Of a stretch of 64,000 bases of DNA, positions 1 through 64,000 are shown in pieces. The stretch comes from Gillisia sp. Hel_I_86. GTDB taxonomy: Bacteria > Bacteroidota > Bacteroidia > Flavobacteriales > Flavobacteriaceae. Each line of letters starts with the position of its first letter. Within the stretch, counting starts at the first letter, position 1. The stretch covers positions 2,294,001 to 2,358,000 of the forward strand of contig NZ_VISE01000001.1 of NCBI RefSeq assembly GCF_007827275.1, written 5' to 3'. The notes under the pieces are model-generated. The model did not search any database. It had not been told where the DNA came from and saw nothing but the letters and a program-made list of their open reading frames with translations. The position numbers and the translations under genes are program-made.

Positions 1-386
1 ATTAACGCAGGTTGATCATTTGCAGCATCACCGTGGGCAATATTACCACCAATAGTACCGACATTTCGAACAGAAGGATCGGCTGTTAGCTTAATGGCAT
101 CTGAAAAGATCGCATATTTTTGTTTGATTAACGGAGAGTATTCCATTTCCGATTGTGTTGTTAGAGCTCCTAATTTCAGGAAATCACCTTCTTCTTTAAT
201 ATAAGATAGGCCATCAATTTTACTGATGTCGATAATGTGTTCTGGAGAAGCGAATCGAAGTTTCATCATGGGAAGCAAACTATGCCCGCCAGACATATAC
301 TTTGCTTCTTCCCCATGGGTTTGAGACAAAGCAATGGCATCTTTAATAGATGTTGCTTTGTGATACGAGAAATTAGAAGGTATCAT
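1..386 (-). CDS. FAD-binding medium subunit of a xanthine/CO dehydrogenase-type molybdenum hydroxylase (partial)
   Basis: The first 128 residues are present; the 3' end lies outside the window. The protein starts at the ATG whose complement ends at 386. It shows the two FAD-binding loops of the CoxM/XdhB family: GGHSLLP at residues 33-39 and RNVGTIGGN at 107-115, the second followed by a conserved AHGD. In this family the subunit passes electrons from the molybdenum and iron-sulfur subunits to an acceptor; those partners should lie further left. It is the last visible gene of a leftward run after the two MobA-like genes, which fits cytidylated molybdopterin cofactor supply. The substrate (xanthine, aldehyde or CO) cannot be told from this subunit. 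Confidence 0.88.
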   Translation of the reverse strand, partial: MIPSNFSYHKATSIKDAIALSQTHGEEAKYMSGGHSLLPMMKLRFASPEHIIDISKIDGLSYIKEEGDFLKLGALTTQSEMEYSPLIKQKYAIFSDAIKLTADPSVRNVGTIGGNIAHGDAANDQPAL

Positions 387-537
387 ATAAATAAATGAAT
401 TAAAAGGTTATAAATTATATATATACCTAACAATCTAGTGAAAAAAAAGCATATCTGTATTTTTTACCACTAAAAAGTTAGTAATTCTAAAACAATTTTC
501 CTTAAAATTTATTATTTGATAGTTTAGATGATGTCTA
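387..537. other. Intergenic spacer upstream of the FAD subunit gene
   Basis: About 150 bases of very AT-rich sequence separate the nucleotidyltransferase from the FAD subunit gene. The spacing is long enough for a promoter of its own, but I see no convincing conserved element or hairpin. Confidence 0.4.
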
Positions 538-1140
538 TCACTGGTGCTTCCTGTAGTTATTGTAATCTTTTGGAGTATCGATGTCCTTAATTGCGTTATC
601 TGTTTTCAGTGTTATTTTATGTAACTTTTCTATGTTTTTACTAATCAAAGATTTAGCTCCTTCCATATATTCTAAATTTAGAAGATCCTCTTTAAAATGC
701 GAACTAAAAAATACCGGGTTTGCCGGAGTTTCATTAAAAAACGGTCTTACAATGATAGGATCTCCGTTATATACAGATTCAATTTTTAAAAGAATTTGAT
801 TGTATTCTTCTGTAGAAATAAATGGAAGATCTCCTAAGCAAATTAAATAACCTTTAGTGTTTTTTGAGGCTTCTTGAACACCGCGCTGTATCGATGTAGT
901 CATTCCCAATGCATAGTCTTTATTGTGAATAATTTTGACAGTAGTATTATTAGCTAGTAAATTTTCAATTCGCTCTTTATAATGACCCGTTATCACAATA
1001 GTTTCTTCAATAGAAGTTCCCGATAGTTGCCATAAGACTTCTTCAATAATGGTATGTGATTTAAAAGGCAAGTCTAATTTAAATTTTTTCATCCTAGAAG
1101 ACAAACCTGCCGCAAGCACAATTGCTGTAATATTTTTCAT
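538..1140 (-). CDS. mocA: MobA-like NTP transferase, probable molybdenum cofactor cytidylyltransferase
   Basis: A 200-residue protein with the NTP_transf_3 fold. The nucleotide-binding signature LAAGLSSRM is at residues 9-17, a lysine follows in the next loop, and GDLPF (103-107) supplies the metal-binding aspartate. Proteins of this size next to hydroxylase subunits and XdhC are typical MocA enzymes, which attach CMP to Mo-molybdopterin for the xanthine dehydrogenase family. It lies 5 bases downstream of the larger MobA-like gene and upstream of the FAD subunit, so all three are probably co-transcribed leftwards. The choice of CTP over GTP is inferred from context. Confidence 0.8.
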   Translation of the reverse strand: MKNITAIVLAAGLSSRMKKFKLDLPFKSHTIIEEVLWQLSGTSIEETIVITGHYKERIENLLANNTTVKIIHNKDYALGMTTSIQRGVQEASKNTKGYLICLGDLPFISTEEYNQILLKIESVYNGDPIIVRPFFNETPANPVFFSSHFKEDLLNLEYMEGAKSLISKNIEKLHKITLKTDNAIKDIDTPKDYNNYRKHQ

Positions 1141-1145
1141 AGTAT

Positions 1146-2291
1146 TTATGAAATTGTTTTAGAAAGCAATTCTAATACCTTATCACGTTCTTTAGATGTA
1201 TTAGCATTAAGTAAGACATCTTCATTCTCGAGTTTAACGATTTCAACATCACTATTAATAAGCACTTTTCGAGGACAAGAGTAGCCTAATGATAAATAGT
1301 GTAATAGGACAGCATAGGCTCGAGGTTCCCAGATAGTAATGAGAGGCTCGGGAAAATCGGTTTCTGAATTATAAAAACAAGTTGCCACTTTAGAAGGATT
1401 ACGCTTACTTACTAATGCCTCTAAAGTCTCTTTATTTAGTAGTGGAATATCACAAGCTATTGAAAACCAGGCCGAATCAGGGTTTTTCTGAAAAGCAGAC
1501 AAGAGTCCTCCGTAAGCTCCTAAACCTAAAAAAGAATCGGTTATCGCATCTGGAAATAAAGATGCCTGATCTGGTCTACACGATACAAACACATCCTCAC
1601 AAAATGGAGACAATATCTCTTGTAGGTAGGTATGTTGTGATACACCGTGATATTTCATAAAAACTTTATCGACTCCCATACGTGTGCTTTTTCCTCCACC
1701 TAAAATTAATCCTTGAATCTTTGGGATCCGGTTTTCTACAAGTTTTTTCACAAAGCCACTTATTATTTTTTCATCTGTCAGTAAGAAAACAGGCAGTTCT
1801 GCATATTTTGGGATCAACTCTTTAATATATTCAGGAATTTCTTTGTCTTCGTGATCAGTTCTTACAAGAGCAATTACATTCGTTAATGCTTCTTTTCTTT
1901 TAATAAGAGAGGCTTCTTTTTTTTTATCTATCATCACTATTTGATGATTCGCCTTCTCGTGGTTTCCATTAACCAAAATAAGCTGTGAGGAATTAAAAAA
2001 AGTATCCTGCTCGAACTTTGAAACTGTATTAAATACATTGAACTGATGATGGGTGATCTTATTTATAAAATTTTTAGTAAAAGCAACAGAAGGAGATTCT
2101 TTTTCATTATCGGTATGTGATGCGTGGTCGGCATCTACATAAGCTACAGAAAATTCATCCTGAAGTTGCTTGCCAATACTAGAAGCCAAGGTTTGGATAC
2201 GATTGCAATTACTTCCAAGGATGCTAATTTCGTTTCTCCCATAAAAACCTTTATCTGGTTTTGTTAACTTGCTATGCTGCTCGTGTTTCAT
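1146..2291 (-). CDS. mobA: Molybdenum cofactor guanylyltransferase MobA with an N-terminal MobB-like domain
   Basis: A 381-residue protein. The C-terminal half (from about 190) is MobA-like: ILGGGKSTRMG at 196-206 is the nucleotide loop and a CDIPLL motif near 280 carries the metal aspartate. MobA alone is usually about 195 residues, so residues 1-190 are an extra domain. That domain begins like the MobB P-loop NTPase (ILGSNCNR followed by a helix) but lacks the GK[ST] lysine, so it looks degenerate. MobA makes the guanine dinucleotide form of the cofactor. It is first in a leftward run with mocA and the hydroxylase and is divergent from the cysteine desulfurase gene. Confidence 0.78.
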   Translation of the reverse strand: MKHEQHSKLTKPDKGFYGRNEISILGSNCNRIQTLASSIGKQLQDEFSVAYVDADHASHTDNEKESPSVAFTKNFINKITHHQFNVFNTVSKFEQDTFFNSSQLILVNGNHEKANHQIVMIDKKKEASLIKRKEALTNVIALVRTDHEDKEIPEYIKELIPKYAELPVFLLTDEKIISGFVKKLVENRIPKIQGLILGGGKSTRMGVDKVFMKYHGVSQHTYLQEILSPFCEDVFVSCRPDQASLFPDAITDSFLGLGAYGGLLSAFQKNPDSAWFSIACDIPLLNKETLEALVSKRNPSKVATCFYNSETDFPEPLITIWEPRAYAVLLHYLSLGYSCPRKVLINSDVEIVKLENEDVLLNANTSKERDKVLELLSKTIS

Positions 2292-2441
2292 TGTTATTTT
2301 GTATATAATATTCTTAATGTCAAAAGAAGATGAACCTAAAAGTTAATTTTTTTTTATTTAAAAACCAAGTATGATAAATTATTTATAAAAACATCAATAT
2401 AAACCTTTAATTAATAAGTTATTTTTAATATTTTCACTAAT

Positions 2442-3626
2442 GTGAAATCACAATACTCACAAATATATTTAGACTACAATGCTACAACACCTTGCGATCA
2501 AGCTGTTGTTGATGTCATGTTTCCATATTTTAACACGCATTTTGGCAACGCTTCAAGTAGTCATCATCCTTTTGGGTGGTTAGCTAAAGATGCTATAGAT
2601 GAAGCTACTGAAGCTATATCTAAAACATTAGGAGTTTCATCAAAAGAGTTTGTGTACACTTCTGGTGCTACAGAAAGTATCAATGGGATTTTAAAAGGTC
2701 TTTATAGAAAAAACAAATCTAAACGCAATCATATTGTCACCACAAAAGCTGAACATAAAGCAGTGCTCGATGTTTGTAAATTTCTTGAATCTGAAGGTGC
2801 TTTAGTAACCTATCTCGATGTTACTTCGGATGGTTTGGTTGATATTCAACAACTAAAAGATTCAATTTCTAAAAACACCTTAGTCGTTTCTATACTCTAC
2901 GCTAACAATGAAACAGGTGTTATACAGCCACTAGATGTCATTTCGCGATTATGTAAAGCTAAGGGGAGTTTTCTCTTTTCAGATGCTACTCAAGCCTTAG
3001 GGAAAATTGAAATGAATGATTTTTTTGAACAGGTAGATTTTGCGTGTTTTTCCGGACATAAACTATACGGTCCTAAAGGTATTGGTCTTAGTTTTATTAA
3101 AGAAAAAAACGCCAATAACATCGATGCTTTTATTCACGGAGGCGGGCAACAACGCTCATTGAGAGGAGGTACTTATAATACGCCTGCTATTGTTGGTCTT
3201 TCTAAAGCTATAGTGCTGGCAGAAAAATCTTTAACTAAAGAAACAAAGCGTTTAAAAGATTTGAGAAATCAGCTTCAAGATGGGTTATCTGCAATTGAGG
3301 AATCTATTGTTAATGGCAAGAATGTTAATAGATTACCCAACACACTTAATATATCTTTTAAGTATATAGATGGTGTAAATTTACTTCGCGGCTTGAGTAG
3401 ATTCTTAGCTGTTTCAAATGGATCTGCTTGTAACTCTGCAGAGGTAAACCCTTCGCACGTGTTAATAGCGATGGACATTCCTGCTACCTTAGCTTTTTCA
3501 AGCTTACGATTTAGCTTGGGGCGTTTTACTTCATCAGAAGATATTAAAAACACAATTAATATTGTGACTAATGAAGTCGCAAAACAACGCAAGTCTAATA
3601 TTCTTTGGGAACGAAGAGATTCTTAA
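2442..3626 (+). CDS. Class V aminotransferase, cysteine desulfurase (NifS/IscS-like)
   Basis: A 394-residue PLP enzyme that takes sulfur from cysteine as a persulfide. Visible landmarks are the LDYNATTP start (10-17), His105 in AEHKAV, the PLP lysine Lys207 in SGHKLYG and the catalytic Cys330 in NGSACNS. I accept a GTG start at 2442: an ATG overlapping it is followed at once by a stop, and the family motif begins only 10 residues in. The position between mobA and xdhC suggests a dedicated sulfur donor for cofactor sulfuration of the hydroxylase or for MoaD thiocarboxylation, rather than general Fe-S assembly. No isc or suf genes are nearby. Confidence 0.85.
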   Translation: MKSQYSQIYLDYNATTPCDQAVVDVMFPYFNTHFGNASSSHHPFGWLAKDAIDEATEAISKTLGVSSKEFVYTSGATESINGILKGLYRKNKSKRNHIVTTKAEHKAVLDVCKFLESEGALVTYLDVTSDGLVDIQQLKDSISKNTLVVSILYANNETGVIQPLDVISRLCKAKGSFLFSDATQALGKIEMNDFFEQVDFACFSGHKLYGPKGIGLSFIKEKNANNIDAFIHGGGQQRSLRGGTYNTPAIVGLSKAIVLAEKSLTKETKRLKDLRNQLQDGLSAIEESIVNGKNVNRLPNTLNISFKYIDGVNLLRGLSRFLAVSNGSACNSAEVNPSHVLIAMDIPATLAFSSLRFSLGRFTSSEDIKNTINIVTNEVAKQRKSNILWERRDS

Positions 3627-3662
3627 TCTTAATTATTTAAAATATCTAAGATCCTTACTAAT

Positions 3663-4775
3663 TTAAAATCTGTCGTGAATAGGTTTTTCCTTATCTCTCA
3701 ACATTCCTCCGTTTTTATTAGAAAACACTCCTAAAATTTCCGCAAAAATACTTGTAGCAATTTCTTCAGGTGTATTAGCTCCTATTTCTAAACCACAAGG
3801 TGCATAAATACGCTGAAGTTGCTCCTCTGTAATTGGAGTGCCGGAATTTAAAAAATCAGATTTCATTTTTTCAAACCGCTTTTTAGGTCCCAAACTAGCA
3901 ATGTAAGGTGCTGGACTTTGCAATGTCTTTTTAAGATTTATGGTATCAGTTTTATAATCGTGAGCCATTAAAATCACAGCTGTTCGATCATCAATTTGTG
4001 GTCGCTTATTTTCATCTTTACTGTAAATATGCTTTACAGAGTCGAGTCTATCTTTTTTTAATTTTTGTAAATTACCTACTAAACTCACTTCCCAATCGAG
4101 TACCTGTGCAAGGTCAATCATTGGGTATACATCATAGTTATCGCCGTAGATAACAAGATGAAATTGTGGAGGAATAAGCTCAATAAAAGCACTTATTTCA
4201 AGCTTGCCTATAGTGTAATTATAAATTCGGGATTTTTTGGTGTCCAGAACCTTAAGGATATCTTTTGTAAGCATGTTTTTTAATTCGGAATGCTTACATC
4301 CTTCCAGAGTTTGTGTCTCTGTATCATAATAATAAGTATGCCCTAGTGGAATATTTTCATCAGATTTATTAGTTGCTGTTACAGTAACCAGAATATGGGA
4401 TTTTCTTGAGGAAATACATTTTTCTAACAAGCTAATGGTATTATTCTTTGAAGTGATAGGAGAAATTAAGACATCAATTATTCCGTTACATCCAAGTCCT
4501 ACACCTATTTGGCTTTCATCATCTTTCGTGGTGTCGTATGTTACAATTGAAGGTTCCTCTTTAAGGATAGCTATTTGGGATCGTTTTAAAGCATCGCCTT
4601 CCAGACATCCACCACTAATACCACCTTCAAAAATGCCCGATTCAAAAACAAGCATTCGTGCGCCTTCTCTCCGATATGAGGATTCCTCAACTCTAACAAC
4701 CTGAGCAATAGCGGATTTCTCAGAAGAAGTACTGTAAAAGTTATATAATTTTATAATGGATTTTATTTCTTTCAT
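3663..4775 (-). CDS. xdhC: XdhC/CoxI family molybdenum cofactor insertion protein
   Basis: A 370-residue protein with both halves of the family: an N-terminal XdhC_CoxI domain (SSYRREGARM at 32-41, GGISGGCLEGD at 51-61) and a C-terminal Rossmann-like XdhC_C domain starting near residue 205. XdhC binds mature cofactor, holds it for sulfuration with a cysteine desulfurase, and inserts it into xanthine-dehydrogenase-type apoenzyme. The presence of a desulfurase gene converging on it and of a hydroxylase subunit at the window edge fits that role. It is divergent from moaA, with a long inverted repeat in the shared intergenic region. Confidence 0.87.
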   Translation of the reverse strand: MKEIKSIIKLYNFYSTSSEKSAIAQVVRVEESSYRREGARMLVFESGIFEGGISGGCLEGDALKRSQIAILKEEPSIVTYDTTKDDESQIGVGLGCNGIIDVLISPITSKNNTISLLEKCISSRKSHILVTVTATNKSDENIPLGHTYYYDTETQTLEGCKHSELKNMLTKDILKVLDTKKSRIYNYTIGKLEISAFIELIPPQFHLVIYGDNYDVYPMIDLAQVLDWEVSLVGNLQKLKKDRLDSVKHIYSKDENKRPQIDDRTAVILMAHDYKTDTINLKKTLQSPAPYIASLGPKKRFEKMKSDFLNSGTPITEEQLQRIYAPCGLEIGANTPEEIATSIFAEILGVFSNKNGGMLRDKEKPIHDRF

Positions 4776-4803
4776 TATGATATCTCTCTGTTTTTTTTCA
4801 TTA

Positions 4804-4838
4804 AAACTACAATAAAACTATAAATTTTATCGTAGTTT
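4804..4838. promoter_or_regulatory. Inverted repeat between divergent xdhC and moaA
   Basis: Arms at 4804-4817 and 4825-4838 match at 13 of 14 positions with a 7-base spacer. The repeat sits 29 bases before the xdhC start and 46 bases before moaA, so one bound dimer could control both. There is no U-tract, which argues against a terminator. The regulator is unknown. Confidence 0.5.
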
Positions 4839-4883
4839 ACTTCTTTACTTAAAAATATATGAATATTCCAAAACACCAATATA

Positions 4884-5873
4884 ATGCAGCTTAAAGACAG
4901 TTTTGATAGAACAATAGATTATATACGTATTGGAGTTACAGACCGTTGTAATTTAAGATGTTTTTATTGTATGCCTAAAGAAGGGATACCTTACGAGCCT
5001 AAAGCAGATTTATTGAGTTATGAAGAAATTATCAGGCTTCTCGATGTTTTAGGAAATCTTGGTTTTAAAAAAGTTAGGTTTACTGGAGGAGAACCTTTTT
5101 TACGAAAGGATTTTATAACACTTTTAGAGAAGACTCACCAATTATCTCATTATAAGGAAATTCGTATTACTACCAATGGAACTCTGATGACCCAACACAT
5201 TCCGAAACTTAAAGAATTAGGCATTGACACTATAAATTTAAGTCTCGACACTTTGGATGCAGAACGCTTTAAGGAGATTACCAGACGAGATGATTTCAGT
5301 AAAGTGATAGACGCCTTTCACACGCTATTAGATGAAGGTTTTACCTTGAAAATTAATGCTGTTGTAATGAACGGAATTAACACAGAAGATATCCTTCCAT
5401 TGGTGGCCTTGGCGGAAGAGCATCCTGTAAGTATTCGATTTATTGAGGAGATGCCATTTAATGGTGGTTATAAAGAAAATGACACCAAATTTAATGCGAC
5501 GGATATTTTTGATACGATAAAAAATAAATATGCAAGCCTTTCAGCTAAAACAGGAAAGCATGGAGACACAGCAACTAATTATACTATTGATGGTTTTAAA
5601 GGTGATGTTGGAATAATTGCAGCCTTTTCACGCACTTTCTGTAACACCTGTAACCGACTACGTATTACACCTAAAGGTGATATAAAAACGTGTTTGTATG
5701 ATGGCGGAACTTTTAGCATAAGAGATTTTATACGCTCTGGTGTGACTGATGAACAAATAGCCAATAAATTTATTGAACTTATTAAACTAAAGCCCGAAAA
5801 TGGCTTTGTAGCTGAAGAAGGAATAAAAAAATCTCCTGTACGTGGAGAAAGTATGAGTACTATAGGTGGTTAA
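4884..5873 (+). CDS. moaA: GTP 3',8-cyclase MoaA
   Basis: A 329-residue radical SAM enzyme for the first step of molybdopterin synthesis: GTP to 3',8-cyclo-GTP. The N-terminal cluster motif CNLRCFYC gives Cys22, Cys26 and Cys29. The second 4Fe-4S site is in FCNTCNR near residue 255, with a third cysteine 14 residues on. The C-terminal double glycine needed for activity is present (STIGG). It opens the rightward Moco operon and its stop codon is 4 bases from the moeA start. A second, broken MoaA C-terminus exists at about 10060-10173. Confidence 0.97.
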   Translation: MQLKDSFDRTIDYIRIGVTDRCNLRCFYCMPKEGIPYEPKADLLSYEEIIRLLDVLGNLGFKKVRFTGGEPFLRKDFITLLEKTHQLSHYKEIRITTNGTLMTQHIPKLKELGIDTINLSLDTLDAERFKEITRRDDFSKVIDAFHTLLDEGFTLKINAVVMNGINTEDILPLVALAEEHPVSIRFIEEMPFNGGYKENDTKFNATDIFDTIKNKYASLSAKTGKHGDTATNYTIDGFKGDVGIIAAFSRTFCNTCNRLRITPKGDIKTCLYDGGTFSIRDFIRSGVTDEQIANKFIELIKLKPENGFVAEEGIKKSPVRGESMSTIGG

Positions 5874-5877
5874 AAAA

Positions 5878-7092
5878 ATGAATAGAACGTTTATAACATA
5901 TAAGGAAGCACTACAGATTTTGGAAGATAATAAGACATCTTTTCCAACTATTTCTGTCCCAATAAACGATTGTGGAGGAGGATTTCTTGCTGAGGATCTA
6001 ATTGCAGATAGGGACTTTCCACCATATCACAGAGTGACAATGGATGGCATAGCCATTCGACACAGGACTTTTGAAAATGACACACATATATTTCCTATTC
6101 AGGAAGTGGCACCAGCTGGGACAGCACAAAAAACATTAGCTGATGTTAATAATTGTATCGAAGTAATGACAGGAGCCATACTTCCCAAAAAAACAGATAC
6201 CGTTATTCGTTATGAAGATCTTGATATTAAAGATGGCCTTGCCCGAATAACTATTGATACGATTACTAAAAGACAAAATGTACATTTTAAAGGGATAGAT
6301 ATAACAGAAAATACTGTTATTAAAAAGGCAGGACAACAAATTTCCAGTGCCGAAATTAATGTTGCTGCAGCAACAGGTATGGATAAGGTTCTGGTTCGTA
6401 AAATGCCTAAAGTGGTTATTATTTCTACTGGAGACGAATTGGTAGATGTACATGAAAAACCACTTGAACATCAAATACGAAGATCCAATGTATATGGTAT
6501 TAAAAACACCTTTAGAGAATGGGGTATTCCTGCTGAATTAAAACACCTGCCCGATAATAAGGAAGAAATAGAAACCATCATTGCTGGCTTTCTTATAGAC
6601 TTTGATATGCTAGTTATTACAGGTGGAGTTTCTAAAGGTAAATTTGACTACTTACCAGATGTGCTTACCAAACTTGGTGTTGTCAAACATTTTCATAAAA
6701 TACAACAGCGACCCGGTAAACCATTTTGGTTTGGGACTAAAGGTAAAGACACACACGTTTTTGCATTGCCCGGCAACCCTGTTTCTTCATTTGTGTGTCT
6801 ATATGCATATATTCGGTTTTGGCTTCAAAAGTCTTTACGAATTGAAGACGAGCCAACCTATGCTGCTCTTAGCGAAGACATAATATTCAATCCTGACCTA
6901 GTGTTTTTCACAGAAGTAAAAATAAGCAGTGATCCAAATGGAACATTAAATGCACAGCCTATTTTTGGGAATGGCTCAGGAGATTTCATCAATCTTGTTA
7001 ATACTGATGGATTTTTAATCCTTCCGCAGGAAAAGAAAGTTTTTAAAAAAGGGGAGGCATATCCCTTTATATCCTATAGAAATAAATTATGA
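5878..7092 (+). CDS. moeA: Molybdopterin molybdenumtransferase MoeA
   Basis: About 404 residues. MoeA hydrolyses adenylated molybdopterin and inserts molybdate. Recognisable parts are the N-terminal MoeA_N segment with DRDFPPYHRVTMDGIA, the central MoCF_biosynth domain with STGDEL and ITGGVSKGKFD, and the LPGNPVSS loop, followed by the C-terminal beta domain. I prefer the ATG at 5878, immediately after the moaA stop, to an upstream GTG at 5866 that would overlap moaA by 8 bases. It is translationally close to both neighbours. Confidence 0.95.
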   Translation: MNRTFITYKEALQILEDNKTSFPTISVPINDCGGGFLAEDLIADRDFPPYHRVTMDGIAIRHRTFENDTHIFPIQEVAPAGTAQKTLADVNNCIEVMTGAILPKKTDTVIRYEDLDIKDGLARITIDTITKRQNVHFKGIDITENTVIKKAGQQISSAEINVAAATGMDKVLVRKMPKVVIISTGDELVDVHEKPLEHQIRRSNVYGIKNTFREWGIPAELKHLPDNKEEIETIIAGFLIDFDMLVITGGVSKGKFDYLPDVLTKLGVVKHFHKIQQRPGKPFWFGTKGKDTHVFALPGNPVSSFVCLYAYIRFWLQKSLRIEDEPTYAALSEDIIFNPDLVFFTEVKISSDPNGTLNAQPIFGNGSGDFINLVNTDGFLILPQEKKVFKKGEAYPFISYRNKL

Positions 7093-7096
7093 CATT

Positions 7097-7561
7097 ATGG
7101 AATCAGAAAACACATCCTGTTGCAACAGTCAAGAAACAGCCGTTCTAAAAAAAGCCCATACTTTTAAAAGTGGGCTAATGTCATTTTTATCGACTGCCTT
7201 AATAATTGTGTTGCCTAAATGCCCTTTTTGCGTTGCAGCTTATTCTGGTGCCATCCTGATGTTTTTTGATGTAGAAAATGAAGCATTAATCCCTTTCTTT
7301 TTACATGGAAAACCAGTTTTAGGAGTTGTAATTATTGCATTAATATTCTTTAATTTCAATACTAAAAAATCTAAAATTGCTTTAAGTATTTCTATTTTTG
7401 CTCTTATTTTATTATTATTATCTACCTACGGAAATATTCGTTTAGTACCAGATTGGATTATCTATATTGGTTTTCTTTTTGCAGTTTGGTATAATGGTAA
7501 TTTCCGATATTTTTACAACTTTTTAAAAACAAGTAAACTTGCAAAAGCACTTAAGCACTAA
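7097..7561 (+). CDS. Small integral membrane protein of unknown function with a CPFC motif
   Basis: A 154-residue protein with about four predicted membrane segments (roughly 26-45, 65-85, 92-112 and 115-135). The N-terminus has a CC pair, and a CPFC motif lies at the end of the first membrane segment, in the sequence KCPFCVAAYSG. It sits 4 bases after moeA and 11 bases before moaD, so it is inside the Moco operon. I do not recognise the family. The CPFC motif could bind metal or do thiol chemistry; a role in molybdate or sulfur handling is only a guess from position. Confidence 0.7.
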   Translation: MESENTSCCNSQETAVLKKAHTFKSGLMSFLSTALIIVLPKCPFCVAAYSGAILMFFDVENEALIPFFLHGKPVLGVVIIALIFFNFNTKKSKIALSISIFALILLLLSTYGNIRLVPDWIIYIGFLFAVWYNGNFRYFYNFLKTSKLAKALKH

Positions 7562-7572
7562 TATAAAAAGCA

Positions 7573-7815
7573 ATGAAGATACTATTGTTTGGCATTTCAA
7601 AAGATATTGTTGGAGCATCCTCTCTACTAATAAATGATGGAAAAAAAACCCCCACAACAGTTAAAGAATTAAAACAATTCATTTCTAATAAATACCCTGA
7701 ATTTAATACACTTTCTTCTTTAGCGATTGCTGTAAATAGTAATTATGCAGATGATACAACATTGCTACAAGAGGAAGATGAAATCGCAATTATACCGCCT
7801 GTAAGCGGAGGATGA
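7573..7815 (+). CDS. moaD: Molybdopterin synthase sulfur carrier subunit MoaD
   Basis: An 80-residue ubiquitin-like protein ending in the diagnostic SGG, whose C-terminal glycine is adenylated and then thiocarboxylated. It is the small subunit of molybdopterin synthase. Its stop overlaps the moaE start by 4 bases (ATGA), so the two subunits are translationally coupled. Confidence 0.95.
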   Translation: MKILLFGISKDIVGASSLLINDGKKTPTTVKELKQFISNKYPEFNTLSSLAIAVNSNYADDTTLLQEEDEIAIIPPVSGG

Positions 7816-8234
7816 TTATGAAAATAGATATTCAAATAGTAAACGATATAGATACCACAAAGGTATACCAACAACTATCTCATCCAGAAAGCGGAGGTAT
7901 TTGTGTTTTTATAGGAAGTGTTCGTAATACTACTCAAAATAAAAAAGTTGAAGCTCTTGATTTTGAGACCTATGAAAAGATGGCCATTAAAGAAATGCAG
8001 GTTATAGCAGAGGAAGCTATTCGTAAATGGAAATTAAATAAAGTAATACTACACCACGCTCACGGAAAAAAAGAAGTAGAAGACCCTGTAGTTATGGTTG
8101 GCGCTTCGTCTGCACACCGAGATGCTTGTTTTGAAGCCTGCCGTTACCTTATAGACACACTTAAAGAGCGTGTTCCTATTTGGAAAAAGGAATTCTTTAC
8201 CAATAAAACTGTATGGGTATCTGCCCATCCATAA
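7812..8234 (+). CDS. moaE: Molybdopterin synthase catalytic subunit MoaE
   Basis: A 140-residue large subunit of molybdopterin synthase, which converts cyclic pyranopterin monophosphate to molybdopterin. Family motifs are GSVRNTTQ near 36, FETYEKMA near 55, HAHGKKEVED near 81 and the C-terminal VPIWKKE carrying the active-site lysine. Two start codons (7812 and 7818) are possible; the first overlaps moaD by 4 bases. The reading frame of the next gene can be extended back into this one, but that extension is not coding. Confidence 0.95.
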   Translation: MIMKIDIQIVNDIDTTKVYQQLSHPESGGICVFIGSVRNTTQNKKVEALDFETYEKMAIKEMQVIAEEAIRKWKLNKVILHHAHGKKEVEDPVVMVGASSAHRDACFEACRYLIDTLKERVPIWKKEFFTNKTVWVSAHP

Positions 8235-8277
8235 AGATGCTTATTTACGTACGCGTAATCTACAATACAATGAAATT

Positions 8278-8757
8278 ATGAGTCACAAATTATCACATAT
8301 AGATGAATCCGGAAATGCTGCAATGGTAGATGTTTCAGCTAAAGAAGCAACTACTCGAATTGCAATAGCATCTGGAAAGATCTCATTTCCTCCAAAAGTT
8401 TTTGAAACCTTGAAATCTCAAGATTTTTTAAATAAAAAAGGGAGTATCACTCAAACTGCCATTATTGCCGGCATCCAAGCCGTAAAACAAACGGCAAACC
8501 TAATTCCTTTATGCCATCAATTGCCCTTGTCTAAAATAAATATAGAGGTGACTCCGGTAGTAAATGCTTTAAATATTGTGTGTGAAGTAAAATGCAACGA
8601 ACGCACAGGTGTAGAAATGGAAGCCCTTACAGGTGTGAGTATATGTGCATTGACTATTTACGACATGTGTAAAGCACTGTCGCAAGATCTTAAGATTTCT
8701 GATATTCAACTTGAAAAGAAAGAAGGTGGGAAATCAAATTTTACTCGCCAAATTTAA
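8278..8757 (+). CDS. moaC: Cyclic pyranopterin monophosphate synthase MoaC
   Basis: About 159 residues, the normal MoaC length, starting from the ATG at 8278 with SHKLSHIDESG and MVDVS. MoaC converts 3',8-cyclo-GTP to cyclic pyranopterin monophosphate. Conserved parts seen are CHQLPLSK near 79, GVEMEALTGVS near 116 and a closing EGGKSNF. A longer frame opens at 8170 inside moaE but lacks family similarity, so I reject it. Its stop codon shares a base with the next gene's ATG. Confidence 0.95.
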   Translation: MSHKLSHIDESGNAAMVDVSAKEATTRIAIASGKISFPPKVFETLKSQDFLNKKGSITQTAIIAGIQAVKQTANLIPLCHQLPLSKINIEVTPVVNALNIVCEVKCNERTGVEMEALTGVSICALTIYDMCKALSQDLKISDIQLEKKEGGKSNFTRQI

Positions 8758-9833
8758 TGGAAAATGAACGATACATACGACAAACAATTTTAAAGGGCTT
8801 TGGATTAGAATCTCAAAAAGAATTAACCAACGCAAGTGTTTTAGTAGTAGGTGCTGGCGGTCTTGGAGTTCCTGTATTGCAATATTTAAATGCTATGGGA
8901 GTTGGCAAGATTGGTGTGATTGATAATGATGTTGTGAGCTTGAGTAACTTGCACAGGCAAGTTTTATATTCAGAAAAAGATATTGATAAATCTAAAATTG
9001 TATCTGCAATAGAAAAACTAAAAGCTCAAAATTCTAATACAGACTTAATAGGTTATGAAAGTTTTTTAACGAAGAACAATGCAATATCTATTATAGAGGA
9101 TTATGATTTGGTTGTAGATGCATCAGATAATTTTTCAACACGTTATTTAGTCAATGATGTTTGCGTGATGTTAGGGAAGCCTTTTATATATGGAGCCTTA
9201 CACGGTTTTGAAGGATATCTTAGTGTGTTTAATTATAAGGAAGGGCCAACGTATAGGTGTCTTTTTCCAACAATGCCAAAAGCTGAAGAGATCCCAAATT
9301 GCAACGAACAGGGTGTTCTAGGAGTAATTCCGGGTATTATTGGAAATTTGCAAGCTCTTGAAGCTGTAAAAATAATTACAGGGATGGGTAAAGTTCTTTC
9401 AAGGAAATTGCTCATTTTTAATGGACTTGAACAAGAATATCATAAATTCAATATTTGTAGTATCCCAAAAAATAAAATTATAACAGCATTACAAGAAAGT
9501 TATGAATTAGAATGTAATATTGATACTTCATCTGTAACTGCAAATACCTTCAGGGGGCTTTTAGATAGTAATGATCAGCTTCAATTAGTAGATGTGAGAA
9601 CAGAGGGAGAATATCAAGATTTTCATCTAGAACAAGCCATTAATCTTCCGTTAGATTCTTTAGACTTAAACTATAATTCTATTAACTATAACAAACCTGT
9701 TTATTTTATTTGCCAATCTGGAGTACGAAGTGTGAAAGCCATTCAAATCTTGAGAAAATATCAACCAAAAGCCACTTTAATCAATATTGAAGGAGGGTTA
9801 AATCAATTAAGAGACTATGCTTCTGAACATTAA
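8757..9833 (+). CDS. moeB: ThiF/MoeB-type adenylyltransferase fused to a rhodanese domain
   Basis: A 358-residue protein. Residues 1-240 form an E1-like ThiF domain: nucleotide loop VGAGGLGVPV near 32 and the metal aspartate region around IDNDVVSLSNLHRQ near 59. Residues 260-358 form a rhodanese with FICQSGVRS holding the persulfide cysteine. Such MoeZ/MOCS3-type fusions adenylate MoaD and transfer sulfur to it. It overlaps moaC by one base and ends the operon. The upstream cysteine desulfurase is a plausible sulfur source for the rhodanese cysteine. Confidence 0.92.
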   Translation: MENERYIRQTILKGFGLESQKELTNASVLVVGAGGLGVPVLQYLNAMGVGKIGVIDNDVVSLSNLHRQVLYSEKDIDKSKIVSAIEKLKAQNSNTDLIGYESFLTKNNAISIIEDYDLVVDASDNFSTRYLVNDVCVMLGKPFIYGALHGFEGYLSVFNYKEGPTYRCLFPTMPKAEEIPNCNEQGVLGVIPGIIGNLQALEAVKIITGMGKVLSRKLLIFNGLEQEYHKFNICSIPKNKIITALQESYELECNIDTSSVTANTFRGLLDSNDQLQLVDVRTEGEYQDFHLEQAINLPLDSLDLNYNSINYNKPVYFICQSGVRSVKAIQILRKYQPKATLINIEGGLNQLRDYASEH

Positions 9834-9839
9834 AAGATC

Positions 9840-10173
9840 GTTCCTTCTTTTTTCGGATTTTTTATTATAGCTACATTTTATTCTTCTGTTGGTTTTGGTG
9901 GAAGTTCCAGCTATTTAGCTTTATTGCCACTTTTTGCATTTTTTCTTTATTCGTTCTAATGCGCTTGTTGGCAATCTTTTAGTTGGTTCTGTAAATGCTT
10001 ATTTGTTCTAGAATAACGGACATTTTTCTATTAGAGATTTTTTGCTTTTTATAATTACCGGTAAAGCAATCCATGGAAAGCTTAAAACACGTGGAGGAAT
10101 GGATACTTTAGATAAATTTAAGGACCCATCCCAATACGGGAAAAATAGAAGTATGATCGCTATAGGAGGCTAG
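9840..10173 (+). pseudogene. Composite remnant: TauE/SafE-like transporter fragment joined to a MoaA C-terminus
   Basis: Translated forward, 9870-9945 gives SSVGFGGSSSYLALL, typical of the first segment of TauE/SafE sulfite/anion exporters. The frame then shifts by one base near 9945-9952 and continues as SNALVGNLLVGSVNAYLF, an in-frame stop at 10009, and HFSIRDFLLFIITG. From about 10060 the same frame changes character to GGMDTLDKFKDPSQYGKNR and ends SMIAIGG at a stop at 10171-10173. That last part matches the family-typical C-terminus of MoaA. A deletion apparently fused the front of an exporter gene to the tail of a second moaA. Not functional. Confidence 0.7.
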
Positions 10174-11049
10174 TTAATTTTGCCCTTTTTTAAATCCATA
10201 GGTATTTTGACGTATAAAATCTGTTGGGAATTCTTCATCACCCGGAAATCCTAATTCAATGGTTCCACTATCTTCCGGCACATAATTCGTTTTAAAAATA
10301 TAATCCCAAAGACTTAAACTAATTCCAAAATTCACTCCATATTTACCATCTGGTAAATCATATGCATGATGGTACAAATGCATTACTGGATTATTGATAA
10401 TATATTTTAGCGGTCCCCAAGTTATTTTGATATTAGAGTGGTTGATATGTCCAATAGTTATAGCAATAAAATGAACGATATATGCTTGCTCCGGCTCGAA
10501 ACCAAATAAAATCATTATTCCAAATGTTTTAAGCGGTTTGTACAAGATATTTTCCATCCAATGGTAACGTAAATGTGCTGCAAAGCCCATTTCTTTAACA
10601 CTGTGATGAACCTTATGATATTTCCAAAAGAAAGGATATTTATGCAGTAACGTATGTGTGAACCATTGCACAAAATCCAGAATAATAAAAAACACGAATA
10701 ACTGCAACAACATCGGCCATGCCGAAGGATCAAACAAGGCTAATGATTTTTCTGAAACACCTAGATCCTCAAAACCAAGCTGTAGTATTTTATAAAATCC
10801 ACTTATGGCGATAGAGAAGATAAAAAAGTTAAAAAACATATAGAAGCCATCTAACCAAAAATCCTTTCTGAAAATGGATTGCTCCTTACGCCAGGGAAAG
10901 ATCATTTCCAGGCTCCAAACAATAAGGGAAATAGCAATTAAGCCCCAAAAATAATTCGTATACCAAGGCACTTCAAATAATATCGATTTCCATGTCCAAT
11001 CTACCGTTCCGGTAAAAGCATTAAAAAATGCATCTAAATATTCATTCAT
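10174..11049 (-). CDS. Fatty acid hydroxylase / sterol desaturase superfamily membrane protein
   Basis: A 291-residue membrane protein with four to five hydrophobic segments and the histidine-rich di-iron motifs of this superfamily: HTLLH near 132, HKVHH near 145, then HLRYH, HINHS and a final HLYHH near 224. Members hydroxylate or desaturate lipids with O2. It lies 6 bases after the rhodanese lipoprotein gene and seems to be the last gene of the leftward sulfite-oxidation operon. Its substrate is unknown; its constant company with sulfur genes here is only an observation. The stop is back to back with the preceding pseudogene. Confidence 0.82.
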   Translation of the reverse strand: MNEYLDAFFNAFTGTVDWTWKSILFEVPWYTNYFWGLIAISLIVWSLEMIFPWRKEQSIFRKDFWLDGFYMFFNFFIFSIAISGFYKILQLGFEDLGVSEKSLALFDPSAWPMLLQLFVFFIILDFVQWFTHTLLHKYPFFWKYHKVHHSVKEMGFAAHLRYHWMENILYKPLKTFGIMILFGFEPEQAYIVHFIAITIGHINHSNIKITWGPLKYIINNPVMHLYHHAYDLPDGKYGVNFGISLSLWDYIFKTNYVPEDSGTIELGFPGDEEFPTDFIRQNTYGFKKGQN

Positions 11050-11055
11050 ATTTTA

Positions 11056-12027
11056 TTATTCTATTATTGTTGTTATACTATCTTGGTCAAATGATAAGTC
11101 GTCAAACTGACTCCATTCTGTCCAAGAACCATCGTAATTTTTCACATTTTTATAACCTAATATTTGCGTAAGTACAAATGTTGTATGCGCTGAGCGTACA
11201 CCACTATGACAATAAGCGATGATTTCATCATCCTTGGAAGCGCCAAGCTTATTATATATTTCAATTAAATCTTCTGTAGATTTCATTTTTTTATCACCAT
11301 TATAATTAACAGATTTAGCCCAATCTATAGATTTACTATTTGGTATTCTCCCTCCTTTTGCCGCACCTTCTTTTTGCCTTTTTCCGGAAAATTCATCGTC
11401 TGTTCGAGCATCTATTATAAATGTATTATTAGCTACTGCTTGTATCATTTTTTCTTTAGAAATTAAATATTTCATCGAAGGCGCATCGGTTAACTTAAAG
11501 TTTGACCTCTTTACTATAGGTGTTTCCGTAGAAATAGCACCATTTTTTTCTTTCCATGCTGTTATTCCTCCATGTAATAATCTCACCTTTGTAAAATCAT
11601 AATTTTGTAAGATCCACCATAATCTTGTAGAATCAACCAAGCCATTATCATCATAAATGATTATGGTATCCTTTGTGTTAATACCTAAACCACTAAATAG
11701 AGTCTCCATTTGTTTTTTTCCGGCCATCATGCCTTTATAAGGATAGGAGGCATCTTCAATATCTGTGCGCCAAATATTCATAGCACCTTCGATATGTTCG
11801 TTTGCATAGAATTCTGATTTTCTAAAATCCAAAATTTTGATGTTCGGTTCATTAGCGATTTTCAGCAACTCATCAACTTCGATCAAATAGTTAATTTTAC
11901 TATCATCTTCGTCACTAATATTTAGATTAGCTTCTTCATTTTTAGTAACCTCTACTTTATTTTTTTTCTCTTCCTTACAAGATGAAAATGCGAGCAAACA
12001 ACACAATAAACTAATTCTCCAGACCAT
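11056..12027 (-). CDS. Lipoprotein sulfurtransferase with two rhodanese domains
   Basis: A 323-residue protein with a short lipoprotein signal (lipobox AFSSC, Cys17), so it is anchored on the outside of a membrane. Two rhodanese domains follow (about 48-160 and 185-310). The second has the active-site loop AYCHSGVRS with Cys273; the first has aspartates (IIYDDNG) where a cysteine would be and is inactive, as is normal for the thiosulfate/3-mercaptopyruvate sulfurtransferase family. It overlaps the cytochrome gene by 17 bases. It could move sulfane sulfur in the periplasm, releasing sulfite for the dehydrogenase encoded in the same operon. Confidence 0.88.
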   Translation of the reverse strand: MVWRISLLCCLLAFSSCKEEKKNKVEVTKNEEANLNISDEDDSKINYLIEVDELLKIANEPNIKILDFRKSEFYANEHIEGAMNIWRTDIEDASYPYKGMMAGKKQMETLFSGLGINTKDTIIIYDDNGLVDSTRLWWILQNYDFTKVRLLHGGITAWKEKNGAISTETPIVKRSNFKLTDAPSMKYLISKEKMIQAVANNTFIIDARTDDEFSGKRQKEGAAKGGRIPNSKSIDWAKSVNYNGDKKMKSTEDLIEIYNKLGASKDDEIIAYCHSGVRSAHTTFVLTQILGYKNVKNYDGSWTEWSQFDDLSFDQDSITTIIE

Positions 12028-12484
12028 ACCATTCTATATTTGTTAAATTTTCACGTCTTCCTTTTTCCGTAACTGGATAATTAGTAACAAGATAATTCAC
12101 TATTATTTCTTGATTAGCACCTAAATCCCATAGGTTTTGAGTTTCCTGCATCCATTTAATAGTTTCATTCCACCGCTCTGCGCTCATTTTATTTTGTGTG
12201 ACCAATTTGGCCGAATGGCAATTGGTACAATTATTAACAACCGCCATTAAACCTACCCCATCAACCAGTCCTGTACGAACATGGATTCCATTTTCTATTA
12301 GGTTCTCGTCTATCTCTTCCGGAGTAACAACTAAAGCTTCTGTATTACTTTTAAAGGCCGAAAAATTCGGGTCGTTAATATAATATATTGTTGCCCCACC
12401 TGCTATTAAAAATATGCTGAAGGCTAAAATCATTAAATGATACACCTTCTTCGCGTATTTTTTAAATTCCTCTTCTTTAGTCAT
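12011..12484 (-). CDS. Membrane-anchored monohaem cytochrome c
   Basis: A 157-residue protein with one N-terminal membrane segment (about 17-36) and a single haem-attachment site CTNCH at 86-90; Met100 is a candidate axial ligand. It begins directly after the sulfite dehydrogenase stop, so the two are co-transcribed. In sulfite:cytochrome c oxidoreductases (SorAB, SoxCD) a small cytochrome accepts the electrons, and this is the likely role here. The sequence around the haem is short and not family-diagnostic beyond cytochrome c. Confidence 0.85.
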   Translation of the reverse strand: MTKEEEFKKYAKKVYHLMILAFSIFLIAGGATIYYINDPNFSAFKSNTEALVVTPEEIDENLIENGIHVRTGLVDGVGLMAVVNNCTNCHSAKLVTQNKMSAERWNETIKWMQETQNLWDLGANQEIIVNYLVTNYPVTEKGRRENLTNIEWYGLEN

Positions 12485-13705
12485 TTATGTTACTTTGATA
12501 GCAATTCTATGACAGGCATTGTTTAAATAACCTTTTGGATTCCAGCCGGGTAACAACATTGGTTGGGCTACACCTTGAGTGTCGGTTGCTTTTGCCCAAA
12601 CCTCATAGTAGCCTTTTTTAGGAAAATCTATGGATGCCGAGAAATGTTGCCAAGCCAAACGGTTTACTGGATCCTCTATTTGGCACTCTCTCCAGATTGC
12701 CCCAAAATCTATGGAATATTCCATTTTTGAAACCTCTAATTCTCCTGCCCAAGCGTGGCCTCTAATTTTTAAGGATGTGCCATCTTTTAAAACCGCACCA
12801 GATTTAGGATATGTGATCAATGATTTTACAGGCATAGATTCTATAATGCACATGTCTTCATCTTTAACCTTTTCTCCCGGTGCCACAGGTTCGCATGGCA
12901 CACGGTAGGCTGTCCCCATCATTTTAGTGCCATCGTGTATTTTGTTTCTAATGCTTATTCGATTAATCCATTTCCCCGAAACAGATGCTGGCCAACCACC
13001 TGCTACTAATCGTAATGGGTATCCGTGCGCAAGAGGGATTTCCTTTCCATTCATTTTGAACGCTAATAATGTTTCGTCTTGCAGGGATTTCACCATTGGA
13101 GCTCCTCTAGAAATTGGTTCTTTTTTTGGGTCTCTGCTTAAGTGTTCATCTACTGCATGATATCCTGTATAAACAGCATTATTTTTTATTCCTGCATCTT
13201 CTAAAACGTCACGTAGGCGTATACCGGTCCATGTTGCACAATGCACTGCACCAACTGTCCACTGGTTTCCTTTTGCTGGGGGATTAAATTCGCTTCGTCC
13301 ATTTCCGCCACATTCCAATGTTAATTGGTAGGTGTGATGCTCGAATTTTGATTTCAATTCTTCCAGCGTATATGTTTTTTGGTTCACTACAGATTCTCCA
13401 TCTATAGTAAGAGTCCATTTTTTTGCATCAATTGCTTCTGGAATTAGCCCATTATTTCTAATGAACATTGCAGAATTCGGTGTAATCTTATCGTCCAGTA
13501 AATGGGCTTGTGCTTCAATATTCCATGGCTTATCGTTAAGCACGAGCATTTCCTTGTTCTTATTAAACAATTTGAAGGGATCTGGATCTTGTAGCGCTAA
13601 TAGATTATAATCTTCTAATAAATTGGATCCATAAACGATTTCAGCACCAATGAGAGTGGCCAAAGTACTTAAGGTTGTTTTTTTTACGAAATCTCTTCTT
13701 TTCAA
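12485..13705 (-). CDS. Sulfite dehydrogenase / sulfite oxidase family molybdoenzyme (SorA/SoxC-like)
   Basis: A 406-residue molybdoenzyme. A twin-arginine signal (KRRDFVKK at 2-9 and a hydrophobic stretch to about 27) sends it folded to the periplasm. The Oxidored_molyb domain (about 75-260) has the molybdenum-ligand Cys132 in LECGGNGRSEF; the C-terminal Mo-co dimerisation domain spans about 275-405. The family oxidises sulfite to sulfate, or sulfane sulfur in SoxCD. It leads a leftward operon with a cytochrome c, a rhodanese lipoprotein and a hydroxylase-like protein. It needs the plain molybdopterin cofactor made by the nearby moa/moe genes. SorA or SoxC assignment is open. Confidence 0.92.
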   Translation of the reverse strand: MKRRDFVKKTTLSTLATLIGAEIVYGSNLLEDYNLLALQDPDPFKLFNKNKEMLVLNDKPWNIEAQAHLLDDKITPNSAMFIRNNGLIPEAIDAKKWTLTIDGESVVNQKTYTLEELKSKFEHHTYQLTLECGGNGRSEFNPPAKGNQWTVGAVHCATWTGIRLRDVLEDAGIKNNAVYTGYHAVDEHLSRDPKKEPISRGAPMVKSLQDETLLAFKMNGKEIPLAHGYPLRLVAGGWPASVSGKWINRISIRNKIHDGTKMMGTAYRVPCEPVAPGEKVKDEDMCIIESMPVKSLITYPKSGAVLKDGTSLKIRGHAWAGELEVSKMEYSIDFGAIWRECQIEDPVNRLAWQHFSASIDFPKKGYYEVWAKATDTQGVAQPMLLPGWNPKGYLNNACHRIAIKVT

Positions 13706-13851
13706 GACAATAAAAATTATAATATTCCTAATATAAAAATCACAATATACAATGTGCCATATTTATCTACTGTAACAAATGTTACATTTAAACTTCTCTG
13801 AGAAGGTTAATTTTAAAATTTAAAAATCTAACTTAATAAAAATCTAACTTA

Positions 13852-15462
13852 ATGAGATATACCAAATTCTTTATTCCAGTTCTAGGAATAGCTTCAGTTT
13901 TAAGTTTAAGCTGTAATTCAACCAAAAAGTCAGCTACTTTGGATAAACTAAATCCCCAAAAAGTTGCTTCAATATCTATACTTCATACTAATGATATGCA
14001 TGGTTCTTATATGCCTTTTGAAACCAATTTAGGCAACGCTACAGCGCAAACTGGAGATTCCATAGACAATTACATGAAATTTGAGCGTAAAGCAAAAATT
14101 GGTGGATTCGAATATCTTGCAAGTGCTATAAAGTCTATAAGAAAAAACAAAGGTGATGACAGCGTAATATTATTGGATGGTGGAGATACTTTTAGTGACG
14201 ACCAATTAGGCAACCTTACAAAAGGGGAGGCGATGATTAAAATGATGAATGAAGTGAATTATGATCTCATGGTTTTGGGAAATCACGATTTTGACTACGG
14301 TCTTGAAAGAACAAATGAACTGCAGCAACTTGCTAACTTCCCTATGCGAGCAGCAAATATAATCGTTAAAGAAACAGGGAAACCAATTTTTGGAGAGCCT
14401 TATGTGGTTATAAATAAGCAAGGTGTCAATATAGCTATTCTTGCCTTAAGCTATAGAAATACACCTTTAACTGGAAATTCTAAAAACATTGAAGGTCTGG
14501 AATTTGGAATTGGTGCTGAAGCTGTCAAAGAATACCTTCCTATGCTCACTGAAAAAGCTGATATCATTGTGTTACTGTCCCATGAAGGAATGGCGGTAGA
14601 TAAAATAATTGCTGAAGAAATAGAAGGCGTAGATCTTATTGTAGGTGCGCATAGTCATGATGTTATTTCCCCACCCTTAAAAATAAACAACACTTATATA
14701 GTGCAAGCGTTATCGGATGTAGCAATACTAGGAGAAACAGAAATACAAATAAGTAATAATAAAATTATAGATATTAATGCAAATTATCATTACTTATGGC
14801 ACGATGAAATGTCTCCCGATGTGCAAATGCAGGAAATGATAAATCAACTAAGAAAACCATATTTATCTAAATTAGAGGAAAAAATCACAAAAACAAATTC
14901 CATAATTGGAAGGCAATATAAATCTGAAAGTCCTTTTGATAAAGTGGTAACCAGCATGATGATGGACAAACTTAACGTAGATGCTGCATTTTTACCGGGA
15001 GTTGGATATGGGATTTCATTAGAAGGAGATATCACTTCTGAAGATGTATTCAAATTACTGCCACATCCAGCAAAAATTGTAACCTTAGAAATGACAGGAG
15101 ATCAAATTAGAAGAACCCTGGAACAAACTGCGATTAATATTAAACCTACAGATAAAATGAATACCGTAGGTGGGCTAATCCAATCTTCTGGCATCCAGTA
15201 TAACTTAAACTTTAATAATCCAGTAGGGCAAAGAATATCTGACATTAAAATAAAAGGTGAAAATTTAGATCTTGCAAAAACCTATAAAATTGCTACTCAT
15301 ACCGGGATGCTTGGTGGGATTCATAACTATGAGGAATTTGGAAAAGGTTTAAATATTAATAAAACGAATATTGTACTAACAGAATTTGTATTGGAAAATC
15401 TTAGAGAATTAAAAGAACTCAGCTTTCCTGAAAGAATGGGAGAGGTGATCCTTAATAAATAA
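13852..15462 (+). CDS. UshA-like 5'-nucleotidase / metallophosphatase lipoprotein
   Basis: A 536-residue lipoprotein (lipid-attachment Cys21). The metallophosphatase domain shows HTNDMHG near 46, LLDGGDTF, LGNHDFDYG with the NHD active-site motif, and GAHSHD near 268. The 5_nucleotid_C domain occupies about 335-500. The family hydrolyses nucleotides or nucleotide sugars outside the membrane. SoxB is a distant relative, but this protein keeps the NHD motif of true nucleotidases, unlike the SoxB-like protein at 16185. It is 23-50 bases upstream of the DsrE-like gene and probably co-transcribed with it. Confidence 0.85.
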   Translation: MRYTKFFIPVLGIASVLSLSCNSTKKSATLDKLNPQKVASISILHTNDMHGSYMPFETNLGNATAQTGDSIDNYMKFERKAKIGGFEYLASAIKSIRKNKGDDSVILLDGGDTFSDDQLGNLTKGEAMIKMMNEVNYDLMVLGNHDFDYGLERTNELQQLANFPMRAANIIVKETGKPIFGEPYVVINKQGVNIAILALSYRNTPLTGNSKNIEGLEFGIGAEAVKEYLPMLTEKADIIVLLSHEGMAVDKIIAEEIEGVDLIVGAHSHDVISPPLKINNTYIVQALSDVAILGETEIQISNNKIIDINANYHYLWHDEMSPDVQMQEMINQLRKPYLSKLEEKITKTNSIIGRQYKSESPFDKVVTSMMMDKLNVDAAFLPGVGYGISLEGDITSEDVFKLLPHPAKIVTLEMTGDQIRRTLEQTAINIKPTDKMNTVGGLIQSSGIQYNLNFNNPVGQRISDIKIKGENLDLAKTYKIATHTGMLGGIHNYEEFGKGLNINKTNIVLTEFVLENLRELKELSFPERMGEVILNK

Positions 15463-15512
15463 TTTCTTCCTTGAATATCTAACTAATGAATTTTAATTTT
15501 AAATACATAGAC

Positions 15513-16040
15513 ATGAAAAGCATAATAAGTTTAGTTTTAATATCAATGTTTAGTTTCCAAATGCAAGCACAAGAGTGGCAAACTTCAAAAATAGAAGGTT
15601 ATGGGAAAATTAAATATTTTGAAGATGCAGCGGAGCAACCAGACACTACCCTAAATTATAAATTGGTTTTTGATATTAAAGATGGAAAAGAAAAAGAGGG
15701 AGTAAATGTAGGTTTGTTGAAAATTGCTCGTGCCCTTAATATGTTAGAATCAGGAAAAATTTCATCTGAAAAAATTGATATCGTGGCAGTGGTCCATGGA
15801 GAAGCGACCGATTTGGTCCTTTCTAATGAAAAGTATCAAGAGAAATATAAAAAGTCAAACCCAAACATAGAGTTATTGAAGTTATTAAAAGAAAATGGGG
15901 TGAAAATTTTTGTTTGTGGACAAGCTACAGCTGCCAGAAACATAGCGCAGGAAGATATGAATGAATCTATTGAGTTGGCGCTTTCAGCTTTATCGGTTTT
16001 GTCAAACTATCAGCTTAGAGGGTATGCTTTGATCCCTTAA
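15513..16040 (+). CDS. Exported DsrE/DsrF-like protein
   Basis: About 175 residues. I choose the ATG at 15513 because it gives a clean signal peptide (KSIISLVLISMFSFQMQAQ); an in-frame ATG at 15486 only adds nine residues in front of it. The mature part has the DsrE layout: VAVVHGEA near 95 and FVCGQATAARN near 140, with one cysteine at the position used for sulfur relay in DsrE/TusD proteins. Secreted members occur beside Sox-type genes. Its context (sulfite dehydrogenase, rhodanese, SoxB-like protein) suggests sulfur binding in the periplasm. Confidence 0.82.
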   Translation: MKSIISLVLISMFSFQMQAQEWQTSKIEGYGKIKYFEDAAEQPDTTLNYKLVFDIKDGKEKEGVNVGLLKIARALNMLESGKISSEKIDIVAVVHGEATDLVLSNEKYQEKYKKSNPNIELLKLLKENGVKIFVCGQATAARNIAQEDMNESIELALSALSVLSNYQLRGYALIP

Positions 16041-16065
16041 TATTCGATTTAGTGAGATAAGCATA

Positions 16066-16106
16066 ATAACTATAAAGAGGAGCAAATAGCTCCTCTTTAT
16101 AGTTAT
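16066..16106. terminator. Bidirectional terminator between convergent genes
   Basis: A perfect 18-bp stem (16066-16083 with 16089-16106) with a 5-base loop, A/T-rich on both sides. It lies between the DsrE-like gene on the plus strand and the SoxB-like gene on the minus strand and can stop both. Confidence 0.9.
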
Positions 16107-16184
16107 ATAATATTAAAATTTTAACGTAGTTACTCTACTTTGTTAATCTGTAAATCGTTAAATAAATCACTCTATCCCCGCTAA

Positions 16185-17612
16185 TTAAACCAACCTGTAG
16201 CTTCCTGTTTTGTTTGGTGTAAAATCTGGGTATTTATTTAAATAGTCCTTCATCGCCTCCACAGCATTTTTATCGTGGTTCTTTCTGTTTTTACCATATT
16301 TACTGGCTACACCTTGCGTTGTAACAAAACCCACTTTGTAAATTTTATTAAAATCAATGTGTGACCCTTTATAGTATATTTCCTGAATGCGATGACCTTT
16401 AGGATTTTCAATTCGCATATTCACTTGCAATCCTAAACATCGTTTTACATAGCCTCCCATTTGTCCTAATGGATTACAGCAAAAGGTACGCTCCAAATTT
16501 TCCTCTAACAATTCCTTAATTTCCGTCCCCGTAAGCTCTACGGTTGAAACGGGTGGATTCATTGGGGCAATGTTATATAAATTATTCTCGGTAATATTTC
16601 CTTTTGGAATTGGAGCGCCGTAACGCCATCCATTCGAAAAGGCAATATCCGTATTTGTACTGTGGATAATTGCCCTAAGCAGTAATTCGTCCAATGTTGA
16701 ATTTATAGTATTGTAACGATGTAAAATTTCGGTCGTACTACCTATGGCAACAGTGCTCATTTCCTGATATGGGTTTAAAATATCTTGAACCATAGAATCT
16801 ACTTCAGTACTTTTTGGTAAGGAAGCATCAACTTTAACAAGTTCGTAATTATAAGCTTCAATCTTTTTATCTTCCACATCAATGATAAATCTGCCCAAAA
16901 ACGAACCGTGGCAACCGCATTGTATTATACGTGTACCATTTACCTCAATGGCTTTATAAATTCTGTTATGGGTATGAGCGCTCAGGCAAATATCAATACC
17001 TTCCACTTTTTTCAGGAGTTCAACATCCTGGGGAAATCCATTATGGGAAAGTAAGATTATCATATCCGACCCATTGGCTTTTAGCTCTTTTATATGTCCT
17101 GGAATTTCATCCAAACCAGAAGTGAACTTTAAGCCCTTACTCATTTTCTCGGGCATCACTTTGTCCACAATCATTGCACTAATACCAATCACCCCAATTT
17201 TAAGTCCTGCTTTTTCGAAAATTGCAGTGGGTAGCAAAAAGTTTGACCCATCTTCTGAAAACACATTACAGCCCAACACTGGAAAATCCAACAAACTGTC
17301 GATTTCTTTTAATCGATCGGGACCATATGCAAAATCCCAATGACCTACAAGCGCATCAAGTTTTAAAGCATTTAAAATGGGCACCACGGCCTTGCCGCTA
17401 GAATCCACCATTGGTTTGGTTCCATGTAGGGTATCTCCCCCATCAAAAAATAAAGTATTAGGATTTTCTTTACGAAGTTCCTCCATGAAGCCGGCGATAT
17501 GTGCATAACCACCAGCACTCTCCACCACTTCCCCAGTTTCATTATAAAATAGTTCGGGATGTGGAGCAATGTAACCGTGCACATCGTTTATAAAACAAAT
17601 ATTTAATTTCAT
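16185..17612 (-). CDS. SoxB-like metallophosphatase (putative thiosulfohydrolase)
   Basis: A 475-residue protein of the 5'-nucleotidase/SoxB superfamily: INDVHG at 8-13, FFDGGDTLHG near 55, LLSHNG, LSAHTH and a C-terminal 5_nucleotid_C domain with an extended insert (CNPLGQMGGYVKR). The usual NHD/NHE site is replaced by GHWDF, which I know as a mark of SoxB proteins. SoxB removes sulfate from protein-bound thiosulfate. Unlike classical SoxB, this copy has no signal peptide at the annotated start. The start codon lies one base from the end of an IS element, so the native upstream sequence may be lost and the real N-terminus longer. Confidence 0.72.
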   Translation of the reverse strand: MKLNICFINDVHGYIAPHPELFYNETGEVVESAGGYAHIAGFMEELRKENPNTLFFDGGDTLHGTKPMVDSSGKAVVPILNALKLDALVGHWDFAYGPDRLKEIDSLLDFPVLGCNVFSEDGSNFLLPTAIFEKAGLKIGVIGISAMIVDKVMPEKMSKGLKFTSGLDEIPGHIKELKANGSDMIILLSHNGFPQDVELLKKVEGIDICLSAHTHNRIYKAIEVNGTRIIQCGCHGSFLGRFIIDVEDKKIEAYNYELVKVDASLPKSTEVDSMVQDILNPYQEMSTVAIGSTTEILHRYNTINSTLDELLLRAIIHSTNTDIAFSNGWRYGAPIPKGNITENNLYNIAPMNPPVSTVELTGTEIKELLEENLERTFCCNPLGQMGGYVKRCLGLQVNMRIENPKGHRIQEIYYKGSHIDFNKIYKVGFVTTQGVASKYGKNRKNHDKNAVEAMKDYLNKYPDFTPNKTGSYRLV

Positions 17613-17613
17613 A

Positions 17614-18565
17614 GGTTATGTTTTAGAATAATGTGGAAATTTATTATTTATACATCGATCAAATTTACGACAAATGGATTTACGCAATATTTTAAACGAT
17701 CTGGATCGAGCCGAGAAGATCGAGCTGGCGCAGCTTCTCCATCGGGGGCTCAACGTCCCCGACCTAGGGCTTGTGGGCAGGGACATCGGCAACGACCGCC
17801 CGGTGTATTGCCCTCACTGCGAAGACTCGGACATATACGGTCACGGGCACTACAAGGGGCGCAGGCGCTACAAGTGCAGGTCTTGCCACAAGACCTTCAA
17901 CGACTTTACCGGTACTGCCGTTGACGGCATAAAGAAGCTGGAAAAGTTCCAAGAATACCTGTTGTTGGTGGTGGAGAGCGACGACAAGCAGTTAGACATC
18001 AACGACAAGGGGCGGCGGAACCTTGGAAGGGATCCTACAAGAGGCCCAGCGACAGGGAAGCCAAAAGGGGCGTGAGCAACGACAAGGTCTCGGTGGTGGT
18101 CGCCTCGGGCAGGAACGGCGGGAGGACCATGCTTGTGGCAAAGATCGGCAGGATAGATGCGGAAAGCGTCCAGAACACGATAGGTGGGCTCATCGCACCG
18201 GGCAACGTACTGTGTTCCGATTCCCATCCCTCGATAATCAAATGGGCAAGGGACAACGAACTCGAGCACCATACCTTTGTGGCGTCGCGCCAACATGTAA
18301 AGGACAGGTGCTATCACGTACAGCACGTCAATTCCCGAGACAACCGCTATGAGAGATGGGTCAAGAAGTTTTATGGGGTTTCGACCAAGTACCTTCGGGG
18401 CTACTTGAACTGGTTTGTCTTTCTGGAAAAGATAAAGAAATCCGCCCTACAGGGCTTGGAACTTGCAAGGTGCGTCGCCAAGAACATCGGTGCAATAAAA
18501 ATCTATAGCTCTATCGAAAGGAAGTATGAGAAATTGATAGTTCCACAACTTTCTAAAAGATAACC
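17614..18565 (+). mobile_element. IS1595-family (ISXO2-like) insertion sequence
   Basis: A 952-bp element bounded by terminal inverted repeats at 17614-17638 and 18541-18565 that match at 21 of 25 positions, each beginning GGTTAT. It is clearly GC-richer than its surroundings. The left end is one base from the start codon of the SoxB-like gene; the right end interrupts an integrase gene. The eight flanking bases do not match (ATTTCATA versus ATTTTTGT), so there is no clean target duplication. That points to a later deletion or recombination next to the IS rather than simple insertion. Confidence 0.85.
17674..18563 (+). pseudogene. IS1595-family transposase, frameshifted
   Basis: The first frame (17674-18075) has the zinc ribbon CPHC...CRSC (residues 49-75) and runs to DDKQLDINDKG, a likely catalytic aspartate. 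The match then moves to another frame in which 18072-18563 carries VSNDKVSVVV, CSDSHPS (second aspartate) and HVQHVNSRDN, the third catalytic region of the ISXO2 type. The two frames total about 296 residues, and the shift falls near 18010-18030. I see no clear helix-turn-helix between zinc ribbon and catalytic domain, so part of it may also be deleted. The element is probably immobile by itself. Confidence 0.8.
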
Positions 18566-18878
18566 ATTTTTGTTTGACTTGCTTAGTTGTGAGTTCTATC
18601 TTAGAATCGAAATATATATCATTGGCCTCAGTTAGCTTTTTCATCAGATAATTATTCAGTTTTTTAGAATTAGGATGAGTACGTTTAACTTTGCCTGCAT
18701 CTTTATCCCAATCCTTTTCCAATACATATTGTCCGATAAATCTATAGCAAGTTTTGTAGTTTTCGCTAATTCTCAAAGAGAGGGTCAGTGCCATCTTTTC
18801 GTACTTTATTTTTCCTTCGAACAATTTTGATACTTGCCATAGTATTATCTTTATATGTAGACTATAAAGATAATACAA
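18566..18878 (-). pseudogene. Tyrosine recombinase (integrase), N-terminal fragment cut by the IS
   Basis: About 104 residues before the IS boundary. LSLRISENYKTCYRF, GQYVLEKDWDK, HPNSKKLNN and LTEANDIYFDSK are typical of the arm-type DNA-binding N-terminus of Bacteroidota phage/ICE integrases. The reading continues up to TTKQVKQK and then runs into the IS end; the core-binding and catalytic domains are absent. It lies 130 bases from a partial tRNA gene, the expected place for an island integrase. Confidence 0.78.
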
Positions 18879-19007
18879 TATTAAAAAAAAGGGGTACAGA
18901 ATAATTTGATTTTGGATGGATTTATTTAATATTAAATGAAATTAAAAACCTTGTGAACAGTTGATTTTAAAGGGAATTGGGTTAATCCATATACTCACAT
19001 ATTTAAG
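18879..19007. other. Non-coding stretch between integrase remnant and tRNA fragment
   Basis: AT-rich sequence of about 130 bases, the normal distance between an integrase gene and its att site. It probably held the integrase promoter. No hairpin stands out. Confidence 0.4.
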
Positions 19008-19049
19008 CTCATAACCCGAAGGTCACTGGTTCGAGTCCAGTTCCCGCTA
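19008..19049 (+). other. 3' part of a tRNA-Met (CAT) gene, probable attR site
   Basis: The segment begins exactly at the anticodon loop (CTCATAA) and continues with the 3' anticodon stem, variable loop, a T arm that pairs (ACTGG/CCAGT around TTCGAGT), the 3' acceptor strand TCCCGCT and discriminator A. The sequence before it cannot form the 5' anticodon stem, D arm or acceptor strand, so this is no functional tRNA. Integrases often use the 3' half of a tRNA as core site and leave such a duplicate at the far end of the island. Confidence 0.82.
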
Positions 19050-19052
19050 CTA

Positions 19053-19089
19053 GGAAAACCCTTTCAGGAAACTGAGAGGGTTTTTCGTT
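19053..19089 (+). terminator. Rho-independent terminator behind the tRNA fragment
   Basis: A stem of about 13 bp (AAAACCCTTTCAG with CTGAGAGGGTTTT, one wobble pair) closed by a GAAA loop and followed by T-rich sequence. It sits directly behind the tRNA 3' end and is most simply the original terminator of the tRNA gene. Confidence 0.82.
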
Positions 19090-19435
19090 TAAGGGGTCAT
19101 GGCTTCCCAGATGCTTAGGGCAGTTTTAGCATCTTGAAGGATAGGGCGTCCTCTAAATAAGTAGCTTTTCCTGTTTCTATTAGGAGATAATTTGACCATT
19201 TTTCATGATTTAAGATAACTTGCAAGATAGATTTCTACCGATGTAAATAGGGATCCTCTTGAACTCTTCTACCTATGCTTAAAGACTTGAAGAAACCAAT
19301 CCCTCCTAGTTTTGGAAAAGGGGAGGGGCGGCTTGTTTAATAGCTCTAAACTCCTGAGCTAGTTACTACAAAGTGTTAGGTTCACTTCAAGCTTATGGCC
19401 TCTTTTAAATAGAGTGCTTTAATGATTCTACTTTA
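19090..19435. other. Non-coding stretch downstream of the tRNA fragment
   Basis: About 345 bases without a credible gene on either strand, ending at the stop of the leftward efflux operon. I see no tRNA, repeat or strong terminator; the sequence may be decayed. Confidence 0.4.
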
Positions 19436-20857
19436 TTATTTCCATCCGCCACCAAGGGCCTCATATAAATCTACGATAGACACTAATTGTTGTAGTTTGC
19501 TATCTACAATATTAAGTTCGGCATTTAAAGCACTTTCTCTCGCAGTCAACAAATCTAAATAGTTTGCGTAACCGTTTTTAAGCAACTCTTCAGAGTTCGC
19601 TTCGGCAATACGTAAAGCTTCAACTTCATTTTTTCTAAACTCAAATTTTTTAGTTTCAGATTCATATGAAAATAATGCATTAGACACCTCGCTTCCAGCA
19701 ATTAGTAATATCTTTTTAAATTGAAGTAAAGCCTCTTCTTGTTTTGCTATAGCAACCTCCTTTTGTGTTCTAAGTGCACGTTTATTTAATAATGGTTGTG
19801 TTAAACCTCCTGCAATGGTAGCAAATAACGAGTTTGCATTTAATAATTTATCAAGTTCTAAACTTTGGAATCCACCAGCAGCTGTTAATTTTAACGATGG
19901 ATACAAATTGCTTTTAGCCACATTGGTTAGCTCAAAAGATTGAATCAAATTATACTCTGATGCCATTACATCTGGCCTATTGCCAAGTAAAATTGCAGGT
20001 ACACCAAGTATGATGTCTTGTTCAACCTTTTGAATATCTAAACTACTTCTTTCAAAATATTGTGGCACTTTTCCTAATAGAATACTTAGCGTGTTTTCTG
20101 TTTCAAAAATGGCAGTTTCAATATCTACTTGTAAAGCTTTTGCATTATTGAATTGTGCAATATTTTGCTCTACCGCAACTTGGGTAACCTGGCCAGCATC
20201 TTTTAATGCTTTTATAGTCTCTACACTACTTTCCCTAGTTACAATGGTTTCCTTAGTCACTTCTAATTGTGCATCTAAAGCCAATAAATTGTAATATGTA
20301 TTTGCAATGCTTGAAATTAATTGCGTTTTTACTGCTTGATGTGCTGCGGCACTTTGTAAGTAAGCAGCTTGAGTAGCTCTTTTATTACTACGTATTTTTC
20401 CCCAGATATCTGCTTCCCAAGACAAACTCCCGGAAAGCTCATATTCGTCTATAGAGGTAGATCTAAGAAATGCGCCAAATTGACTGTTTTTTGACCATAT
20501 TTGATGGGTAATTGAAGTATTGGCATTTATACTGGGCAAATACCCTGCTTTTCCTTGTTTTGCATAAGCTTCTGCAGCTATCATTTGCTGAATTGCAATA
20601 CGAACATCCATATTATTTTGCAGACCTTCTTCAATATAGTGTTGAAGGTATTGATCTTTAAATAATGTTTTCCAAGATATTTCTGCAATAGAAACACTGT
20701 CTGTGGGCAAATTATCGGTTCTGTAAAGTGCTTCTGTTTGAATTTCTAATTCTGGTCTAATATAATCTTGTGCTACAAAACAACTCTGTAATGTCAATAC
20801 CACCACTAGCACAAGGCCACCTTTACTTAAATTTCTACGTTTTACATATAATTTCAT
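19436..20857 (-). CDS. Outer membrane efflux lipoprotein (TolC/NodT family)
   Basis: A 473-residue outer-membrane channel of RND pumps. The signal ends in a lipobox (LQSC), typical of the NodT/OprM branch. Two OEP repeats are visible, with helical segments such as TQLISSIANTYYNLLALDAQ near 179 and a matching one near 390. The C-terminus ends LYEALGGGWK, the usual ending for this family. It is the last gene of the operon, 5 bases behind the pump gene. Confidence 0.92.
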   Translation of the reverse strand: MKLYVKRRNLSKGGLVLVVVLTLQSCFVAQDYIRPELEIQTEALYRTDNLPTDSVSIAEISWKTLFKDQYLQHYIEEGLQNNMDVRIAIQQMIAAEAYAKQGKAGYLPSINANTSITHQIWSKNSQFGAFLRSTSIDEYELSGSLSWEADIWGKIRSNKRATQAAYLQSAAAHQAVKTQLISSIANTYYNLLALDAQLEVTKETIVTRESSVETIKALKDAGQVTQVAVEQNIAQFNNAKALQVDIETAIFETENTLSILLGKVPQYFERSSLDIQKVEQDIILGVPAILLGNRPDVMASEYNLIQSFELTNVAKSNLYPSLKLTAAGGFQSLELDKLLNANSLFATIAGGLTQPLLNKRALRTQKEVAIAKQEEALLQFKKILLIAGSEVSNALFSYESETKKFEFRKNEVEALRIAEANSEELLKNGYANYLDLLTARESALNAELNIVDSKLQQLVSIVDLYEALGGGWK

Positions 20858-20862
20858 TGTTC

Positions 20863-23800
20863 TTAATCTTCAATTGTTTGTACTGTTGGTTTACTTGAAA
20901 CTTTTTCCTGTAACCACTGAAATAATATAAACAGAACAGGAATTACAAAGACTCCTAATAGGGTCCCAATGAGCATTCCGCCTACGGCACCTGTACCAAT
21001 AGAGTTGTTTCCTTCCGAGCCCACACCCTTTGCTAACACCAAGGGCATTAAACCTAAAATAAAGGCAAATGAGGTCATTAAAATAGGACGTAATCGTGAT
21101 TTTGCTCCGTGAATTGCTGCATCAACAATGCTTTCTCCATTTTTCCGCCTTTGTAATGCAAACTCCACTATAAGGATGGCATTTTTAGCGAGCAACCCAA
21201 TAAGCATGATTAAGGCAATTTGGAAATATATGTTGTTTTCCAAGCCTAAAAATTTAGTGCTTATGTAGGCTCCAAAAACTCCAAACGGAAGCGAAAAGAT
21301 TACTGCAAACGGCAATAAATAACTTTCATATTGCGCACTAAGCAGGAAATACACAAATAAAATACTCAATATAAAAATGAAGGTGGTTTGGTTTCCTGCA
21401 TTTACTTCTTCCCGTGTTAAACCAGAATAAGCTACTGTATAATTACTTGGTAATTTTGCTACTTCCTCTTCAATAACCCTAATTGCATCACCTGTACTAA
21501 ACCCATCATTGGTCGCGCCGGAGATCATGGTGGAGTTAAATAGGTTGAAACGTGTTACCGATTGTGGACCGTATACTCGTTCTAATTTCACGAACTGGGT
21601 AATGGGCGTCATTTCCCCAGAATCTGTTCTTACATACATGCTATTTAAATCTTCCACATCTGCTCTGTCATTAGGTAATGCTTGAATATACACTCTAAAC
21701 TGTTTTCCAAATCGAGAAAAATCTGAAGCATAAATACCCCCAATATATCCCTGTAGGGTAGAAAATATGCTGTTAATAGGAACTCCTTTTTCTTTCGCTA
21801 AAGGCACATTGACTTCCATTTCATATTGGGGATAGTTGGTGTTGAAAGAAGACTGGGCGTATTTAATTTCGGGATGTTGCATTAATGCCATTGTAAATTC
21901 CTTATTCGCTTTATCCAAGTCGGTGAATTCGCCTCCAAATTTGTCTAATAAATTTATTTCGAAACCAGAGGAGTTACCAAAACCACGAATACTAGGAGGG
22001 GAAAAGAATATGATATTTGCATTAGCCATGGTTGACACAGCACCAAATAATTTTCCGGTAATAGCTTGTGCAGACAAGGATGGATCTTCACGTTCGTCCC
22101 AATTTTCAAGTTTTATAATTCCAAAACTATAATTACTACCTGCACCACTAATTAAACTTCTACCTTTAATGAAATTTACAGCTTCAATACCGTTAATGCC
22201 ATTTATTTTACCGTATAATTCTCTAGAAACAGCATCTGTCCTATCTAAGGAAGCACCTGCTGGCAGTTCTATATTTGCAAAAATAATCCCTCGATCTTCA
22301 TTAGGAACAAATCCTGTAGGTGTAGTGTTTGATGCCCAGAAAATTCCAACTACAGCTAAAATTAACAACAAAACAGGCACCCATTTTCTTTTGTATAAAA
22401 ACTGAAGTGATTTTCCATATTTGTCTACTGTAGCATTAAAGCCGCGATTAAAAAGAGTGTAAAAACGCTTTAGTGGGCTTTTACCTTTTACCTCTTCATC
22501 TTCCTTATGAGGTTTTAATAATAAGGCACATAATGCAGGACTTAAGGTTAACGCGTTTACTGCCGAAATGAGAATGGCAATTATTAAGGTCACACCAAAC
22601 TGTTCGTAAAAAACGCCCGTAGGTCCCGTCACGAATGTTACTGGAATAAACACTGCTGCCATTACCAAGGTAATAGATATAATGGCTCCAGAAATTTCAT
22701 TCATGGCTGTAAGCGTTGCTGTTTTAGCATTTTTTTCGCCTTCATCCAGTTTAGCATGAACTGCCTCTACCACCACAATGGCATCATCTACGACAATACC
22801 AATTGCGAGCACTAGCGCAAATAGTGTTAACAGGTTAATAGAATACCCAAAAACATTTAAGAAAAAGAAGGTGCCAATAATGGAAACCGGAACCGCAATA
22901 GCTGGAATTAATGTAGAACGGAAATCTTGCAGGAAAATAAACACTACCAAAAACACTAATAAAAAGGCTTCTAATAAAGTGGTAATTACTTTTTCTATAG
23001 AGGCGTTTAAGAACAAACTGGTATCATACGGCACAAAAATACTAAGCCCCTCTGGCAAATCTCTTTCCACCGATTCTAGGGTAGTTTTAATGTTTTCGAT
23101 TATTTCCTGAGCATTGGAACCTTTGGTTTGAAAAATCCCCATAAATACTGCAGGTTTACCCATACTCATTGCATTAGAGGAATAGGATTGGGCATCTAAT
23201 TCTATGGTTGCCACATCATTTAGGCGAAGAAATTCACCATTTCCTAATGCTTTAATAACAATATCTCCATATTGTTTTTCTTCTTTAAAGCGTCCACTAT
23301 AAGTCAATGTATAAGAAAATGCTTCTCCATTATTTTGTCCTAAGGATCCTGCTGCTGCTTCTAAATTTTGTTCTTTTAATGCTGCTGAAATATCTGAAGG
23401 GATTAAATTATAAGCTGCTAATTTTTCCGGTTTCAGCCAAATACGCATTGCATAATCTTGTTGTGAAAATACACTAACATCTCCAACTCCACTAATACGT
23501 TGCATCGCCGGAATAACATTTATTTTTAAGTAATTCTGAATAAATGTAGCATCATAATCTTCATTATCAGTATACATCGATATGAACATTAAAGCACTCG
23601 TTTCTTGCTTTTGTGTAGTTACCCCAGTTTGGATCACCTCCTGTGGCAATAATGGATTTGCCCTAGCTACACGATTTTGAACGTTTACTGCAGCAATATC
23701 TGCATCCATTTCCTGATTAAAATACACTGTAATTTCTGCGGTTCCATTGTTCGAGGCCGTAGAAGTAATGTAGGTCATTCCTTCTGCCCCGTTAATTTGC

Positions 23801-24000
23801 TCTTCAATAGGAATTATAACACTTTCCAGCACAGTTTCTGCATTCGCTCCAGGATACGATGCTGTTACCTTAATTGTTGGCGGTGCAATATCTGGATATT
23901 CTTCTATGGGAAGGCTTGATATACTTATAACACCAAGTACAACTATGATAATAGAGATTACCGTTGAAAGAACTGGTCTTTCAATAAATGTTTTTAACAT
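20863..24000 (-). CDS. RND multidrug efflux pump, inner membrane subunit (AcrB/HAE1 family)
   Basis: A 1045-residue protein of normal length for the HAE1 family, with twelve membrane segments and two large periplasmic loops. The start FIERPVLSTVISIIIV, the proton-relay pair in GIVVDDAIVVVEAV (near 405) and the final helices with GLLAKNAILIVEFA are characteristic. It is a proton-driven exporter of amphipathic compounds. Its partners are the adaptor gene 22 bases upstream and the TolC-like gene downstream. HAE1 rather than heavy-metal (CusA) type is supported by the VVDDAI motif. Confidence 0.96.
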   Translation of the reverse strand: MLKTFIERPVLSTVISIIIVVLGVISISSLPIEEYPDIAPPTIKVTASYPGANAETVLESVIIPIEEQINGAEGMTYITSTASNNGTAEITVYFNQEMDADIAAVNVQNRVARANPLLPQEVIQTGVTTQKQETSALMFISMYTDNEDYDATFIQNYLKINVIPAMQRISGVGDVSVFSQQDYAMRIWLKPEKLAAYNLIPSDISAALKEQNLEAAAGSLGQNNGEAFSYTLTYSGRFKEEKQYGDIVIKALGNGEFLRLNDVATIELDAQSYSSNAMSMGKPAVFMGIFQTKGSNAQEIIENIKTTLESVERDLPEGLSIFVPYDTSLFLNASIEKVITTLLEAFLLVFLVVFIFLQDFRSTLIPAIAVPVSIIGTFFFLNVFGYSINLLTLFALVLAIGIVVDDAIVVVEAVHAKLDEGEKNAKTATLTAMNEISGAIISITLVMAAVFIPVTFVTGPTGVFYEQFGVTLIIAILISAVNALTLSPALCALLLKPHKEDEEVKGKSPLKRFYTLFNRGFNATVDKYGKSLQFLYKRKWVPVLLLILAVVGIFWASNTTPTGFVPNEDRGIIFANIELPAGASLDRTDAVSRELYGKINGINGIEAVNFIKGRSLISGAGSNYSFGIIKLENWDEREDPSLSAQAITGKLFGAVSTMANANIIFFSPPSIRGFGNSSGFEINLLDKFGGEFTDLDKANKEFTMALMQHPEIKYAQSSFNTNYPQYEMEVNVPLAKEKGVPINSIFSTLQGYIGGIYASDFSRFGKQFRVYIQALPNDRADVEDLNSMYVRTDSGEMTPITQFVKLERVYGPQSVTRFNLFNSTMISGATNDGFSTGDAIRVIEEEVAKLPSNYTVAYSGLTREEVNAGNQTTFIFILSILFVYFLLSAQYESYLLPFAVIFSLPFGVFGAYISTKFLGLENNIYFQIALIMLIGLLAKNAILIVEFALQRRKNGESIVDAAIHGAKSRLRPILMTSFAFILGLMPLVLAKGVGSEGNNSIGTGAVGGMLIGTLLGVFVIPVLFILFQWLQEKVSSKPTVQTIED

Positions 24001-24022
24001 AACGACTATGTTTGTGGGTTAT

Positions 24023-25153
24023 CTAGTTTTTGAACAAAGTTGCTACAGGTTTAATAGCGTCTTCAAAAGAGGTCTCTTGTGGTGAGATTAACATGCCATT
24101 CCTTAGTTTTCCTACCCCCGAAACCACAATTTTGTCTTTAGCATCTACTCCAGATTCTACAACATATAAATTGTCTACGGTGGCTTTAACTTTTATAATG
24201 GAAGTTGCAACTTTATTGTCTTCCCCTAAAATAAACATCATGATATTTCCTTGTTGTTCATAGGTTGCTTCTTGTGGAATTACAGTTACATTTTTATATA
24301 CTGTTGGAATTTGAATTTTACCACTATTCCCATTGGTTAATAGTTGGTTTGGATTATCAAAAACCGCTCTTAAACTAACAGTCCCTGTGCTTTTGCTAAC
24401 TTGTCCGGTACTGGTTTCAATTTTGCCTTTTTCCGAATATGCAGTGCCGTTAGCTAAAATTAAACTGATTTCAGAATAATTAGCCAGCTTTTGCTTTAGG
24501 TTTTCTCCTTCTGCATTTTGTAAAAAGTCTAAATATTGAGTTTCATTTAAACTAAAAAAGGCATATACCTTACTAATATCACTAACGGTGGTTAATGATT
24601 TTTGGTCATTTGGGCTAACTAATGCGCCTTCCCTATAATTAATTGCTCCAACATATCCATCTACAGGACTTTTTATAGTTCCGTAGCCAATATTTGCAGA
24701 GACACTACTATAATTAGCTTTGGCCTGCGCTAAATTAGCTTTTGCGGTTTCTAACTGGACAGGGCTAATAATATTTTTTTCTACTAATGGTATTAATTTA
24801 TTTACCTCTACTTGCGCAACATCCACACGCGCTTGTGCAGCTCCTGCATCTTGATTTAAAGACTGTGTTTCTAATTTAAATAACACTTGTCCTTTACGTA
24901 CTTTTTGACCCTCGTCTACTAATACTTTCTGAATATATCCTGAAGTTTTAGCTCGAACATCGCTGTTTATTACACCCTCGATTGTGGTTGGGTATTCCTG
25001 AAAACCTGTTACCGTTTTCTTTTGTATTTGAGCTACTGGAAAAGGTGCAGGCGGTGCTTCGGCAACGGGTTTGTTTTCTTCATTGGTTCCACAACCAAGA
25101 ATAGCTAAGAACAAACCCAATGATAGTGCTGTATATAGTTTATTATATTTCAT
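24023..25153 (-). CDS. RND efflux periplasmic adaptor (AcrA/MexA family) lipoprotein
   Basis: A 376-residue adaptor. The lipobox AILGC puts the lipidated cysteine near residue 21. A barrel-sandwich lipoyl half follows (RAKTSGYIQKVLVDEGQ), then a short helical hairpin with ARVDVAQVEV and LETAKANLAQAKA, the second lipoyl half (GYVGAINYREGALV) and beta-barrel domains. It links the pump with the outer-membrane channel. It is second in the operon, 11 bases after the regulator. Confidence 0.94.
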   Translation of the reverse strand: MKYNKLYTALSLGLFLAILGCGTNEENKPVAEAPPAPFPVAQIQKKTVTGFQEYPTTIEGVINSDVRAKTSGYIQKVLVDEGQKVRKGQVLFKLETQSLNQDAGAAQARVDVAQVEVNKLIPLVEKNIISPVQLETAKANLAQAKANYSSVSANIGYGTIKSPVDGYVGAINYREGALVSPNDQKSLTTVSDISKVYAFFSLNETQYLDFLQNAEGENLKQKLANYSEISLILANGTAYSEKGKIETSTGQVSKSTGTVSLRAVFDNPNQLLTNGNSGKIQIPTVYKNVTVIPQEATYEQQGNIMMFILGEDNKVATSIIKVKATVDNLYVVESGVDAKDKIVVSGVGKLRNGMLISPQETSFEDAIKPVATLFKN

Positions 25154-25164
25154 TTTGCTTAAAA

Positions 25165-25668
25165 TTAAATCTGAAATTGATTGTCTGTTAACTTTGTTTT
25201 TAATATTTCTATTGATGCCGAGGCTTCTTTAATATATTTGATATAATCATTATGGAATTCCAAATCAAACTCATCTTCCTTCGAGGTGGTTTCTAAATCA
25301 TTTATAGATTTTTTATAATTTTTGATTTCTAAATGAAGTTCTTTCTCTTCGTTCCATGAAGTCATCATTTTTTCTATATGTTGAATGATGATATATTTAT
25401 TAATTATAAAATATTTTTTGCGGTCTCCAGTTTTAGTGAAATAGATGATTTTATTTAAGTCTTGTAAATGATTAAGGTGCGTGGAAATGGTGCTTTTGCT
25501 TGCACAAAGAATAGATACCATGTCTTCAAAAGTGGCTCCTTTTTTTCCTGTAAGAATAATATACGATAGTATTCGCGCAGCTACTGGGGCTAGTTGGTCC
25601 CTAGTTTCTAAATGCACACCTAGTCTTTCAACTAAAGCCATTTTTTCTTTGCAGACGTCATCTTTCAT
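25165..25668 (-). CDS. GbsR/MarR-type winged-helix transcriptional regulator
   Basis: A 167-residue protein. Residues 15-90 form a MarR/GbsR-like winged helix (GATFEDMVSILCASKSTIST as recognition region) and a C-terminal coiled-coil segment follows (about 105-165). It leads the efflux operon, and in Bacteroidota such regulators commonly repress the adjacent RND pump. The intergenic region upstream contains two inverted repeats that would suit autoregulation. Confidence 0.85.
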   Translation of the reverse strand: MKDDVCKEKMALVERLGVHLETRDQLAPVAARILSYIILTGKKGATFEDMVSILCASKSTISTHLNHLQDLNKIIYFTKTGDRKKYFIINKYIIIQHIEKMMTSWNEEKELHLEIKNYKKSINDLETTSKEDEFDLEFHNDYIKYIKEASASIEILKTKLTDNQFQI

Positions 25669-25744
25669 TTTTGAATATTTTAATACTGTTTTTAGAAATT
25701 AAAAATCTTTGAGCAGTAAAAATCCCCTGCAAATATAAATTTAG

Positions 25745-25762
25745 GTTCGGAACAAACCGAAC
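25745..25762. promoter_or_regulatory. Perfect inverted repeat, candidate operator of the GbsR-type regulator
   Basis: GTTCGG at 25745-25750 and CCGAAC at 25757-25762, separated by 6 bases, 77 bases upstream of the regulator start. The 18-bp size suits a winged-helix dimer. Confidence 0.55.
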
Positions 25763-25798
25763 TATACGAAGTTAAGTTCTTGTTAAAGTATACTTCGG
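25757..25798. promoter_or_regulatory. Second, wider inverted repeat sharing an arm with the first
   Basis: CCGAACTATAC at 25757-25767 is matched at 10 of 11 bases by the reverse complement of 25788-25798. The left arm overlaps the right arm of the 25745 repeat, so two dimers could compete or a tetramer could bind. Confidence 0.4.
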
Positions 25799-25918
25799 GA
25801 AATAATTAAGGTTATGGTCTTAAAAAGAAGTGTCCTACTAAGGAAATTTTAAAATCTAAACTTAGGATATATCAATTCGATTCCAGCAGACTGAAATAAT
25901 ATCCCGTAATTTACAATT

Positions 25919-26080
25919 ATGCCAATGCCGATTACTTTAGTTGAATATCTAAAATTTTATGGAGAGCTGTCCAATGATGATATGTCATTAATTTTGGAAC
26001 ACCCAGTTGTCAAGGATTTTAAAATGGGGGATATTTTTGTTGCTACCGGCAAAATTGTTTTAGAAGGATTTACTATTTAA
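25919..26080 (+). pseudogene. Truncated cNMP-binding (Crp/Fnr-like) regulator fragment
   Basis: A 53-residue frame from ATG 25919 to TAA 26078-26080. LVEYLKFYGELSNDDMSLIL and VVKDFKMGDIFVATG look like the opening of the cyclic-nucleotide-binding domain of the small Crp-like regulators common in Bacteroidota. The domain is cut before its phosphate-binding cassette and the DNA-binding part is missing. It ends 9 bases before the next gene. It may be a remnant; a real 53-residue gene is less likely. Confidence 0.5.
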
Positions 26081-26089
26081 AAAAATATC

Positions 26090-26896
26090 ATGAATAAAAC
26101 CCTATTTATTACAGGAAGTACCGACGGCATCGGGAAGTTGACTGCCTTAAAATTGGCTAAAGAAGGTCACACTGTTTATATCCACGGAAGAAGTAGAAGT
26201 AAGTTGGAAGCCGTAATTTCCGAAATAAAAGAACAATCCAACAATGCAAACATACAAGGTTTTATTGCCGATTTTTCAGATTTGGATGCCGTTTCAAAAA
26301 TGGCAGAGCAGATTAAGGACGAAGTTCCTAAAATTGATGTGCTTATCAATAATGCAGGCATTTATAATAGCAAAAACGCTAACAATAAAAATGGCTTGAA
26401 TACCCGAACGGTTGTCAATTATCTGGCACCCTATGTGTTGACGAATGCCATGCTGCCTCTTCTTAAAAAATCGGAAACACCACGAATCATCAATTTGAGT
26501 TCGGCTGCTCAAGCACCGATATCGGAAGCAGTTCTCACAGGAAAAGAGCAAGCCTCGGAAAGCGCAACATATGCTCAAAGCAAGCTGGCCTTGACGATGT
26601 GGAGTTTTGATTTGGCAAAACAAGAGCCGAACATTACGGTAAATGCAGTAAATCCTGGTTCCTTATTAAATACAAAAATGGTCAAAGAAGCTTTCGGGAA
26701 CCATTGGTCGCCGGCAGAAAAAGGTGTGGGTATTTTATATGATTTAGCGCTGTCTGAAACTTATAAAGGGGATTCTGGAAAGTACTTTGACAATGATAAG
26801 GGAAATTTTGCCAGAGCACATCAAGATGCCTATGACCAAAGTAAAATAAGTCGACTCGTAGAGATTACAAGAGAAATTTTGATTAAAGTATATTGA
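26090..26896 (+). CDS. Short-chain dehydrogenase/reductase
   Basis: A 268-residue Rossmann enzyme. The nucleotide motif TGSTDGIG is at 8-15, the NNAG motif near 87, the serine in LSSAA near 137 and the catalytic YAQSK near 161. It resembles retinol-dehydrogenase or WW-domain-oxidoreductase-like SDRs that reduce small carbonyl compounds with NADPH. It is followed 16 bases later by an NmrA-like reductase. The truncated Crp-like fragment just upstream suggests its former regulator was lost. Confidence 0.88.
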   Translation: MNKTLFITGSTDGIGKLTALKLAKEGHTVYIHGRSRSKLEAVISEIKEQSNNANIQGFIADFSDLDAVSKMAEQIKDEVPKIDVLINNAGIYNSKNANNKNGLNTRTVVNYLAPYVLTNAMLPLLKKSETPRIINLSSAAQAPISEAVLTGKEQASESATYAQSKLALTMWSFDLAKQEPNITVNAVNPGSLLNTKMVKEAFGNHWSPAEKGVGILYDLALSETYKGDSGKYFDNDKGNFARAHQDAYDQSKISRLVEITREILIKVY

Positions 26897-26912
26897 CATC
26901 AATAATGGAATT

Positions 26913-27764
26913 ATGAAAATAGCAGTAACATGCGCAAGCGGACAACTCGGTTCAGCCATAGCAAATCAATTGATAAAAGAAATTGGTAAAGAAAACGTCA
27001 TCGGAATTGCAAGAACGCCAGAAAAAGCAAAACACCTCGGCATTGAGATTAGAAAAGGTGATTATAACAATAGCCAAGAATTTGACGAAGCATTAATTGG
27101 AATTGACACGGTTCTGTTGCTTTCAGGAATGGACGAGCCCCAAAAAAGAATTCAACAACATAGAAACGTGATTGAAGCAGCAAAGGCAAACGGAGTGAAA
27201 AAGATAGTTTACACCAGTATTGTTGGAGCAGAAGAAAACAACGCTTTTAGCCCAGTTGTGCAGTCCAACCGCCAAACGGAAAAAGACATTCAAAATTCAG
27301 GGCTCAATTGGGCAATAGGCGGAAACGGTATTTACATTGAGCCAGATTTAGAGTATATAAATACGTATGTAAAAGAAGATGAGATTAGAAATTGTGCTGG
27401 TGACGGAAGATGTACTTATACCAGCAGGGAAGAATTAGGAATTGCGTATGCTAAAATGTGTGTTGAGGAAAAGCACAATGGACACATCTACAATCTTGTA
27501 GGCAAGCCCATTATACAAACCCAACTTGCGGATTATATAAACCAAGTTTACAGCACAAATCTTGTTTATAATTCAGTTTCAGTGGAAGACTATGCCACCG
27601 AAAGAAAAAAAGAATTGGGGGATTTTTTAGGAACTGTGATTGCAGGCATTTACGAAGGCATAAAAAACGGTGTAAATGATATTTCTTCTGATTATGAAAA
27701 AGCAACTGGAAGACCGCATAAATCGACATTGGAAATCATATTGGAATATAAAAAAACCGACTAA
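26913..27764 (+). CDS. NmrA-like NAD(P)H-binding oxidoreductase (QorB-type)
   Basis: A 283-residue protein with the atypical-SDR nucleotide loop ASGQLGSAIA at 9-18 and the family's VLLLSGMDEPQKRIQQHRNV region near 68-88. It keeps KIVYTSI near 98, but the SDR Tyr-x3-Lys pair is replaced, as in NmrA/QorB proteins. Such proteins reduce quinones or sense NADP(H). It probably shares a transcript with the SDR gene upstream. Genes of this type are often induced by electrophile stress. Confidence 0.85.
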   Translation: MKIAVTCASGQLGSAIANQLIKEIGKENVIGIARTPEKAKHLGIEIRKGDYNNSQEFDEALIGIDTVLLLSGMDEPQKRIQQHRNVIEAAKANGVKKIVYTSIVGAEENNAFSPVVQSNRQTEKDIQNSGLNWAIGGNGIYIEPDLEYINTYVKEDEIRNCAGDGRCTYTSREELGIAYAKMCVEEKHNGHIYNLVGKPIIQTQLADYINQVYSTNLVYNSVSVEDYATERKKELGDFLGTVIAGIYEGIKNGVNDISSDYEKATGRPHKSTLEIILEYKKTD

Positions 27765-27828
27765 ATAACCCGATTTTTAACAATCTCTTCTTCTTGCGAA
27801 TACCTTCAAAAAGCATTCAGATTCGATA

Positions 27829-28851
27829 TTATGCTTTTAATGTAGAGGCTCGGATAATCAGATTTGTTTTAATTTCAATGGTCTTGGTCATTAAGACATT
27901 ATTTGGTGTATCGATTTCTTCAATTAAATATTGAACTGCAGTTTTCCCAATTCGGTTTCCAGGTTGCTCGATAGTGGTTAGTTGTGGCTCGATAATTACA
28001 GAATTTGCATTATTGCTAAATCCAACGACGGCGATTTCTTCAGGAATATTAACGTTAAATTTTTTTAAAACCTTAATGCAACCAATAGCTGCTGTATCCG
28101 TAATGGCAAAAATGGCATCTGGGCGTTCTTTCAAACTTAAAAGAATATTGGTCATTCTTTTACCCTCGTCTAAATCAATATCCTCACAGTTCAGAATAAT
28201 TTTTTCATCGATTGGAATGTTGTGTTCCTTTAGGGCTTTTAAATATCCAGCATATCGCTTTTCTGAATTATATGAAAACTCAAATTCCTTAATAATAGCA
28301 ATTCGCTTCTTACCTATGTTGATTAAATGCTCAACCGCATCAAATGCAGCCTCTTCATCATTAATAACGACTTGAGTACAGGGAATTTTGCTAGAAACCT
28401 TATCAAATAAAATAAGAGGAATTCTGTTTAATGTCCTTAAAACATTGTCAATATCTCGAGTTAGTTTGGAAAGGGAAAGCAAAATGCCATCCACTCCAAA
28501 TTGAATCATGGTATTAAGCATCTCAGCCTGTCTTTCAATATCATTATTGGATTCTGAAATGATAACCCTATAACCTCGCGCCGCAGCTTCTTCAAGAATC
28601 CCTGTAATGATGGTTGTGGTATAATGATGTGTGACATTTGATACCACAACTCCTATGATATTAGAGCGATGTTGTCGAAATCCTTTGGCAAAAAGGTTCG
28701 GCACATAATTCATTTCTTTTGCCAAGGTTTTTACTTTTTCCTTGGTCTGGTCACTTATCCCTTGATGGTCATTTAATGCTCTAGAAACTGTTGAAATTGA
28801 AATGTTTAGAGATTCAGCTATTTTTTTTAGGGTGGTGACATCCTTTTTCAT
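27829..28851 (-). CDS. LacI-family transcriptional regulator
   Basis: A 340-residue repressor. The N-terminal helix-turn-helix contains IAESLNISISTVSRALN (about 11-27) and the hinge helix follows (NYVPNLFAKG). The periplasmic-binding-protein-like core spans about 60-335, with the family motif VVGFSNN near 275. It is divergent from the TonB-receptor operon, and the 130-bp gap between them holds a CGCAAACG palindrome typical of LacI operators. It most likely responds to the sugar or a phosphorylated product of that operon. Confidence 0.93.
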   Translation of the reverse strand: MKKDVTTLKKIAESLNISISTVSRALNDHQGISDQTKEKVKTLAKEMNYVPNLFAKGFRQHRSNIIGVVVSNVTHHYTTTIITGILEEAAARGYRVIISESNNDIERQAEMLNTMIQFGVDGILLSLSKLTRDIDNVLRTLNRIPLILFDKVSSKIPCTQVVINDEEAAFDAVEHLINIGKKRIAIIKEFEFSYNSEKRYAGYLKALKEHNIPIDEKIILNCEDIDLDEGKRMTNILLSLKERPDAIFAITDTAAIGCIKVLKKFNVNIPEEIAVVGFSNNANSVIIEPQLTTIEQPGNRIGKTAVQYLIEEIDTPNNVLMTKTIEIKTNLIIRASTLKA

Positions 28852-28886
28852 AATAACGAAATATTAAATTAAAATGCAAACGTTAC

Positions 28887-28900
28887 CGCAAACGTTTGCG
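28887..28900. promoter_or_regulatory. LacI-type operator palindrome
   Basis: CGCAAACGTTTGCG is a perfect 14-bp palindrome with the central CG usual for LacI-family sites. A further half-site (GCAAACGTTA at 28876-28885) lies just left of it. Both sit between the divergent regulator and TonB-receptor genes. Confidence 0.8.
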
Positions 28901-28981
28901 TACAAATATCCTAAATTTTAGGCAAATTAATTGCGAACTTATTATTTATTTCGGCAAATAAATTAACTAATCCTTAATAAT

Positions 28982-31576
28982 ATGAAAACAATTTTTTTAA
29001 TGCTTATTGGTATTTGTAGCATTTCTACAACGTTTGCGCAGACCGAAATTACTGGTACCGTTAAAGACAATGCAGGCGTACCTGTGGTGGGCGCCAATAT
29101 CTTTATTAAAGGGAGCACCTCGGGAACCAATTCAGATTTTGATGGAATCTTCAGTTTTACAACAGAGCTTGAAGGAGAACAAACCCTCCAGGTATCTTAT
29201 TTAGGATATGAAACACTTAATCAAAAAATTAATTTGGATGGTACAAAACTTGTCTTAAAGATTGTTTTAAAGGAAGGGGGCAATGCTTTGGATGAAGTGG
29301 TTTTAACTGCCACATCAACCACACGTTCTCAAAAGGAAACACCGATGTCCATCACTTCTTTTGGATCCAAAGAATTATCCAAAACCAACATTAGCAGTCA
29401 AGCCGATGTGCTTCGTAGTGTTCCGGGTATTACTGCTGAAGGAGGAGGTGGTGAGGTAGCGTCCAACATTTTTGTAAGAGGTTTGCCTTCAGGTGGTCAA
29501 TATCAATTTAATCCATTGCAAATTGATGGGATGCCTGTATTGGCAACTTTTGGTTTGAACTCTTCTGCACATGACGTTTATTTTAGGAATGACATTGGGA
29601 TAAAAAGTTTGGAGTTTGTTCGCGGAGGATCTTCCATTTTATATGGAGTGGGTTCTGTTGCTGGTATTATAAACTATACGAGCATCACGGGAAATCCAAA
29701 TCCTAGACATATTCTTAGGACCGAAGTGGCCTCAGATTCTAGATATAAAGCCGACTTCTTAACCAGTGGTCCATTGGGAGGTAAAGATTCCCAAACTTTT
29801 TATGCACTATCTGGATTTTACAGATATGATCAAGGGCCTTTAAAAACTGGCTTGGACACTGAAGGATTTCAATTAAGAGGGAACATTAAGCATTTAACCG
29901 AAAAAGGATCTATAACTGTTTCAGGACAATGGATAGATGACAAAGTACAGTTTTTCCTGCCTTTCCCATTAGAAGGTGGTTCGCGTAATCGTCCAACCGG
30001 AAATGATGGAAATGAGATTTTTACTTTGCAAACTGCAGCGGCTTCGGATATTTCATATGCAACACCAGATGGAACTTATCAATCTCCAATAGAAGATGGT
30101 GTATTAACGAAAGGTGGCTATTTTTTAACCAATTTTAATCATCGTTTTTCAGATGATTTAAAACTGGATGCAAAATTAAGATACTCAAGATACGAGCACC
30201 AATTTAACTTGTTTTTAGATGGTAGTGGTGTCAGTGGAGCCAAGGTTGTAGAAACACAAGCAGAATATTTAGCTGCTAGAGAGTTGACCTCCGGTGATTT
30301 TACACTACTAAATGGCCAACCCCTTCCTGCAAATGCTTTGTTATTTGAAAACAGAATTTTAGATAGAGATAGACCATTGACAGAATTAATGGCAGATTTT
30401 AAATTGACCAAAACAACTGGTCAGCACAATATTACTTTTGGGTCATTCATTTCTAGATCAAAAGCTGGTGATTTTAATGTGATAACCAATTATTTAGGAG
30501 AATTCAATGATAGCCCAGAATTGGTAAATCTATCGGGGTACACAGTAAATGGTGTAACCAATAGAGGTACATCTTACACCAATAGAAATATAAACAGTAA
30601 TAAAATAGCCTTTTTTGTTGCTGATGAGATTAAGCTAGAGCGCTGGAATTTAGATTTTGGTATTCGTTACGAAAGAGCTTCGGGGGATATAGAAAATGAA
30701 GGTACTGCATCTTACAATGTTGACAATACAGGAATTGCTAATTTAGATAATGTAAATTGGGGCAATGGTTCTTGGACAAGAGGTCATGTATCGGCAGATG
30801 ATTTTGCCTTGGCTATTGCTGGGCTCTATAAAGTGAATGATAACTTAAGTGCCTATGCAAACTTTTCTAGAGGTTACTTTTTCCCTGAATTAAGAGGTAC
30901 AAAATTCGACGATTTAGGAAATCCAAATTCGTATGATACAGAAAAAATACTTCAAGGTGAGTTAGGTGTTAAGTACGGAGCTGGAAAATTCTCTGGTACT
31001 GCTGCTCTTTATTCCGTTAGTCTAAAAGATCGTAAATCCATAAGTTTTGTTAACGATGGTTCAGGTGGAACTACGGAAGAAGTTGATACACAGGATACAA
31101 AAACTTTTGGTATAGAAACCACGTGGAAATACAAATTCACGAACGAATTTAATTTCAATGGGACTTTTACGTTCCAAGATCATGAGATTTCTAAATCCGA
31201 AGCTAATCCAGAATATGAAGGCAACGAGTTAAGAAGACAGCCTAATGTTGTAGCCGCTTTAGGATTGGATTATGACAACACAAAGTTGGATGGAAGTTTT
31301 GTATATAACTATACAGGTGAGAAATTTTCTAATGATGCTAATTCTATTGAGCTAGATGCTATCGGATTAGCAAATTTAAATCTAGGGTATACCTTCAATG
31401 TTGGCGAAGCCGATGAAACTATTCGTTTGGGTGCTCAAGTATTTAATTTATTTAATGATAATGGTGTTACCGAAGGGTCTCCGAGACTTAACAATAGCCA
31501 AACAGAAGAAGAGTATTTTGTCGGGAGACCGGTGCTACCTACAAGAGTGTTCTTAAATGCAACCTTTAATTTTTAA
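28982..31576 (+). CDS. TonB-dependent receptor with carboxypeptidase-regulatory-like N-domain
   Basis: An 864-residue outer-membrane receptor. A signal peptide (1-20) is followed by a CarboxypepD_reg-like domain (ITGTVKDNAGVPVVGANIF, about 23-105), a plug (about 115-225) and a 22-strand barrel ending in FLNATFNF. No SusD gene follows, so it belongs to the stand-alone type rather than SusC/SusD pairs. It is first in an operon with a glycosylglycerate-hydrolase-like enzyme and a symporter and is probably controlled by the LacI regulator. The ligand is presumably the same glycoside or a larger precursor. Confidence 0.92.
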   Translation: MKTIFLMLIGICSISTTFAQTEITGTVKDNAGVPVVGANIFIKGSTSGTNSDFDGIFSFTTELEGEQTLQVSYLGYETLNQKINLDGTKLVLKIVLKEGGNALDEVVLTATSTTRSQKETPMSITSFGSKELSKTNISSQADVLRSVPGITAEGGGGEVASNIFVRGLPSGGQYQFNPLQIDGMPVLATFGLNSSAHDVYFRNDIGIKSLEFVRGGSSILYGVGSVAGIINYTSITGNPNPRHILRTEVASDSRYKADFLTSGPLGGKDSQTFYALSGFYRYDQGPLKTGLDTEGFQLRGNIKHLTEKGSITVSGQWIDDKVQFFLPFPLEGGSRNRPTGNDGNEIFTLQTAAASDISYATPDGTYQSPIEDGVLTKGGYFLTNFNHRFSDDLKLDAKLRYSRYEHQFNLFLDGSGVSGAKVVETQAEYLAARELTSGDFTLLNGQPLPANALLFENRILDRDRPLTELMADFKLTKTTGQHNITFGSFISRSKAGDFNVITNYLGEFNDSPELVNLSGYTVNGVTNRGTSYTNRNINSNKIAFFVADEIKLERWNLDFGIRYERASGDIENEGTASYNVDNTGIANLDNVNWGNGSWTRGHVSADDFALAIAGLYKVNDNLSAYANFSRGYFFPELRGTKFDDLGNPNSYDTEKILQGELGVKYGAGKFSGTAALYSVSLKDRKSISFVNDGSGGTTEEVDTQDTKTFGIETTWKYKFTNEFNFNGTFTFQDHEISKSEANPEYEGNELRRQPNVVAALGLDYDNTKLDGSFVYNYTGEKFSNDANSIELDAIGLANLNLGYTFNVGEADETIRLGAQVFNLFNDNGVTEGSPRLNNSQTEEEYFVGRPVLPTRVFLNATFNF

Positions 31577-31601
31577 GTGTTTTTATATTTGATTAGCAAC
31601 T

Positions 31602-31639
31602 AAACTCATCACAAACAACTAATCGTAAGTGGTGAGTTT
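31602..31639 (+). terminator. Hairpin between receptor and hydrolase genes, probable leaky terminator
   Basis: Arms 31602-31612 and 31629-31639 pair over 11 bases with one wobble and a 16-base loop. A short T-rich stretch follows. It lies inside the presumed operon, so it could lower expression of enzyme genes relative to the receptor or stabilise the receptor mRNA end. Confidence 0.5.
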
Positions 31640-31656
31640 CTTTAAAACTTTAATTG

Positions 31657-32964
31657 ATGAAAGAATTACAAAATAAAGCAATAAGCGTTCTCAACAAAAA
31701 CTGGAAAGACGCCTTCAGTGTTCCATGTGCCAATTTATATCCATTTCAATGGTTTTGGGATTCAGGGTTTATAGCCATCGGTTTTGCACATTTTGATATG
31801 CCCAAGGCCGAAAAGGAAATAGAAACATTATTGGACTCTCAATGGGACAATGGATTTATTCCACACATTATATTTCATACTGAAACCGATTCTTATTTCC
31901 CAGGACCTGATTTTCATCGGTCGGATTTGAGCCCACAGTCTTCAAAAAAGTACAAATCGACAGGCATGACACAACCTCCTGTTACAGGTTTCGTTTTTCA
32001 GGATATGTATCGTATAAGCACCGATAAAAAAGCAACTCTAAAGTTTATAGAAAGTGTTATTGATAAGGTGTATTTTAATCATCACTACTTTTACAACAAT
32101 AGAGACCCTAAAAATGAAGGACTCGTTTATATTTACCATAACTGGGAATCAGGGACCGATAATTCACCCATTTGGGATGATATTTGGGCGACCATGGACC
32201 CACCAGAATACAATTTTATAAGACGAGATACAACGCATGTGGATGCTGCACAACGACCATCAAAAAGAGAGTATGACCACTATCTGCACATTATCGACAT
32301 TGCAAAAGAACATCAGTATCGGGATGAAAAAATAGCGGAATTGTCACCATTTTTAGTTCAAGATCCACTTTTTAATACCATGTTGATAAAATCCAATCAA
32401 AGTTTGATTGATTTATATCAACTTATTGGAAATAATGAAGATAAAATCGCGCAACTTAAAAAGTGGCAGGAAAAGGCTATTAAAAGCTTTAACGAAAAAT
32501 TATTTGATAAGGAATTAGGCGTTTATATCCACTACGATTTAAGAAACGACAAAGCCTTGCGATATATTTCATCATCCTCATTTTCACCCTTGTTTGCCAA
32601 CATTCCCAGTAAAGAACAAGCGGCAGCCTTGGTAAAGGTCATGATGGAAAAATTTGGAAACGACAATCAATATCTATGTGCCTCTTTTGACCCGACAAAC
32701 GAACGTTTCAATCCAAAAAAATATTGGCGTGGTCCTGTTTGGGTGAACCTTAATTGGGTGCTTTATTATGGTTTAAAAAATTATGGATACGCTGATATTG
32801 CACAACGTGTTAAAAAGGACACCATTGAAATAATCGAAAAAGCAGGTTTTTACGAGTATTTTGATTCTCGAAAAGTGGAGTACAAAAACGGCAATACAGG
32901 TTATGGTGGCAACGATTTTTCATGGAGTGCGGCATTATTGATTGACATGTTGCAAGACAACTAA
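31657..32964 (+). CDS. GH63-type glycosidase, putative mannosyl/glucosylglycerate hydrolase
   Basis: About 435 residues, an (alpha/alpha)6-barrel glycosidase. The start at ATG 31657 is preferred to a TTG one codon earlier. Seen motifs are PFQWFWDSGF (24-33), WESGTDNSPIWDD near 166, which should hold a catalytic aspartate, YWRGPVWVNLNW near 350 and GYGGNDFSWSAAL near the end. No signal peptide, so it acts in the cytoplasm. Length and motifs match the compact GH63 enzymes that split mannosylglycerate or glucosylglycerate rather than large processing glucosidases. The downstream symporter, glycerate kinase and mannose-6-phosphate isomerase support this. Trehalase-like activity is the main alternative. 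Confidence 0.75.
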   Translation: MKELQNKAISVLNKNWKDAFSVPCANLYPFQWFWDSGFIAIGFAHFDMPKAEKEIETLLDSQWDNGFIPHIIFHTETDSYFPGPDFHRSDLSPQSSKKYKSTGMTQPPVTGFVFQDMYRISTDKKATLKFIESVIDKVYFNHHYFYNNRDPKNEGLVYIYHNWESGTDNSPIWDDIWATMDPPEYNFIRRDTTHVDAAQRPSKREYDHYLHIIDIAKEHQYRDEKIAELSPFLVQDPLFNTMLIKSNQSLIDLYQLIGNNEDKIAQLKKWQEKAIKSFNEKLFDKELGVYIHYDLRNDKALRYISSSSFSPLFANIPSKEQAAALVKVMMEKFGNDNQYLCASFDPTNERFNPKKYWRGPVWVNLNWVLYYGLKNYGYADIAQRVKKDTIEIIEKAGFYEYFDSRKVEYKNGNTGYGGNDFSWSAALLIDMLQDN

Positions 32965-32979
32965 TAAAATTTAAAAATC

Positions 32980-34626
32980 ATGAATTGGCTGGACTATAGT
33001 ATAGTGATCCTTTACATTGGGTTCTTTTTGGGAATGGGCTTTTTCTTTAAAGATAATAAAGATTCCAAAGATTACTTTTTAGGTGGAAAAAGCATGAGCT
33101 GGTTTCCGTTAAGCCTTTCCACTATGGCTACCCAATTATCGGCCATCAGTTTCATTTCTGCACCAGCTTTTGTTGGGCTTAAAATTGGAGGTGGTATGAA
33201 ATGGCTCACTTTTGAGTTTGCTGTTCCATTAGCCATGATTTTTATCATGATTGTCATTATTCCGCCCTTGTTCAAGTCGGGCGTTGTGAGTATCTATGAG
33301 TTTGTGGAAAAACGCTTTCACGCTTCAACGCGTTTGGTTTTAAGTGTGGTGTTCCAAATAAGTCGTGCGCTGGCAACAGGCGTTATGGTATATGCAGTAG
33401 CCATCATTTTACAAGCCGTTTTAGATATCGACTTTGTGTATACCATTTTAATTATTTCTGTTATTACCATTGTATATTCTTGGCAAGGTGGCATGAAAGC
33501 TGTTGTTTACGGCGATGCCATTCAAATGATTGTTCTTTTCGCAGGTCTGATTATTAGTTTGTATTACGGATGGAATTTGTTGCAAGAACACGGTGGGTTG
33601 CCACAAGGCTTTGACCCGGAACGTTTACAGGTTATAGACTATAATTTAGGGATTGGTGAAGGCAACGAATATGGTATATTACCCATGCTGTTGGGGGGGT
33701 TATTTTTGTATGCATCTTATTATGGCTGCGATCAAACCCAAGCACAACGCATGTTATCTGCTAAAAACGAAAAAACCATACGTCAATTATTATTGGCAAA
33801 CGGATTGCTTCGTTTCCCTGTGGTATTGATTTACTCTACCATGGGGTTGGTTATTGGTGGTCTGGTTTCCATTGCACCAGACTTTTTAAATGAAATTGCT
33901 CTGACCACGCAAAAATATTTTCCTGAGGAGTTTGCTAAAACAGGCATGAAAGTAGATTTGATGCTTCCAGTTTTCATCATAAAATATTTACCTCACGGGC
34001 TAATTGGTATTTTAATGGTTGGTATTCTTTCTGCAGCCATGTCTTCTTTAAGTTCAACAGTAAATTCACTGTCTGCTGTAACCGTTGAAGACATTTTCAA
34101 TAGAGGAAAAGTAAAGTTGAGCAACAAGAAATACATGTTTATTTCAAAAGGTTCCGTAGTGTTTTGGGGCGTAGTTTGTATAGCGAGTGCTTTTTTGTTT
34201 GGTGGAAGTAAAAGTGCGGTCATCGAAATCATCAACGCAGTGAGCTCGGTGTTTTATGGTCCTGTTTTAGTGACATTTGTCCTTGCCTTTTTCTCAAAAA
34301 AAGTCAACCATATTGGTATGAACGCGGGCATAATTTCAGCAGTTGTAATTAATCTTATTCTGTCCAAAACCATGCAACAGATATTCAATGTCGATTTGGG
34401 AATTCACATTTTTTGGATATGGCTTAATGTTACAGGTGTAGTGATTTCTTTGGTTGTGGCTTATGTGGTAAGTGCATTCAACCAAAATGTTGAGGTTAAA
34501 AAGATTTCTAACTTTAATGTTGCCATTAAGAAAGAAGATTTCATGATAAAAGAGGTGTATGTTTTGGCGGCATTCTTTATAGCTATTTTAATTTTTAGTT
34601 ATTTCATACCAACTATTTATGGTTAA
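32980..34626 (+). CDS. Sodium:solute symporter (SSS family)
   Basis: A 548-residue inner-membrane transporter with about 14 helices. It opens with LDYSIVILYIGFFLGMGFFF and has the family's ATQLSAISFISAPAFVG near 48 and VVYGDAIQM near 175 with the sodium-site surroundings. SSS members import sugars, carboxylates and amino acids. The gene starts 15 bases after the hydrolase and overlaps the following frame, so it is part of one operon; the likely cargo is an intact glycoside such as mannosylglycerate, since the hydrolase is cytoplasmic. Confidence 0.92.
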   Translation: MNWLDYSIVILYIGFFLGMGFFFKDNKDSKDYFLGGKSMSWFPLSLSTMATQLSAISFISAPAFVGLKIGGGMKWLTFEFAVPLAMIFIMIVIIPPLFKSGVVSIYEFVEKRFHASTRLVLSVVFQISRALATGVMVYAVAIILQAVLDIDFVYTILIISVITIVYSWQGGMKAVVYGDAIQMIVLFAGLIISLYYGWNLLQEHGGLPQGFDPERLQVIDYNLGIGEGNEYGILPMLLGGLFLYASYYGCDQTQAQRMLSAKNEKTIRQLLLANGLLRFPVVLIYSTMGLVIGGLVSIAPDFLNEIALTTQKYFPEEFAKTGMKVDLMLPVFIIKYLPHGLIGILMVGILSAAMSSLSSTVNSLSAVTVEDIFNRGKVKLSNKKYMFISKGSVVFWGVVCIASAFLFGGSKSAVIEIINAVSSVFYGPVLVTFVLAFFSKKVNHIGMNAGIISAVVINLILSKTMQQIFNVDLGIHIFWIWLNVTGVVISLVVAYVVSAFNQNVEVKKISNFNVAIKKEDFMIKEVYVLAAFFIAILIFSYFIPTIYG

Positions 34627-34645
34627 ATCATTTAATTCATCAAAA

Positions 34646-35770
34646 ATGAAAATTATTCTTGCACCTGATAAATTCAAAGGGTCTTTAACTGGACTACAGT
34701 TTTGTGCAGCAGTTGAAGAAGGTATCAGGGAAGTATTGCCAAATACTGAAATCATCAAGATGCCTTTGGCTGATGGTGGCGATGGAACTATTGATGTTTT
34801 GGAGTATCATTTAAAAGGAAAAAGAGTTAAGGTAAAAGTGAACGACCCCCTCTTTAGACAAATTGAAGCAACCTACCTTTATATGGAATCCATAAAAACC
34901 GCTTTTATTGAAATGGCGGAAGCTTCAGGGATGTATCTGTTAAAAAAAGAAGAACAAAATTGTTTCAATACCACCACTTTAGGCACTGGTGAACTTATTT
35001 TGGACGCCATCAACAAAGGTGCTAAAACCATTATTTTAGGCATTGGAGGGAGTGCTACAAACGATTGTGGGATGGGCATGGCTGTTGCTTTGGGGTATAA
35101 ATTTGAAGACAAGAATGGTAAGGAACTTAAACCTATTGGGGAGAATCTGTCGCAAATAAAAATGATTAATAAGCATAAGGTCATGGATATTTTAAAATCT
35201 ATTGATTTTAAAGTTGCCTGTGATGTAACCAATCCACTATATGGAGAAAATGGTGCTGCCTTTGTTTATGGCCCACAAAAAGGAGCAACAGCAGATGAAA
35301 TTAAAGCTTTGGATAAAGGACTTAAAAACATGTCCAAACTTTTTAAAAGACAATTTTTGATGGATGTCCAAAAGACAAATGGTGCAGGTGCGGCCGGCGG
35401 CATGGGAGCTGGTACTTTGGTGTTTTTAAATGCTGAACTGAAATCTGGAATTGATTTAGTGAAGGATTTGGTGGATTTTGATTCTAAAATAAAAGGAGCT
35501 AATTGGATGATCACAGGCGAAGGGAAATTGGATTCGCAAACACTTTCGGGAAAAACCATTAGCGGCGTTTTATCTTCCTCAAAAAGACAAAATATCCCTG
35601 TGGCTGCATTATGTGGAACTATTTCACTTTCAAAAGAAGAGTCTGAAAAATTTGGGATTTCATATACCGATGCAGTTATGGAATCGACAAATTCTTTGGA
35701 AGATGCCATGGAAAATGGTTATCGATATATCAAACACATGGCATCCAAATTTGCAAGGGAAATTGTTTAA
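34646..35770 (+). CDS. Glycerate kinase (GckA/GlxK family)
   Basis: About 374 residues. The start at ATG 34646 begins with KIILAPDKFKGSLTG, the family's standard opening; an in-frame start at 34619 would overlap the symporter. Other signatures are ADGGDGT near 45, GIGGSATNDCGMGMA near 135 and GEGKLDSQTLSGK near 295. The enzyme phosphorylates D-glycerate, usually to 2-phosphoglycerate in this family, feeding lower glycolysis. Its presence right behind a glycosidase and transporter is the strongest hint that the imported glycoside has a glycerate aglycone. Confidence 0.94.
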   Translation: MKIILAPDKFKGSLTGLQFCAAVEEGIREVLPNTEIIKMPLADGGDGTIDVLEYHLKGKRVKVKVNDPLFRQIEATYLYMESIKTAFIEMAEASGMYLLKKEEQNCFNTTTLGTGELILDAINKGAKTIILGIGGSATNDCGMGMAVALGYKFEDKNGKELKPIGENLSQIKMINKHKVMDILKSIDFKVACDVTNPLYGENGAAFVYGPQKGATADEIKALDKGLKNMSKLFKRQFLMDVQKTNGAGAAGGMGAGTLVFLNAELKSGIDLVKDLVDFDSKIKGANWMITGEGKLDSQTLSGKTISGVLSSSKRQNIPVAALCGTISLSKEESEKFGISYTDAVMESTNSLEDAMENGYRYIKHMASKFAREIV

Positions 35771-35798
35771 CTATTTTTTCATCATTAATAACCTATAA

Positions 35799-36770
35799 AT
35801 GAAACTATATCCATTAAAGTTCATACCTATTTTTTGCTATCGTATTTGGGGTGGCAATAAACTGAAAAATATATTAAATAAAGAGTATCACGAAGACTCT
35901 ATTGGTGAATCTTGGGAGATTTCGGATGTGGATGACTTTAATACAGTTGTTAAAGCTGGACCTTTAAAGGGACAAACCATTAAGGATGTCATCACAACGT
36001 TTAAATCTGACGTATTAGGGATACATGTTTATGAAAAATTCGGGGATGAATTTCCTTTGTTAATCAAATTTATTGATGCCAAAACGCCATTATCAATTCA
36101 GGTGCATCCAAGTGACGCCCTTGCTAAAGAACGACATAATTCCTTTGGTAAAAATGAAATGTGGTACATTATGGAAGCTGATGACGATGCGAAATTGATA
36201 GTTGGGTTTAATAAAAAAGTCAGTAAAGAAACCTATCTCGAAAAATTAAAAAAAGGTAATCTTATAGAGGTTTTAAACACCAAAACAGTTAAAAAAGGCG
36301 ACACCTATTACATTCCCACTGGCAGAGTTCATGCTATTGGCGCAGGTGTTCTTTTGGCTGAAATCCAACAAACATCCAACATTACTTACCGTATTTATGA
36401 CTATGATAGAGTGGATGCTAAAACAGGAGAAAAACGGGAACTTCATAATGAATTGGCCATAGATGCCATTGATTTTAAGTATTATCAAGAGTATAAAACA
36501 GATTACAATACTATTGCAAACACTTCAAATACGTTAGTCCATTCGCCTTATTTTAAAACGAACATTCTTAAACTCACTAAAAACGTGAAAAAGGATTATA
36601 GTAAACTTGATTCTTTTGTTATTTACATGTGTGTTAGCGGTTTTATGGTTTTAGAAGTTGATAATGCAGAATATAAACTTAAGTATGGGGAAACACTATT
36701 GCTACCTTCGTGTTTAAACCATATCCATATAAAAACTGAAATGGCTACAGTTTTGGAGGTTTTTATGTAA
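35799..36770 (+). CDS. manA: Mannose-6-phosphate isomerase, class I
   Basis: A 323-residue cupin-type zinc enzyme of the short class I form. Zinc ligands are visible in SIQVHPSD near 98 and in the later GRVHAIGAG near 178; FGKNEMWYIMEA and AEIQQTSNITYRIYDYDR are family signatures. It converts mannose-6-phosphate to fructose-6-phosphate. It ends the operon begun by the TonB receptor and implies that mannose is released by the upstream hydrolase. No hexokinase or mannokinase is in this operon; it must be supplied elsewhere. Confidence 0.94.
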   Translation: MKLYPLKFIPIFCYRIWGGNKLKNILNKEYHEDSIGESWEISDVDDFNTVVKAGPLKGQTIKDVITTFKSDVLGIHVYEKFGDEFPLLIKFIDAKTPLSIQVHPSDALAKERHNSFGKNEMWYIMEADDDAKLIVGFNKKVSKETYLEKLKKGNLIEVLNTKTVKKGDTYYIPTGRVHAIGAGVLLAEIQQTSNITYRIYDYDRVDAKTGEKRELHNELAIDAIDFKYYQEYKTDYNTIANTSNTLVHSPYFKTNILKLTKNVKKDYSKLDSFVIYMCVSGFMVLEVDNAEYKLKYGETLLLPSCLNHIHIKTEMATVLEVFM

Positions 36771-36873
36771 AATATAAATTACTGATGTTACGCAGCGGTT
36801 TTTATCCCAAGTAAATCGTTATCCAAAGTTATTGCCCAAAAATTTCATAAACACCTGTAAACCAGCATTACTT

Positions 36874-36898
36874 GTGATAATATTATCGTGATAATATT
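36874..36898. repeat. Tandem 11-base repeat with internal palindrome upstream of the integrase
   Basis: GTGATAATATT occurs at 36874-36884 and again at 36888-36898; 36876-36887 reads as the palindrome GATAATATTATC. It lies 50-75 bases before the recombinase and may be a recombinase or regulator binding site. Confidence 0.4.
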
Positions 36899-36948
36899 TG
36901 TTATTCTTAAGTGAGTGCAATGTTGCATTCCACTAAAAAAAATAACAA

Positions 36949-38206
36949 ATGGACACAGAAAAAGAAATCAAATCCCTGATCTGGGATTGTGTAGCCTACC
37001 TCAGGGAGGAAGGCTACAGTGAGCCCCGGGTTAAAGATTACCATCGGTTGTGGAGTAATGGAATTGAGCAGTATATGGATAAAAAATTTTTGGCAAACTA
37101 CCATACTGGGATCGGTGAGAGTTTTTTAAGCACTATCCCTCCCGTCAATGAGCGACTCACATATGCGGGCAATCTGCCGTAGTGTACACGTACTGGATGA
37201 CTTTATTTTTTATGGAAAAGTCAGGAAAAGAAGTGTAAAATATGTATATCATGAGTTGCCCGGTAAACTAGGGGAAGTTGCCCTGGAGTTTATAGTATCC
37301 CAAGAAAAGCTCCGTCGCTGCAAACCTATCCTTAGTAAACACCGTCGTATTTTGAGTTACTTTATTGCCCATCTTATATTAAGGTCGATAGACCAAGTTT
37401 CGGCCATTGGTGAAGATGATGTTCTTACCTTCATATCATCAGTCCAGAATTGCAAGGACAGGTACCTAAATACTATCCGACTATTCTGCCGGTTCTTGTA
37501 TCAACAAAAATACATTGACAGAAATGTGGAATACGTCATCGGAAGAAACAACTATCCATTGCGTGAAAAACTGCCCTCAGTCTACAATGCCGATGAGATA
37601 AGGCATATCGAAAATAAGGTAGAGCAATCCAGTGCGGTGGGCAAACGTGACTATGCAATGCTCCTTCTGGCCACACGGCTTGACCTGCGCTCTTCGGACA
37701 TAGCGGGGCTGACCTTTGGTAATTTGGATTGGGGACACAATCTCATATCCCTGGTGCAGTGCAAGACAAAGAAAATAATAGGCCTCCCGCTTTTGACCGA
37801 TGTGGGCGAAGCCATTATCAACTACCTGAAATTTGGAAGGCCAATATCCGATTTTCAGCAAGTGTTCCTGACTGCCAGTGCCCCCTACCGTCCCGTGAAC
37901 AGTAAGCTCATCAGTAGAGCGGTAAGTAGAACAATAATAGCATCTGGGGTTGATATCAAAGGCCGTAAGTTCGGCCCACATGCCATGCGGCACACCCTGG
38001 CCAGTCAGCTATTACGCAACGGAACTTCGCTCCCGGTCATATCCGAAACACTCGGACACTCCGACACGCAGGCCACCATGAACTATTTACGCACAAATAT
38101 AAACAGTCTTGTGCAGTGTGCACTTGATGTCCCCCTGGTACCGATAAATTTTTATGAGCAGAAAGGAGGTGTTTTGTTTTTAATGGAAAAAGACTTCAGG
38201 AAATAG
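36949..38206 (+). pseudogene. Tyrosine recombinase, frameshifted near its N-terminus
   Basis: The first frame (36949-37182) encodes the N-terminal part with SLIWDCVAYLREEGYSEPR. The rest runs in the next frame from about 37148 (RAICRSVHVLDDF) to 38206. The catalytic domain is complete: LRSSDIAGL (first Arg), a lysine in CKTKKI, HAMRHTLAS (His-x2-Arg) and LGHSDTQATMNYL with the nucleophile tyrosine. One base lost or gained near 37140 separates the halves. Codon use is GC-richer than in the flanking operons, indicating transfer. It could also be a sequencing error or a programmed frameshift. Confidence 0.8.
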
Positions 38207-38365
38207 TGTCTAGCAATCAAAAAATATACAATACTGTATTGCTTTTATTAATCATTTAATAATTAAGTACATATAGGTAGGTGCTAAAAAATATTTTACT
38301 CACATGTAATTTTAAATTCACAAAAAAATGACATATATCACATATAGTAGTTTGTTCTATATCAC
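38207..38365. other. Intergenic stretch between recombinase and receptor genes
   Basis: About 160 AT-rich bases between converging genes. I find no clear terminator or end repeat of an element. Confidence 0.35.
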
Positions 38366-40600
38366 CTAAAGCTGGTAAGCAAAAGAAAAATTAATTCCAA
38401 AAGGATGACCAGGTCGTAAACCTGCAGGTACCCGGGATACTACGTACGTATTATCCAATAGGTTTATAACATTTGAAGATAATGTGATTCGTTTATTCAA
38501 AAAATACTGAGCAGATAAATCCATTATAAAATTGGAGCCGACTTTAAAGTCTTTAGGGATGGGCCCAGAGCCTGCTTTAGTTCTAAATGCACCCACATAT
38601 CTTGAATTTAGATTTATATCAAACTTTTTATGTTGAAGTCCAACAACGACACTTAATTGGTTTTTTGCAATATATGGTATTTCATCACCTATTGACACAA
38701 CACCATAAATATCTTCATTACTATCAAAATTTGTCAAAAATTCGGTATCTGTTAATGTATAGGACAATGTTATAGGCAGTTTAAATTGTTCCGTTGCATT
38801 TTGCAAAAAGTTATATTTCAATAAAAATTCGATGCCGCTCACTCGAACCTCCCCAGCATTAAATTGGTCTAGGCTTCCCGTGCCTCCTGTTGCGGCCAGA
38901 TCACTTCCCAAAAGGTTTTGGTAATCATTATAATAGCCAACCAACTCGCCTTGGATCCCTTTATGGTTAAATCTGGTTCCCAACTCATAATTTATACTTT
39001 TTTCGGCATTTTGTCCTGGAGTATTGCTGGGTGGGGAAAATCCTTTGTGAACACCACCAAAAATCGAAAAATCATTGTTGAACCTGTAGTTTGCGCCTAT
39101 ACCAGGAATCCAAACATCTACATTGTTCTCCAGGGTAGCCAAATCTTCACCAATTCTTGATGGATCATTTTTACCATAATCCACCCTCCCCAGTCTAATG
39201 TTTTCGTAGCGCAGTCCAGGGGTCAAGGTTAAATTATCAATTTGAAGCGTATAGAGTAGATGTGTAGCCAATGCTTTTGCATTGCTTATACGGTTGGCAT
39301 CCGTTCCTTTTTCTCCCACACTTGTACGTATTAACTCTTTATTCTGGAAGGCGTATCTGTCCACCCATTGAAATCTGTCTTCATCATCTTCGTGATAGCG
39401 TATTCCCGCTTCCAAGGTTTGCAACCAGTTTGTGCCCCAATTTAATTTGGCAACAGACTGTATACCATTGGAAGTATAGATCCTATTATTTGCTTTTATC
39501 CCTAATGCATCTAGTGGCGTGTTATCATTGCCCAGGAGGCTTTGATATTCCATGGGAAAATCTTCAGGAGATGTGAGTATTTTATTAATACTCACACGTT
39601 CTCCAAGGTTTACATCATCTAGTTTGTACCAATTGCGCTTAAATTTATTTAAATATCCTGTGGTGTTCACGACTAAAGAAGGGGATAATTTAATTAAATG
39701 GGTTAGTTGATATTGCTGGTGCTCGGCGTTCATTACATCTTCCGATGATGCCCTGTACCTACGATAAGGATTTTTTTCAAAATCTTCATCGGTCAATCCT
39801 AAATAGGTTTCGTTTGCCTTTTCTTCGGAATATTGAATTTTAAATGTTAGGGATTGATAGGTTTTGGCGTCTATGTTGGTATTGAGCCTAAATTTTGCTG
39901 AATAATCGGACTTGTCAAACCCCGTATTTCCACCTCCGTCAAGATTTTTAAAACCATCAGAATTATAATTGAAATAATCGGTTACAAATCCAAAATTTTT
40001 GTAACTATCCCCTATAATCATTTGAGTATTTTTGGAATTATAAGTTCCTGCCGTAATTGACATCCTACCAGAAAATTCATCTGGGATTTGTGATGATATC
40101 ATATTTATGGCGCCCCCAGTTGTGTAGGGCCCATATTGTATCTGGCTACTTCCTTTAAGCACCTCCAAGGCTTCCATTCTTCCTATTGTTGGAAAATAAT
40201 ATGCTGCTGGCGCACTGTAGGGAGCGGGTGCAATTAGCACGCCATCTTCCATTAAGTTTATTTTAGCACTTCGCTCTGGTGATGTGCCGCGCAAGCTTAT
40301 ATTTGGACGGAGGCCAAAACCATCTTCTTCATAGAGGTTGACCCCAGGAATACTTTGCAGCGTCCTGTTAATATCGGTAAAAGAGAATTTTTTAAGGTCT
40401 TCTGTTGAAGTATAGCTTGCAGATCCGGTTTTGTTCTTAATCTCGAATTTGCTACCAAGCATGGTATGACCCAGAAGAATCACTTCTTTTAGTTGTTCTG
40501 TTTTTAGTTTTGTTGTGTCTTCTTTTGGGGGATTGTTTTGTGCTCTTATCAAAGGAAATTGTAAAAGGAAAATAATAATAAAAAGGGTTTTCATTTGCAA
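38366..40600 (-). CDS. FecA-like TonB-dependent receptor
   Basis: A 744-residue outer-membrane receptor. A signal peptide covers about 1-20. The plug shows INRTLQSIPGVNLYEEDGFG, LRGTSPERSAKINLMEDGV and YGPYTTGGAINMIS, hallmarks of the Fe(III)-dicitrate FecA group. The barrel ends in NFSFAYQL. It has no N-terminal signalling domain, so it does not control a sigma factor directly. It stands alone on the minus strand, divergent from a row of small cysteine-rich protein genes, and may carry a metal chelate other than ferric citrate. Confidence 0.88.
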   Translation of the reverse strand: MQMKTLFIIIFLLQFPLIRAQNNPPKEDTTKLKTEQLKEVILLGHTMLGSKFEIKNKTGSASYTSTEDLKKFSFTDINRTLQSIPGVNLYEEDGFGLRPNISLRGTSPERSAKINLMEDGVLIAPAPYSAPAAYYFPTIGRMEALEVLKGSSQIQYGPYTTGGAINMISSQIPDEFSGRMSITAGTYNSKNTQMIIGDSYKNFGFVTDYFNYNSDGFKNLDGGGNTGFDKSDYSAKFRLNTNIDAKTYQSLTFKIQYSEEKANETYLGLTDEDFEKNPYRRYRASSEDVMNAEHQQYQLTHLIKLSPSLVVNTTGYLNKFKRNWYKLDDVNLGERVSINKILTSPEDFPMEYQSLLGNDNTPLDALGIKANNRIYTSNGIQSVAKLNWGTNWLQTLEAGIRYHEDDEDRFQWVDRYAFQNKELIRTSVGEKGTDANRISNAKALATHLLYTLQIDNLTLTPGLRYENIRLGRVDYGKNDPSRIGEDLATLENNVDVWIPGIGANYRFNNDFSIFGGVHKGFSPPSNTPGQNAEKSINYELGTRFNHKGIQGELVGYYNDYQNLLGSDLAATGGTGSLDQFNAGEVRVSGIEFLLKYNFLQNATEQFKLPITLSYTLTDTEFLTNFDSNEDIYGVVSIGDEIPYIAKNQLSVVVGLQHKKFDINLNSRYVGAFRTKAGSGPIPKDFKVGSNFIMDLSAQYFLNKRITLSSNVINLLDNTYVVSRVPAGLRPGHPFGINFSFAYQL

Positions 40601-40820
40601 AATTTAATTTAGAATGAATATAAATAGACGGCAAATATAACAGGTTGTTTTTAAAAAACCAATATTATTTAGAACAATTCTTAATAATTATATTTCCATT
40701 ATTTTCTGACTATCCAAGGGATTGATGCTCCAACGATTTATAAGATAAAATCATCATTTGGTCAAAATTATTTATTAAATAAGATAACTTTAATGAAAAT
40801 TATATAGCTTTGCTATATTA
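40601..40820. promoter_or_regulatory. Divergent intergenic region, FecA-like receptor / HYC_CC_PP gene
   Basis: About 220 bases that must hold both promoters. A small inverted repeat (GGTTGTTTTTAAAAAACC near 40643-40660) is visible but partly low-complexity. I cannot identify a Fur or other metal box by eye. Confidence 0.3.
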
Positions 40821-41237
40821 ATGAAAAAAGCTTTTTATAAAATATTGTCATTTTCATTAGCACTCATAGTGCTGTTGTCGACGGTGTCTTTTACTGTTGA
40901 TCGTCATTACTGTAGTAATGTTTTAGTGGGTTCTTCCTTATTTGGGTATGTTGAAACTTGTAGCATGCAAGTTCGCCAAAAGCCGTTTTTATTAGAATGT
41001 GATATATCCAAAAAAGATTGCTGTAGTAATGAGCAAATGACTGTTGAAGGACAGGAAAATGTAAAAGCATCGTTTGATAAGTTAGAAAAAGATAAGCAAC
41101 TGCTCGTTGCTGCCTTTATCCACAACAACTTAAATTTGTTTTTTGAACTTCAAGCAGATTTAAATTACTTTAAATATTACACTCCTCCACACTTGGTCAA
41201 GGATTTTCAAGTTTTAGGCCAGACTTTCCTTATTTGA
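40821..41237 (+). CDS. HYC_CC_PP family protein
   Basis: A 138-residue exported or membrane-anchored protein with an N-terminal hydrophobic segment (about 8-26). It has exactly the three features the family is named for: HYC at about 29-31, a CC pair at about 67-68 and PP in TPPHLVKDF near the end. The conserved cysteine and histidine residues suggest binding of a soft metal, but function is not established. It is first in a rightward row of small redox or metal proteins. Confidence 0.85.
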   Translation: MKKAFYKILSFSLALIVLLSTVSFTVDRHYCSNVLVGSSLFGYVETCSMQVRQKPFLLECDISKKDCCSNEQMTVEGQENVKASFDKLEKDKQLLVAAFIHNNLNLFFELQADLNYFKYYTPPHLVKDFQVLGQTFLI

Positions 41238-41317
41238 ATTTTAAGCAATTAAAACTCTAGTCCTATCATTAGTTTGTTATGGACTAAACTGCTTATTCGC
41301 TGTTTTTCTACAATAAT

Positions 41318-41770
41318 ATGAAAATTATAAAAACCATAGTCCTTATTTTATTGGTAGCTTTCATAGCCCTTCAATTTTTTCCTATTGAACTGAACAAAAG
41401 CGATATCGTACCAAAAACGGATTTTCTATTGATAAACACTGCTCCAGAAACCATTCAGAAAAAGTTGCAGGTATCCTGTTATGATTGCCATAGCAACAAC
41501 ACATATTACCCGTGGTACAGCAAAATTCAACCTGGAGCGTGGTTTATGGAAAAACACATTACAGAAGGAAAAGGCGAATTGAATTTCAACGAATGGGATG
41601 AGTATTCCGATAGAAGGAAAAACAGCAAGCTAAAATCCATCATCAACCAGATAAAGGATGGTGAAATGCCCCTAGAATCCTATACCTATATTCATAGGGA
41701 TGCTACCTTTTCAGAAAAGGAAAGAAAGGAGATGGTACATTTTATGCAACAATTGAAAGACAGTTTATAA
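41318..41770 (+). CDS. Haem-binding domain protein (cytochrome-like CxxCH)
   Basis: A 150-residue protein with an N-terminal membrane anchor (about 5-22) and a single haem motif in [14 protein letters not shown] near 50. The ending [21 protein letters not shown] is typical of the Haem_bd family in Bacteroidota. It would bind one c-type haem in the periplasm. The gene lies 80 bases after HYC_CC_PP and 23 bases before the DUF3347 gene. Confidence 0.87.
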
Positions 41771-41793
41771 ACAATAATTTAATATTTAAAAAA

Positions 41794-42357
41794 ATGAAAA
41801 ATCTAAAAATGAGTATAGCAGCAATGCTATTGTTAACGGTTTCTTTTTCCAATGCACAAGAAAAAGAAAAAATGTCCCACGAGAACGGAGATATGAAAAT
41901 GGACCATAGCACTATGAAAATGGATAAAATGAACCCAAAGGCAGAAGCAGTTTTTGCCGATTATTTTATGCTGAAAGATGCATTGGTAGGAGATGATTCC
42001 AAAAAAGCGGCTCAGGCCGGAACTAAATTAATGGCCTCATTAAAGGTTTTTGATATGACCAGCTATAACAAAGAAGACCAAAAAGAGCTGGCCGATATCA
42101 TAGAAGATGCCACAGAACAAGCCGAACATATTTCTGATAGTCCCATAGACCATCAACGTGAGCATTTTAAGTCCTTAAGTATAGATATTATCGATATGGT
42201 TGCCATTACTGGAACTAAAAACACGCTGTACGAACAGTTCTGCCCCATGTACGATAAAGGAAGTGCTTGGTTAAGTAACAGTAAGGAAGTAAGAAACCCG
42301 TACCAAGGCAAAAAGATGCAGACTTGTGGTAAAGTGCAAAAGGAAATCACTAATTAG
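41794..42357 (+). CDS. DUF3347 periplasmic protein
   Basis: A 187-residue protein with a signal peptide (1-21) and a Met/His-rich linker ([20 protein letters not shown], about 27-46) that looks metal-binding, particularly for copper. The DUF3347 domain follows ([16 protein letters not shown] near 55, then helices), with a C-terminal [13 protein letters not shown] and a further cysteine in MQTCGKV. DUF3347 domains often accompany Cus-type copper efflux; none is present here. Confidence 0.82.
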
Positions 42358-42525
42358 TGACTCATTATTTGATGCTTAAGAAGGAAATGATAGCTTTTCA
42401 TTTTTTAATGGGAAGCAGTTAAAGATTTCCTATCTGGTATTGAAAAAATCCTAGTTTGGGAAGGGTGGAAGTGCAGACAGTTGACATTTAAACCCTTTCC
42501 TTGTTGGGCACAAAAACATAAAAGT

Positions 42526-42663
42526 ATGAAAGAGTGTTGCAAGACAGGTAGTGAAACTAAAAAAAAGGAAAGTAGCTTCAAAAAATGGCTCAGCTATATC
42601 CTTTATGCAGTTATTGCTATCATAGTAATTGGTGCTTTATTACTTCAGTTAAAAGCCAAGTAA
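42526..42663 (+). CDS. Small CC-motif single-span membrane protein
   Basis: A 45-residue protein from ATG 42526: an N-terminal MKECCKTG with a CC pair, a lysine-rich linker, one membrane span (about 22-40) and a short tail. A longer frame from 42481 is possible but adds unremarkable residues. The CC pair resembles those of other small proteins in this row. I do not recognise a named family. Confidence 0.55.
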   Translation: MKECCKTGSETKKKESSFKKWLSYILYAVIAIIVIGALLLQLKAK

Positions 42664-42851
42664 ATTCGATAGGGTTTTAATTTATATGGACTGGTTAAAA
42701 AAATTAGTTTGCGAAGTAATAAGAAAATTTACCTAAAAAACATATTTTTTAAATTAATGATATGAGTGCTAAAATTAATGACAAGCCAAACTGAGAGTAA
42801 ATCTTTCGAAGGGAATTATAATAGTATAATGAGAATAAATGCTATAAGGCT

Positions 42852-43400
42852 ATGTGTAAATCCCTCTTTTTTTATGGTTTAATGGCAATGCTTTTTTTTT
42901 GTAGTATTAATGGAAAAGCCCAGGTGTATGCAACACAACGTGGAATAGCTATTTTTAATGCTAAAATGCCGATTAATTCATATTCCGGAGAATCGAATGA
43001 TTTGCAGGGAACCATCAATTTCGAAACTAATGAAGTTGCTTTTAAAGTGCTCGTAAAATCTATCAAAACAGGCAATAATAAGCGCGACAGACACATGTAT
43101 AAACTCTTACAGGTTGAAAATTTTCCCGAGGTAGTTTTTAAAGGAAAACTCATTGGCGATTTTGATTTAAATAAAAGGGCAAGACAGGAGTTAAAAGTTA
43201 ATGGCAATTTTACCCTGGCAGGAACTACTAGGAATGTTAGTATACCTATAGAATTGAACCCTATCGAAGAAGGTATCGAATTAAACGCTTCCTGGTTCTT
43301 GCTAATATCAAATTATAATTTGGAACGCCCAAGCATCGCATTTATAAAAGTAGATGATAAGCATGATTTGAATATAGATGCATTGCTCAAAAAAAAATAG
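42852..43400 (+). CDS. YceI-like exported protein
   Basis: A 182-residue protein with a signal peptide (1-24) and a YceI-like lipocalin fold: IAIFNAKMPINSYSGESNDLQG, the FKVLVKSIKTGNNKRDRHM loop, and the FPEVVFKGKL strand. YceI proteins bind isoprenoid or other lipophilic molecules. The charge-rich RDRHMYK region matches the family. It stands between the metal-related small genes and the ferric-reductase-like gene. Confidence 0.85.
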   Translation: MCKSLFFYGLMAMLFFCSINGKAQVYATQRGIAIFNAKMPINSYSGESNDLQGTINFETNEVAFKVLVKSIKTGNNKRDRHMYKLLQVENFPEVVFKGKLIGDFDLNKRARQELKVNGNFTLAGTTRNVSIPIELNPIEEGIELNASWFLLISNYNLERPSIAFIKVDDKHDLNIDALLKKK

Positions 43401-43444
43401 TGCATCAAAAATTCGCCTTGTAATACATAAAAAATAAAATTAAG

Positions 43445-44890
43445 TTGACCAACGTAAAACATATCGCGGTAATAAGCATATATTTCATTGCTATGGCCAT
43501 TCCATTGATAATGGTTTATTGGTCAACGCCATCTACTGAAGAAGGGTTTATTGCACAATTAGGGATGCTGATGGGATTGTGCGGTATAATGATGGTGTTT
43601 TTTCAATTTATCATTTCCGCGAGAATAAAATGGCTTGACCGCCTGTTCGCCTATAACAATTTGATTGATTTTCACAGAAGGATGGGGGTTTGGGCATTTC
43701 TGTTTATTGTGGTTCATTTTCTGATGCTTGCATTATCAGAAAAATCCGTAGATATGCTATTGGGATATGACGAACCTTGGTACATCAATTTGGGCAAAAT
43801 TGCGTTTTTAATACTGTTGGTTCAGGTTGTGGTAAGTATCGGCCACAAGAAAATAAAAATAAACTATGAACGTTGGCGTGCTATGCACGATGTGTTTGCC
43901 ATCAGCATTCTCCTACTGATGTTCGTGCACAGTTTTTATGCCGGGGACGATTTGGAGTTGCTGCCATTACAGGTATTATGGTTCATTCTCCCTCCCATTG
44001 CCATAGCATTTTTTATTTGGCAACGGTTTTTTTTGTTCACCTTCGCACCCAAATATAAAGTACTAAATGTCGTAAAAAAGGCCAACAACACGTACAGTGT
44101 TCAGTTTGTTCCTATAAATGGCAATGCACCCTATTCTCATAATCCAGGACAGTTCCACTTTATCAAATTTACAGATTGCAAGCATTTAAAGCGTGAAGAA
44201 CATCCATTTACCATATCATCAAGCCCCAGCCAAAAGTTACATTTGGCATCTACGGTAAAAGCTTCAGGTGACTTTACAAGCCAGATACATCACCTTCAGG
44301 AAGGAGATAAAGTTAAAATTATAGGTCCATTTGGCAAGATGTCCCATTTAGAAAAATCACATTCGGGGTCCATAGTATTTATTGCGGGAGGTATTGGTAT
44401 AACACCATTTGCCAGTATGTTGCAATATATGGCAGACAAAGATGAACAGCGGGAAGTAATGTTATTCTATTTTAATGCTACCGAATCGGATATTGCTTTT
44501 AGGGAAGAATTGAACCATATCTCTGAAAACACATCCCTTAAATTGAAAGTAGTACATATACTCAGCAAGCAAGATAATTGGGAAGGGGAAAAAGGACGGT
44601 TTGACACCGAATTATTGGAAAAATACTGTACAGGCACTTTCTCGCAAAATGATTATTATGTATGCGGCCCCCCGCTTATGATCAACGCTGTAATCAAGGA
44701 TCTAAGAAAATTGCAAATTCCACTAACTAAAATACACAGTGAAATGTTTGGGCTTGCGGAATCTGGCTCACCCATTACCCATCATAAAAAACAAGCCCAA
44801 TTGGTTTCTAGGCTTATTGTTATGGCTTTAATAGTGTTGGTTATTGTGTTTGCAGGCCTTCGGTCCGGCTGGGAATTAGAGCATGTTTAA
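43445..44890 (+). CDS. Ferric-reductase-like transmembrane flavoprotein with an altered C-terminus
   Basis: A 481-residue protein starting from TTG at 43445. Residues 1-200 form a Ferric_reduct-type membrane domain with histidines in FHRRMG, VVHFL, MHDVF and FVHSFY suited to two b haems. An FAD domain (HPFTISSSP near 257) and a NAD(P) domain (GGIGITPFASML near 320, YVCGPPL near 414) follow, then one more membrane helix. It moves electrons from NAD(P)H across the membrane, probably to ferric or cupric ions. The last three residues (EHV) and the stop come from an IS5-type insertion; the original 23-residue tail is found at 45765-45836. Confidence 0.88.
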   Translation: MTNVKHIAVISIYFIAMAIPLIMVYWSTPSTEEGFIAQLGMLMGLCGIMMVFFQFIISARIKWLDRLFAYNNLIDFHRRMGVWAFLFIVVHFLMLALSEKSVDMLLGYDEPWYINLGKIAFLILLVQVVVSIGHKKIKINYERWRAMHDVFAISILLLMFVHSFYAGDDLELLPLQVLWFILPPIAIAFFIWQRFFLFTFAPKYKVLNVVKKANNTYSVQFVPINGNAPYSHNPGQFHFIKFTDCKHLKREEHPFTISSSPSQKLHLASTVKASGDFTSQIHHLQEGDKVKIIGPFGKMSHLEKSHSGSIVFIAGGIGITPFASMLQYMADKDEQREVMLFYFNATESDIAFREELNHISENTSLKLKVVHILSKQDNWEGEKGRFDTELLEKYCTGTFSQNDYYVCGPPLMINAVIKDLRKLQIPLTKIHSEMFGLAESGSPITHHKKQAQLVSRLIVMALIVLVIVFAGLRSGWELEHV

Positions 44891-45761
44891 AAACGATTCA
44901 CAAGAATCATTCGATTCTATTGAGGATAATCTGACAATTCTGCCACAATACCCAATATTCCTGACTTTCCGGTGTTTTTTCATAATCCTTGTCCAGTCGC
45001 CTGAAGAAATTGAAGATCCCGAAGGTCCTTTCGGTGACCCATCTCCACTTTACCGGGACAAAGCCTTTCGAGGATGGCGGGCATGACGAGATCTCCACTT
45101 CCAGCCCTATTACCGTCCTCTCGACCCACTCCATGAACACCTTCTTGTAGGCATGGTCGGCCAGTATCTTTTCCATCCGGTCCAGATAGCCCAACAGGGG
45201 CTCCACCACCCTCTCGGCCACCGCCCCGTCGGCCTGGTTCGCCGCGCCTACCACAACGCCCCATACCAGGCCGAGGGTATCGGTGATCGCGTGCCGTTTC
45301 CGTCCGTTTATCTTCTTGTTCCCGTCGATGCCCTTCGACTCGGAGGTCATCGGCCCCGCCTTGACGGACTGGCTGTCGATCGACAGCATACTGGGCGTTG
45401 CCCCCTTTCCCTGCCGCTTCCTCTCCATCATGTTCAGCCCTGCGTTCAGCCTTGAAAGGGTGCCGTCCCGGCCCCACTTCCTGAAATGGTAGTAGACGCT
45501 CTCCCATTTGGGAAAGCATTCCGGTAGGTTCCGCCATTGGCAGCCGGTGCGCAATATCCAAAGGATGGCGTCGGCAATGTCGCGCAACTTATAGTGGCCC
45601 TTGATTTTAACGGGAAGGAATTTTTTCATAATTTCCCACTGTTGGGCAGTCGATCGGGTGTATCTCGATTTCATAAACTCTGTTTTATTTGTGAACTACA
45701 AAGTTTATACTGCCCAACTTTTTTTACAAACTTTCACCCAAATTTGTTTTTAAACATGCTC
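44879..45761. mobile_element. IS5-family (IS1031-like) insertion sequence
   Basis: An 883-bp element with perfect 16-bp terminal repeats: GAGCATGTTTAAAAAC at 44879-44894 and its reverse complement at 45746-45761. It is flanked by the direct repeat TTA (44876-44878 and 45762-45764), a 3-base target duplication as expected for this group. Perfect ends, an intact transposase and a clean duplication mean a recent insertion. It lies in the 3' end of the ferric-reductase-like gene. Confidence 0.95.
44907..45674 (-). CDS. IS5-family transposase
   Basis: A 255-residue intact transposase. The N-terminal DUF4096-like part contains ILRTGCQWRNLPECFP. The DDE residues are Asp100 (SIDSQSV), Asp173 (ADHAYKK) and Glu215 (WVTERTFGIFNFFRRL, the family's C-terminal signature). 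GC-rich codon use contrasts sharply with its neighbours. A long overlapping frame on the same strand (44980-45561) is a by-product of the GC content. Nothing suggests a programmed frameshift; one frame covers the whole protein. Confidence 0.94.
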   Translation of the reverse strand: MKSRYTRSTAQQWEIMKKFLPVKIKGHYKLRDIADAILWILRTGCQWRNLPECFPKWESVYYHFRKWGRDGTLSRLNAGLNMMERKRQGKGATPSMLSIDSQSVKAGPMTSESKGIDGNKKINGRKRHAITDTLGLVWGVVVGAANQADGAVAERVVEPLLGYLDRMEKILADHAYKKVFMEWVERTVIGLEVEISSCPPSSKGFVPVKWRWVTERTFGIFNFFRRLDKDYEKTPESQEYWVLWQNCQIILNRIE

Positions 45762-45836
45762 TTATTTGGGGACGATACACTGGAAAACGAACACAGTGCC
45801 TCAAGCAGCCTCACTTTAAATAGGGAACCAAACTAA
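45762..45836 (+). pseudogene. Displaced 3' end of the ferric-reductase-like gene
   Basis: After the duplicated TTA codon the frame reads FGDDTLENEHSASSSLTL and ends LNREPN with a TAA at 45834-45836. Joining GAA-TTA at 44873-44878 with TTT at 45765 restores one open frame without the IS. These 23 hydrophilic residues are the original cytoplasmic tail. Confidence 0.85.
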
Positions 45837-45899
45837 GTAGTGATGGAATACCAAATGTAAAAAATAAATATAAGTATAAATGTTTAACTAAATAAATAA

Positions 45900-46499
45900 A
45901 TGATGAGAACATTAAAAACAATGGTAGCCTGCCTTTTAATAGCAGCTACCGCAGTCAGTTGTTCGGTCAGTTCTTCGGCCATTGTTACCGATTATGACCG
46001 TGAGGCACAGTTTGGGGCCTACAGGACCTTCTATTGGTCAGATGATTTTCAAATGGAAAACGGGAAAGAAGAACCGCTCTTTGTCAATACATTGATCAAA
46101 AAAAGACTAAAGTTGGCCATTCAGGACGAAATGGAAAAGAAAGGATATGTAATGGACAAAGCCAATCCTGATTTATTGGTAGATTCACGTATTGTGGTCA
46201 AAACCAGAAATATAAACTACAATTCCGGCAGCTATCCGTATTTTCCATTCTACGGTCACGGCTATGGCCATTTTGGCTATTACGGCTATGGCTATTACGG
46301 CAATTATCAATCTTCCGAGGAGCACAAGGAAGGTGGTGTGGTTGTAGAGCTCATAGATATGTCCCGCCGTCAACTGGTCTGGCAGGGATTTGCGCCAGAT
46401 GTGCTCCACGCAGATACAAATGATAAACAAAAAGAAATCAAAGAGGCCGTGGTAAAAATATTTGCAAAATATCAATATGGAAATACCGTAAAAAATTAA
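45900..46499 (+). CDS. DUF4136 lipoprotein
   Basis: A 199-residue lipoprotein with lipobox AVSCS near residue 21. The DUF4136 domain shows YDREAQFGAYRTFYWSDD and VKIFAKYQYG. A tyrosine/glycine/histidine-rich loop (GHGYGHFGYYGYGYYGNY, about 119-138) interrupts it. Proteins of this family are exported and of unknown function. A second in-frame ATG is the next codon. It is the first gene beyond the IS and is separated from the channel-like gene by 370 bases. Confidence 0.85.
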   Translation: MMRTLKTMVACLLIAATAVSCSVSSSAIVTDYDREAQFGAYRTFYWSDDFQMENGKEEPLFVNTLIKKRLKLAIQDEMEKKGYVMDKANPDLLVDSRIVVKTRNINYNSGSYPYFPFYGHGYGHFGYYGYGYYGNYQSSEEHKEGGVVVELIDMSRRQLVWQGFAPDVLHADTNDKQKEIKEAVVKIFAKYQYGNTVKN

Positions 46500-46867
46500 C
46501 GGTAAAATGAGATGAAAAGTCCTTATTCGCAAAGGGTTACGGTTAGTGTTGGATCCTTTGCCTTGTTGGTCACAAGAAATTTGAAAAGAGAAGTTTAGTT
46601 GAAAAAACTTGATTTTGAGGGATGGATATTTTTGTTGATTGATTAATAGAGATCCATTTCTCTCTCATTTTCAGGTATTATTTTTAGGCATCAACCCTGT
46701 TAATTGATGGTGCATATGCACTACTGGTATTTTGTTAGTGAAAAATTATCAATAGTGATGGAACAAAGAAAAGACATATCAAATAGCACTGGGTCCTAAG
46801 GACAACTCTTCAAAAAAGTATTGTTTACCGTAAGTGTTGTAATTGTTATATCATTAAGTTATACGCT
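46500..46867. other. Non-coding stretch with a possible decayed gene start
   Basis: No intact gene. In the frame of ATG 46758 a hydrophobic segment (KKVLFTVSVVIVISLSYTL) appears between stops at 46797 and 46869 and continues as GVWLPILILGSALIKTIFIV to a stop at 46971. These may be lost membrane helices of the following channel gene. Confidence 0.4.
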
Positions 46868-47314
46868 ATGAACCCGCACAGGTTACAAGGGAGTATGGCT
46901 GCCTATTTTAATTTTAGGTTCGGCATTAATCAAGACCATATTTATTGTCCGGCTTACGTTCATTCAATTATAACTAAAATAATAGATGAAAGTCATCGAC
47001 TTGCCCACGTTCTCACTATATTTACGGTGTTGATTGTGCTTTCATTCTCGGCAGATTATCAGAGCTTATATATTTTGGATCCTGAAAATTTCAAAACCGT
47101 TACATTGCTCAATGATGCATTTTTCGTGCGGTTTTTTGAATTTATATATTTCAGCTTGATAACCTTTTCCTCGGTTGGGTATGGCGATATTGTGCCGATC
47201 TCCATTTTGGGCAAAATTTTGGTGATGATGGAAATTTTCTTGAGCTTTTTGGTCCTTATATTTGGCATTGCCAACATTAATAGAATTCACGTTGATAATA
47301 AACAACTTTTTTAA
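46868..47314 (+). CDS. Potassium-channel-like protein (Ion_trans_2), possibly N-terminally damaged
   Basis: A 148-residue frame. The second half is a clear two-helix pore module: a membrane helix (LTIFTVLIVLSFS), pore helix with selectivity filter SSVGYGD near 100 and an inner helix (ILVMMEIFLSFLVLIFGIA). The first 35 residues are not channel-like, while another frame upstream and overlapping (46800-46970) encodes hydrophobic helices broken by stops. The gene is therefore either a short channel that starts at an internal Met or a degraded four-helix channel. Confidence 0.65.
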   Translation: MNPHRLQGSMAAYFNFRFGINQDHIYCPAYVHSIITKIIDESHRLAHVLTIFTVLIVLSFSADYQSLYILDPENFKTVTLLNDAFFVRFFEFIYFSLITFSSVGYGDIVPISILGKILVMMEIFLSFLVLIFGIANINRIHVDNKQLF

Positions 47315-47324
47315 AACTAAAATC

Positions 47325-47807
47325 ATGAAAATTTTTAAAACAATTGCACTCCTAACAGTTTTCACTGCAACTTTCGGCTTTACCCATGCGCAGGAAACTA
47401 AAGCACCGACCGATACGGAAGCAGTTATTGCGGTCATGAAGGCATACAAAGATGCTATTCAAAATTTGACAACAGAAGGTACGTTCAATCTTTTTGCCGA
47501 AGATTCTGAAGTAGTTGAGTCTGGGGGCGTGGAAGGTTCATATGCACATTACATTGAACATCATCTTGTACCAGAATTAGGGGAATTTAAAAGTTTTAAT
47601 TTTTCTGATTATGAAATTGATGCCAAGGTGGATTTGCCCTATGCTTTTACCACCGAAACCTATATCTATACCATTATGCTTAACCCTAATGAAAAAGGCG
47701 AAAGTAGAACGATTCGCAAAAAAGGCGTGGCAACTTCTATCTTAAAGAAAATGGATGGGGAATGGAAGATCATCAAAACACATACGTCTTCAAGAAATGT
47801 GAAATAA
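47325..47807 (+). CDS. SnoaL/DUF4440-like exported protein
   Basis: About 160 residues from ATG 47325, giving a signal peptide (KIFKTIALLTVFTATFGFTHAQ); an upstream in-frame ATG at 47262 would overlap the channel gene. The mature part is a cone-shaped NTF2-like fold: AVIAVMKAYKDAIQNLT, LFAEDSEVVESGG, and the closing GEWKIIKTHTSSR. Such proteins bind small ligands or have unknown activity. It starts 10 bases after the channel frame. Confidence 0.82.
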   Translation: MKIFKTIALLTVFTATFGFTHAQETKAPTDTEAVIAVMKAYKDAIQNLTTEGTFNLFAEDSEVVESGGVEGSYAHYIEHHLVPELGEFKSFNFSDYEIDAKVDLPYAFTTETYIYTIMLNPNEKGESRTIRKKGVATSILKKMDGEWKIIKTHTSSRNVK

Positions 47808-47815
47808 TAGCAACA

Positions 47816-49060
47816 ATGAGCAATTTTCCCCAAATAATCCATCAGTATAAAACCGACTCAGAAAGTGTTTACAATACTTGGTTCGTCGACAATGACCAAA
47901 GATTAAAGGCATTTAGGACCATTCGCAGAGGTGTTTTACAGGTAATCGAGGATATTAAAAACAAAACTTTTCCAAACGATTTTAAGGAAAGCAGTTTGGA
48001 ATTTGTATTAGGTAGCATAGCTGAACAAAAACAGGTATTTGTGGGGGTGGCCCATCCTTTTTATTGGAAGCCGAAATTGCGCATTCCCGATATTTATGAA
48101 AATCAGGACAATAAAATAGCTTTCGGTCAATTTTTGGAAAACTGTATCAATGCCAAAACGGAAGAACAGGTAATAAAGGAAATTGTAAAATTGGATGCGC
48201 TTAAAATAAAGGGCCTGGGCCCAGCGGTAGCAAGTATTTTGTACTTCTTGCACCCAAGATGGTTCCCACCTTTTAACACGGCCATCCTAAAAGGGTTTAA
48301 TTTTTTGTTCAAGGACAAAAAGAAATTGGGAAGTTGGACAGAGTACCTCAAGATCAGGGAAACCTTGATTGAAACCAATATTAAAAACAAATCGGAACTG
48401 TCAAACGATTTGGGCGCAATAGCCGGATTGTGTTTCGAGATTGGCACCCAAAAAATGCTCATTGGCAGCGACGAATATTTAAGTGAGGCCGAAAGAATCA
48501 AATTTGAAAAAAACATCGTAAAACGGCAGAAGGAAATTCGGGAAGAAAAGCAGGAAGAGAAGCTTCACGACGAAATGCAATACCATTTGTTGAAAATCGG
48601 GATTTCCCTTGGCCTTGATGTAACACCCGCCAGCAACGATAAAAGTAAATCTTTTGGCGGTCAAAGTTTTTCGTTCATTTCAATGAATGCGTTCCCGGAA
48701 CTTCCTTGCGATAAGGAAACCCAAACCACCATCAAACTCATCGATGTGCTTTGGTTTGAAAAAGGGACCAATAATATTGTTGGCGCTTTTGAGGTTGAAA
48801 AAAGCACCAGTATTTATTCAGGAATCTTAAGACTATCAGATTTATATTTCAGCATTTCAGATGGCGATGAGGTTTTTTATATCATCATTCCAAACAATCG
48901 TGAAAAAGAGGTTGTACATCAATTAAATAGGCCAGTAATCAAGAATTCCAAAATACACATAAAATACATTTTGTTTTCTGAATTAAGGAACCATTGCGAT
49001 GCGATTTGCAAATTTGGAACAGACCTTTCAATTATGGAAAAAATAGCTAAATCTGTTTGA
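47816..49060 (+). CDS. Orphan HhH / PD-(D/E)xK-like nuclease candidate
   Basis: About 414 residues from ATG 47816 (a frame from 47762 would overlap the previous gene). Residues 125-165 carry a helix-hairpin-helix-like segment (LKIKGLGPAVAS) followed by HPRWFPPFN, as in DNA-glycosylase-like folds. A charged coiled segment lies at about 231-253. The C-terminal domain has Asp310 (LIDVLWF), then FEVEKSTSIYSG with Glu326, Glu328 and Lys329, an arrangement like the PD-(D/E)xK nuclease core. No methyltransferase is adjacent. Restriction, defence or repair are possible; I cannot name the family with certainty. Confidence 0.68.
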   Translation: MSNFPQIIHQYKTDSESVYNTWFVDNDQRLKAFRTIRRGVLQVIEDIKNKTFPNDFKESSLEFVLGSIAEQKQVFVGVAHPFYWKPKLRIPDIYENQDNKIAFGQFLENCINAKTEEQVIKEIVKLDALKIKGLGPAVASILYFLHPRWFPPFNTAILKGFNFLFKDKKKLGSWTEYLKIRETLIETNIKNKSELSNDLGAIAGLCFEIGTQKMLIGSDEYLSEAERIKFEKNIVKRQKEIREEKQEEKLHDEMQYHLLKIGISLGLDVTPASNDKSKSFGGQSFSFISMNAFPELPCDKETQTTIKLIDVLWFEKGTNNIVGAFEVEKSTSIYSGILRLSDLYFSISDGDEVFYIIIPNNREKEVVHQLNRPVIKNSKIHIKYILFSELRNHCDAICKFGTDLSIMEKIAKSV

Positions 49061-49157
49061 TTTAATCCCTCATTGAGGGTTTAATTCCCGAGGCTTGCCT
49101 CGAATTTTTAAAATTATTTTCCAAGGCATACCTCGTGGGCTTGCCCCGAGGTTCTTG
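49061..49157. repeat. Palindromic repeat cluster, copy 1
   Basis: Three hairpins in a row: CCCTCATTGAGGG, CGAGGCTTGCCTCG and CCTCGTGGGCTTGCCCCGAGG. The first two units recur at 50242-50292. A frame opens across this cluster into the next gene, but its translation is repeat-derived. Confidence 0.7.
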
Positions 49158-49223
49158 ATTATGGGGAAGGTCGAATTAGGGTTATATTTTTTATATAGGA
49201 AACAATTAGCAACAACAAACATT

Positions 49224-49766
49224 ATGAAAACCAAACTATTGACATTCACAGTTCTTTTAATAGCATTTTGCGAGGTTACGGCCCAAAAGATTTATAAAAC
49301 TGAACAGGGCCATATTGAGATGATGACAATGGTTGACAGTAAACCTATCAAGGCAGAAAGCCATAAACTGGCTTTATATCTTGATTATGATTCTAAAGTG
49401 GTAAAGGGGATCCTTGACCTTAAAACCTTGTCAACCAATGCTCCTGAAATAAATACGATTCTCGAAGAGCAGGAAGATCCCCTAATCCTTCGGTTTACGG
49501 GTACCATTCCATCCGTGGATTTTTTATCAAACCGGCACGAACCTATCAATTTTAATTGGGTGGTAGATGTTACATATCAAGGGAAAACCTATAAATCACA
49601 ATTTAAAGCAACCATTGCCCATATAGAACAAGGACTAAGTATGTCTTGCCTGATAAATGCGACAGGACAGGTTTTGGTTTCAAAAACGAACCTAGATTCC
49701 CTGATTCCTGGTTTAGATAAGACCATAGATGTGCAGTTTGCTCAATTGGTGCTAAAATTGGAATAA
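49224..49766 (+). CDS. YceI-like exported protein
   Basis: About 180 residues from ATG 49224, which yields a signal peptide (KTKLLTFTVLLIAFCEVTAQ); an extended start at 49095 lies in repeat DNA. The mature part is similar in layout to the YceI-like protein at 42852 (an opening strand, LALYLDYDSKVVKGILDL, then LILRFTGTIPSVDFLS) but more divergent, so assignment is tentative. It is framed by two copies of a palindromic repeat. Confidence 0.6.
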   Translation: MKTKLLTFTVLLIAFCEVTAQKIYKTEQGHIEMMTMVDSKPIKAESHKLALYLDYDSKVVKGILDLKTLSTNAPEINTILEEQEDPLILRFTGTIPSVDFLSNRHEPINFNWVVDVTYQGKTYKSQFKATIAHIEQGLSMSCLINATGQVLVSKTNLDSLIPGLDKTIDVQFAQLVLKLE

Positions 49767-50407
49767 ACAGCAGCTTTCTATATTCAAAAATTAAAAAAGC
49801 CAAAGCATTTTTTTGACATCTAAAATTAGAAATACGTATAGTTGTCAAGATCTTTTTGGAATTGGCTATTTCGGAGGGGTGGTGCCACCTGTTTCGGTCA
49901 AAAAGTGCCATTTTAATTAGATACTGCCATTATATAAAAAATCAATGTTACTCGTTCTTTAAAGCCTCTTTTCTTAATGACTCTCCTTTAAGGTCGCGCT
50001 CCCTTTTATAGGCCCTTACTCATCTGAATTTTCGTTTCGGTTACTGAAAAGGTAGCGGCGAAAGCTTTTTGGGAAGTAAATCTAAAATGAACCTTATGAA
50101 ATCTTGCAAAAACATCACAAAGGAAGCGGCACCAAAAAAACAAAAACCGCTATGGATATAATGCAAACCACTTAAAAAACAGTGATGCAAACTGCCTGAA
50201 TGCCAGCCCGACAACTCATTCTAGCGGGGTTCAGGTAGCATTTTAATCCCTCATCGAGGGTTTAATTCCCCCGAGGCTTGCATCGATTTTTTTAATTTAA
50301 TATTAAAACTTTTATAAAATAATAATGAAAGTTTATATTTTTATTTAATTTTTTTTATTAGTTTTATTTTTTTAACTACGTTATATCTTATTTGAGATAA
50401 ATTCAAT
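49767..50407. other. Long non-coding stretch before the polysaccharide locus
   Basis: About 640 bases without a credible gene. The right half contains the second palindromic repeat; the left half has no recognisable protein remnant, though its GC is mixed. The final 100 bases are very AT-rich and should hold the promoter of the nagB-led operon. Confidence 0.45.
50242..50292. repeat. Palindromic repeat, copy 2
   Basis: Copy of the unit at 49061-49109 with a CCCTCATCGAGGG hairpin and a CCGAGGCTTGCATCGA segment. Differences from copy 1 are two substitutions and a two-base insertion. One substitution is inside a stem loop, so the first hairpin keeps pairing. Confidence 0.7.
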
Positions 50408-52336
50408 ATGCGAAAAATGGCACGATTAAACCTTTTGGAAGAAACCCGATTTGAAAAAATACCCGTTTCTGTTTATGCGAATAAGCACATTGCATCCAAA
50501 ATGGTTGCCAAGAGAATTTCTGAGGTTATTTTAAAACAAGAGGCAAAAGGTTTTAACACTGTTCTCGGACTTGCAACAGGTTTAACGCCAATAGGGGTTT
50601 ACGAGGAACTTATAAGACTTCATAAAGAAGAGGGCCTAAGTTTCAGGAATGTCATAACTTTTAATTTGGATGAATATTACCCTATGAATCCTTCATCCAG
50701 ACAGAGTTATGTATATTTTATGAATGAAGTTCTTTTTGACCATATTGATATAGCCAAAGAAAATATTAATATCCCAGATGGGACTTTAGATAAGGAGAAG
50801 GTTATAGAATTTTGTGCAGCGTATGAAAATAAAATTGAAAGCCTTGGAGGTTTTGACCTTCAAATTTTAGGAATTGGAAGAACAGGGCACATTGGTTTTA
50901 ATGAACCTGGTTCAGCTCCAAATTCAGGTACAAGATTGGTAACATTAGATGATTTAACTCGGCAAGATGCATCTCGAGACTTTGGAGGAAAAGTAAATGT
51001 TCCCACAAAAGCAATAACGATGGGTATTGGCACAATCTTTAAGGCAAGAGAAATCATTTTAATGGCCTGGAACACTAAAAAGGCAGCTATTGTAAAGAAA
51101 GCTGTTGAAGGAGAAATTTCAGGGGAAGTCCCTGCTTCATATTTACAGCTTGCGGAAAACATTGAATTTGTTATTGATAGAGATGCGGCTTCTGAGCTAA
51201 CACGCTTTGACACCCCTTGGCTGGTAAAAGACTGTAACTGGAACGAATTCCTTATTAAAAAAGCCATCATTTGGTTATCTCATATCGTTAATAAACCTAT
51301 TTTAAAATTAACAGATGAAGATTACAATAATCACGGAATGGCTCAGTTGGCCACAGAATATGGTCCTACCTACAATATAAATATTAAGATTTTTAACGAC
51401 CTTCAACACACCATTACTGGATGGCCGGGAGGAAAGCCAAATGCAGCAGATTCCCAACGACCCGAACGTGCCGAACCATCGATTAAAACTTCTTTGATTT
51501 TTTCTCCCCACCCCGATGACGATGTGGTTTCCATGGGAGGAACCTTTATTCGTCTGGTAGAGCAAGGACATAATGTACATGTAGCTTATCAAACATCTGG
51601 TAACACCAGTGTATGGGACACAGATGTTTTAAGGTATGTAGAATTCGCGATCGATTTTTATGAAAGTATGGGATTAAATCCTGTAAAATTCGAAAAAATT
51701 TATTGTGAAATGAGTGCTTTCCTTAATAACAAACAGCCCAATGAAACAGATCCATTGGAGGTGCAAAAAGTAAAAGCTTTTATAAGAAAATCAGAAGCAA
51801 TTGCCGCTGCTCGATATGCAGGATTACCAGATGATCAAATTCATTTTATGGATCTTCCCTTTTATGATCTAGGCAAGAAAATGAAAAACCCTGTTTCCAA
51901 CAATGATATTGATGAAACAATTCAGTTGCTCCAAAAATTGAAACCACATCAGATATTTGCAGCCGGAGATTTTGCTGATCCCCATGGAACGCATTTAGTT
52001 TGTTTTCAGATTATTATTAAAGCAATGGAGAAACTTCGAGAAACTGAGGACTGGGCAAAATTAGCTTGGTTATGGATGTACAGGGGTGCGTGGCAAGAAT
52101 TTCAAACATATGAAATAGAAATGGCTGTTCCCCTCTCTCCTCAGGAAGTTGAACGTAAAAAAAATGCAATTTTTCAACATCAATCCCAAAAGGACCGTCC
52201 TGTTTTTCCGGGAGATGATGAGAGAGAATTTTGGGTAAGGGCTCAGGAAAGGAACAACAAAACTGCTCAAAATTATCACAAATTGGGATTGGCCAATTAT
52301 GAAGCTATGGAAGCCTTTGTAAGGTGGAAATTTTAA
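50408..52336 (+). CDS. nagB: Glucosamine-6-phosphate deaminase fused to a PIG-L-like domain
   Basis: A 642-residue protein. Residues 1-270 are NagB-like: LATGLTPIGVYEEL near 55, NLDEYYP near 84 and GRTGHIGFNEPGS near 158 with the active-site histidine. From about 360 a PIG-L (LmbE-like) domain has SPHPDDD near 367 and a later DPHGTHL that complete a zinc site. It has no signal peptide. This two-domain form is common in Bacteroidota. NagB turns glucosamine-6-phosphate into fructose-6-phosphate and ammonia; the second domain may deacetylate the N-acetyl sugar phosphate, though that is inference. A second start (ATG 50417) is possible. Confidence 0.9.
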   Translation: MRKMARLNLLEETRFEKIPVSVYANKHIASKMVAKRISEVILKQEAKGFNTVLGLATGLTPIGVYEELIRLHKEEGLSFRNVITFNLDEYYPMNPSSRQSYVYFMNEVLFDHIDIAKENINIPDGTLDKEKVIEFCAAYENKIESLGGFDLQILGIGRTGHIGFNEPGSAPNSGTRLVTLDDLTRQDASRDFGGKVNVPTKAITMGIGTIFKAREIILMAWNTKKAAIVKKAVEGEISGEVPASYLQLAENIEFVIDRDAASELTRFDTPWLVKDCNWNEFLIKKAIIWLSHIVNKPILKLTDEDYNNHGMAQLATEYGPTYNINIKIFNDLQHTITGWPGGKPNAADSQRPERAEPSIKTSLIFSPHPDDDVVSMGGTFIRLVEQGHNVHVAYQTSGNTSVWDTDVLRYVEFAIDFYESMGLNPVKFEKIYCEMSAFLNNKQPNETDPLEVQKVKAFIRKSEAIAAARYAGLPDDQIHFMDLPFYDLGKKMKNPVSNNDIDETIQLLQKLKPHQIFAAGDFADPHGTHLVCFQIIIKAMEKLRETEDWAKLAWLWMYRGAWQEFQTYEIEMAVPLSPQEVERKKNAIFQHQSQKDRPVFPGDDEREFWVRAQERNNKTAQNYHKLGLANYEAMEAFVRWKF

Positions 52337-52358
52337 CTTTTAACTAAATAATTCATTT

Positions 52359-55300
52359 ATGAAAAATTTTTATTTAATGATCAAGAATAAGGTGGTTCAC
52401 AAATCCAAAACTGCCATTTGTAGTTTGTCAATTTTATTATCAGTCATTCCTTTTTCGTTAGCGGCCAATGATTTGAAGGGTGTCGAGAAAAGTATTATGA
52501 CAGATTTTCCGATTTCTGAACAAAAACAAATTTCAGGAACTGTGACTGATATTGACGGTATGCCATTAGGTGGAGCCACCGTTCAGGTTAAAGGAACAAA
52601 TATAGGGGCGATAACTAATTTTGATGGAGATTTTGAATTGACAATACCAGGCAATGAGAATATTTTAGTTGTTTCCTTTGTTGGGTTTGAGACTAAAGAA
52701 GTAACTGTGGATAGTGAAACTAATATCATTATAGCTTTACAGGCAGATGCAGCTGCATTGGATGAAGTAGTGGTGGTGGGTTATGGAACCCTTTCAAAAA
52801 GGAGGGTTACTGGCTCTGTAGCTTCCATAAGCCCAGAACAAATAGTGGATATTCCCGTGGTAAGTGTGGAAAATGCTATCATAGGACAGGTTGCTGGAGT
52901 ACAAGTACAGCAAGTTTCCGGAGAACCTGGTTCAAGTCCTAATATAAAGGTGAGGGGTTCGGGGTCTATTTCCGCTGGTAGCGATCCTCTTTTTGTAGTA
53001 GATGGAATACCAATTTCTAAAAATCTTACCTCCGTAAATATTCAAGGGGACTTAGCAAGAAGAGGTGGCTCTTTTCAAGCTCCTCCAGTTAATCCGTTAG
53101 CTACAATTAATCCCAACGATATTATATCCATGGAAATTTTGAAAGATGCTTCGTCAACAGCTATTTATGGATCAAGAGGAGGGAATGGTGTTGTTTTGAT
53201 AACTACAAAAAACGGAACACCATCTAAGGAGGGGGTTTTTTCTTTTAATACTTATTATAGTTCACAAGAAGTTGCGAATAAAATCGAGTTGATGAACGCT
53301 GAAGAATTGATAGCATATACTCGTGATGCAAGGAACAATCCTTATGTGCAAGATGTTCCAGGAGCTTCTGTAGATGATCCGATAGGCCCTGGAGAGCGAG
53401 GTAATGGAAACTATGAACTTCCCGAATCTTTTTTGAATTGGGATGGAACGGATACAGACTGGCAGGATCTTATATTCAGAACTGGTTCAATACAAAGCTA
53501 TAATTTATCTTATGCTTCTCCAATAGAAAATAATACCAGTTATTATGTGTCTGGAGGTTATTTCACTCAGGAAGGAATTATCCCTGATTCTCAATTTGAG
53601 AGGTACAGTTTAATGCTAAACGTGGATTCTCAACTAACGGATAAATTAAATCTGGATTTAAGAATAGCTCCATCGATTACAGAAAATCAAAGGGAACCGG
53701 CTTCTGCCCCCTATTTTGCCAGACCTCCCGGAATTGTCTATTCAGCTTTAGTTCATTCCCCAACTGTTCGACCTTATAATGAAGATGGAACCATAAATCA
53801 AACCAATAACCAATCCCATCTTGGAGCCGGTACAACTACTGCGAGTAATCCTCTGGCAATTATTCCTGCAGTGGATGATAACCTGTTTCAATTTCAAACA
53901 AGAACTTCGCTAGGGCTTTCATACGAAATCATTCCAGACCTTACTTTTAAAACTTTCGGTGGTGCTTATATCAATATTTACAATAGGGATTTTTATCGCG
54001 GAAATACTCTGTTGTTCAGAGATGCAACAGAGGGAGAATCGTATGCACAGGCTTCTTCTTCCACAGAAATAAATTGGCTTTGGGAAAATACGGTTAATTG
54101 GATAAAAGAATATGATGATCATTTCATTAACGCAGTGGCAGGTTATTCAATGCAAAAAGATAATGTAACGGTTAAACAGGTTCAAGCAGATAATTTTCCA
54201 GATGATTTGGTAACTACATTAAGTGGAGGTCAAGTATTCGCGGGAAGTTCTGTTAAAGAACAATGGTCCTTGCTTTCTGCCCTTCTTAGAGTAAATTATA
54301 GCTATAAAGATAAATATCTCTTCACAGGAACTATTCGGTCAGATAAATCTTCTAGGTTTGGAAGTAACAATCAAACTGGATACTTTCCTTCGTTTTCAGC
54401 TGGTTGGAGAGTGAACGAGGAAGAATTTTTAAGTTCAGTCGATGCTTTGTCCGAATTAAAATTAAGGTTTAGCTGGGGTCAGACAGGTAACTTTGAAATT
54501 CCTAATTATGGGGCTATAGGTTTATTATCCCCATTAAACTACAATTTTAATGGAAATGAAGTTAACGGGCTACTACAATCTACTATTCCCAATCCAGATT
54601 TAACATGGGAGAAGGCCACCCAAACGAATTTCGGGATTGAATTAGGGCTCTTTAATAATAGATTGTTTCTATTGGCCGATTATTATGAGACAAAAAATAC
54701 AGACTTACTATTATTCGTAAGTATTCCTTCTGTTTCTGGATTTGAAACAACTCTTCAAAATATTGGAGAAGTTGAGAATAAAGGTTTTGAAGTTGCTTTA
54801 CGTACAAGGAACCTTGTAGGTGAATTTACATGGGAAACAAATTTCAACTTCTCTACAAACAAAAATGAAGTATTATCCTTAAATGATAATAATGAGCCTA
54901 TTTATTCAGCTGGTAGTGCAGGAATTAGACATATCACCCGTGTAGGCGATCCTATCGGAAGCTATTTTGGTTATGTGGTGGACGGTATTTATCAAAGCGA
55001 AGAAGATATTGCCAATTCTCCTGAAGATACAGAGGCACCGGATCCTGCCCCGGGGGATTTTAAATTTCTTGATGTTAACGGTGATGGAAAAATTACACCA
55101 GATGACAGAACAGTTACTGGTAGTTATTTTCCTGATTTTACTTGGGGAATAACAAACACTTTTACGTATAAAGGCATGGATTTTAGTTTTCTAGTTCAAG
55201 GAGTGGAAGGAAATGAAATATTAAATTTGACCTCCCGGCATTTAAAAAATGGAGAAGCTAATTTTAATTCCTATGCAATTTTCAATGAGCGATGGAGATC

Positions 55301-55646
55301 TCCTTCAGAACCTGGAAATGGAAGTATTCCTCGTGCAGACAGAGAATCTGGAAGTCATGGAAATAATAACAGACCATCTTCTTTTCAAGTTGAAGATGGA
55401 TCATTTATACGATTAAGAAATGTTACTTTAGGTTACTCTTTAAATACAAAAGATACTTTCCTTGGGGGAACTATCGATAAACTCCGGGTTTATTTAACAG
55501 GCACCAACCTTGTTACTTTTACAGATTACCTGGGCTATAATCCGGAAGTTAGTAATAATACAACAAGTAGTTTAACTCCAGGTGAAGATTATGGTACCTA
55601 TCCATTGACAACATCATTAACCTTAGGTTTGAATATAAACTTCTAA
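52359..55646 (+). CDS. SusC-family TonB-linked outer membrane transporter
   Basis: A 1095-residue SusC-type receptor. The long signal region ends near residue 35, followed by a carboxypeptidase-D-like domain (ISGTVTDIDGMPLGGATVQV), the TonB box region DEVVVVGYGT, a plug with ILKDASSTAIYGSRGGNGV and a barrel ending in LTLGLNINF. It imports oligosaccharides captured by the SusD lipoprotein encoded 13 bases later. It starts 22 bases after nagB. The substrate cannot be read from sequence, but the neighbours point to an amino-sugar glycan. Confidence 0.96.
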   Translation: MKNFYLMIKNKVVHKSKTAICSLSILLSVIPFSLAANDLKGVEKSIMTDFPISEQKQISGTVTDIDGMPLGGATVQVKGTNIGAITNFDGDFELTIPGNENILVVSFVGFETKEVTVDSETNIIIALQADAAALDEVVVVGYGTLSKRRVTGSVASISPEQIVDIPVVSVENAIIGQVAGVQVQQVSGEPGSSPNIKVRGSGSISAGSDPLFVVDGIPISKNLTSVNIQGDLARRGGSFQAPPVNPLATINPNDIISMEILKDASSTAIYGSRGGNGVVLITTKNGTPSKEGVFSFNTYYSSQEVANKIELMNAEELIAYTRDARNNPYVQDVPGASVDDPIGPGERGNGNYELPESFLNWDGTDTDWQDLIFRTGSIQSYNLSYASPIENNTSYYVSGGYFTQEGIIPDSQFERYSLMLNVDSQLTDKLNLDLRIAPSITENQREPASAPYFARPPGIVYSALVHSPTVRPYNEDGTINQTNNQSHLGAGTTTASNPLAIIPAVDDNLFQFQTRTSLGLSYEIIPDLTFKTFGGAYINIYNRDFYRGNTLLFRDATEGESYAQASSSTEINWLWENTVNWIKEYDDHFINAVAGYSMQKDNVTVKQVQADNFPDDLVTTLSGGQVFAGSSVKEQWSLLSALLRVNYSYKDKYLFTGTIRSDKSSRFGSNNQTGYFPSFSAGWRVNEEEFLSSVDALSELKLRFSWGQTGNFEIPNYGAIGLLSPLNYNFNGNEVNGLLQSTIPNPDLTWEKATQTNFGIELGLFNNRLFLLADYYETKNTDLLLFVSIPSVSGFETTLQNIGEVENKGFEVALRTRNLVGEFTWETNFNFSTNKNEVLSLNDNNEPIYSAGSAGIRHITRVGDPIGSYFGYVVDGIYQSEEDIANSPEDTEAPDPAPGDFKFLDVNGDGKITPDDRTVTGSYFPDFTWGITNTFTYKGMDFSFLVQGVEGNEILNLTSRHLKNGEANFNSYAIFNERWRSPSEPGNGSIPRADRESGSHGNNNRPSSFQVEDGSFIRLRNVTLGYSLNTKDTFLGGTIDKLRVYLTGTNLVTFTDYLGYNPEVSNNTTSSLTPGEDYGTYPLTTSLTLGLNINF

Positions 55647-55659
55647 ATAAAAAATTAAG

Positions 55660-57054
55660 ATGAAAAAATTAATAACATATTTATTGGTAGGTTTTACTGC
55701 TATTTCCTGCTCGGATGATTTTACAGACTTAGCACCAATATCAAACCGAAATGAAGCTCAGTTTTATAACACTGCAAATGATTTTATTGGTGCTATAAAT
55801 GCAAGTTATGCGGGTCTTCAAGATGACGGCGTTTATGGAAGGGCATATTGGACAATGTTCGAAATGAGATCTGATAATACGGATCAAGGACCTGATGCTA
55901 CAGGTTTGGCGGCACAGTATGCGGAAATAAACAGATTTACTGAAGATCCTTTAAATCAACAAATTACAGCTGCATGGATTAGCTCCTATAAAGTTATTGC
56001 AAACTGTAATATTATTTTAGAGAGGATTCAATCTGTAGAAATGGATGAATCTTTAAAACAAAGGATAATTGGTGAAGCTCTGTTCTTAAGATCGCTCATG
56101 TATTATCATTTGGCAGTAGCATATGGGAATATTCCATTACAATTGAAACCTTTTATTGCAGGAGAAGAATTAGAGCAAGTAGACGCTATTACTGTGTATG
56201 ACCAGCTAATTTCTGATCTTAGAGTAGCAGAAGAGAACCTTCCGGTTTCATACCCGGTAAGTGATGTGGGTCGTGCCACAAAAGGTGCAGCCGCCACTCT
56301 GTTATCAAAAGTTTTATTGACCCTAGGACAAAATGCAGCTGCGGAAGAGGTTTTAAGACGAATTATTAATAATTATGGGTATGGATTGGTTGAAAATTAT
56401 AAGGATATCTGGGGAATCAATAATGAAAACAATATAGAATCAATTTTTGAAGTCCAATTTATGGGGGGAGGAATTGGCCAAGGTAGTGCATTTACAAATG
56501 AATTTTCCCCTAGCGCATTCCTTCAAACTGGTTCTGGATTTGGAAGAAACCGACCGACTCAAGCATTGATTGACTCATTTGATACTGAAGATGAAAGATT
56601 TGAAGTCTCCATAGGAACTTCCTATATAAATGCACAAGGGGAGGTTATTTCGGCAAATTATGTTCGCAAGTATGAGAGTGATCCCTCTTCAGAAAATGAT
56701 TCTGATATTAATTTTATTGTTTTTAGATACGCCGATGTTCTACTTATGCTTGCAGAGGCCATAGGGGAATCTGAAGAAAGTTATCAATTGATTAACGAGG
56801 TAAGAGAAAGAGCTGGACTATCGGAAATTGATTCCAGTACACCAGGTACATTTGAGGAAAAACTTCTAGAGGAAAGACAATTAGAATTGGCTTTTGAAAA
56901 CCATAGATGGGCGGACCTTAGAAGATTTGATGTAGAAAGAGAAGTCTTTGAAATTGCCGAACCATTAGTAGATCCCGAAGATGTTAGAGAGTTGTTTTTT
57001 ATTCCACAGAGAGAAATGGATATCAACCCCAATTTTGTTCAAAATAGTAATTAA
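55660..57054 (+). CDS. SusD/RagB-family glycan-binding lipoprotein
   Basis: A 464-residue lipoprotein with lipobox AISCS (Cys17). The TPR-like SusD fold is seen in EAQFYNTANDFIGAINASYAGL, in ALFLRSLMYYHLAVAYGNIPL near 140 and in the C-terminal RFADVLLMLAEA-like and RRFDVERE motifs. It caps the SusC channel on the cell surface and binds the glycan. A strong hairpin follows its stop codon. Confidence 0.95.
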   Translation: MKKLITYLLVGFTAISCSDDFTDLAPISNRNEAQFYNTANDFIGAINASYAGLQDDGVYGRAYWTMFEMRSDNTDQGPDATGLAAQYAEINRFTEDPLNQQITAAWISSYKVIANCNIILERIQSVEMDESLKQRIIGEALFLRSLMYYHLAVAYGNIPLQLKPFIAGEELEQVDAITVYDQLISDLRVAEENLPVSYPVSDVGRATKGAAATLLSKVLLTLGQNAAAEEVLRRIINNYGYGLVENYKDIWGINNENNIESIFEVQFMGGGIGQGSAFTNEFSPSAFLQTGSGFGRNRPTQALIDSFDTEDERFEVSIGTSYINAQGEVISANYVRKYESDPSSENDSDINFIVFRYADVLLMLAEAIGESEESYQLINEVRERAGLSEIDSSTPGTFEEKLLEERQLELAFENHRWADLRRFDVEREVFEIAEPLVDPEDVRELFFIPQREMDINPNFVQNSN

Positions 57055-57060
57055 ACCCAT

Positions 57061-57098
57061 CACATCCTTGTCAATTTGGACAAGGATGTGTTATTTTT
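57061..57098 (+). terminator. Intra-operon hairpin after susD
   Basis: A perfect 12-bp stem (57061-57072 with 57079-57090, loop of 6) followed by TTATTTTTT. It looks like a real terminator but stands between susD and the deacetylase genes, so it probably acts as a partial terminator that keeps SusC/SusD expression above that of the enzymes. Confidence 0.75.
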
Positions 57099-57110
57099 TA
57101 AAAATTAAAT

Positions 57111-58001
57111 ATGAAAAACAATTTTTTATTTTTCCTGGTATGTATCCTTTCATTGTCCATTTCGATGGATATAACTGCACAAGGAGAAAAATCAAAATTA
57201 AATATTATTGTTATTGGCGCGCACCCAGATGATGCAGACAACAAGTTCGGGGGAACTGCGGCACTTTTTGCGGAAATGGGGCATAATGTAAAGTTTGTTT
57301 CGGTTACAAATGGAGATGCGGGCCACTACAATAAAGGAGGAGGTCATTTAGCTAAGATAAGGAGAGCAGAAGCAGAGGAAGCGGCAAAAATATTGGGGGT
57401 TAAGGAATATACTGTTTTAGATAATCACGATGGTGAACTTCTACCTACCTTAGATGTTAGGCATCAAATAATCCGCGAAATTCGTAATTGGAATGCAGAT
57501 GTTGTTTTGTCCCCAAGACCGGCTGATTATCATCCAGATCACAGATATACAGGCATTCTAGTACAGGATGCAGCATATCTAGTAATTGTTCCTAATGTTA
57601 CTCCGGACACTCCACCTTTAGAAAAAAATCCGGTTTTTCTCTACCTAGAAGACCGTTTTCAAAAACCGTATCCCTTCCAGCCTGATATTGTAGTCGATAT
57701 TACCAGCACCTTTGATAAGAAAATAGAGGCATTAAGTGCCCACGAATCACAAATGTTTGAATGGCTCCCATGGACGAGCAATGGATTGGAAAAAGTTCCT
57801 GCTGGAAACGACGAAAGACAAAAATTCATGTCAGCCAATTGGTCGGGAAGTATAACATCTGATGAGCGAGAGGCACTTAAGAAATGGTATGGAGACAAGA
57901 AGGGGGAGAATATTAATTATGCAGAATCTTTTGAAATCTGTGAATATGGGAAACAACCATCAAAAGAAGAAATTTTACAACTTTTCCCAATGTTAAAATA
58001 A
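57111..58001 (+). CDS. Exported PIG-L family deacetylase, copy 1
   Basis: A 296-residue protein with a signal peptide (1-24). The zinc-binding motif AHPDD is at 37-41 and the second histidine pair is in DYHPDHR near 143. LDNHDGELLPTLDVRHQ is a shared stretch with the next gene. PIG-L enzymes deacetylate N-acetylglucosamine-type residues. With a signal peptide it acts outside the cytoplasm on the glycan or its fragments. Confidence 0.9.
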   Translation: MKNNFLFFLVCILSLSISMDITAQGEKSKLNIIVIGAHPDDADNKFGGTAALFAEMGHNVKFVSVTNGDAGHYNKGGGHLAKIRRAEAEEAAKILGVKEYTVLDNHDGELLPTLDVRHQIIREIRNWNADVVLSPRPADYHPDHRYTGILVQDAAYLVIVPNVTPDTPPLEKNPVFLYLEDRFQKPYPFQPDIVVDITSTFDKKIEALSAHESQMFEWLPWTSNGLEKVPAGNDERQKFMSANWSGSITSDEREALKKWYGDKKGENINYAESFEICEYGKQPSKEEILQLFPMLK

Positions 58002-58007
58002 AACCCC

Positions 58008-58895
58008 ATGAAAAAGCAAATAATATTGTTAGTTTTTCTATTAATAGCATTACCTATGATTGGACAAAATACTGATAAAAAGCCCTTAAACATTATCGCT
58101 ATTGGAGCCCATCCCGATGATTGTGATTTTAAATTTGGTGGTACAGCAGCCTTATTTGCTGAAATGGGACATAATGTAAAATTTTTGGCTTTAACTAATG
58201 GGGATGCCGGACACCAGAATATGGGGGGTGGAGTTTTGGCAAAAAGAAGAAGGAGCGAAGCAAAGAGAGCAGCTGAAATTCTAGGAATTGAATATGAAGT
58301 ACTAGATAATCATGATGGAGAGCTTCTGCCAACCCTAAACGTTAGGCATCAGGTAATAAGAAAAATAAGAGAATGGAATGCGGATATAGTACTTGGCCTT
58401 AGATCCAACGACTATCACCCCGACCATAGGAACGCAGGTATAGTTGTTCAAGACGCAGCTTATTTAGTAATTGTTCCTAACGTTGCTCCAGATACTCCGC
58501 CGTTAGAAAGAAACCCAGTTTTTCTTTATATGAAGGACGGTTTTAATAAGCCAAATCCTTTTTCTAACGATATAGGTATTATCATTGATAAAGTATTTGA
58601 CAAAAAAATAGCTGCATTGGCAGCTCATGAATCTCAAATTTTTGAATGGGGGCCATGGACAAATGGGATGAAAGATTCGGAAGTGCCAAAAGAAGAAAAA
58701 GAGAGGTTAACTTGGCTAAAACTTAGATTTGAAAAATATAAATTCGATCAAGAAGAGATTGCTGCCTTAAAAAAATGGTATCCAAACGAAGATGTATCTA
58801 GTGTACAACAAGCCGAGTTTTTAGAAATCTGTGAATATGGAAAACAACCAACAGCGCAAGAAATAAAGGAGCTTTTCCCTATGTTGGGAAATTAG
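58008..58895 (+). CDS. Exported PIG-L family deacetylase, copy 2
   Basis: A 295-residue protein with a signal peptide (1-20), AHPDD at 34-38 and DYHPDHR near 142. It begins 6 bases after copy 1 and is similar over its whole length, so it arose by tandem duplication. The C-terminal third, after EWGPWTNG, differs most from copy 1 and may set a different substrate position. Confidence 0.9.
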   Translation: MKKQIILLVFLLIALPMIGQNTDKKPLNIIAIGAHPDDCDFKFGGTAALFAEMGHNVKFLALTNGDAGHQNMGGGVLAKRRRSEAKRAAEILGIEYEVLDNHDGELLPTLNVRHQVIRKIREWNADIVLGLRSNDYHPDHRNAGIVVQDAAYLVIVPNVAPDTPPLERNPVFLYMKDGFNKPNPFSNDIGIIIDKVFDKKIAALAAHESQIFEWGPWTNGMKDSEVPKEEKERLTWLKLRFEKYKFDQEEIAALKKWYPNEDVSSVQQAEFLEICEYGKQPTAQEIKELFPMLGN

Positions 58896-58917
58896 CAATT
58901 CCAATTAATAAATCAAA

Positions 58918-60186
58918 ATGAGAAAAACTAACTCCTCTAAAAGGTACTATTATTTAGTAATACTGGTAATTGTAATTTTTTCTGTAATATCTTTTATCAC
59001 CAATATACTAAATTCAATTATAGCAGATGTAAAGGAAAGTTTTGAATTGAGCCTTACCCTAACAGGGCTACTACCTTTTTCTTTCTTTATTGCTTATGGA
59101 GTTATGTCTATTCCTGCAGGTTTTCTTGCTGAAAAATTTAGCAATAAAAAATTATTGTCGGCTTCCTTTTTATTGATGACAATCACCTCTTTAAGCTTTG
59201 TTGCTTTTCCGGGTTATATTGTTTTTTCTTTGACACTTTTTGTCTTGGGATCTTGCATGGCTGTTCTCCAAGTTATTATCAATCCAATGTTGAGAATTGC
59301 TGGTGGTGAAGAAAATTTTGCTTTCAATTCGGTTTTAGCACAATTGTTTTTTGGACTTGCCTCCTTTGCCAGCCCCTTTTTGTATAAATATTTAGTGGAT
59401 TCTTCTTCAACAAATATCGATAATCTAGCCACAATCCTGGTTAGTTTAGTGCCAGTTGATTTACCATGGGTTGCTCTTTATATCGTTTTTGCGTTCATTT
59501 CCTTTATTCTGCTGGTAGTAGTATTAGCTACTTCTTACCCTAAATTCCAAAAAAATGAAGATGAACGGGCTGGATCTTTCGGCACTTACTTAAAACTTTT
59601 GAAAAATCGGTGGATTTTACTTTATTTTTTAGGAATATTCTGTTACGTGGGTATCGAGCAGGGTATCGGTAATTGGATATCGCAATTTTTACTGCAGTAC
59701 CATAACTTGGATCCGCGAACGATTGGAGCTAATACCGTTGCCTATTTTTGGGCGATGTTGACTGCAGGTTGTTTATTGGGCCTCCTTCTTTTAAAGTTCA
59801 TAGATAGCCGGAAAGTATTAATAATGGCTACCATTATAGCTATTGTATGTCTCGTTTTAGCTTTGATTGGCTCAAGTAAAATAGCATTAATTGCCTTTCC
59901 TCTTATTGGTTTTTTCATATCTGTTATGTGGTCCATTATATTTTCACTTGCCTTAAATTCGGTGAAGAATAATCACGGAGCATTATCTGGGATTTTAGTT
60001 ACCGGAATTGCCGGGGGAGCCATTTTTCCTTTCATAGTTGGGTGGATTGGGGAGGTAACGACATTGAAAGCGGGTCTATTTTCTTTAGTGGTACCACTGG
60101 CTTTTGTGCTATCCATAGGATTTTGGTCAAAACCTATTATACACAATAAAACGATAAAACTTAAAAGACAAGAAAAGGCTATATAA
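58918..60186 (+). CDS. MFS transporter (FucP/NagP-like sugar permease)
   Basis: A 422-residue inner-membrane permease with twelve helices. The early FFIAYGVMSIPAGFLAEKF loop is typical of the FHS group (FucP, NagP), and similar positions recur in the second half (ILVTGIAGGAIFPFIVGW). These carriers take up fucose, glucose or N-acetylglucosamine with protons. It follows the deacetylases by 22 bases and overlaps the ROK kinase gene by one base, which suggests that the imported sugar is phosphorylated by that kinase. Confidence 0.9.
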   Translation: MRKTNSSKRYYYLVILVIVIFSVISFITNILNSIIADVKESFELSLTLTGLLPFSFFIAYGVMSIPAGFLAEKFSNKKLLSASFLLMTITSLSFVAFPGYIVFSLTLFVLGSCMAVLQVIINPMLRIAGGEENFAFNSVLAQLFFGLASFASPFLYKYLVDSSSTNIDNLATILVSLVPVDLPWVALYIVFAFISFILLVVVLATSYPKFQKNEDERAGSFGTYLKLLKNRWILLYFLGIFCYVGIEQGIGNWISQFLLQYHNLDPRTIGANTVAYFWAMLTAGCLLGLLLLKFIDSRKVLIMATIIAIVCLVLALIGSSKIALIAFPLIGFFISVMWSIIFSLALNSVKNNHGALSGILVTGIAGGAIFPFIVGWIGEVTTLKAGLFSLVVPLAFVLSIGFWSKPIIHNKTIKLKRQEKAI

Positions 60187-61019
60187 TGGAGGTACTGGGT
60201 GTTGATATAGGAGGTTCTAATTTAAAGGCTGGAAGGGTTGTAAATGGGGAAATTGAAAAAAAATCGATTAAACCTGTAAAAAGAGGGGGAACTTATGATC
60301 AGGTCCTGCACGATCTATTTAATTGCATAGATGAGGTTATCACCCAAAACACAAAAAGTATTGGTATAGGTGTTCCAGCAGTTGTAGACCCGTTAAAAGG
60401 AATAGCATATAATGTGCAAAATATACCAAGTTGGGAAATAGTGCCATTAAAGCAATTGCTTATCGAACGATATGGACTACTGGTTCATTTAAATAATGAT
60501 GCTAATTGTTTTGCCCTAGGGGAAAAAATTTATGGCCGAGGGCTTCATTATAAAAATTTTGTAGGTCTTTCTCTGGGAACAGGAATAGGTATGGGAATTA
60601 TTATTAATGAATCATTATATAATGGTGTTTTATGTGGAGCGGGTGAAATAGGAATGATTGCTTATAAAGAAAGTATAATGGAGCACTACGCTAGCAGCTT
60701 TTTTTTTACTGAAAAGTATGGTTTGCACCCCATAGAAGTTTTTGAACGTGCGGAACAAGGTAATCCAGAATCAATTATTGCTTTTCAAGAGTATGGTTTT
60801 CATTTGGGAGAAGCAATAAAAACTATCCTCTATCTCTATGCCCCAGAAGCGATAATAATCGGGGGATCAATAAGTAAAGCTTATAAATATTTTCAAGAAT
60901 CCTTACAAACAAATTTGAAGGCTTTTGCTTACTCAAAACAAATAGAAAACTTAAAAATTGAAGTTTCCACAAAAAATGGATCTCCCATTCTGGGTGCTGC
61001 TGCATTGTGTCTTCAATAA
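60186..61019 (+). CDS. ROK-family sugar kinase
   Basis: A 277-residue protein of the ROK fold: phosphate loop DIGGSNLKAG at 6-15, LNNDANCFALGE near 102 with the catalytic aspartate, the SLGTGIGMGI loop near 130 and GAGEIGMIAY. The zinc-binding CxCGxxGC segment usual after the GEIG motif is missing, and the protein is somewhat shorter than the common 300 residues. It probably phosphorylates a hexose or amino sugar brought in by the MFS permease and hands it to NagB. Confidence 0.88.
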   Translation: MEVLGVDIGGSNLKAGRVVNGEIEKKSIKPVKRGGTYDQVLHDLFNCIDEVITQNTKSIGIGVPAVVDPLKGIAYNVQNIPSWEIVPLKQLLIERYGLLVHLNNDANCFALGEKIYGRGLHYKNFVGLSLGTGIGMGIIINESLYNGVLCGAGEIGMIAYKESIMEHYASSFFFTEKYGLHPIEVFERAEQGNPESIIAFQEYGFHLGEAIKTILYLYAPEAIIIGGSISKAYKYFQESLQTNLKAFAYSKQIENLKIEVSTKNGSPILGAAALCLQ

Positions 61020-61032
61020 TAAATTAGAAGCT

Positions 61033-63687
61033 ATGAAAAAAATAATTGTATTGATCATCGTTCAGGCATTAATGTTTGTGGGGAATGCCCAAACGACTAA
61101 AAAAATATCAATTAATATTGAAAATAATATCGAAGGTGCTCCAATTACAATGGGCATACCTTTTCCAAAAGGTGCTTTAAATTCTGTTGATAATATCAGG
61201 CTAATAAATTCCCTGGGAAAAGAGATTCCAATCCAAACAACAGAAGTAACCACATGGCTACCTGCAAATTCCAGTGTGAAATGGGCATGGATCTTCTTTT
61301 TTTCAGAAACATCTCCAAATTATACGCTTGAATTTGGTGGAGATGTTTCCCCAAAATTATTTTCGGAACGTATTATTTCAACCAATAATATGAGACCTCA
61401 AGGAGGAATTACAGTTAACACAGGCCCCTTGCAGTTTAGCATCGATAAACAGGGCAATGGCTTCCTTGATCAGGTGCATTTGGATTTGAACCAAAATAAC
61501 CAATTTGAAGAGGATGAAAAGATAGCTTCAGCTCCAATAGAAAAAAGAGGAACTTTTTTGGATATTTTGGATGAAAAGGGTTTGGACATGTCAAAAGCTG
61601 TGATTCATGAGGTTTTTAGGGAAAAAGGCTCTGGGCCACTACATACAATATTTAGGGTGGAAGGTACTTACGTGTATGAAAATAATAACAATCCTTCTCC
61701 TTTTATTATAAGAATACATGCGTACGCCGGAAAATCTTATATTAAAGTGCTTCATACGCTCACATATACTGGGGAGCCAGATAAACATATAAAACAGAAG
61801 GGGCAACACGCCAATATAGCGACGCAAAATGAAATATTACTGTCTGAGGAAACCATGGATGATCCTGGTTGGACCCAACCTAATGATCAGATTGCTGGTT
61901 GTGGTTTAACTTTTAATTATCACCTAAATAACAATGTAAGCTTTTCAAGTTCTATTTATGAAGGAGACTGGTTTCAGGATCCCACGTTAAAAGATATTAA
62001 ATTGGATCAGTTAAACAATGAAAAGACCGGGATTTTACAGACCGGGCCCAATCAAAACATTCCAAATAAAACATCTTCTTCCACTGAAAGAATACAAGGG
62101 TTTAAGTCTCGAATTTATAATGGAGAAAACACTCTTGAAGAAACCCAAAGATCCAAGGGTTGGATAGATATTTCTGATTCCTCAAAGGGGATTAGTGTTG
62201 GAATAAAAAACTTTTTTAAGGAATATCCCAAAGAACTCCAAGTAGATCACAATAATAACACTATGAGTGGCTATATCTGGCCATCTGGAATTGAACCAAT
62301 GAGTTTTGAAAGAAAACATACAGAAAAAGATGGAGGAATGCTGGGTAATTTTGCACAGGGAATTACTAAAACAACAGAATTTATCTATTATTTTCATGGA
62401 AAACCCGAATTAGGAAAAATAAAAAATGTGATTGACTATTCTTTGCAAGCTCCGGTTGCCCATGCTTCTCCTCAATGGTATACCCAAACTAAGGTTTACG
62501 GAAACATGGCTCCTTTTTCCTCAAAACATGAAGAATTTGAAAATGCATTACAATATAAATATGATTGGTGGGCCTTTAATCAAAAATGGGAACCTTGGTA
62601 TGGAATGTTCGATTATGGAGACGGAAAAAATTATTACATTGGAGAGGAATGGTACCAGTGGAACAACAATGAACCTATGGTGGATTTTCAATTATGGACT
62701 AATTTTATGAGAACGGGAGATGCAAAATATTACTATTTAGCAGAAGGAATTAGTAAACATACCATGGATGTGGATAATGTTCACTGGCCGAGGAAAAGAA
62801 CCTATTTAGGTCAAATCAATGATGCTGTAGACTATTGGGATTACAAAGACGAACCCGAATCCACTCCTTATTTGGGAATTGGAAGAAGACATGCAGAAGA
62901 ACATTGGTATGCTCTATTGAGCGCACATGTTTGGATACAAGGATGGATAGCCTCCTATTACCTAACTGGCGATCATAGAGCTTTGGAGGTGGCAAAAATG
63001 ACAGGGGACACCTACTTAAAAAGAATTTGGGGGGAGCATGATCTAAGGGGGAGGCGTCTCTACCTTTCAGTTTTAAATTTAGTCGAACTATATGATGCAA
63101 CAAAAAGCCCAAAATATAAGAAGGAGCTAGACGAGAGAGTAGAAATAATGCTGGAGCTTCAAAAGGAGCAGGGTGGTAATATTTTAATAGATAGATATGG
63201 TTATAGCCAAACTTATGTAGTTCAAGGCCTTTATAAGTATTATCAATTAACCGGCGATGAGAGCGTTAAAAAAGCACTTTTAGACCATGCAAGATGGGTC
63301 TTAAATGTTCCTCCTTATAACCATCAGATGGAATCTTATTTGGCCACAATTTATCCATTACTTTTAGGCTATGAATTCAGTGGCAATAAAATTTACTTAA
63401 ATGAAGCCAAAAAAAGGGCTCAATATCTCAAGGTTGATAAACTTCCAAAACCAAATAATGAATTTGCTAACCAAAAAGAATATAGCCAAGCGCTACTTAA
63501 AATTTCTCACCTCCCGAAAGATATAAGCGAAAGGTTTACCAATTGGGAAACCAATCAGGGTTTAAGGGTTTTTGGGTGGACTCATGCCCACAATATTCCA
63601 TATTTACTCTACTGGTTGGATAAAGAGGTCGAGAAAGAAAAGGGAATCACCAATAGGCCCAAAACAAATAAATTTTCCGGGGAATAA
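61033..63687 (+). CDS. Exported PcRGLX/YetA-like protein with alpha/alpha-toroid domain
   Basis: About 884 residues from ATG 61033, which gives a signal peptide (KKIIVLIIVQALMFVGNAQ); an upstream in-frame ATG at 60958 lies within the ROK gene. The N-terminal 250 residues look like the RIFT-barrel domain of PcRGLX/YetA proteins (GIPFPKGAL, WAWIFFFSET), followed by a beta-sandwich and a helical toroid (HWYALLSAHVWIQGWIASYYLTG). Such proteins include exo-acting polysaccharide lyases and many untested members. Here it is the only candidate glycan-backbone enzyme of the locus. Bond specificity is unknown. Confidence 0.72.
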   Translation: MKKIIVLIIVQALMFVGNAQTTKKISINIENNIEGAPITMGIPFPKGALNSVDNIRLINSLGKEIPIQTTEVTTWLPANSSVKWAWIFFFSETSPNYTLEFGGDVSPKLFSERIISTNNMRPQGGITVNTGPLQFSIDKQGNGFLDQVHLDLNQNNQFEEDEKIASAPIEKRGTFLDILDEKGLDMSKAVIHEVFREKGSGPLHTIFRVEGTYVYENNNNPSPFIIRIHAYAGKSYIKVLHTLTYTGEPDKHIKQKGQHANIATQNEILLSEETMDDPGWTQPNDQIAGCGLTFNYHLNNNVSFSSSIYEGDWFQDPTLKDIKLDQLNNEKTGILQTGPNQNIPNKTSSSTERIQGFKSRIYNGENTLEETQRSKGWIDISDSSKGISVGIKNFFKEYPKELQVDHNNNTMSGYIWPSGIEPMSFERKHTEKDGGMLGNFAQGITKTTEFIYYFHGKPELGKIKNVIDYSLQAPVAHASPQWYTQTKVYGNMAPFSSKHEEFENALQYKYDWWAFNQKWEPWYGMFDYGDGKNYYIGEEWYQWNNNEPMVDFQLWTNFMRTGDAKYYYLAEGISKHTMDVDNVHWPRKRTYLGQINDAVDYWDYKDEPESTPYLGIGRRHAEEHWYALLSAHVWIQGWIASYYLTGDHRALEVAKMTGDTYLKRIWGEHDLRGRRLYLSVLNLVELYDATKSPKYKKELDERVEIMLELQKEQGGNILIDRYGYSQTYVVQGLYKYYQLTGDESVKKALLDHARWVLNVPPYNHQMESYLATIYPLLLGYEFSGNKIYLNEAKKRAQYLKVDKLPKPNNEFANQKEYSQALLKISHLPKDISERFTNWETNQGLRVFGWTHAHNIPYLLYWLDKEVEKEKGITNRPKTNKFSGE

Positions 63688-63730
63688 GCAAGGGCTCGTG
63701 CAGTTTTTTGAAATGTATTAGAACAATAGA

Positions 63731-64000
63731 ATGATGGATAAAATGATTTTTAGCCGAAATAATATTTTAATATTAACAGGTCCTTTACTTTTCTTTTTAC
63801 TGCAGCTAAACACTCCTAACGGCATTTCAGAGCCTGCCTATGATATGTTGTGCATAACATTATGGATGGCAGTTTGGTGGGTTACAGAGGCTGTTTCTAT
63901 TAGTGTTACAGCGCTTTTGCCTATTGTGCTTTTTCCTCTAACAGGGACTGTTGACCTTGAAACCACTACAGCTTCCTATGGCAATAAATACATTTTTCTT
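63731..64000 (+). CDS. DASS-family (SLC13) anion symporter, partial
   Basis: The first 90 residues of a membrane transporter cut by the window edge. LPIVLFPLTG follows LWMAVWWVTEAVSISVTALL, which is the opening of the divalent anion:sodium symporter family (sulfate, dicarboxylate or citrate carriers). It lies 43 bases after the YetA-like gene and may belong to the same locus, for example for uptake of a sulfate or an acidic product. Confidence 0.82.
   Translation, partial: MMDKMIFSRNNILILTGPLLFFLLQLNTPNGISEPAYDMLCITLWMAVWWVTEAVSISVTALLPIVLFPLTGTVDLETTTASYGNKYIFL

Follow-up and report, generated by a model that had tools for sequence, protein, structure and literature searches.

The 45-nt sequence CTCATAACCCGAAGGTCACTGGTTCGAGTCCAGTTCCCGCTACTA, found on the + strand at positions 19008–19052 of the 64,000-nt stretch analysed here (the window), represents, with a probability of about 0.9, the right attachment site of a genomic island that a tyrosine integrase placed in an initiator tRNA-Met gene, at its anticodon loop, and that forms part of a tandem array. 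The mechanism behind such a scar is ordinary and its kind, the tRNA-targeted island, is known; the interest lies in the cargo, the array and the breadth of the integrase family. The window corresponds to G000:C1:2294001–2358000 of the source genome (G000; 4,245,106 bases in a single contig), and genome coordinates are given below for features outside it.

A whole-genome pattern search with the 45-nt core retrieved four exact occurrences, all on the + strand, at genome positions 2219251, 2236751 (hereafter f1), 2313008 (f2, the copy in the window) and 2476038 (f4); the reversed control pattern gave none in the genome. A degenerate fifth copy (f3) was recognized by sequence alignment at 2361692. 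Among the exact copies, the first is the only one within a complete tRNA, the tRNA-Met(CAT) called by ARAGORN at G000:C1:2219220–2219293, 93.8 kb to the left of the scar, which carries the core at its 3' end. Counted along the tRNA, the repeat extends from position 32, in the anticodon loop, to 2 nt past the tRNA end. This tRNA shows a 1:72 mismatch and GGG/CCC anticodon-stem pairs, both of which are hallmarks of initiator tRNAs, and f2 can be read as the displaced 3' part (attR type) of such a gene. No tRNA was called by ARAGORN inside the window, and an Rfam scan of positions 17400–20400 gave nothing above the gathering score. The first-pass annotation, which had described a tRNA 3' fragment lacking its 5' half, was therefore right in this respect, and the gene at 2219220–2219293 is the complete tRNA-Met, ending in the identical core, that it proposed to look for leftwards. 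The terminator that it placed behind the fragment also stands as a terminator-like hairpin (about 19053–19086, + strand), which according to the alignment recurs behind f3 and in the relatives G003 and G014.

The N-terminal remnant (arm-binding domain) of an integrase occupies positions 18566–18842 on the - strand (PF17293, E 3.5e-12). In tblastn it matched residues 1–92 of the 443-aa integrases of relatives with 76–90% identity, and since this homology falls in two frames, the remnant is frameshifted near 18780. Its ATG lies at 18842, 165 nt from the tRNA core; an integrase N-terminus does exist to the left of the scar, as had been annotated, but its start is about 165 nt away instead of 130 bases and it reads on the - strand. 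The other end of the remnant (18566) abuts an IS1595-family insertion sequence at 17614–18565 (+ strand), identified by blastn and by its transposase, encoded in two overlapping frames (PF12762, E 5e-11, and a weak PF12760 match). The C-terminal half of the integrase was not found by tblastn over 2200–2500 kb of the genome. A single copy of the arm-type repeat GGTACAGAATA is retained at f2 (18893–18903, + strand); relatives have a tandem pair, and the repeat is of the same type as that of the left end at f1.

Two islands can be delimited between the complete tRNA and the scar. Island A (2219296–2236750; 17.5 kb) lies between the tRNA and f1, contains an intact integrase (2235384–2236589; PF00589/PF13102/PF17293) and shows the ACAACAT arm type at both of its ends, the tRNA and f1. 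Island left ends have in common a terminator plus tandem GGTACAGAATA or GGTACAACATA repeats, and this full signature is present to the right of f1; 162 nt to the left of f1 there is also an intact integrase. The arm type ACAGAATA is shared by the right side of f1 and the left side of f2. From these shared arm types and from the geometry, the tRNA would pair with f1, and f1 with f2, as island ends. The second unit, island B (2236796–2313007; 76.2 kb), includes positions 1–19007 of the window, and the frameshifted remnant is its only integrase of this kind. Because this integrase is frameshifted and truncated by IS1595, island B would be mobile only with help in trans. Since none of the relatives was found to carry precisely island B at tRNA-Met, the f1–f2 unit is delimited by arm type and geometry. 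An island reaching leftwards from the scar had been predicted from the window, and the complete tRNA and the integrase and arm repeat placed left of the scar, as in relatives, agree with that; its left edge, however, is f1 and not the whole tRNA. The suggestion that this island might include the sulfur and molybdenum genes also held, with window positions 1–19007 inside island B.

In the mechanism proposed for this arrangement, each incoming element would supply a new 3' copy that completes the tRNA, so that the previous 3' part comes to lie at the distal end of the insert, and repeated insertion at one site would give a tandem array. The array would then read as complete tRNA, island A, f1, island B, f2, an older 48.6-kb insert, the decayed f3 and the native flank. 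We infer both that integrase-mediated recombination made the insert and the order of the insertions.

This layout is that of the islands catalogued in Islander, a compilation of tRNA-gene genomic islands (PMC4383910), which share an intact tRNA, a displaced 3' fragment that lies downstream and is oriented alike, a tyrosine integrase between them, crossover at the anticodon loop (subsite A) and, in some cases, a tandem array at one tRNA; 4 arrays of three or more were recorded among 3919 islands. The tRNA and its cognate fragments lie here in the required order and orientation, and the lengths of 17.5 kb and 76.2 kb fall within the 2–200 kb that Islander accepts. By a further criterion of ours, outside the Islander filters, the inserted DNA was absent from close relatives or located elsewhere in them. 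The case differs from the Islander islands in the four displaced copies behind one tRNA and in the integrase remnant of island B, which the Islander integrase filter might reject. Relatives of the same genus are syntenic with G000 upstream of the tRNA and variable downstream of it. The GC content of the islands (34.4–37.3%) differs little from that of the upstream side (38.3%), and no PF03432 relaxase was detected in the array; two are present elsewhere in the genome.

The same arrangement was found at many loci. Six of these integrases were aligned and used to scan named genomes, and 80 loci were kept out of 400 integrase relatives, mostly from Flavobacteriaceae. Of the 79 usable loci, 77 have a tRNA 3' half upstream of the integrase, compared with 9 of 790 random control windows from the same loci; no fragment was detectable in the other two, L186 and L187. 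The distance from the tRNA 3' half to the integrase start was 156–175 nt in nearly all cases (139 in L188). Tandem arm-type (GTAC) repeats occurred in 66 of the 79 loci and in 5 of the 790 control windows. The targets were mostly tRNA-Met, with two tRNA-Leu(CAA)-like cases; the tRNA library was small (20 sequences taken from the loci themselves), so that the exact isoacceptor of the weaker matches is uncertain. Five of the relatives, G004, G008, G009, G010 and G014, contain a second core with an intact - strand integrase that starts 160–172 nt to its left. Many flavobacterial islands thus have ends that are marked by one integrase family, in a way that is simple to search for.

The DNA to the right of the scar (19053–64000 of the window) is probably also inserted. 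The native flank was expected to adjoin the fragment, but this is not so: the gene at 2361996–2362409, which is the first longer gene to the right of f3 and which sits close behind the tRNA locus in G004, G008, G009 and G014, is found only behind the degenerate copy at 2361692. The native flank would therefore begin at f3, 48.7 kb beyond the scar, and an older insertion most likely accounts for the DNA between 19053 (genome 2313053) and genome 2361691. Positions 19100–24100 match relatives at 64–80% identity, in scattered places. In G014 the terminator still adjoins an eroded core. The terminator behind f2 matches that of G003, a relative in which the tRNA copy is single; f2 may thus have been the native edge at an earlier time, before a rearrangement on its right side. 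The genes located to the right of the tRNA in G003:C31 sit at G000:C1:499250–507640, so a breakpoint of a chromosome rearrangement probably lies near f3.

Island A encodes a [NiFe]-hydrogenase together with hypABCDEF-type genes. Over residues 5–515, the large subunit scored 679 bits against the structures 7utd/7uus, and the next family reached 216 bits; by bit score, the criterion used for assignment to group 2a, it is closest to Huc among the solved hydrogenases. Mycobacterium smegmatis Huc, whose structure is PDB 7utd, is a group 2a [NiFe]-hydrogenase. The match to Huc is nearly full length, with the difference that the island A version, for which H2 uptake is predicted, comes from a flavobacterium, where it belongs to a tRNA-targeted island. 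In G139, which belongs to another genus, the same tRNA is followed immediately by the hydrogenase block (DNA identity 75–92%), and a second core comes 43 kb on, with an integrase 161 nt from it. The block is a mosaic: its large subunit and that of G139 are 100% identical, but the hypE–hypF side has only about 75% DNA identity.

The cargo of island B is predicted to function in the oxidation of CO and sulfur compounds. Window positions 1–10063 hold part of a form I CO dehydrogenase/molybdenum cofactor (Moco) cassette (the coxM end and mocA-like, mobAB-like, nifS-like and xdhC-like genes, along with the Moco genes moaA, moeA, moaD, moaE, moaC and moeB), which extends from about 2285.2 to 2304.06 kb of the genome, with coxL and coxS just to the left of the window. 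CoxL scored 1196 bits against TIGR02416 (cut-off 991) and carries the motif AYRCSFR, in agreement with the form I signature AYxCSFR; CoxE-like VWA and AAA accessory proteins accompany it. MoaA and MoaC exceeded their cut-offs, and the other Moco proteins stayed below the equivalog cut-offs. These features are shared with the known form I CO dehydrogenase (CoxSML), but here the genes, of predicted activity, are accompanied by a set of Moco genes and lie within a sulfur island. The sulfur block (10064–17613) encodes a SorA/SoxC-like sulfite dehydrogenase, rhodanese-like, haem-motif and DsrE-like proteins and two SoxB-like proteins. The SorA/SoxC-like and SoxB-like names come from NCBIfam matches below the equivalog cut-offs and the remaining ones from sequence reading, as do those of the metal-efflux-type proteins of island B. 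With 295 and 317 bits against a cut-off of 550, the two SoxB-like proteins are described as SoxB-like only, and the block is not assigned to the Sox system; on reading the island sequences by eye, no SoxXYZA proteins were recognized.

Gene order in relatives had been proposed as a check on the sulfur/Moco block, and the block proved to be non-syntenic. Positions 1–8094 had a long match in one of 15 congeners (G015, 99%), and positions 10063–17600 matched other places in several of them, G008 (90%) and G006 (85%), with parts in G015, G005 and G004. The sulfur cargo of G008 is bounded by a complete tRNA-Leu(CAA) (550005–550087) and, near 495.6 kb, by the 3' fragment of this tRNA (G008:C2:495.6–550.1 kb), on an island that carries an integrase of the same family and is devoid of the CO cassette. 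In the same context in G008 and G006 the CO/Moco cassette is missing, with 2 kb of other DNA in its place, and it is also missing from the shorter arrangement of G005; the cassette would therefore be either a nested insertion in G000 or a loss in the relatives. The IS1595 copy of the window (genome 2311614–2312565) has an inverted, 98% identical copy at genome 2261345–2262316 (blastn), and a by-eye check of the four flanks revealed no clear target-site duplications. In G008 and G006 the IS is lacking and 2311613 is joined to about 2261.3 kb, so the segment enclosed by the two copies, that is, window positions 1–17613 and leftwards to genome 2262317, is most likely inverted in G000 relative to these two genomes.

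Other origins were considered for the scar and for its cargo. It is very improbable that the region is a single 93.8-kb island from the complete tRNA to f2, with f1 as an internal scar carried along. All core copies have the same orientation, the insertions are undatable from sequence and the f1–f2 stretch is without an intact integrase of the tRNA-scar family, all of which would suit one island; against it, f1 has both an intact integrase and a complete left-end signature, and the arm types pair the tRNA with f1 and f1 with f2. Fragments of tRNA genes do arise in genomes for other reasons, but a chance tRNA-like stretch or a pseudogene unconnected with integration has almost no probability here, given the exact 45-nt identity, the integrase remnant at a conserved distance, the arm repeat and the same layout in many relatives. 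A chance match was rejected outright on the four exact repeats and the zero count of the reversed pattern.

That insertion sequences or homologous recombination brought in the sulfur/Moco genes, with no part played by tRNA integration, is unlikely on the whole. In its favour, IS1595 copies border 2262.3–2311.6 kb, with the intervening segment inverted, and the CO cassette, which is enclosed by the sulfur block, is missing from that context in G008 and G006; the entry of this cassette itself may well have been of such a kind. The wider sulfur cargo, in contrast, is common to the array and the G008 tRNA-Leu island, its order is consistent once the inversion is undone, and a related integrase stands at the same end of both islands, which argues for tRNA-targeted integration.

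Form I CoxL was detected in 7 of 149 genomes of the family and the hydrogenase in 8 of 149. Judged by coordinates, the CO dehydrogenase was not seen beside tRNA-Met in G033, G064, G088, G140 and G142, the five other form I CoxL genomes with core positions. Enzymes of aerobic CO and H2 oxidation are known from some marine Bacteroidota (PMC10305171), and the presence of CO and H2 cassettes as separate islands at one tRNA gene offers a concrete route to their patchy distribution in the family, a view to which G139, with its hydrogenase block at the same tRNA, adds. No paper bringing tRNA-Met, islands and integrases together for flavobacteria or Bacteroidetes was found in a search of mainly openly accessible literature. 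As a tentative proposal, which we hold to be possible rather than likely, a flavobacterial integrase family acting mainly at the tRNA-Met anticodon loop might shuttle H2, CO and reduced-sulfur cassettes, so that marine flavobacteria would acquire or shed trace-gas oxidation in the form of islands that can be stacked at one chromosomal site.

The remaining exact copy, f4 (2476038), consists of the core followed by an island-type left end, with no matching integrase or arm repeats to its left; a different integrase is located 2 kb from it.

Follow-up and report, generated by a model that had tools for sequence, protein, structure and literature searches.

Described routes for glycosylglycerates and the Gillisia locus

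Mannosylglycerate (MG) and glucosylglycerate (GG) serve red algae and marine cyanobacteria as salt-protecting osmolytes. As far as the literature that we searched goes, their consumers are little studied. Escherichia coli uses external MG by means of MngAB, in which a PTS imports the compound and a GH38 enzyme acts on the 6-phosphate. For flavobacteria, PMC8072126 reports that Maribacter dokdonensis 62-1 has homologues of the genes that Barbeyron et al. (2016; doi 10.1111/1462-2920.13584) described for digeneaside degradation in Zobellia galactanivorans, and PMC6298971 lists digeneaside among the predicted substrates of North Sea flavobacteria. As for the enzymes, PMC6608630 states that the MG hydrolase of Thermus thermophilus (TtMgH) and the characterised MgHs cleave MG and GG at similar efficiency, and that the GG hydrolase of Mycolicibacterium hassiacum (MhGgH) does not cleave glucosylglycerol.

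Here, we describe a locus of Gillisia sp. Hel_I_86 that is probably a LacI-controlled operon for the catabolism of an external 2-O-glycosylglycerate, chiefly alpha-mannosylglycerate (digeneaside). It occupies positions 27829-36770 of the 64,000-nucleotide stretch of DNA that we analyzed (the window) and comprises six genes, all of which are intact ORFs. A gene for a LacI-family transcriptional regulator (27829..28851, minus strand; LacI/Peripla_BP domains) is divergent from five plus-strand genes. These encode a TonB-dependent outer-membrane receptor without a SusD partner (28982..31576; TonB plug and barrel with an N-terminal CarbopepD_reg_2 domain), a predicted GH63 MGH1-like glycosylglycerate hydrolase (31657..32964), an SSS sodium:solute symporter that we propose as the inner-membrane importer of the intact glycoside (32980..34626; SSF domain), a glycerate kinase of the GlxK/GarK family (34619..35770; Gly_kinase E 2e-138), and the class I mannose-6-phosphate isomerase ManA (35799..36770; PMI type I), which scored 147.8 bits against TIGR00218 (cut-off 116.2). 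The glycerate kinase is the sole PF02595 match and ManA the sole full-length class I ManA match in the genome. Based on ORFs and domain profiles, the six genes, families and order that the initial annotation had read at these positions were all recovered, and its description of the genes as tightly spaced holds, with 15 bp between the hydrolase and symporter genes, overlapping symporter and kinase ORFs, and 28 bp between the kinase gene and manA.

For the hydrolase, the ATG at 31657 is better placed as the start than the TTG at 31654 in the ORF list, immediately before it; the glycerate kinase probably starts at the ATG at 34649, judging by the point at which its family match sets in. No signal peptide was seen in the hydrolase by eye. 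The short distances between the five plus-strand genes would allow a single transcript; a scan for promoters and terminators gave matches at chance level only and is uninformative on the transcript, and scans for Rfam families and tRNAs gave no matches. We rejected a SusCD-type PUL as a description of the locus because there is no SusD among its ORFs and the receptor scored 101 bits against the SusC/RagA cut-off of 368. Elsewhere in the window, positions 538-13705 hold a molybdenum-cofactor gene cluster followed by a gene for a sulfite-oxidase-like molybdoenzyme (12485-13705; Oxidored_molyb and Mo-co_dimer domains).

Conservation of the gene order and of a control site

In a whole-genome search, ten further members of the family had a close homologue of the hydrolase (E <1e-150), but the 15 congeners sampled had none; the locus is thus accessory in the genus. 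The order LacI-TonB receptor-GH63-SSS-glycerate kinase is kept around eight of the ten family homologues. For a wider comparison, we used a set of named loci, which represents the best 80 of 568 relatives and is hence biased toward near kin, and in which 64 loci have complete flanks. Among these 64, the symporter gene lies beside the GH63 gene in every case (64/64), GH63-SSS-glycerate kinase is kept in 62/64, the receptor gene precedes the GH63 gene in 51/64, and the divergent LacI gene as well as the full five-gene order are found in 50/64, while eleven loci, mostly more distant ones, consist of GH63-SSS-glycerate kinase alone. The genera with the locus include Gelidibacter, Mariniflexile, Algibacter, Olleya, Lacinutrix, Aquimarina, Winogradskyella, Maribacter, Zobellia, Cellulophaga, Arenibacter, Lutibacter, Tenacibaculum, and Kordia. 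Because the same order recurs in so many genera, it is not a product of chance. At 1e-60, a homologue is present in 19 of the 395 genomes of an even sample of the phylum, some of them non-flavobacterial.

Several variations and neighbors were observed. Sister operons often have a gene for a GNAT acetyltransferase between the GH63 and SSS genes (e.g., L064:10332-10934 and L172:6352-6960), which is not present in the window, and in Allomuricauda ochracea a GntP-type permease gene (L118:11985-13310) occupies the usual position of the glycerate kinase gene. In the window, a tyrosine recombinase gene (37148-38206) lies directly downstream of the operon, and an IS4/5-type transposase gene (44907-45674) and an ISXO2-like transposase fragment (18072-18563) are found farther away. 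This recombinase and these transposases fit with the accessory character of the locus, which the sampled congeners lack.

Between the LacI and receptor genes, we identified the perfect 14-bp palindrome CGCAAACGTTTGCG (28887-28900), which is kept in relatives. In 55 of 56 LacI-receptor intergenic regions the best 14-mer matched it at 11 or more of the 14 positions, and in 44 of the 56 at 13 or 14, counts in which related loci are not independent of one another; single-base shuffles of the same regions seldom exceeded 10/14. The operator-like site persists even though the length of the intergenic region differs between loci. The natural reading is that the palindrome is the probable LacI operator, and we infer repression by LacI that is relieved by an inducer. 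No second copy with zero or one mismatch was detected elsewhere in the genome, and with up to two mismatches a reversed control pattern outnumbered the true one; for these two reasons, we do not claim a wider regulon.

The hydrolase, its sugar, and the origin of the substrate

The hydrolase matches PF22422 (MGH1-like_GH) over its full length (profile positions 1-356 of 356, E 4e-91, 306.7 bits). The best match in the PDB is TtMgH (2z07/4wva), with 315 bits and 1.2e-92 over residues 3-430, followed by mycobacterial GgH (216 bits), YgjK (44 bits), and trehalase (~29 bits); identity is 39% to TtMgH versus 30% to MhGgH. With numbering from the ATG at 31657 and residue roles taken from PMC6608630, the catalytic pair Asp168/Glu400 and the glycerate contacts Tyr28, Trp32, Tyr80, Trp163, Arg200, Tyr206, and Tyr356 are all present. 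These positions are also invariant across 76 homologues from the named loci, although for Tyr28 and Trp32, as for Gln106, which were part of the peptide patterns by which these homologues had been retrieved, invariance is partly by construction. The only mismatches with the residue list of PMC6608630 are at MhGgH Gln434 and at the tunnel residue Ser214. Position 421, the one sugar contact compared that sets MhGgH (Gln434) apart, is Phe in the window enzyme, in TtMgH, and in all 76 homologues. A second MGH1-like GH63 protein of the genome (423 aa; L054:9809-11080, genome ~1999809-2001080) is divergent, being 27% identical, and most of its glycerate contacts are changed, which argues that the conservation in the hydrolase is more than that of the fold.

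The hydrolase scored 323 bits against the GG hydrolase equivalog NF047898, below the cut-off of 550, and domain profiles gave weak similarity to trehalase and GH63 domains. From the PDB scores together with the active-site residues, we rejected a reading of the hydrolase as a trehalase or an alpha-glucosidase, and by score the grouping with such enzymes that the initial annotation had named as evidence against its own reading was not found. In a GH63 tree with trehalase and alpha-glucosidase outgroups, the outgroup branches are very long and support is weak, and in a tree without outgroups TtMgH and MhGgH are likewise long-branched, such that we made no use of their order.

Because MgHs take MG and GG alike, the enzyme sequence alone cannot fix the sugar. 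Two kinds of additional gene bear on this point. In eight scattered loci, i.e., the window, L046, and six named loci in Lacinutrix, Algibacter, Olleya, Aquimarina (two), and Winogradskyella, a co-directional manA directly follows the glycerate kinase gene. On the GH63 tree, the presence of ManA requires seven changes, at least five of which are forced by well-supported branches; ManA has therefore joined or left the operon repeatedly. This repeated linkage favours mannose. Most sister loci lack ManA, and as the only full-length class I copy in the genome, the isomerase may also supply GDP-mannose synthesis. In two other loci, in Lutibacter sp. B1 (L103:11955-13649) and in a MAG (L121:11975-13669), a gene for a 564-aa GH13_18 protein, a putative GG phosphorylase, lies between the SSS and glycerate kinase genes. 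The two proteins share 43% and 41% full-length identity with E. coli YcjM, which is annotated as a GG phosphorylase, and both contain TETN and PYELN, in line with the diagnostic phosphorylase motifs (T/S)ETN and a loop A with Glu (PYELN) that are given in PMC7178133 and PMC10608839. A phosphorylase homologue (52%) is encoded elsewhere in the genome of one relative that itself carries the operon, while the window genome has no GG phosphorylase; ManA and the phosphorylase were never seen together in one locus. Judged from these sequences, the phosphorylase insertions provide independent support for glycosylglycerates as substrates of the operon family and for GG as one that some of its members would encounter. 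More distantly, a homologue (39%) from outside the flavobacteria but within the phylum lies beside genes for mannosyl-3-phosphoglycerate (MPG) synthase and the cognate phosphatase, which ties the wider hydrolase family to MG; this region (L165:4678-8399) is likely an MG synthesis and turnover cluster.

The alternative that the GG of marine picocyanobacteria rather than MG is the physiological substrate, with ManA adjoining for other reasons, draws on the acceptance of both MG and GG by MgH-type enzymes (PMC6608630), on GG being common in marine cyanobacteria as cited in PMC11631117, on the phosphorylase genes of the two sister loci, and on the lack of ManA in most sister loci. We nevertheless consider it unlikely, as a co-directional ManA recurs immediately downstream of the glycerate kinase in eight scattered loci, Phe421 agrees with TtMgH, and an added phosphorylase would be redundant if the GH63 enzyme were already a GG enzyme, while the window genome has none. 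Much less credible still is cleavage of some other small alpha-glycoside, such as glucosylglycerol or trehalose, with the glycerate kinase being incidental. The weak trehalase and GH63 domain similarity would be compatible with it, but the kinase stays with the hydrolase in nearly all complete loci, the invariant glycerate contacts are mostly lost in the MGH1-like paralogue, trehalases score only ~29 bits, and glucosylglycerol is not cleaved by MhGgH (PMC6608630).

The origin of the substrate can be addressed from the biosynthetic side. A search limited to MPG synthase found none in the window genome and, in the other relatives covered, none that exceeded the cut-off of the family; without this enzyme, the substrate is probably external, i.e., the glycoside would come from outside the cell. 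That the locus scavenges or turns over a self-made compatible solute rather than food has a precedent in the Mycolicibacterium MgH/GgH enzymes, which recycle their own solute (PMC6608630), and could be read from the distant homologue beside the MPG synthase and phosphatase genes. We regard it as highly improbable given the negative result of this search limited to MPG synthase, and the TonB receptor, symporter, and catabolic-type LacI, which indicate uptake. Our preferred reading is that the locus handles 2-O-glycosylglycerates, of which MG is the likeliest in this strain and GG a likely second substrate. The initial annotation was right to leave mannosyl or glucosyl open, as ManA favours mannose but two sister loci contain a GG phosphorylase.

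Proposed pathway and comparison with known systems

Starting from the gene content and order, the operator-like site, the conserved active site, and the absence of an MG-synthase gene, we infer the substrate, transport direction, repression, and kinase step of the following pathway. The anionic glycoside would cross the outer membrane via the TonB-dependent receptor, and be imported unchanged, together with Na+, by the SSS symporter. In the cytoplasm, the GH63 enzyme would then convert it by inverting hydrolysis to mannose and D-glycerate. Glycerate would enter lower glycolysis via the glycerate kinase, while mannose would be phosphorylated by an unlinked kinase and the mannose-6-phosphate isomerized to fructose-6-phosphate by ManA. 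LacI would repress at the palindrome until an inducer is present. The hydrolase scores, the glycerate-site residues, and the conserved order support in substance the interpretation of the operon as one for glycosylglycerate catabolism.

No hexose kinase or mannokinase is encoded within the locus. The genome has two ROK genes. One, outside the window (in L039), is a frame of 431 aa that extends past the ROK domain and looks like a regulator. The other (60186-61019) encodes a kinase-like protein of 277 aa, the only kinase-like ROK of the genome, and lies 24 kb away in a cluster of co-directional genes (50408-63687) that otherwise encode a NagB-like/PIG-L fusion, a SusC/SusD-like pair, two PIG-L deacetylases, an MFS transporter, and a large protein with PcRGLX-like domains; by its gene content, this cluster resembles a locus for the use of amino sugars or glycosides. 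There are five PfkB genes in the genome. A PF02685 glucokinase was not found in the genome in a search with a positive control, while a search for PF00349 hexokinases proves nothing because its controls gave no match either.

On a broader scale, we tentatively propose, at somewhat less than even confidence, a general marine glycosylglycerate locus whose core (LacI, TonB receptor without SusD, GH63, Na+ symporter, and glycerate kinase) is fixed and whose modules for the sugar end are exchangeable, with ManA where red-algal MG dominates and the phosphorylase where cyanobacterial GG is also used. If true, two algal/cyanobacterial osmolytes would have a dedicated route of their own in which a TonB receptor serves a molecule of <300 Da, and the operon makes the question of a stand-alone TonB receptor for so small a solute testable. 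The compact conserved locus and its operator motif would provide marker genes for MG/GG flux, and the ManA or GG phosphorylase add-on a testable rule for the sugar used by a strain.

The closest described counterparts are the digeneaside genes of Zobellia and Maribacter. The LacI-TonB receptor-GH63-SSS-glycerate kinase order is present in Zobellia (L084 and L086) and Maribacter (L076, L077, and others), and based on genus and gene order, the Zobellia locus found here would correspond to the digeneaside genes of 2016. The window locus has the proposed substrate, bacterial family, and gene order in common with them and adds ManA. With digeneaside genes reported for both genera and both carrying the locus, the window locus is of a known, predicted kind. 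The statement of the initial annotation that no described system had this layout is therefore only partly right: digeneaside genes had already been reported for Zobellia and Maribacter (PMC8072126), while in the open-licence literature we found no experimental study of a digeneaside operon and no description of the conserved operator, the ManA and GG phosphorylase add-ons, or the breadth of the family.

The other comparisons concern single functions. TtMgH shares the fold family and the catalytic and glycerate-contacting residues, whereas the window enzyme sits in an uptake operon with a TonB-dependent receptor, an SSS symporter, and a glycerate kinase. MhGgH (5ohc) shares the family and the catalytic pair but differs at the position of Phe421, and its role is endogenous GG recycling. 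YcjM of E. coli K-12 also acts on a glycosylglycerate and has its homologues within two sister loci, but it is a GH13_18 phosphorylase rather than a GH63 enzyme and is without a counterpart in the window genome. E. coli MngAB has external MG in common with the window locus, which contains neither the PTS nor the GH38 enzyme. What we add here is the conserved control site and the lineage-specific add-on enzymes, the substrate idea having already been published; we regard the reading of the locus as a sound prediction of function, not as the discovery of a system of a new kind.
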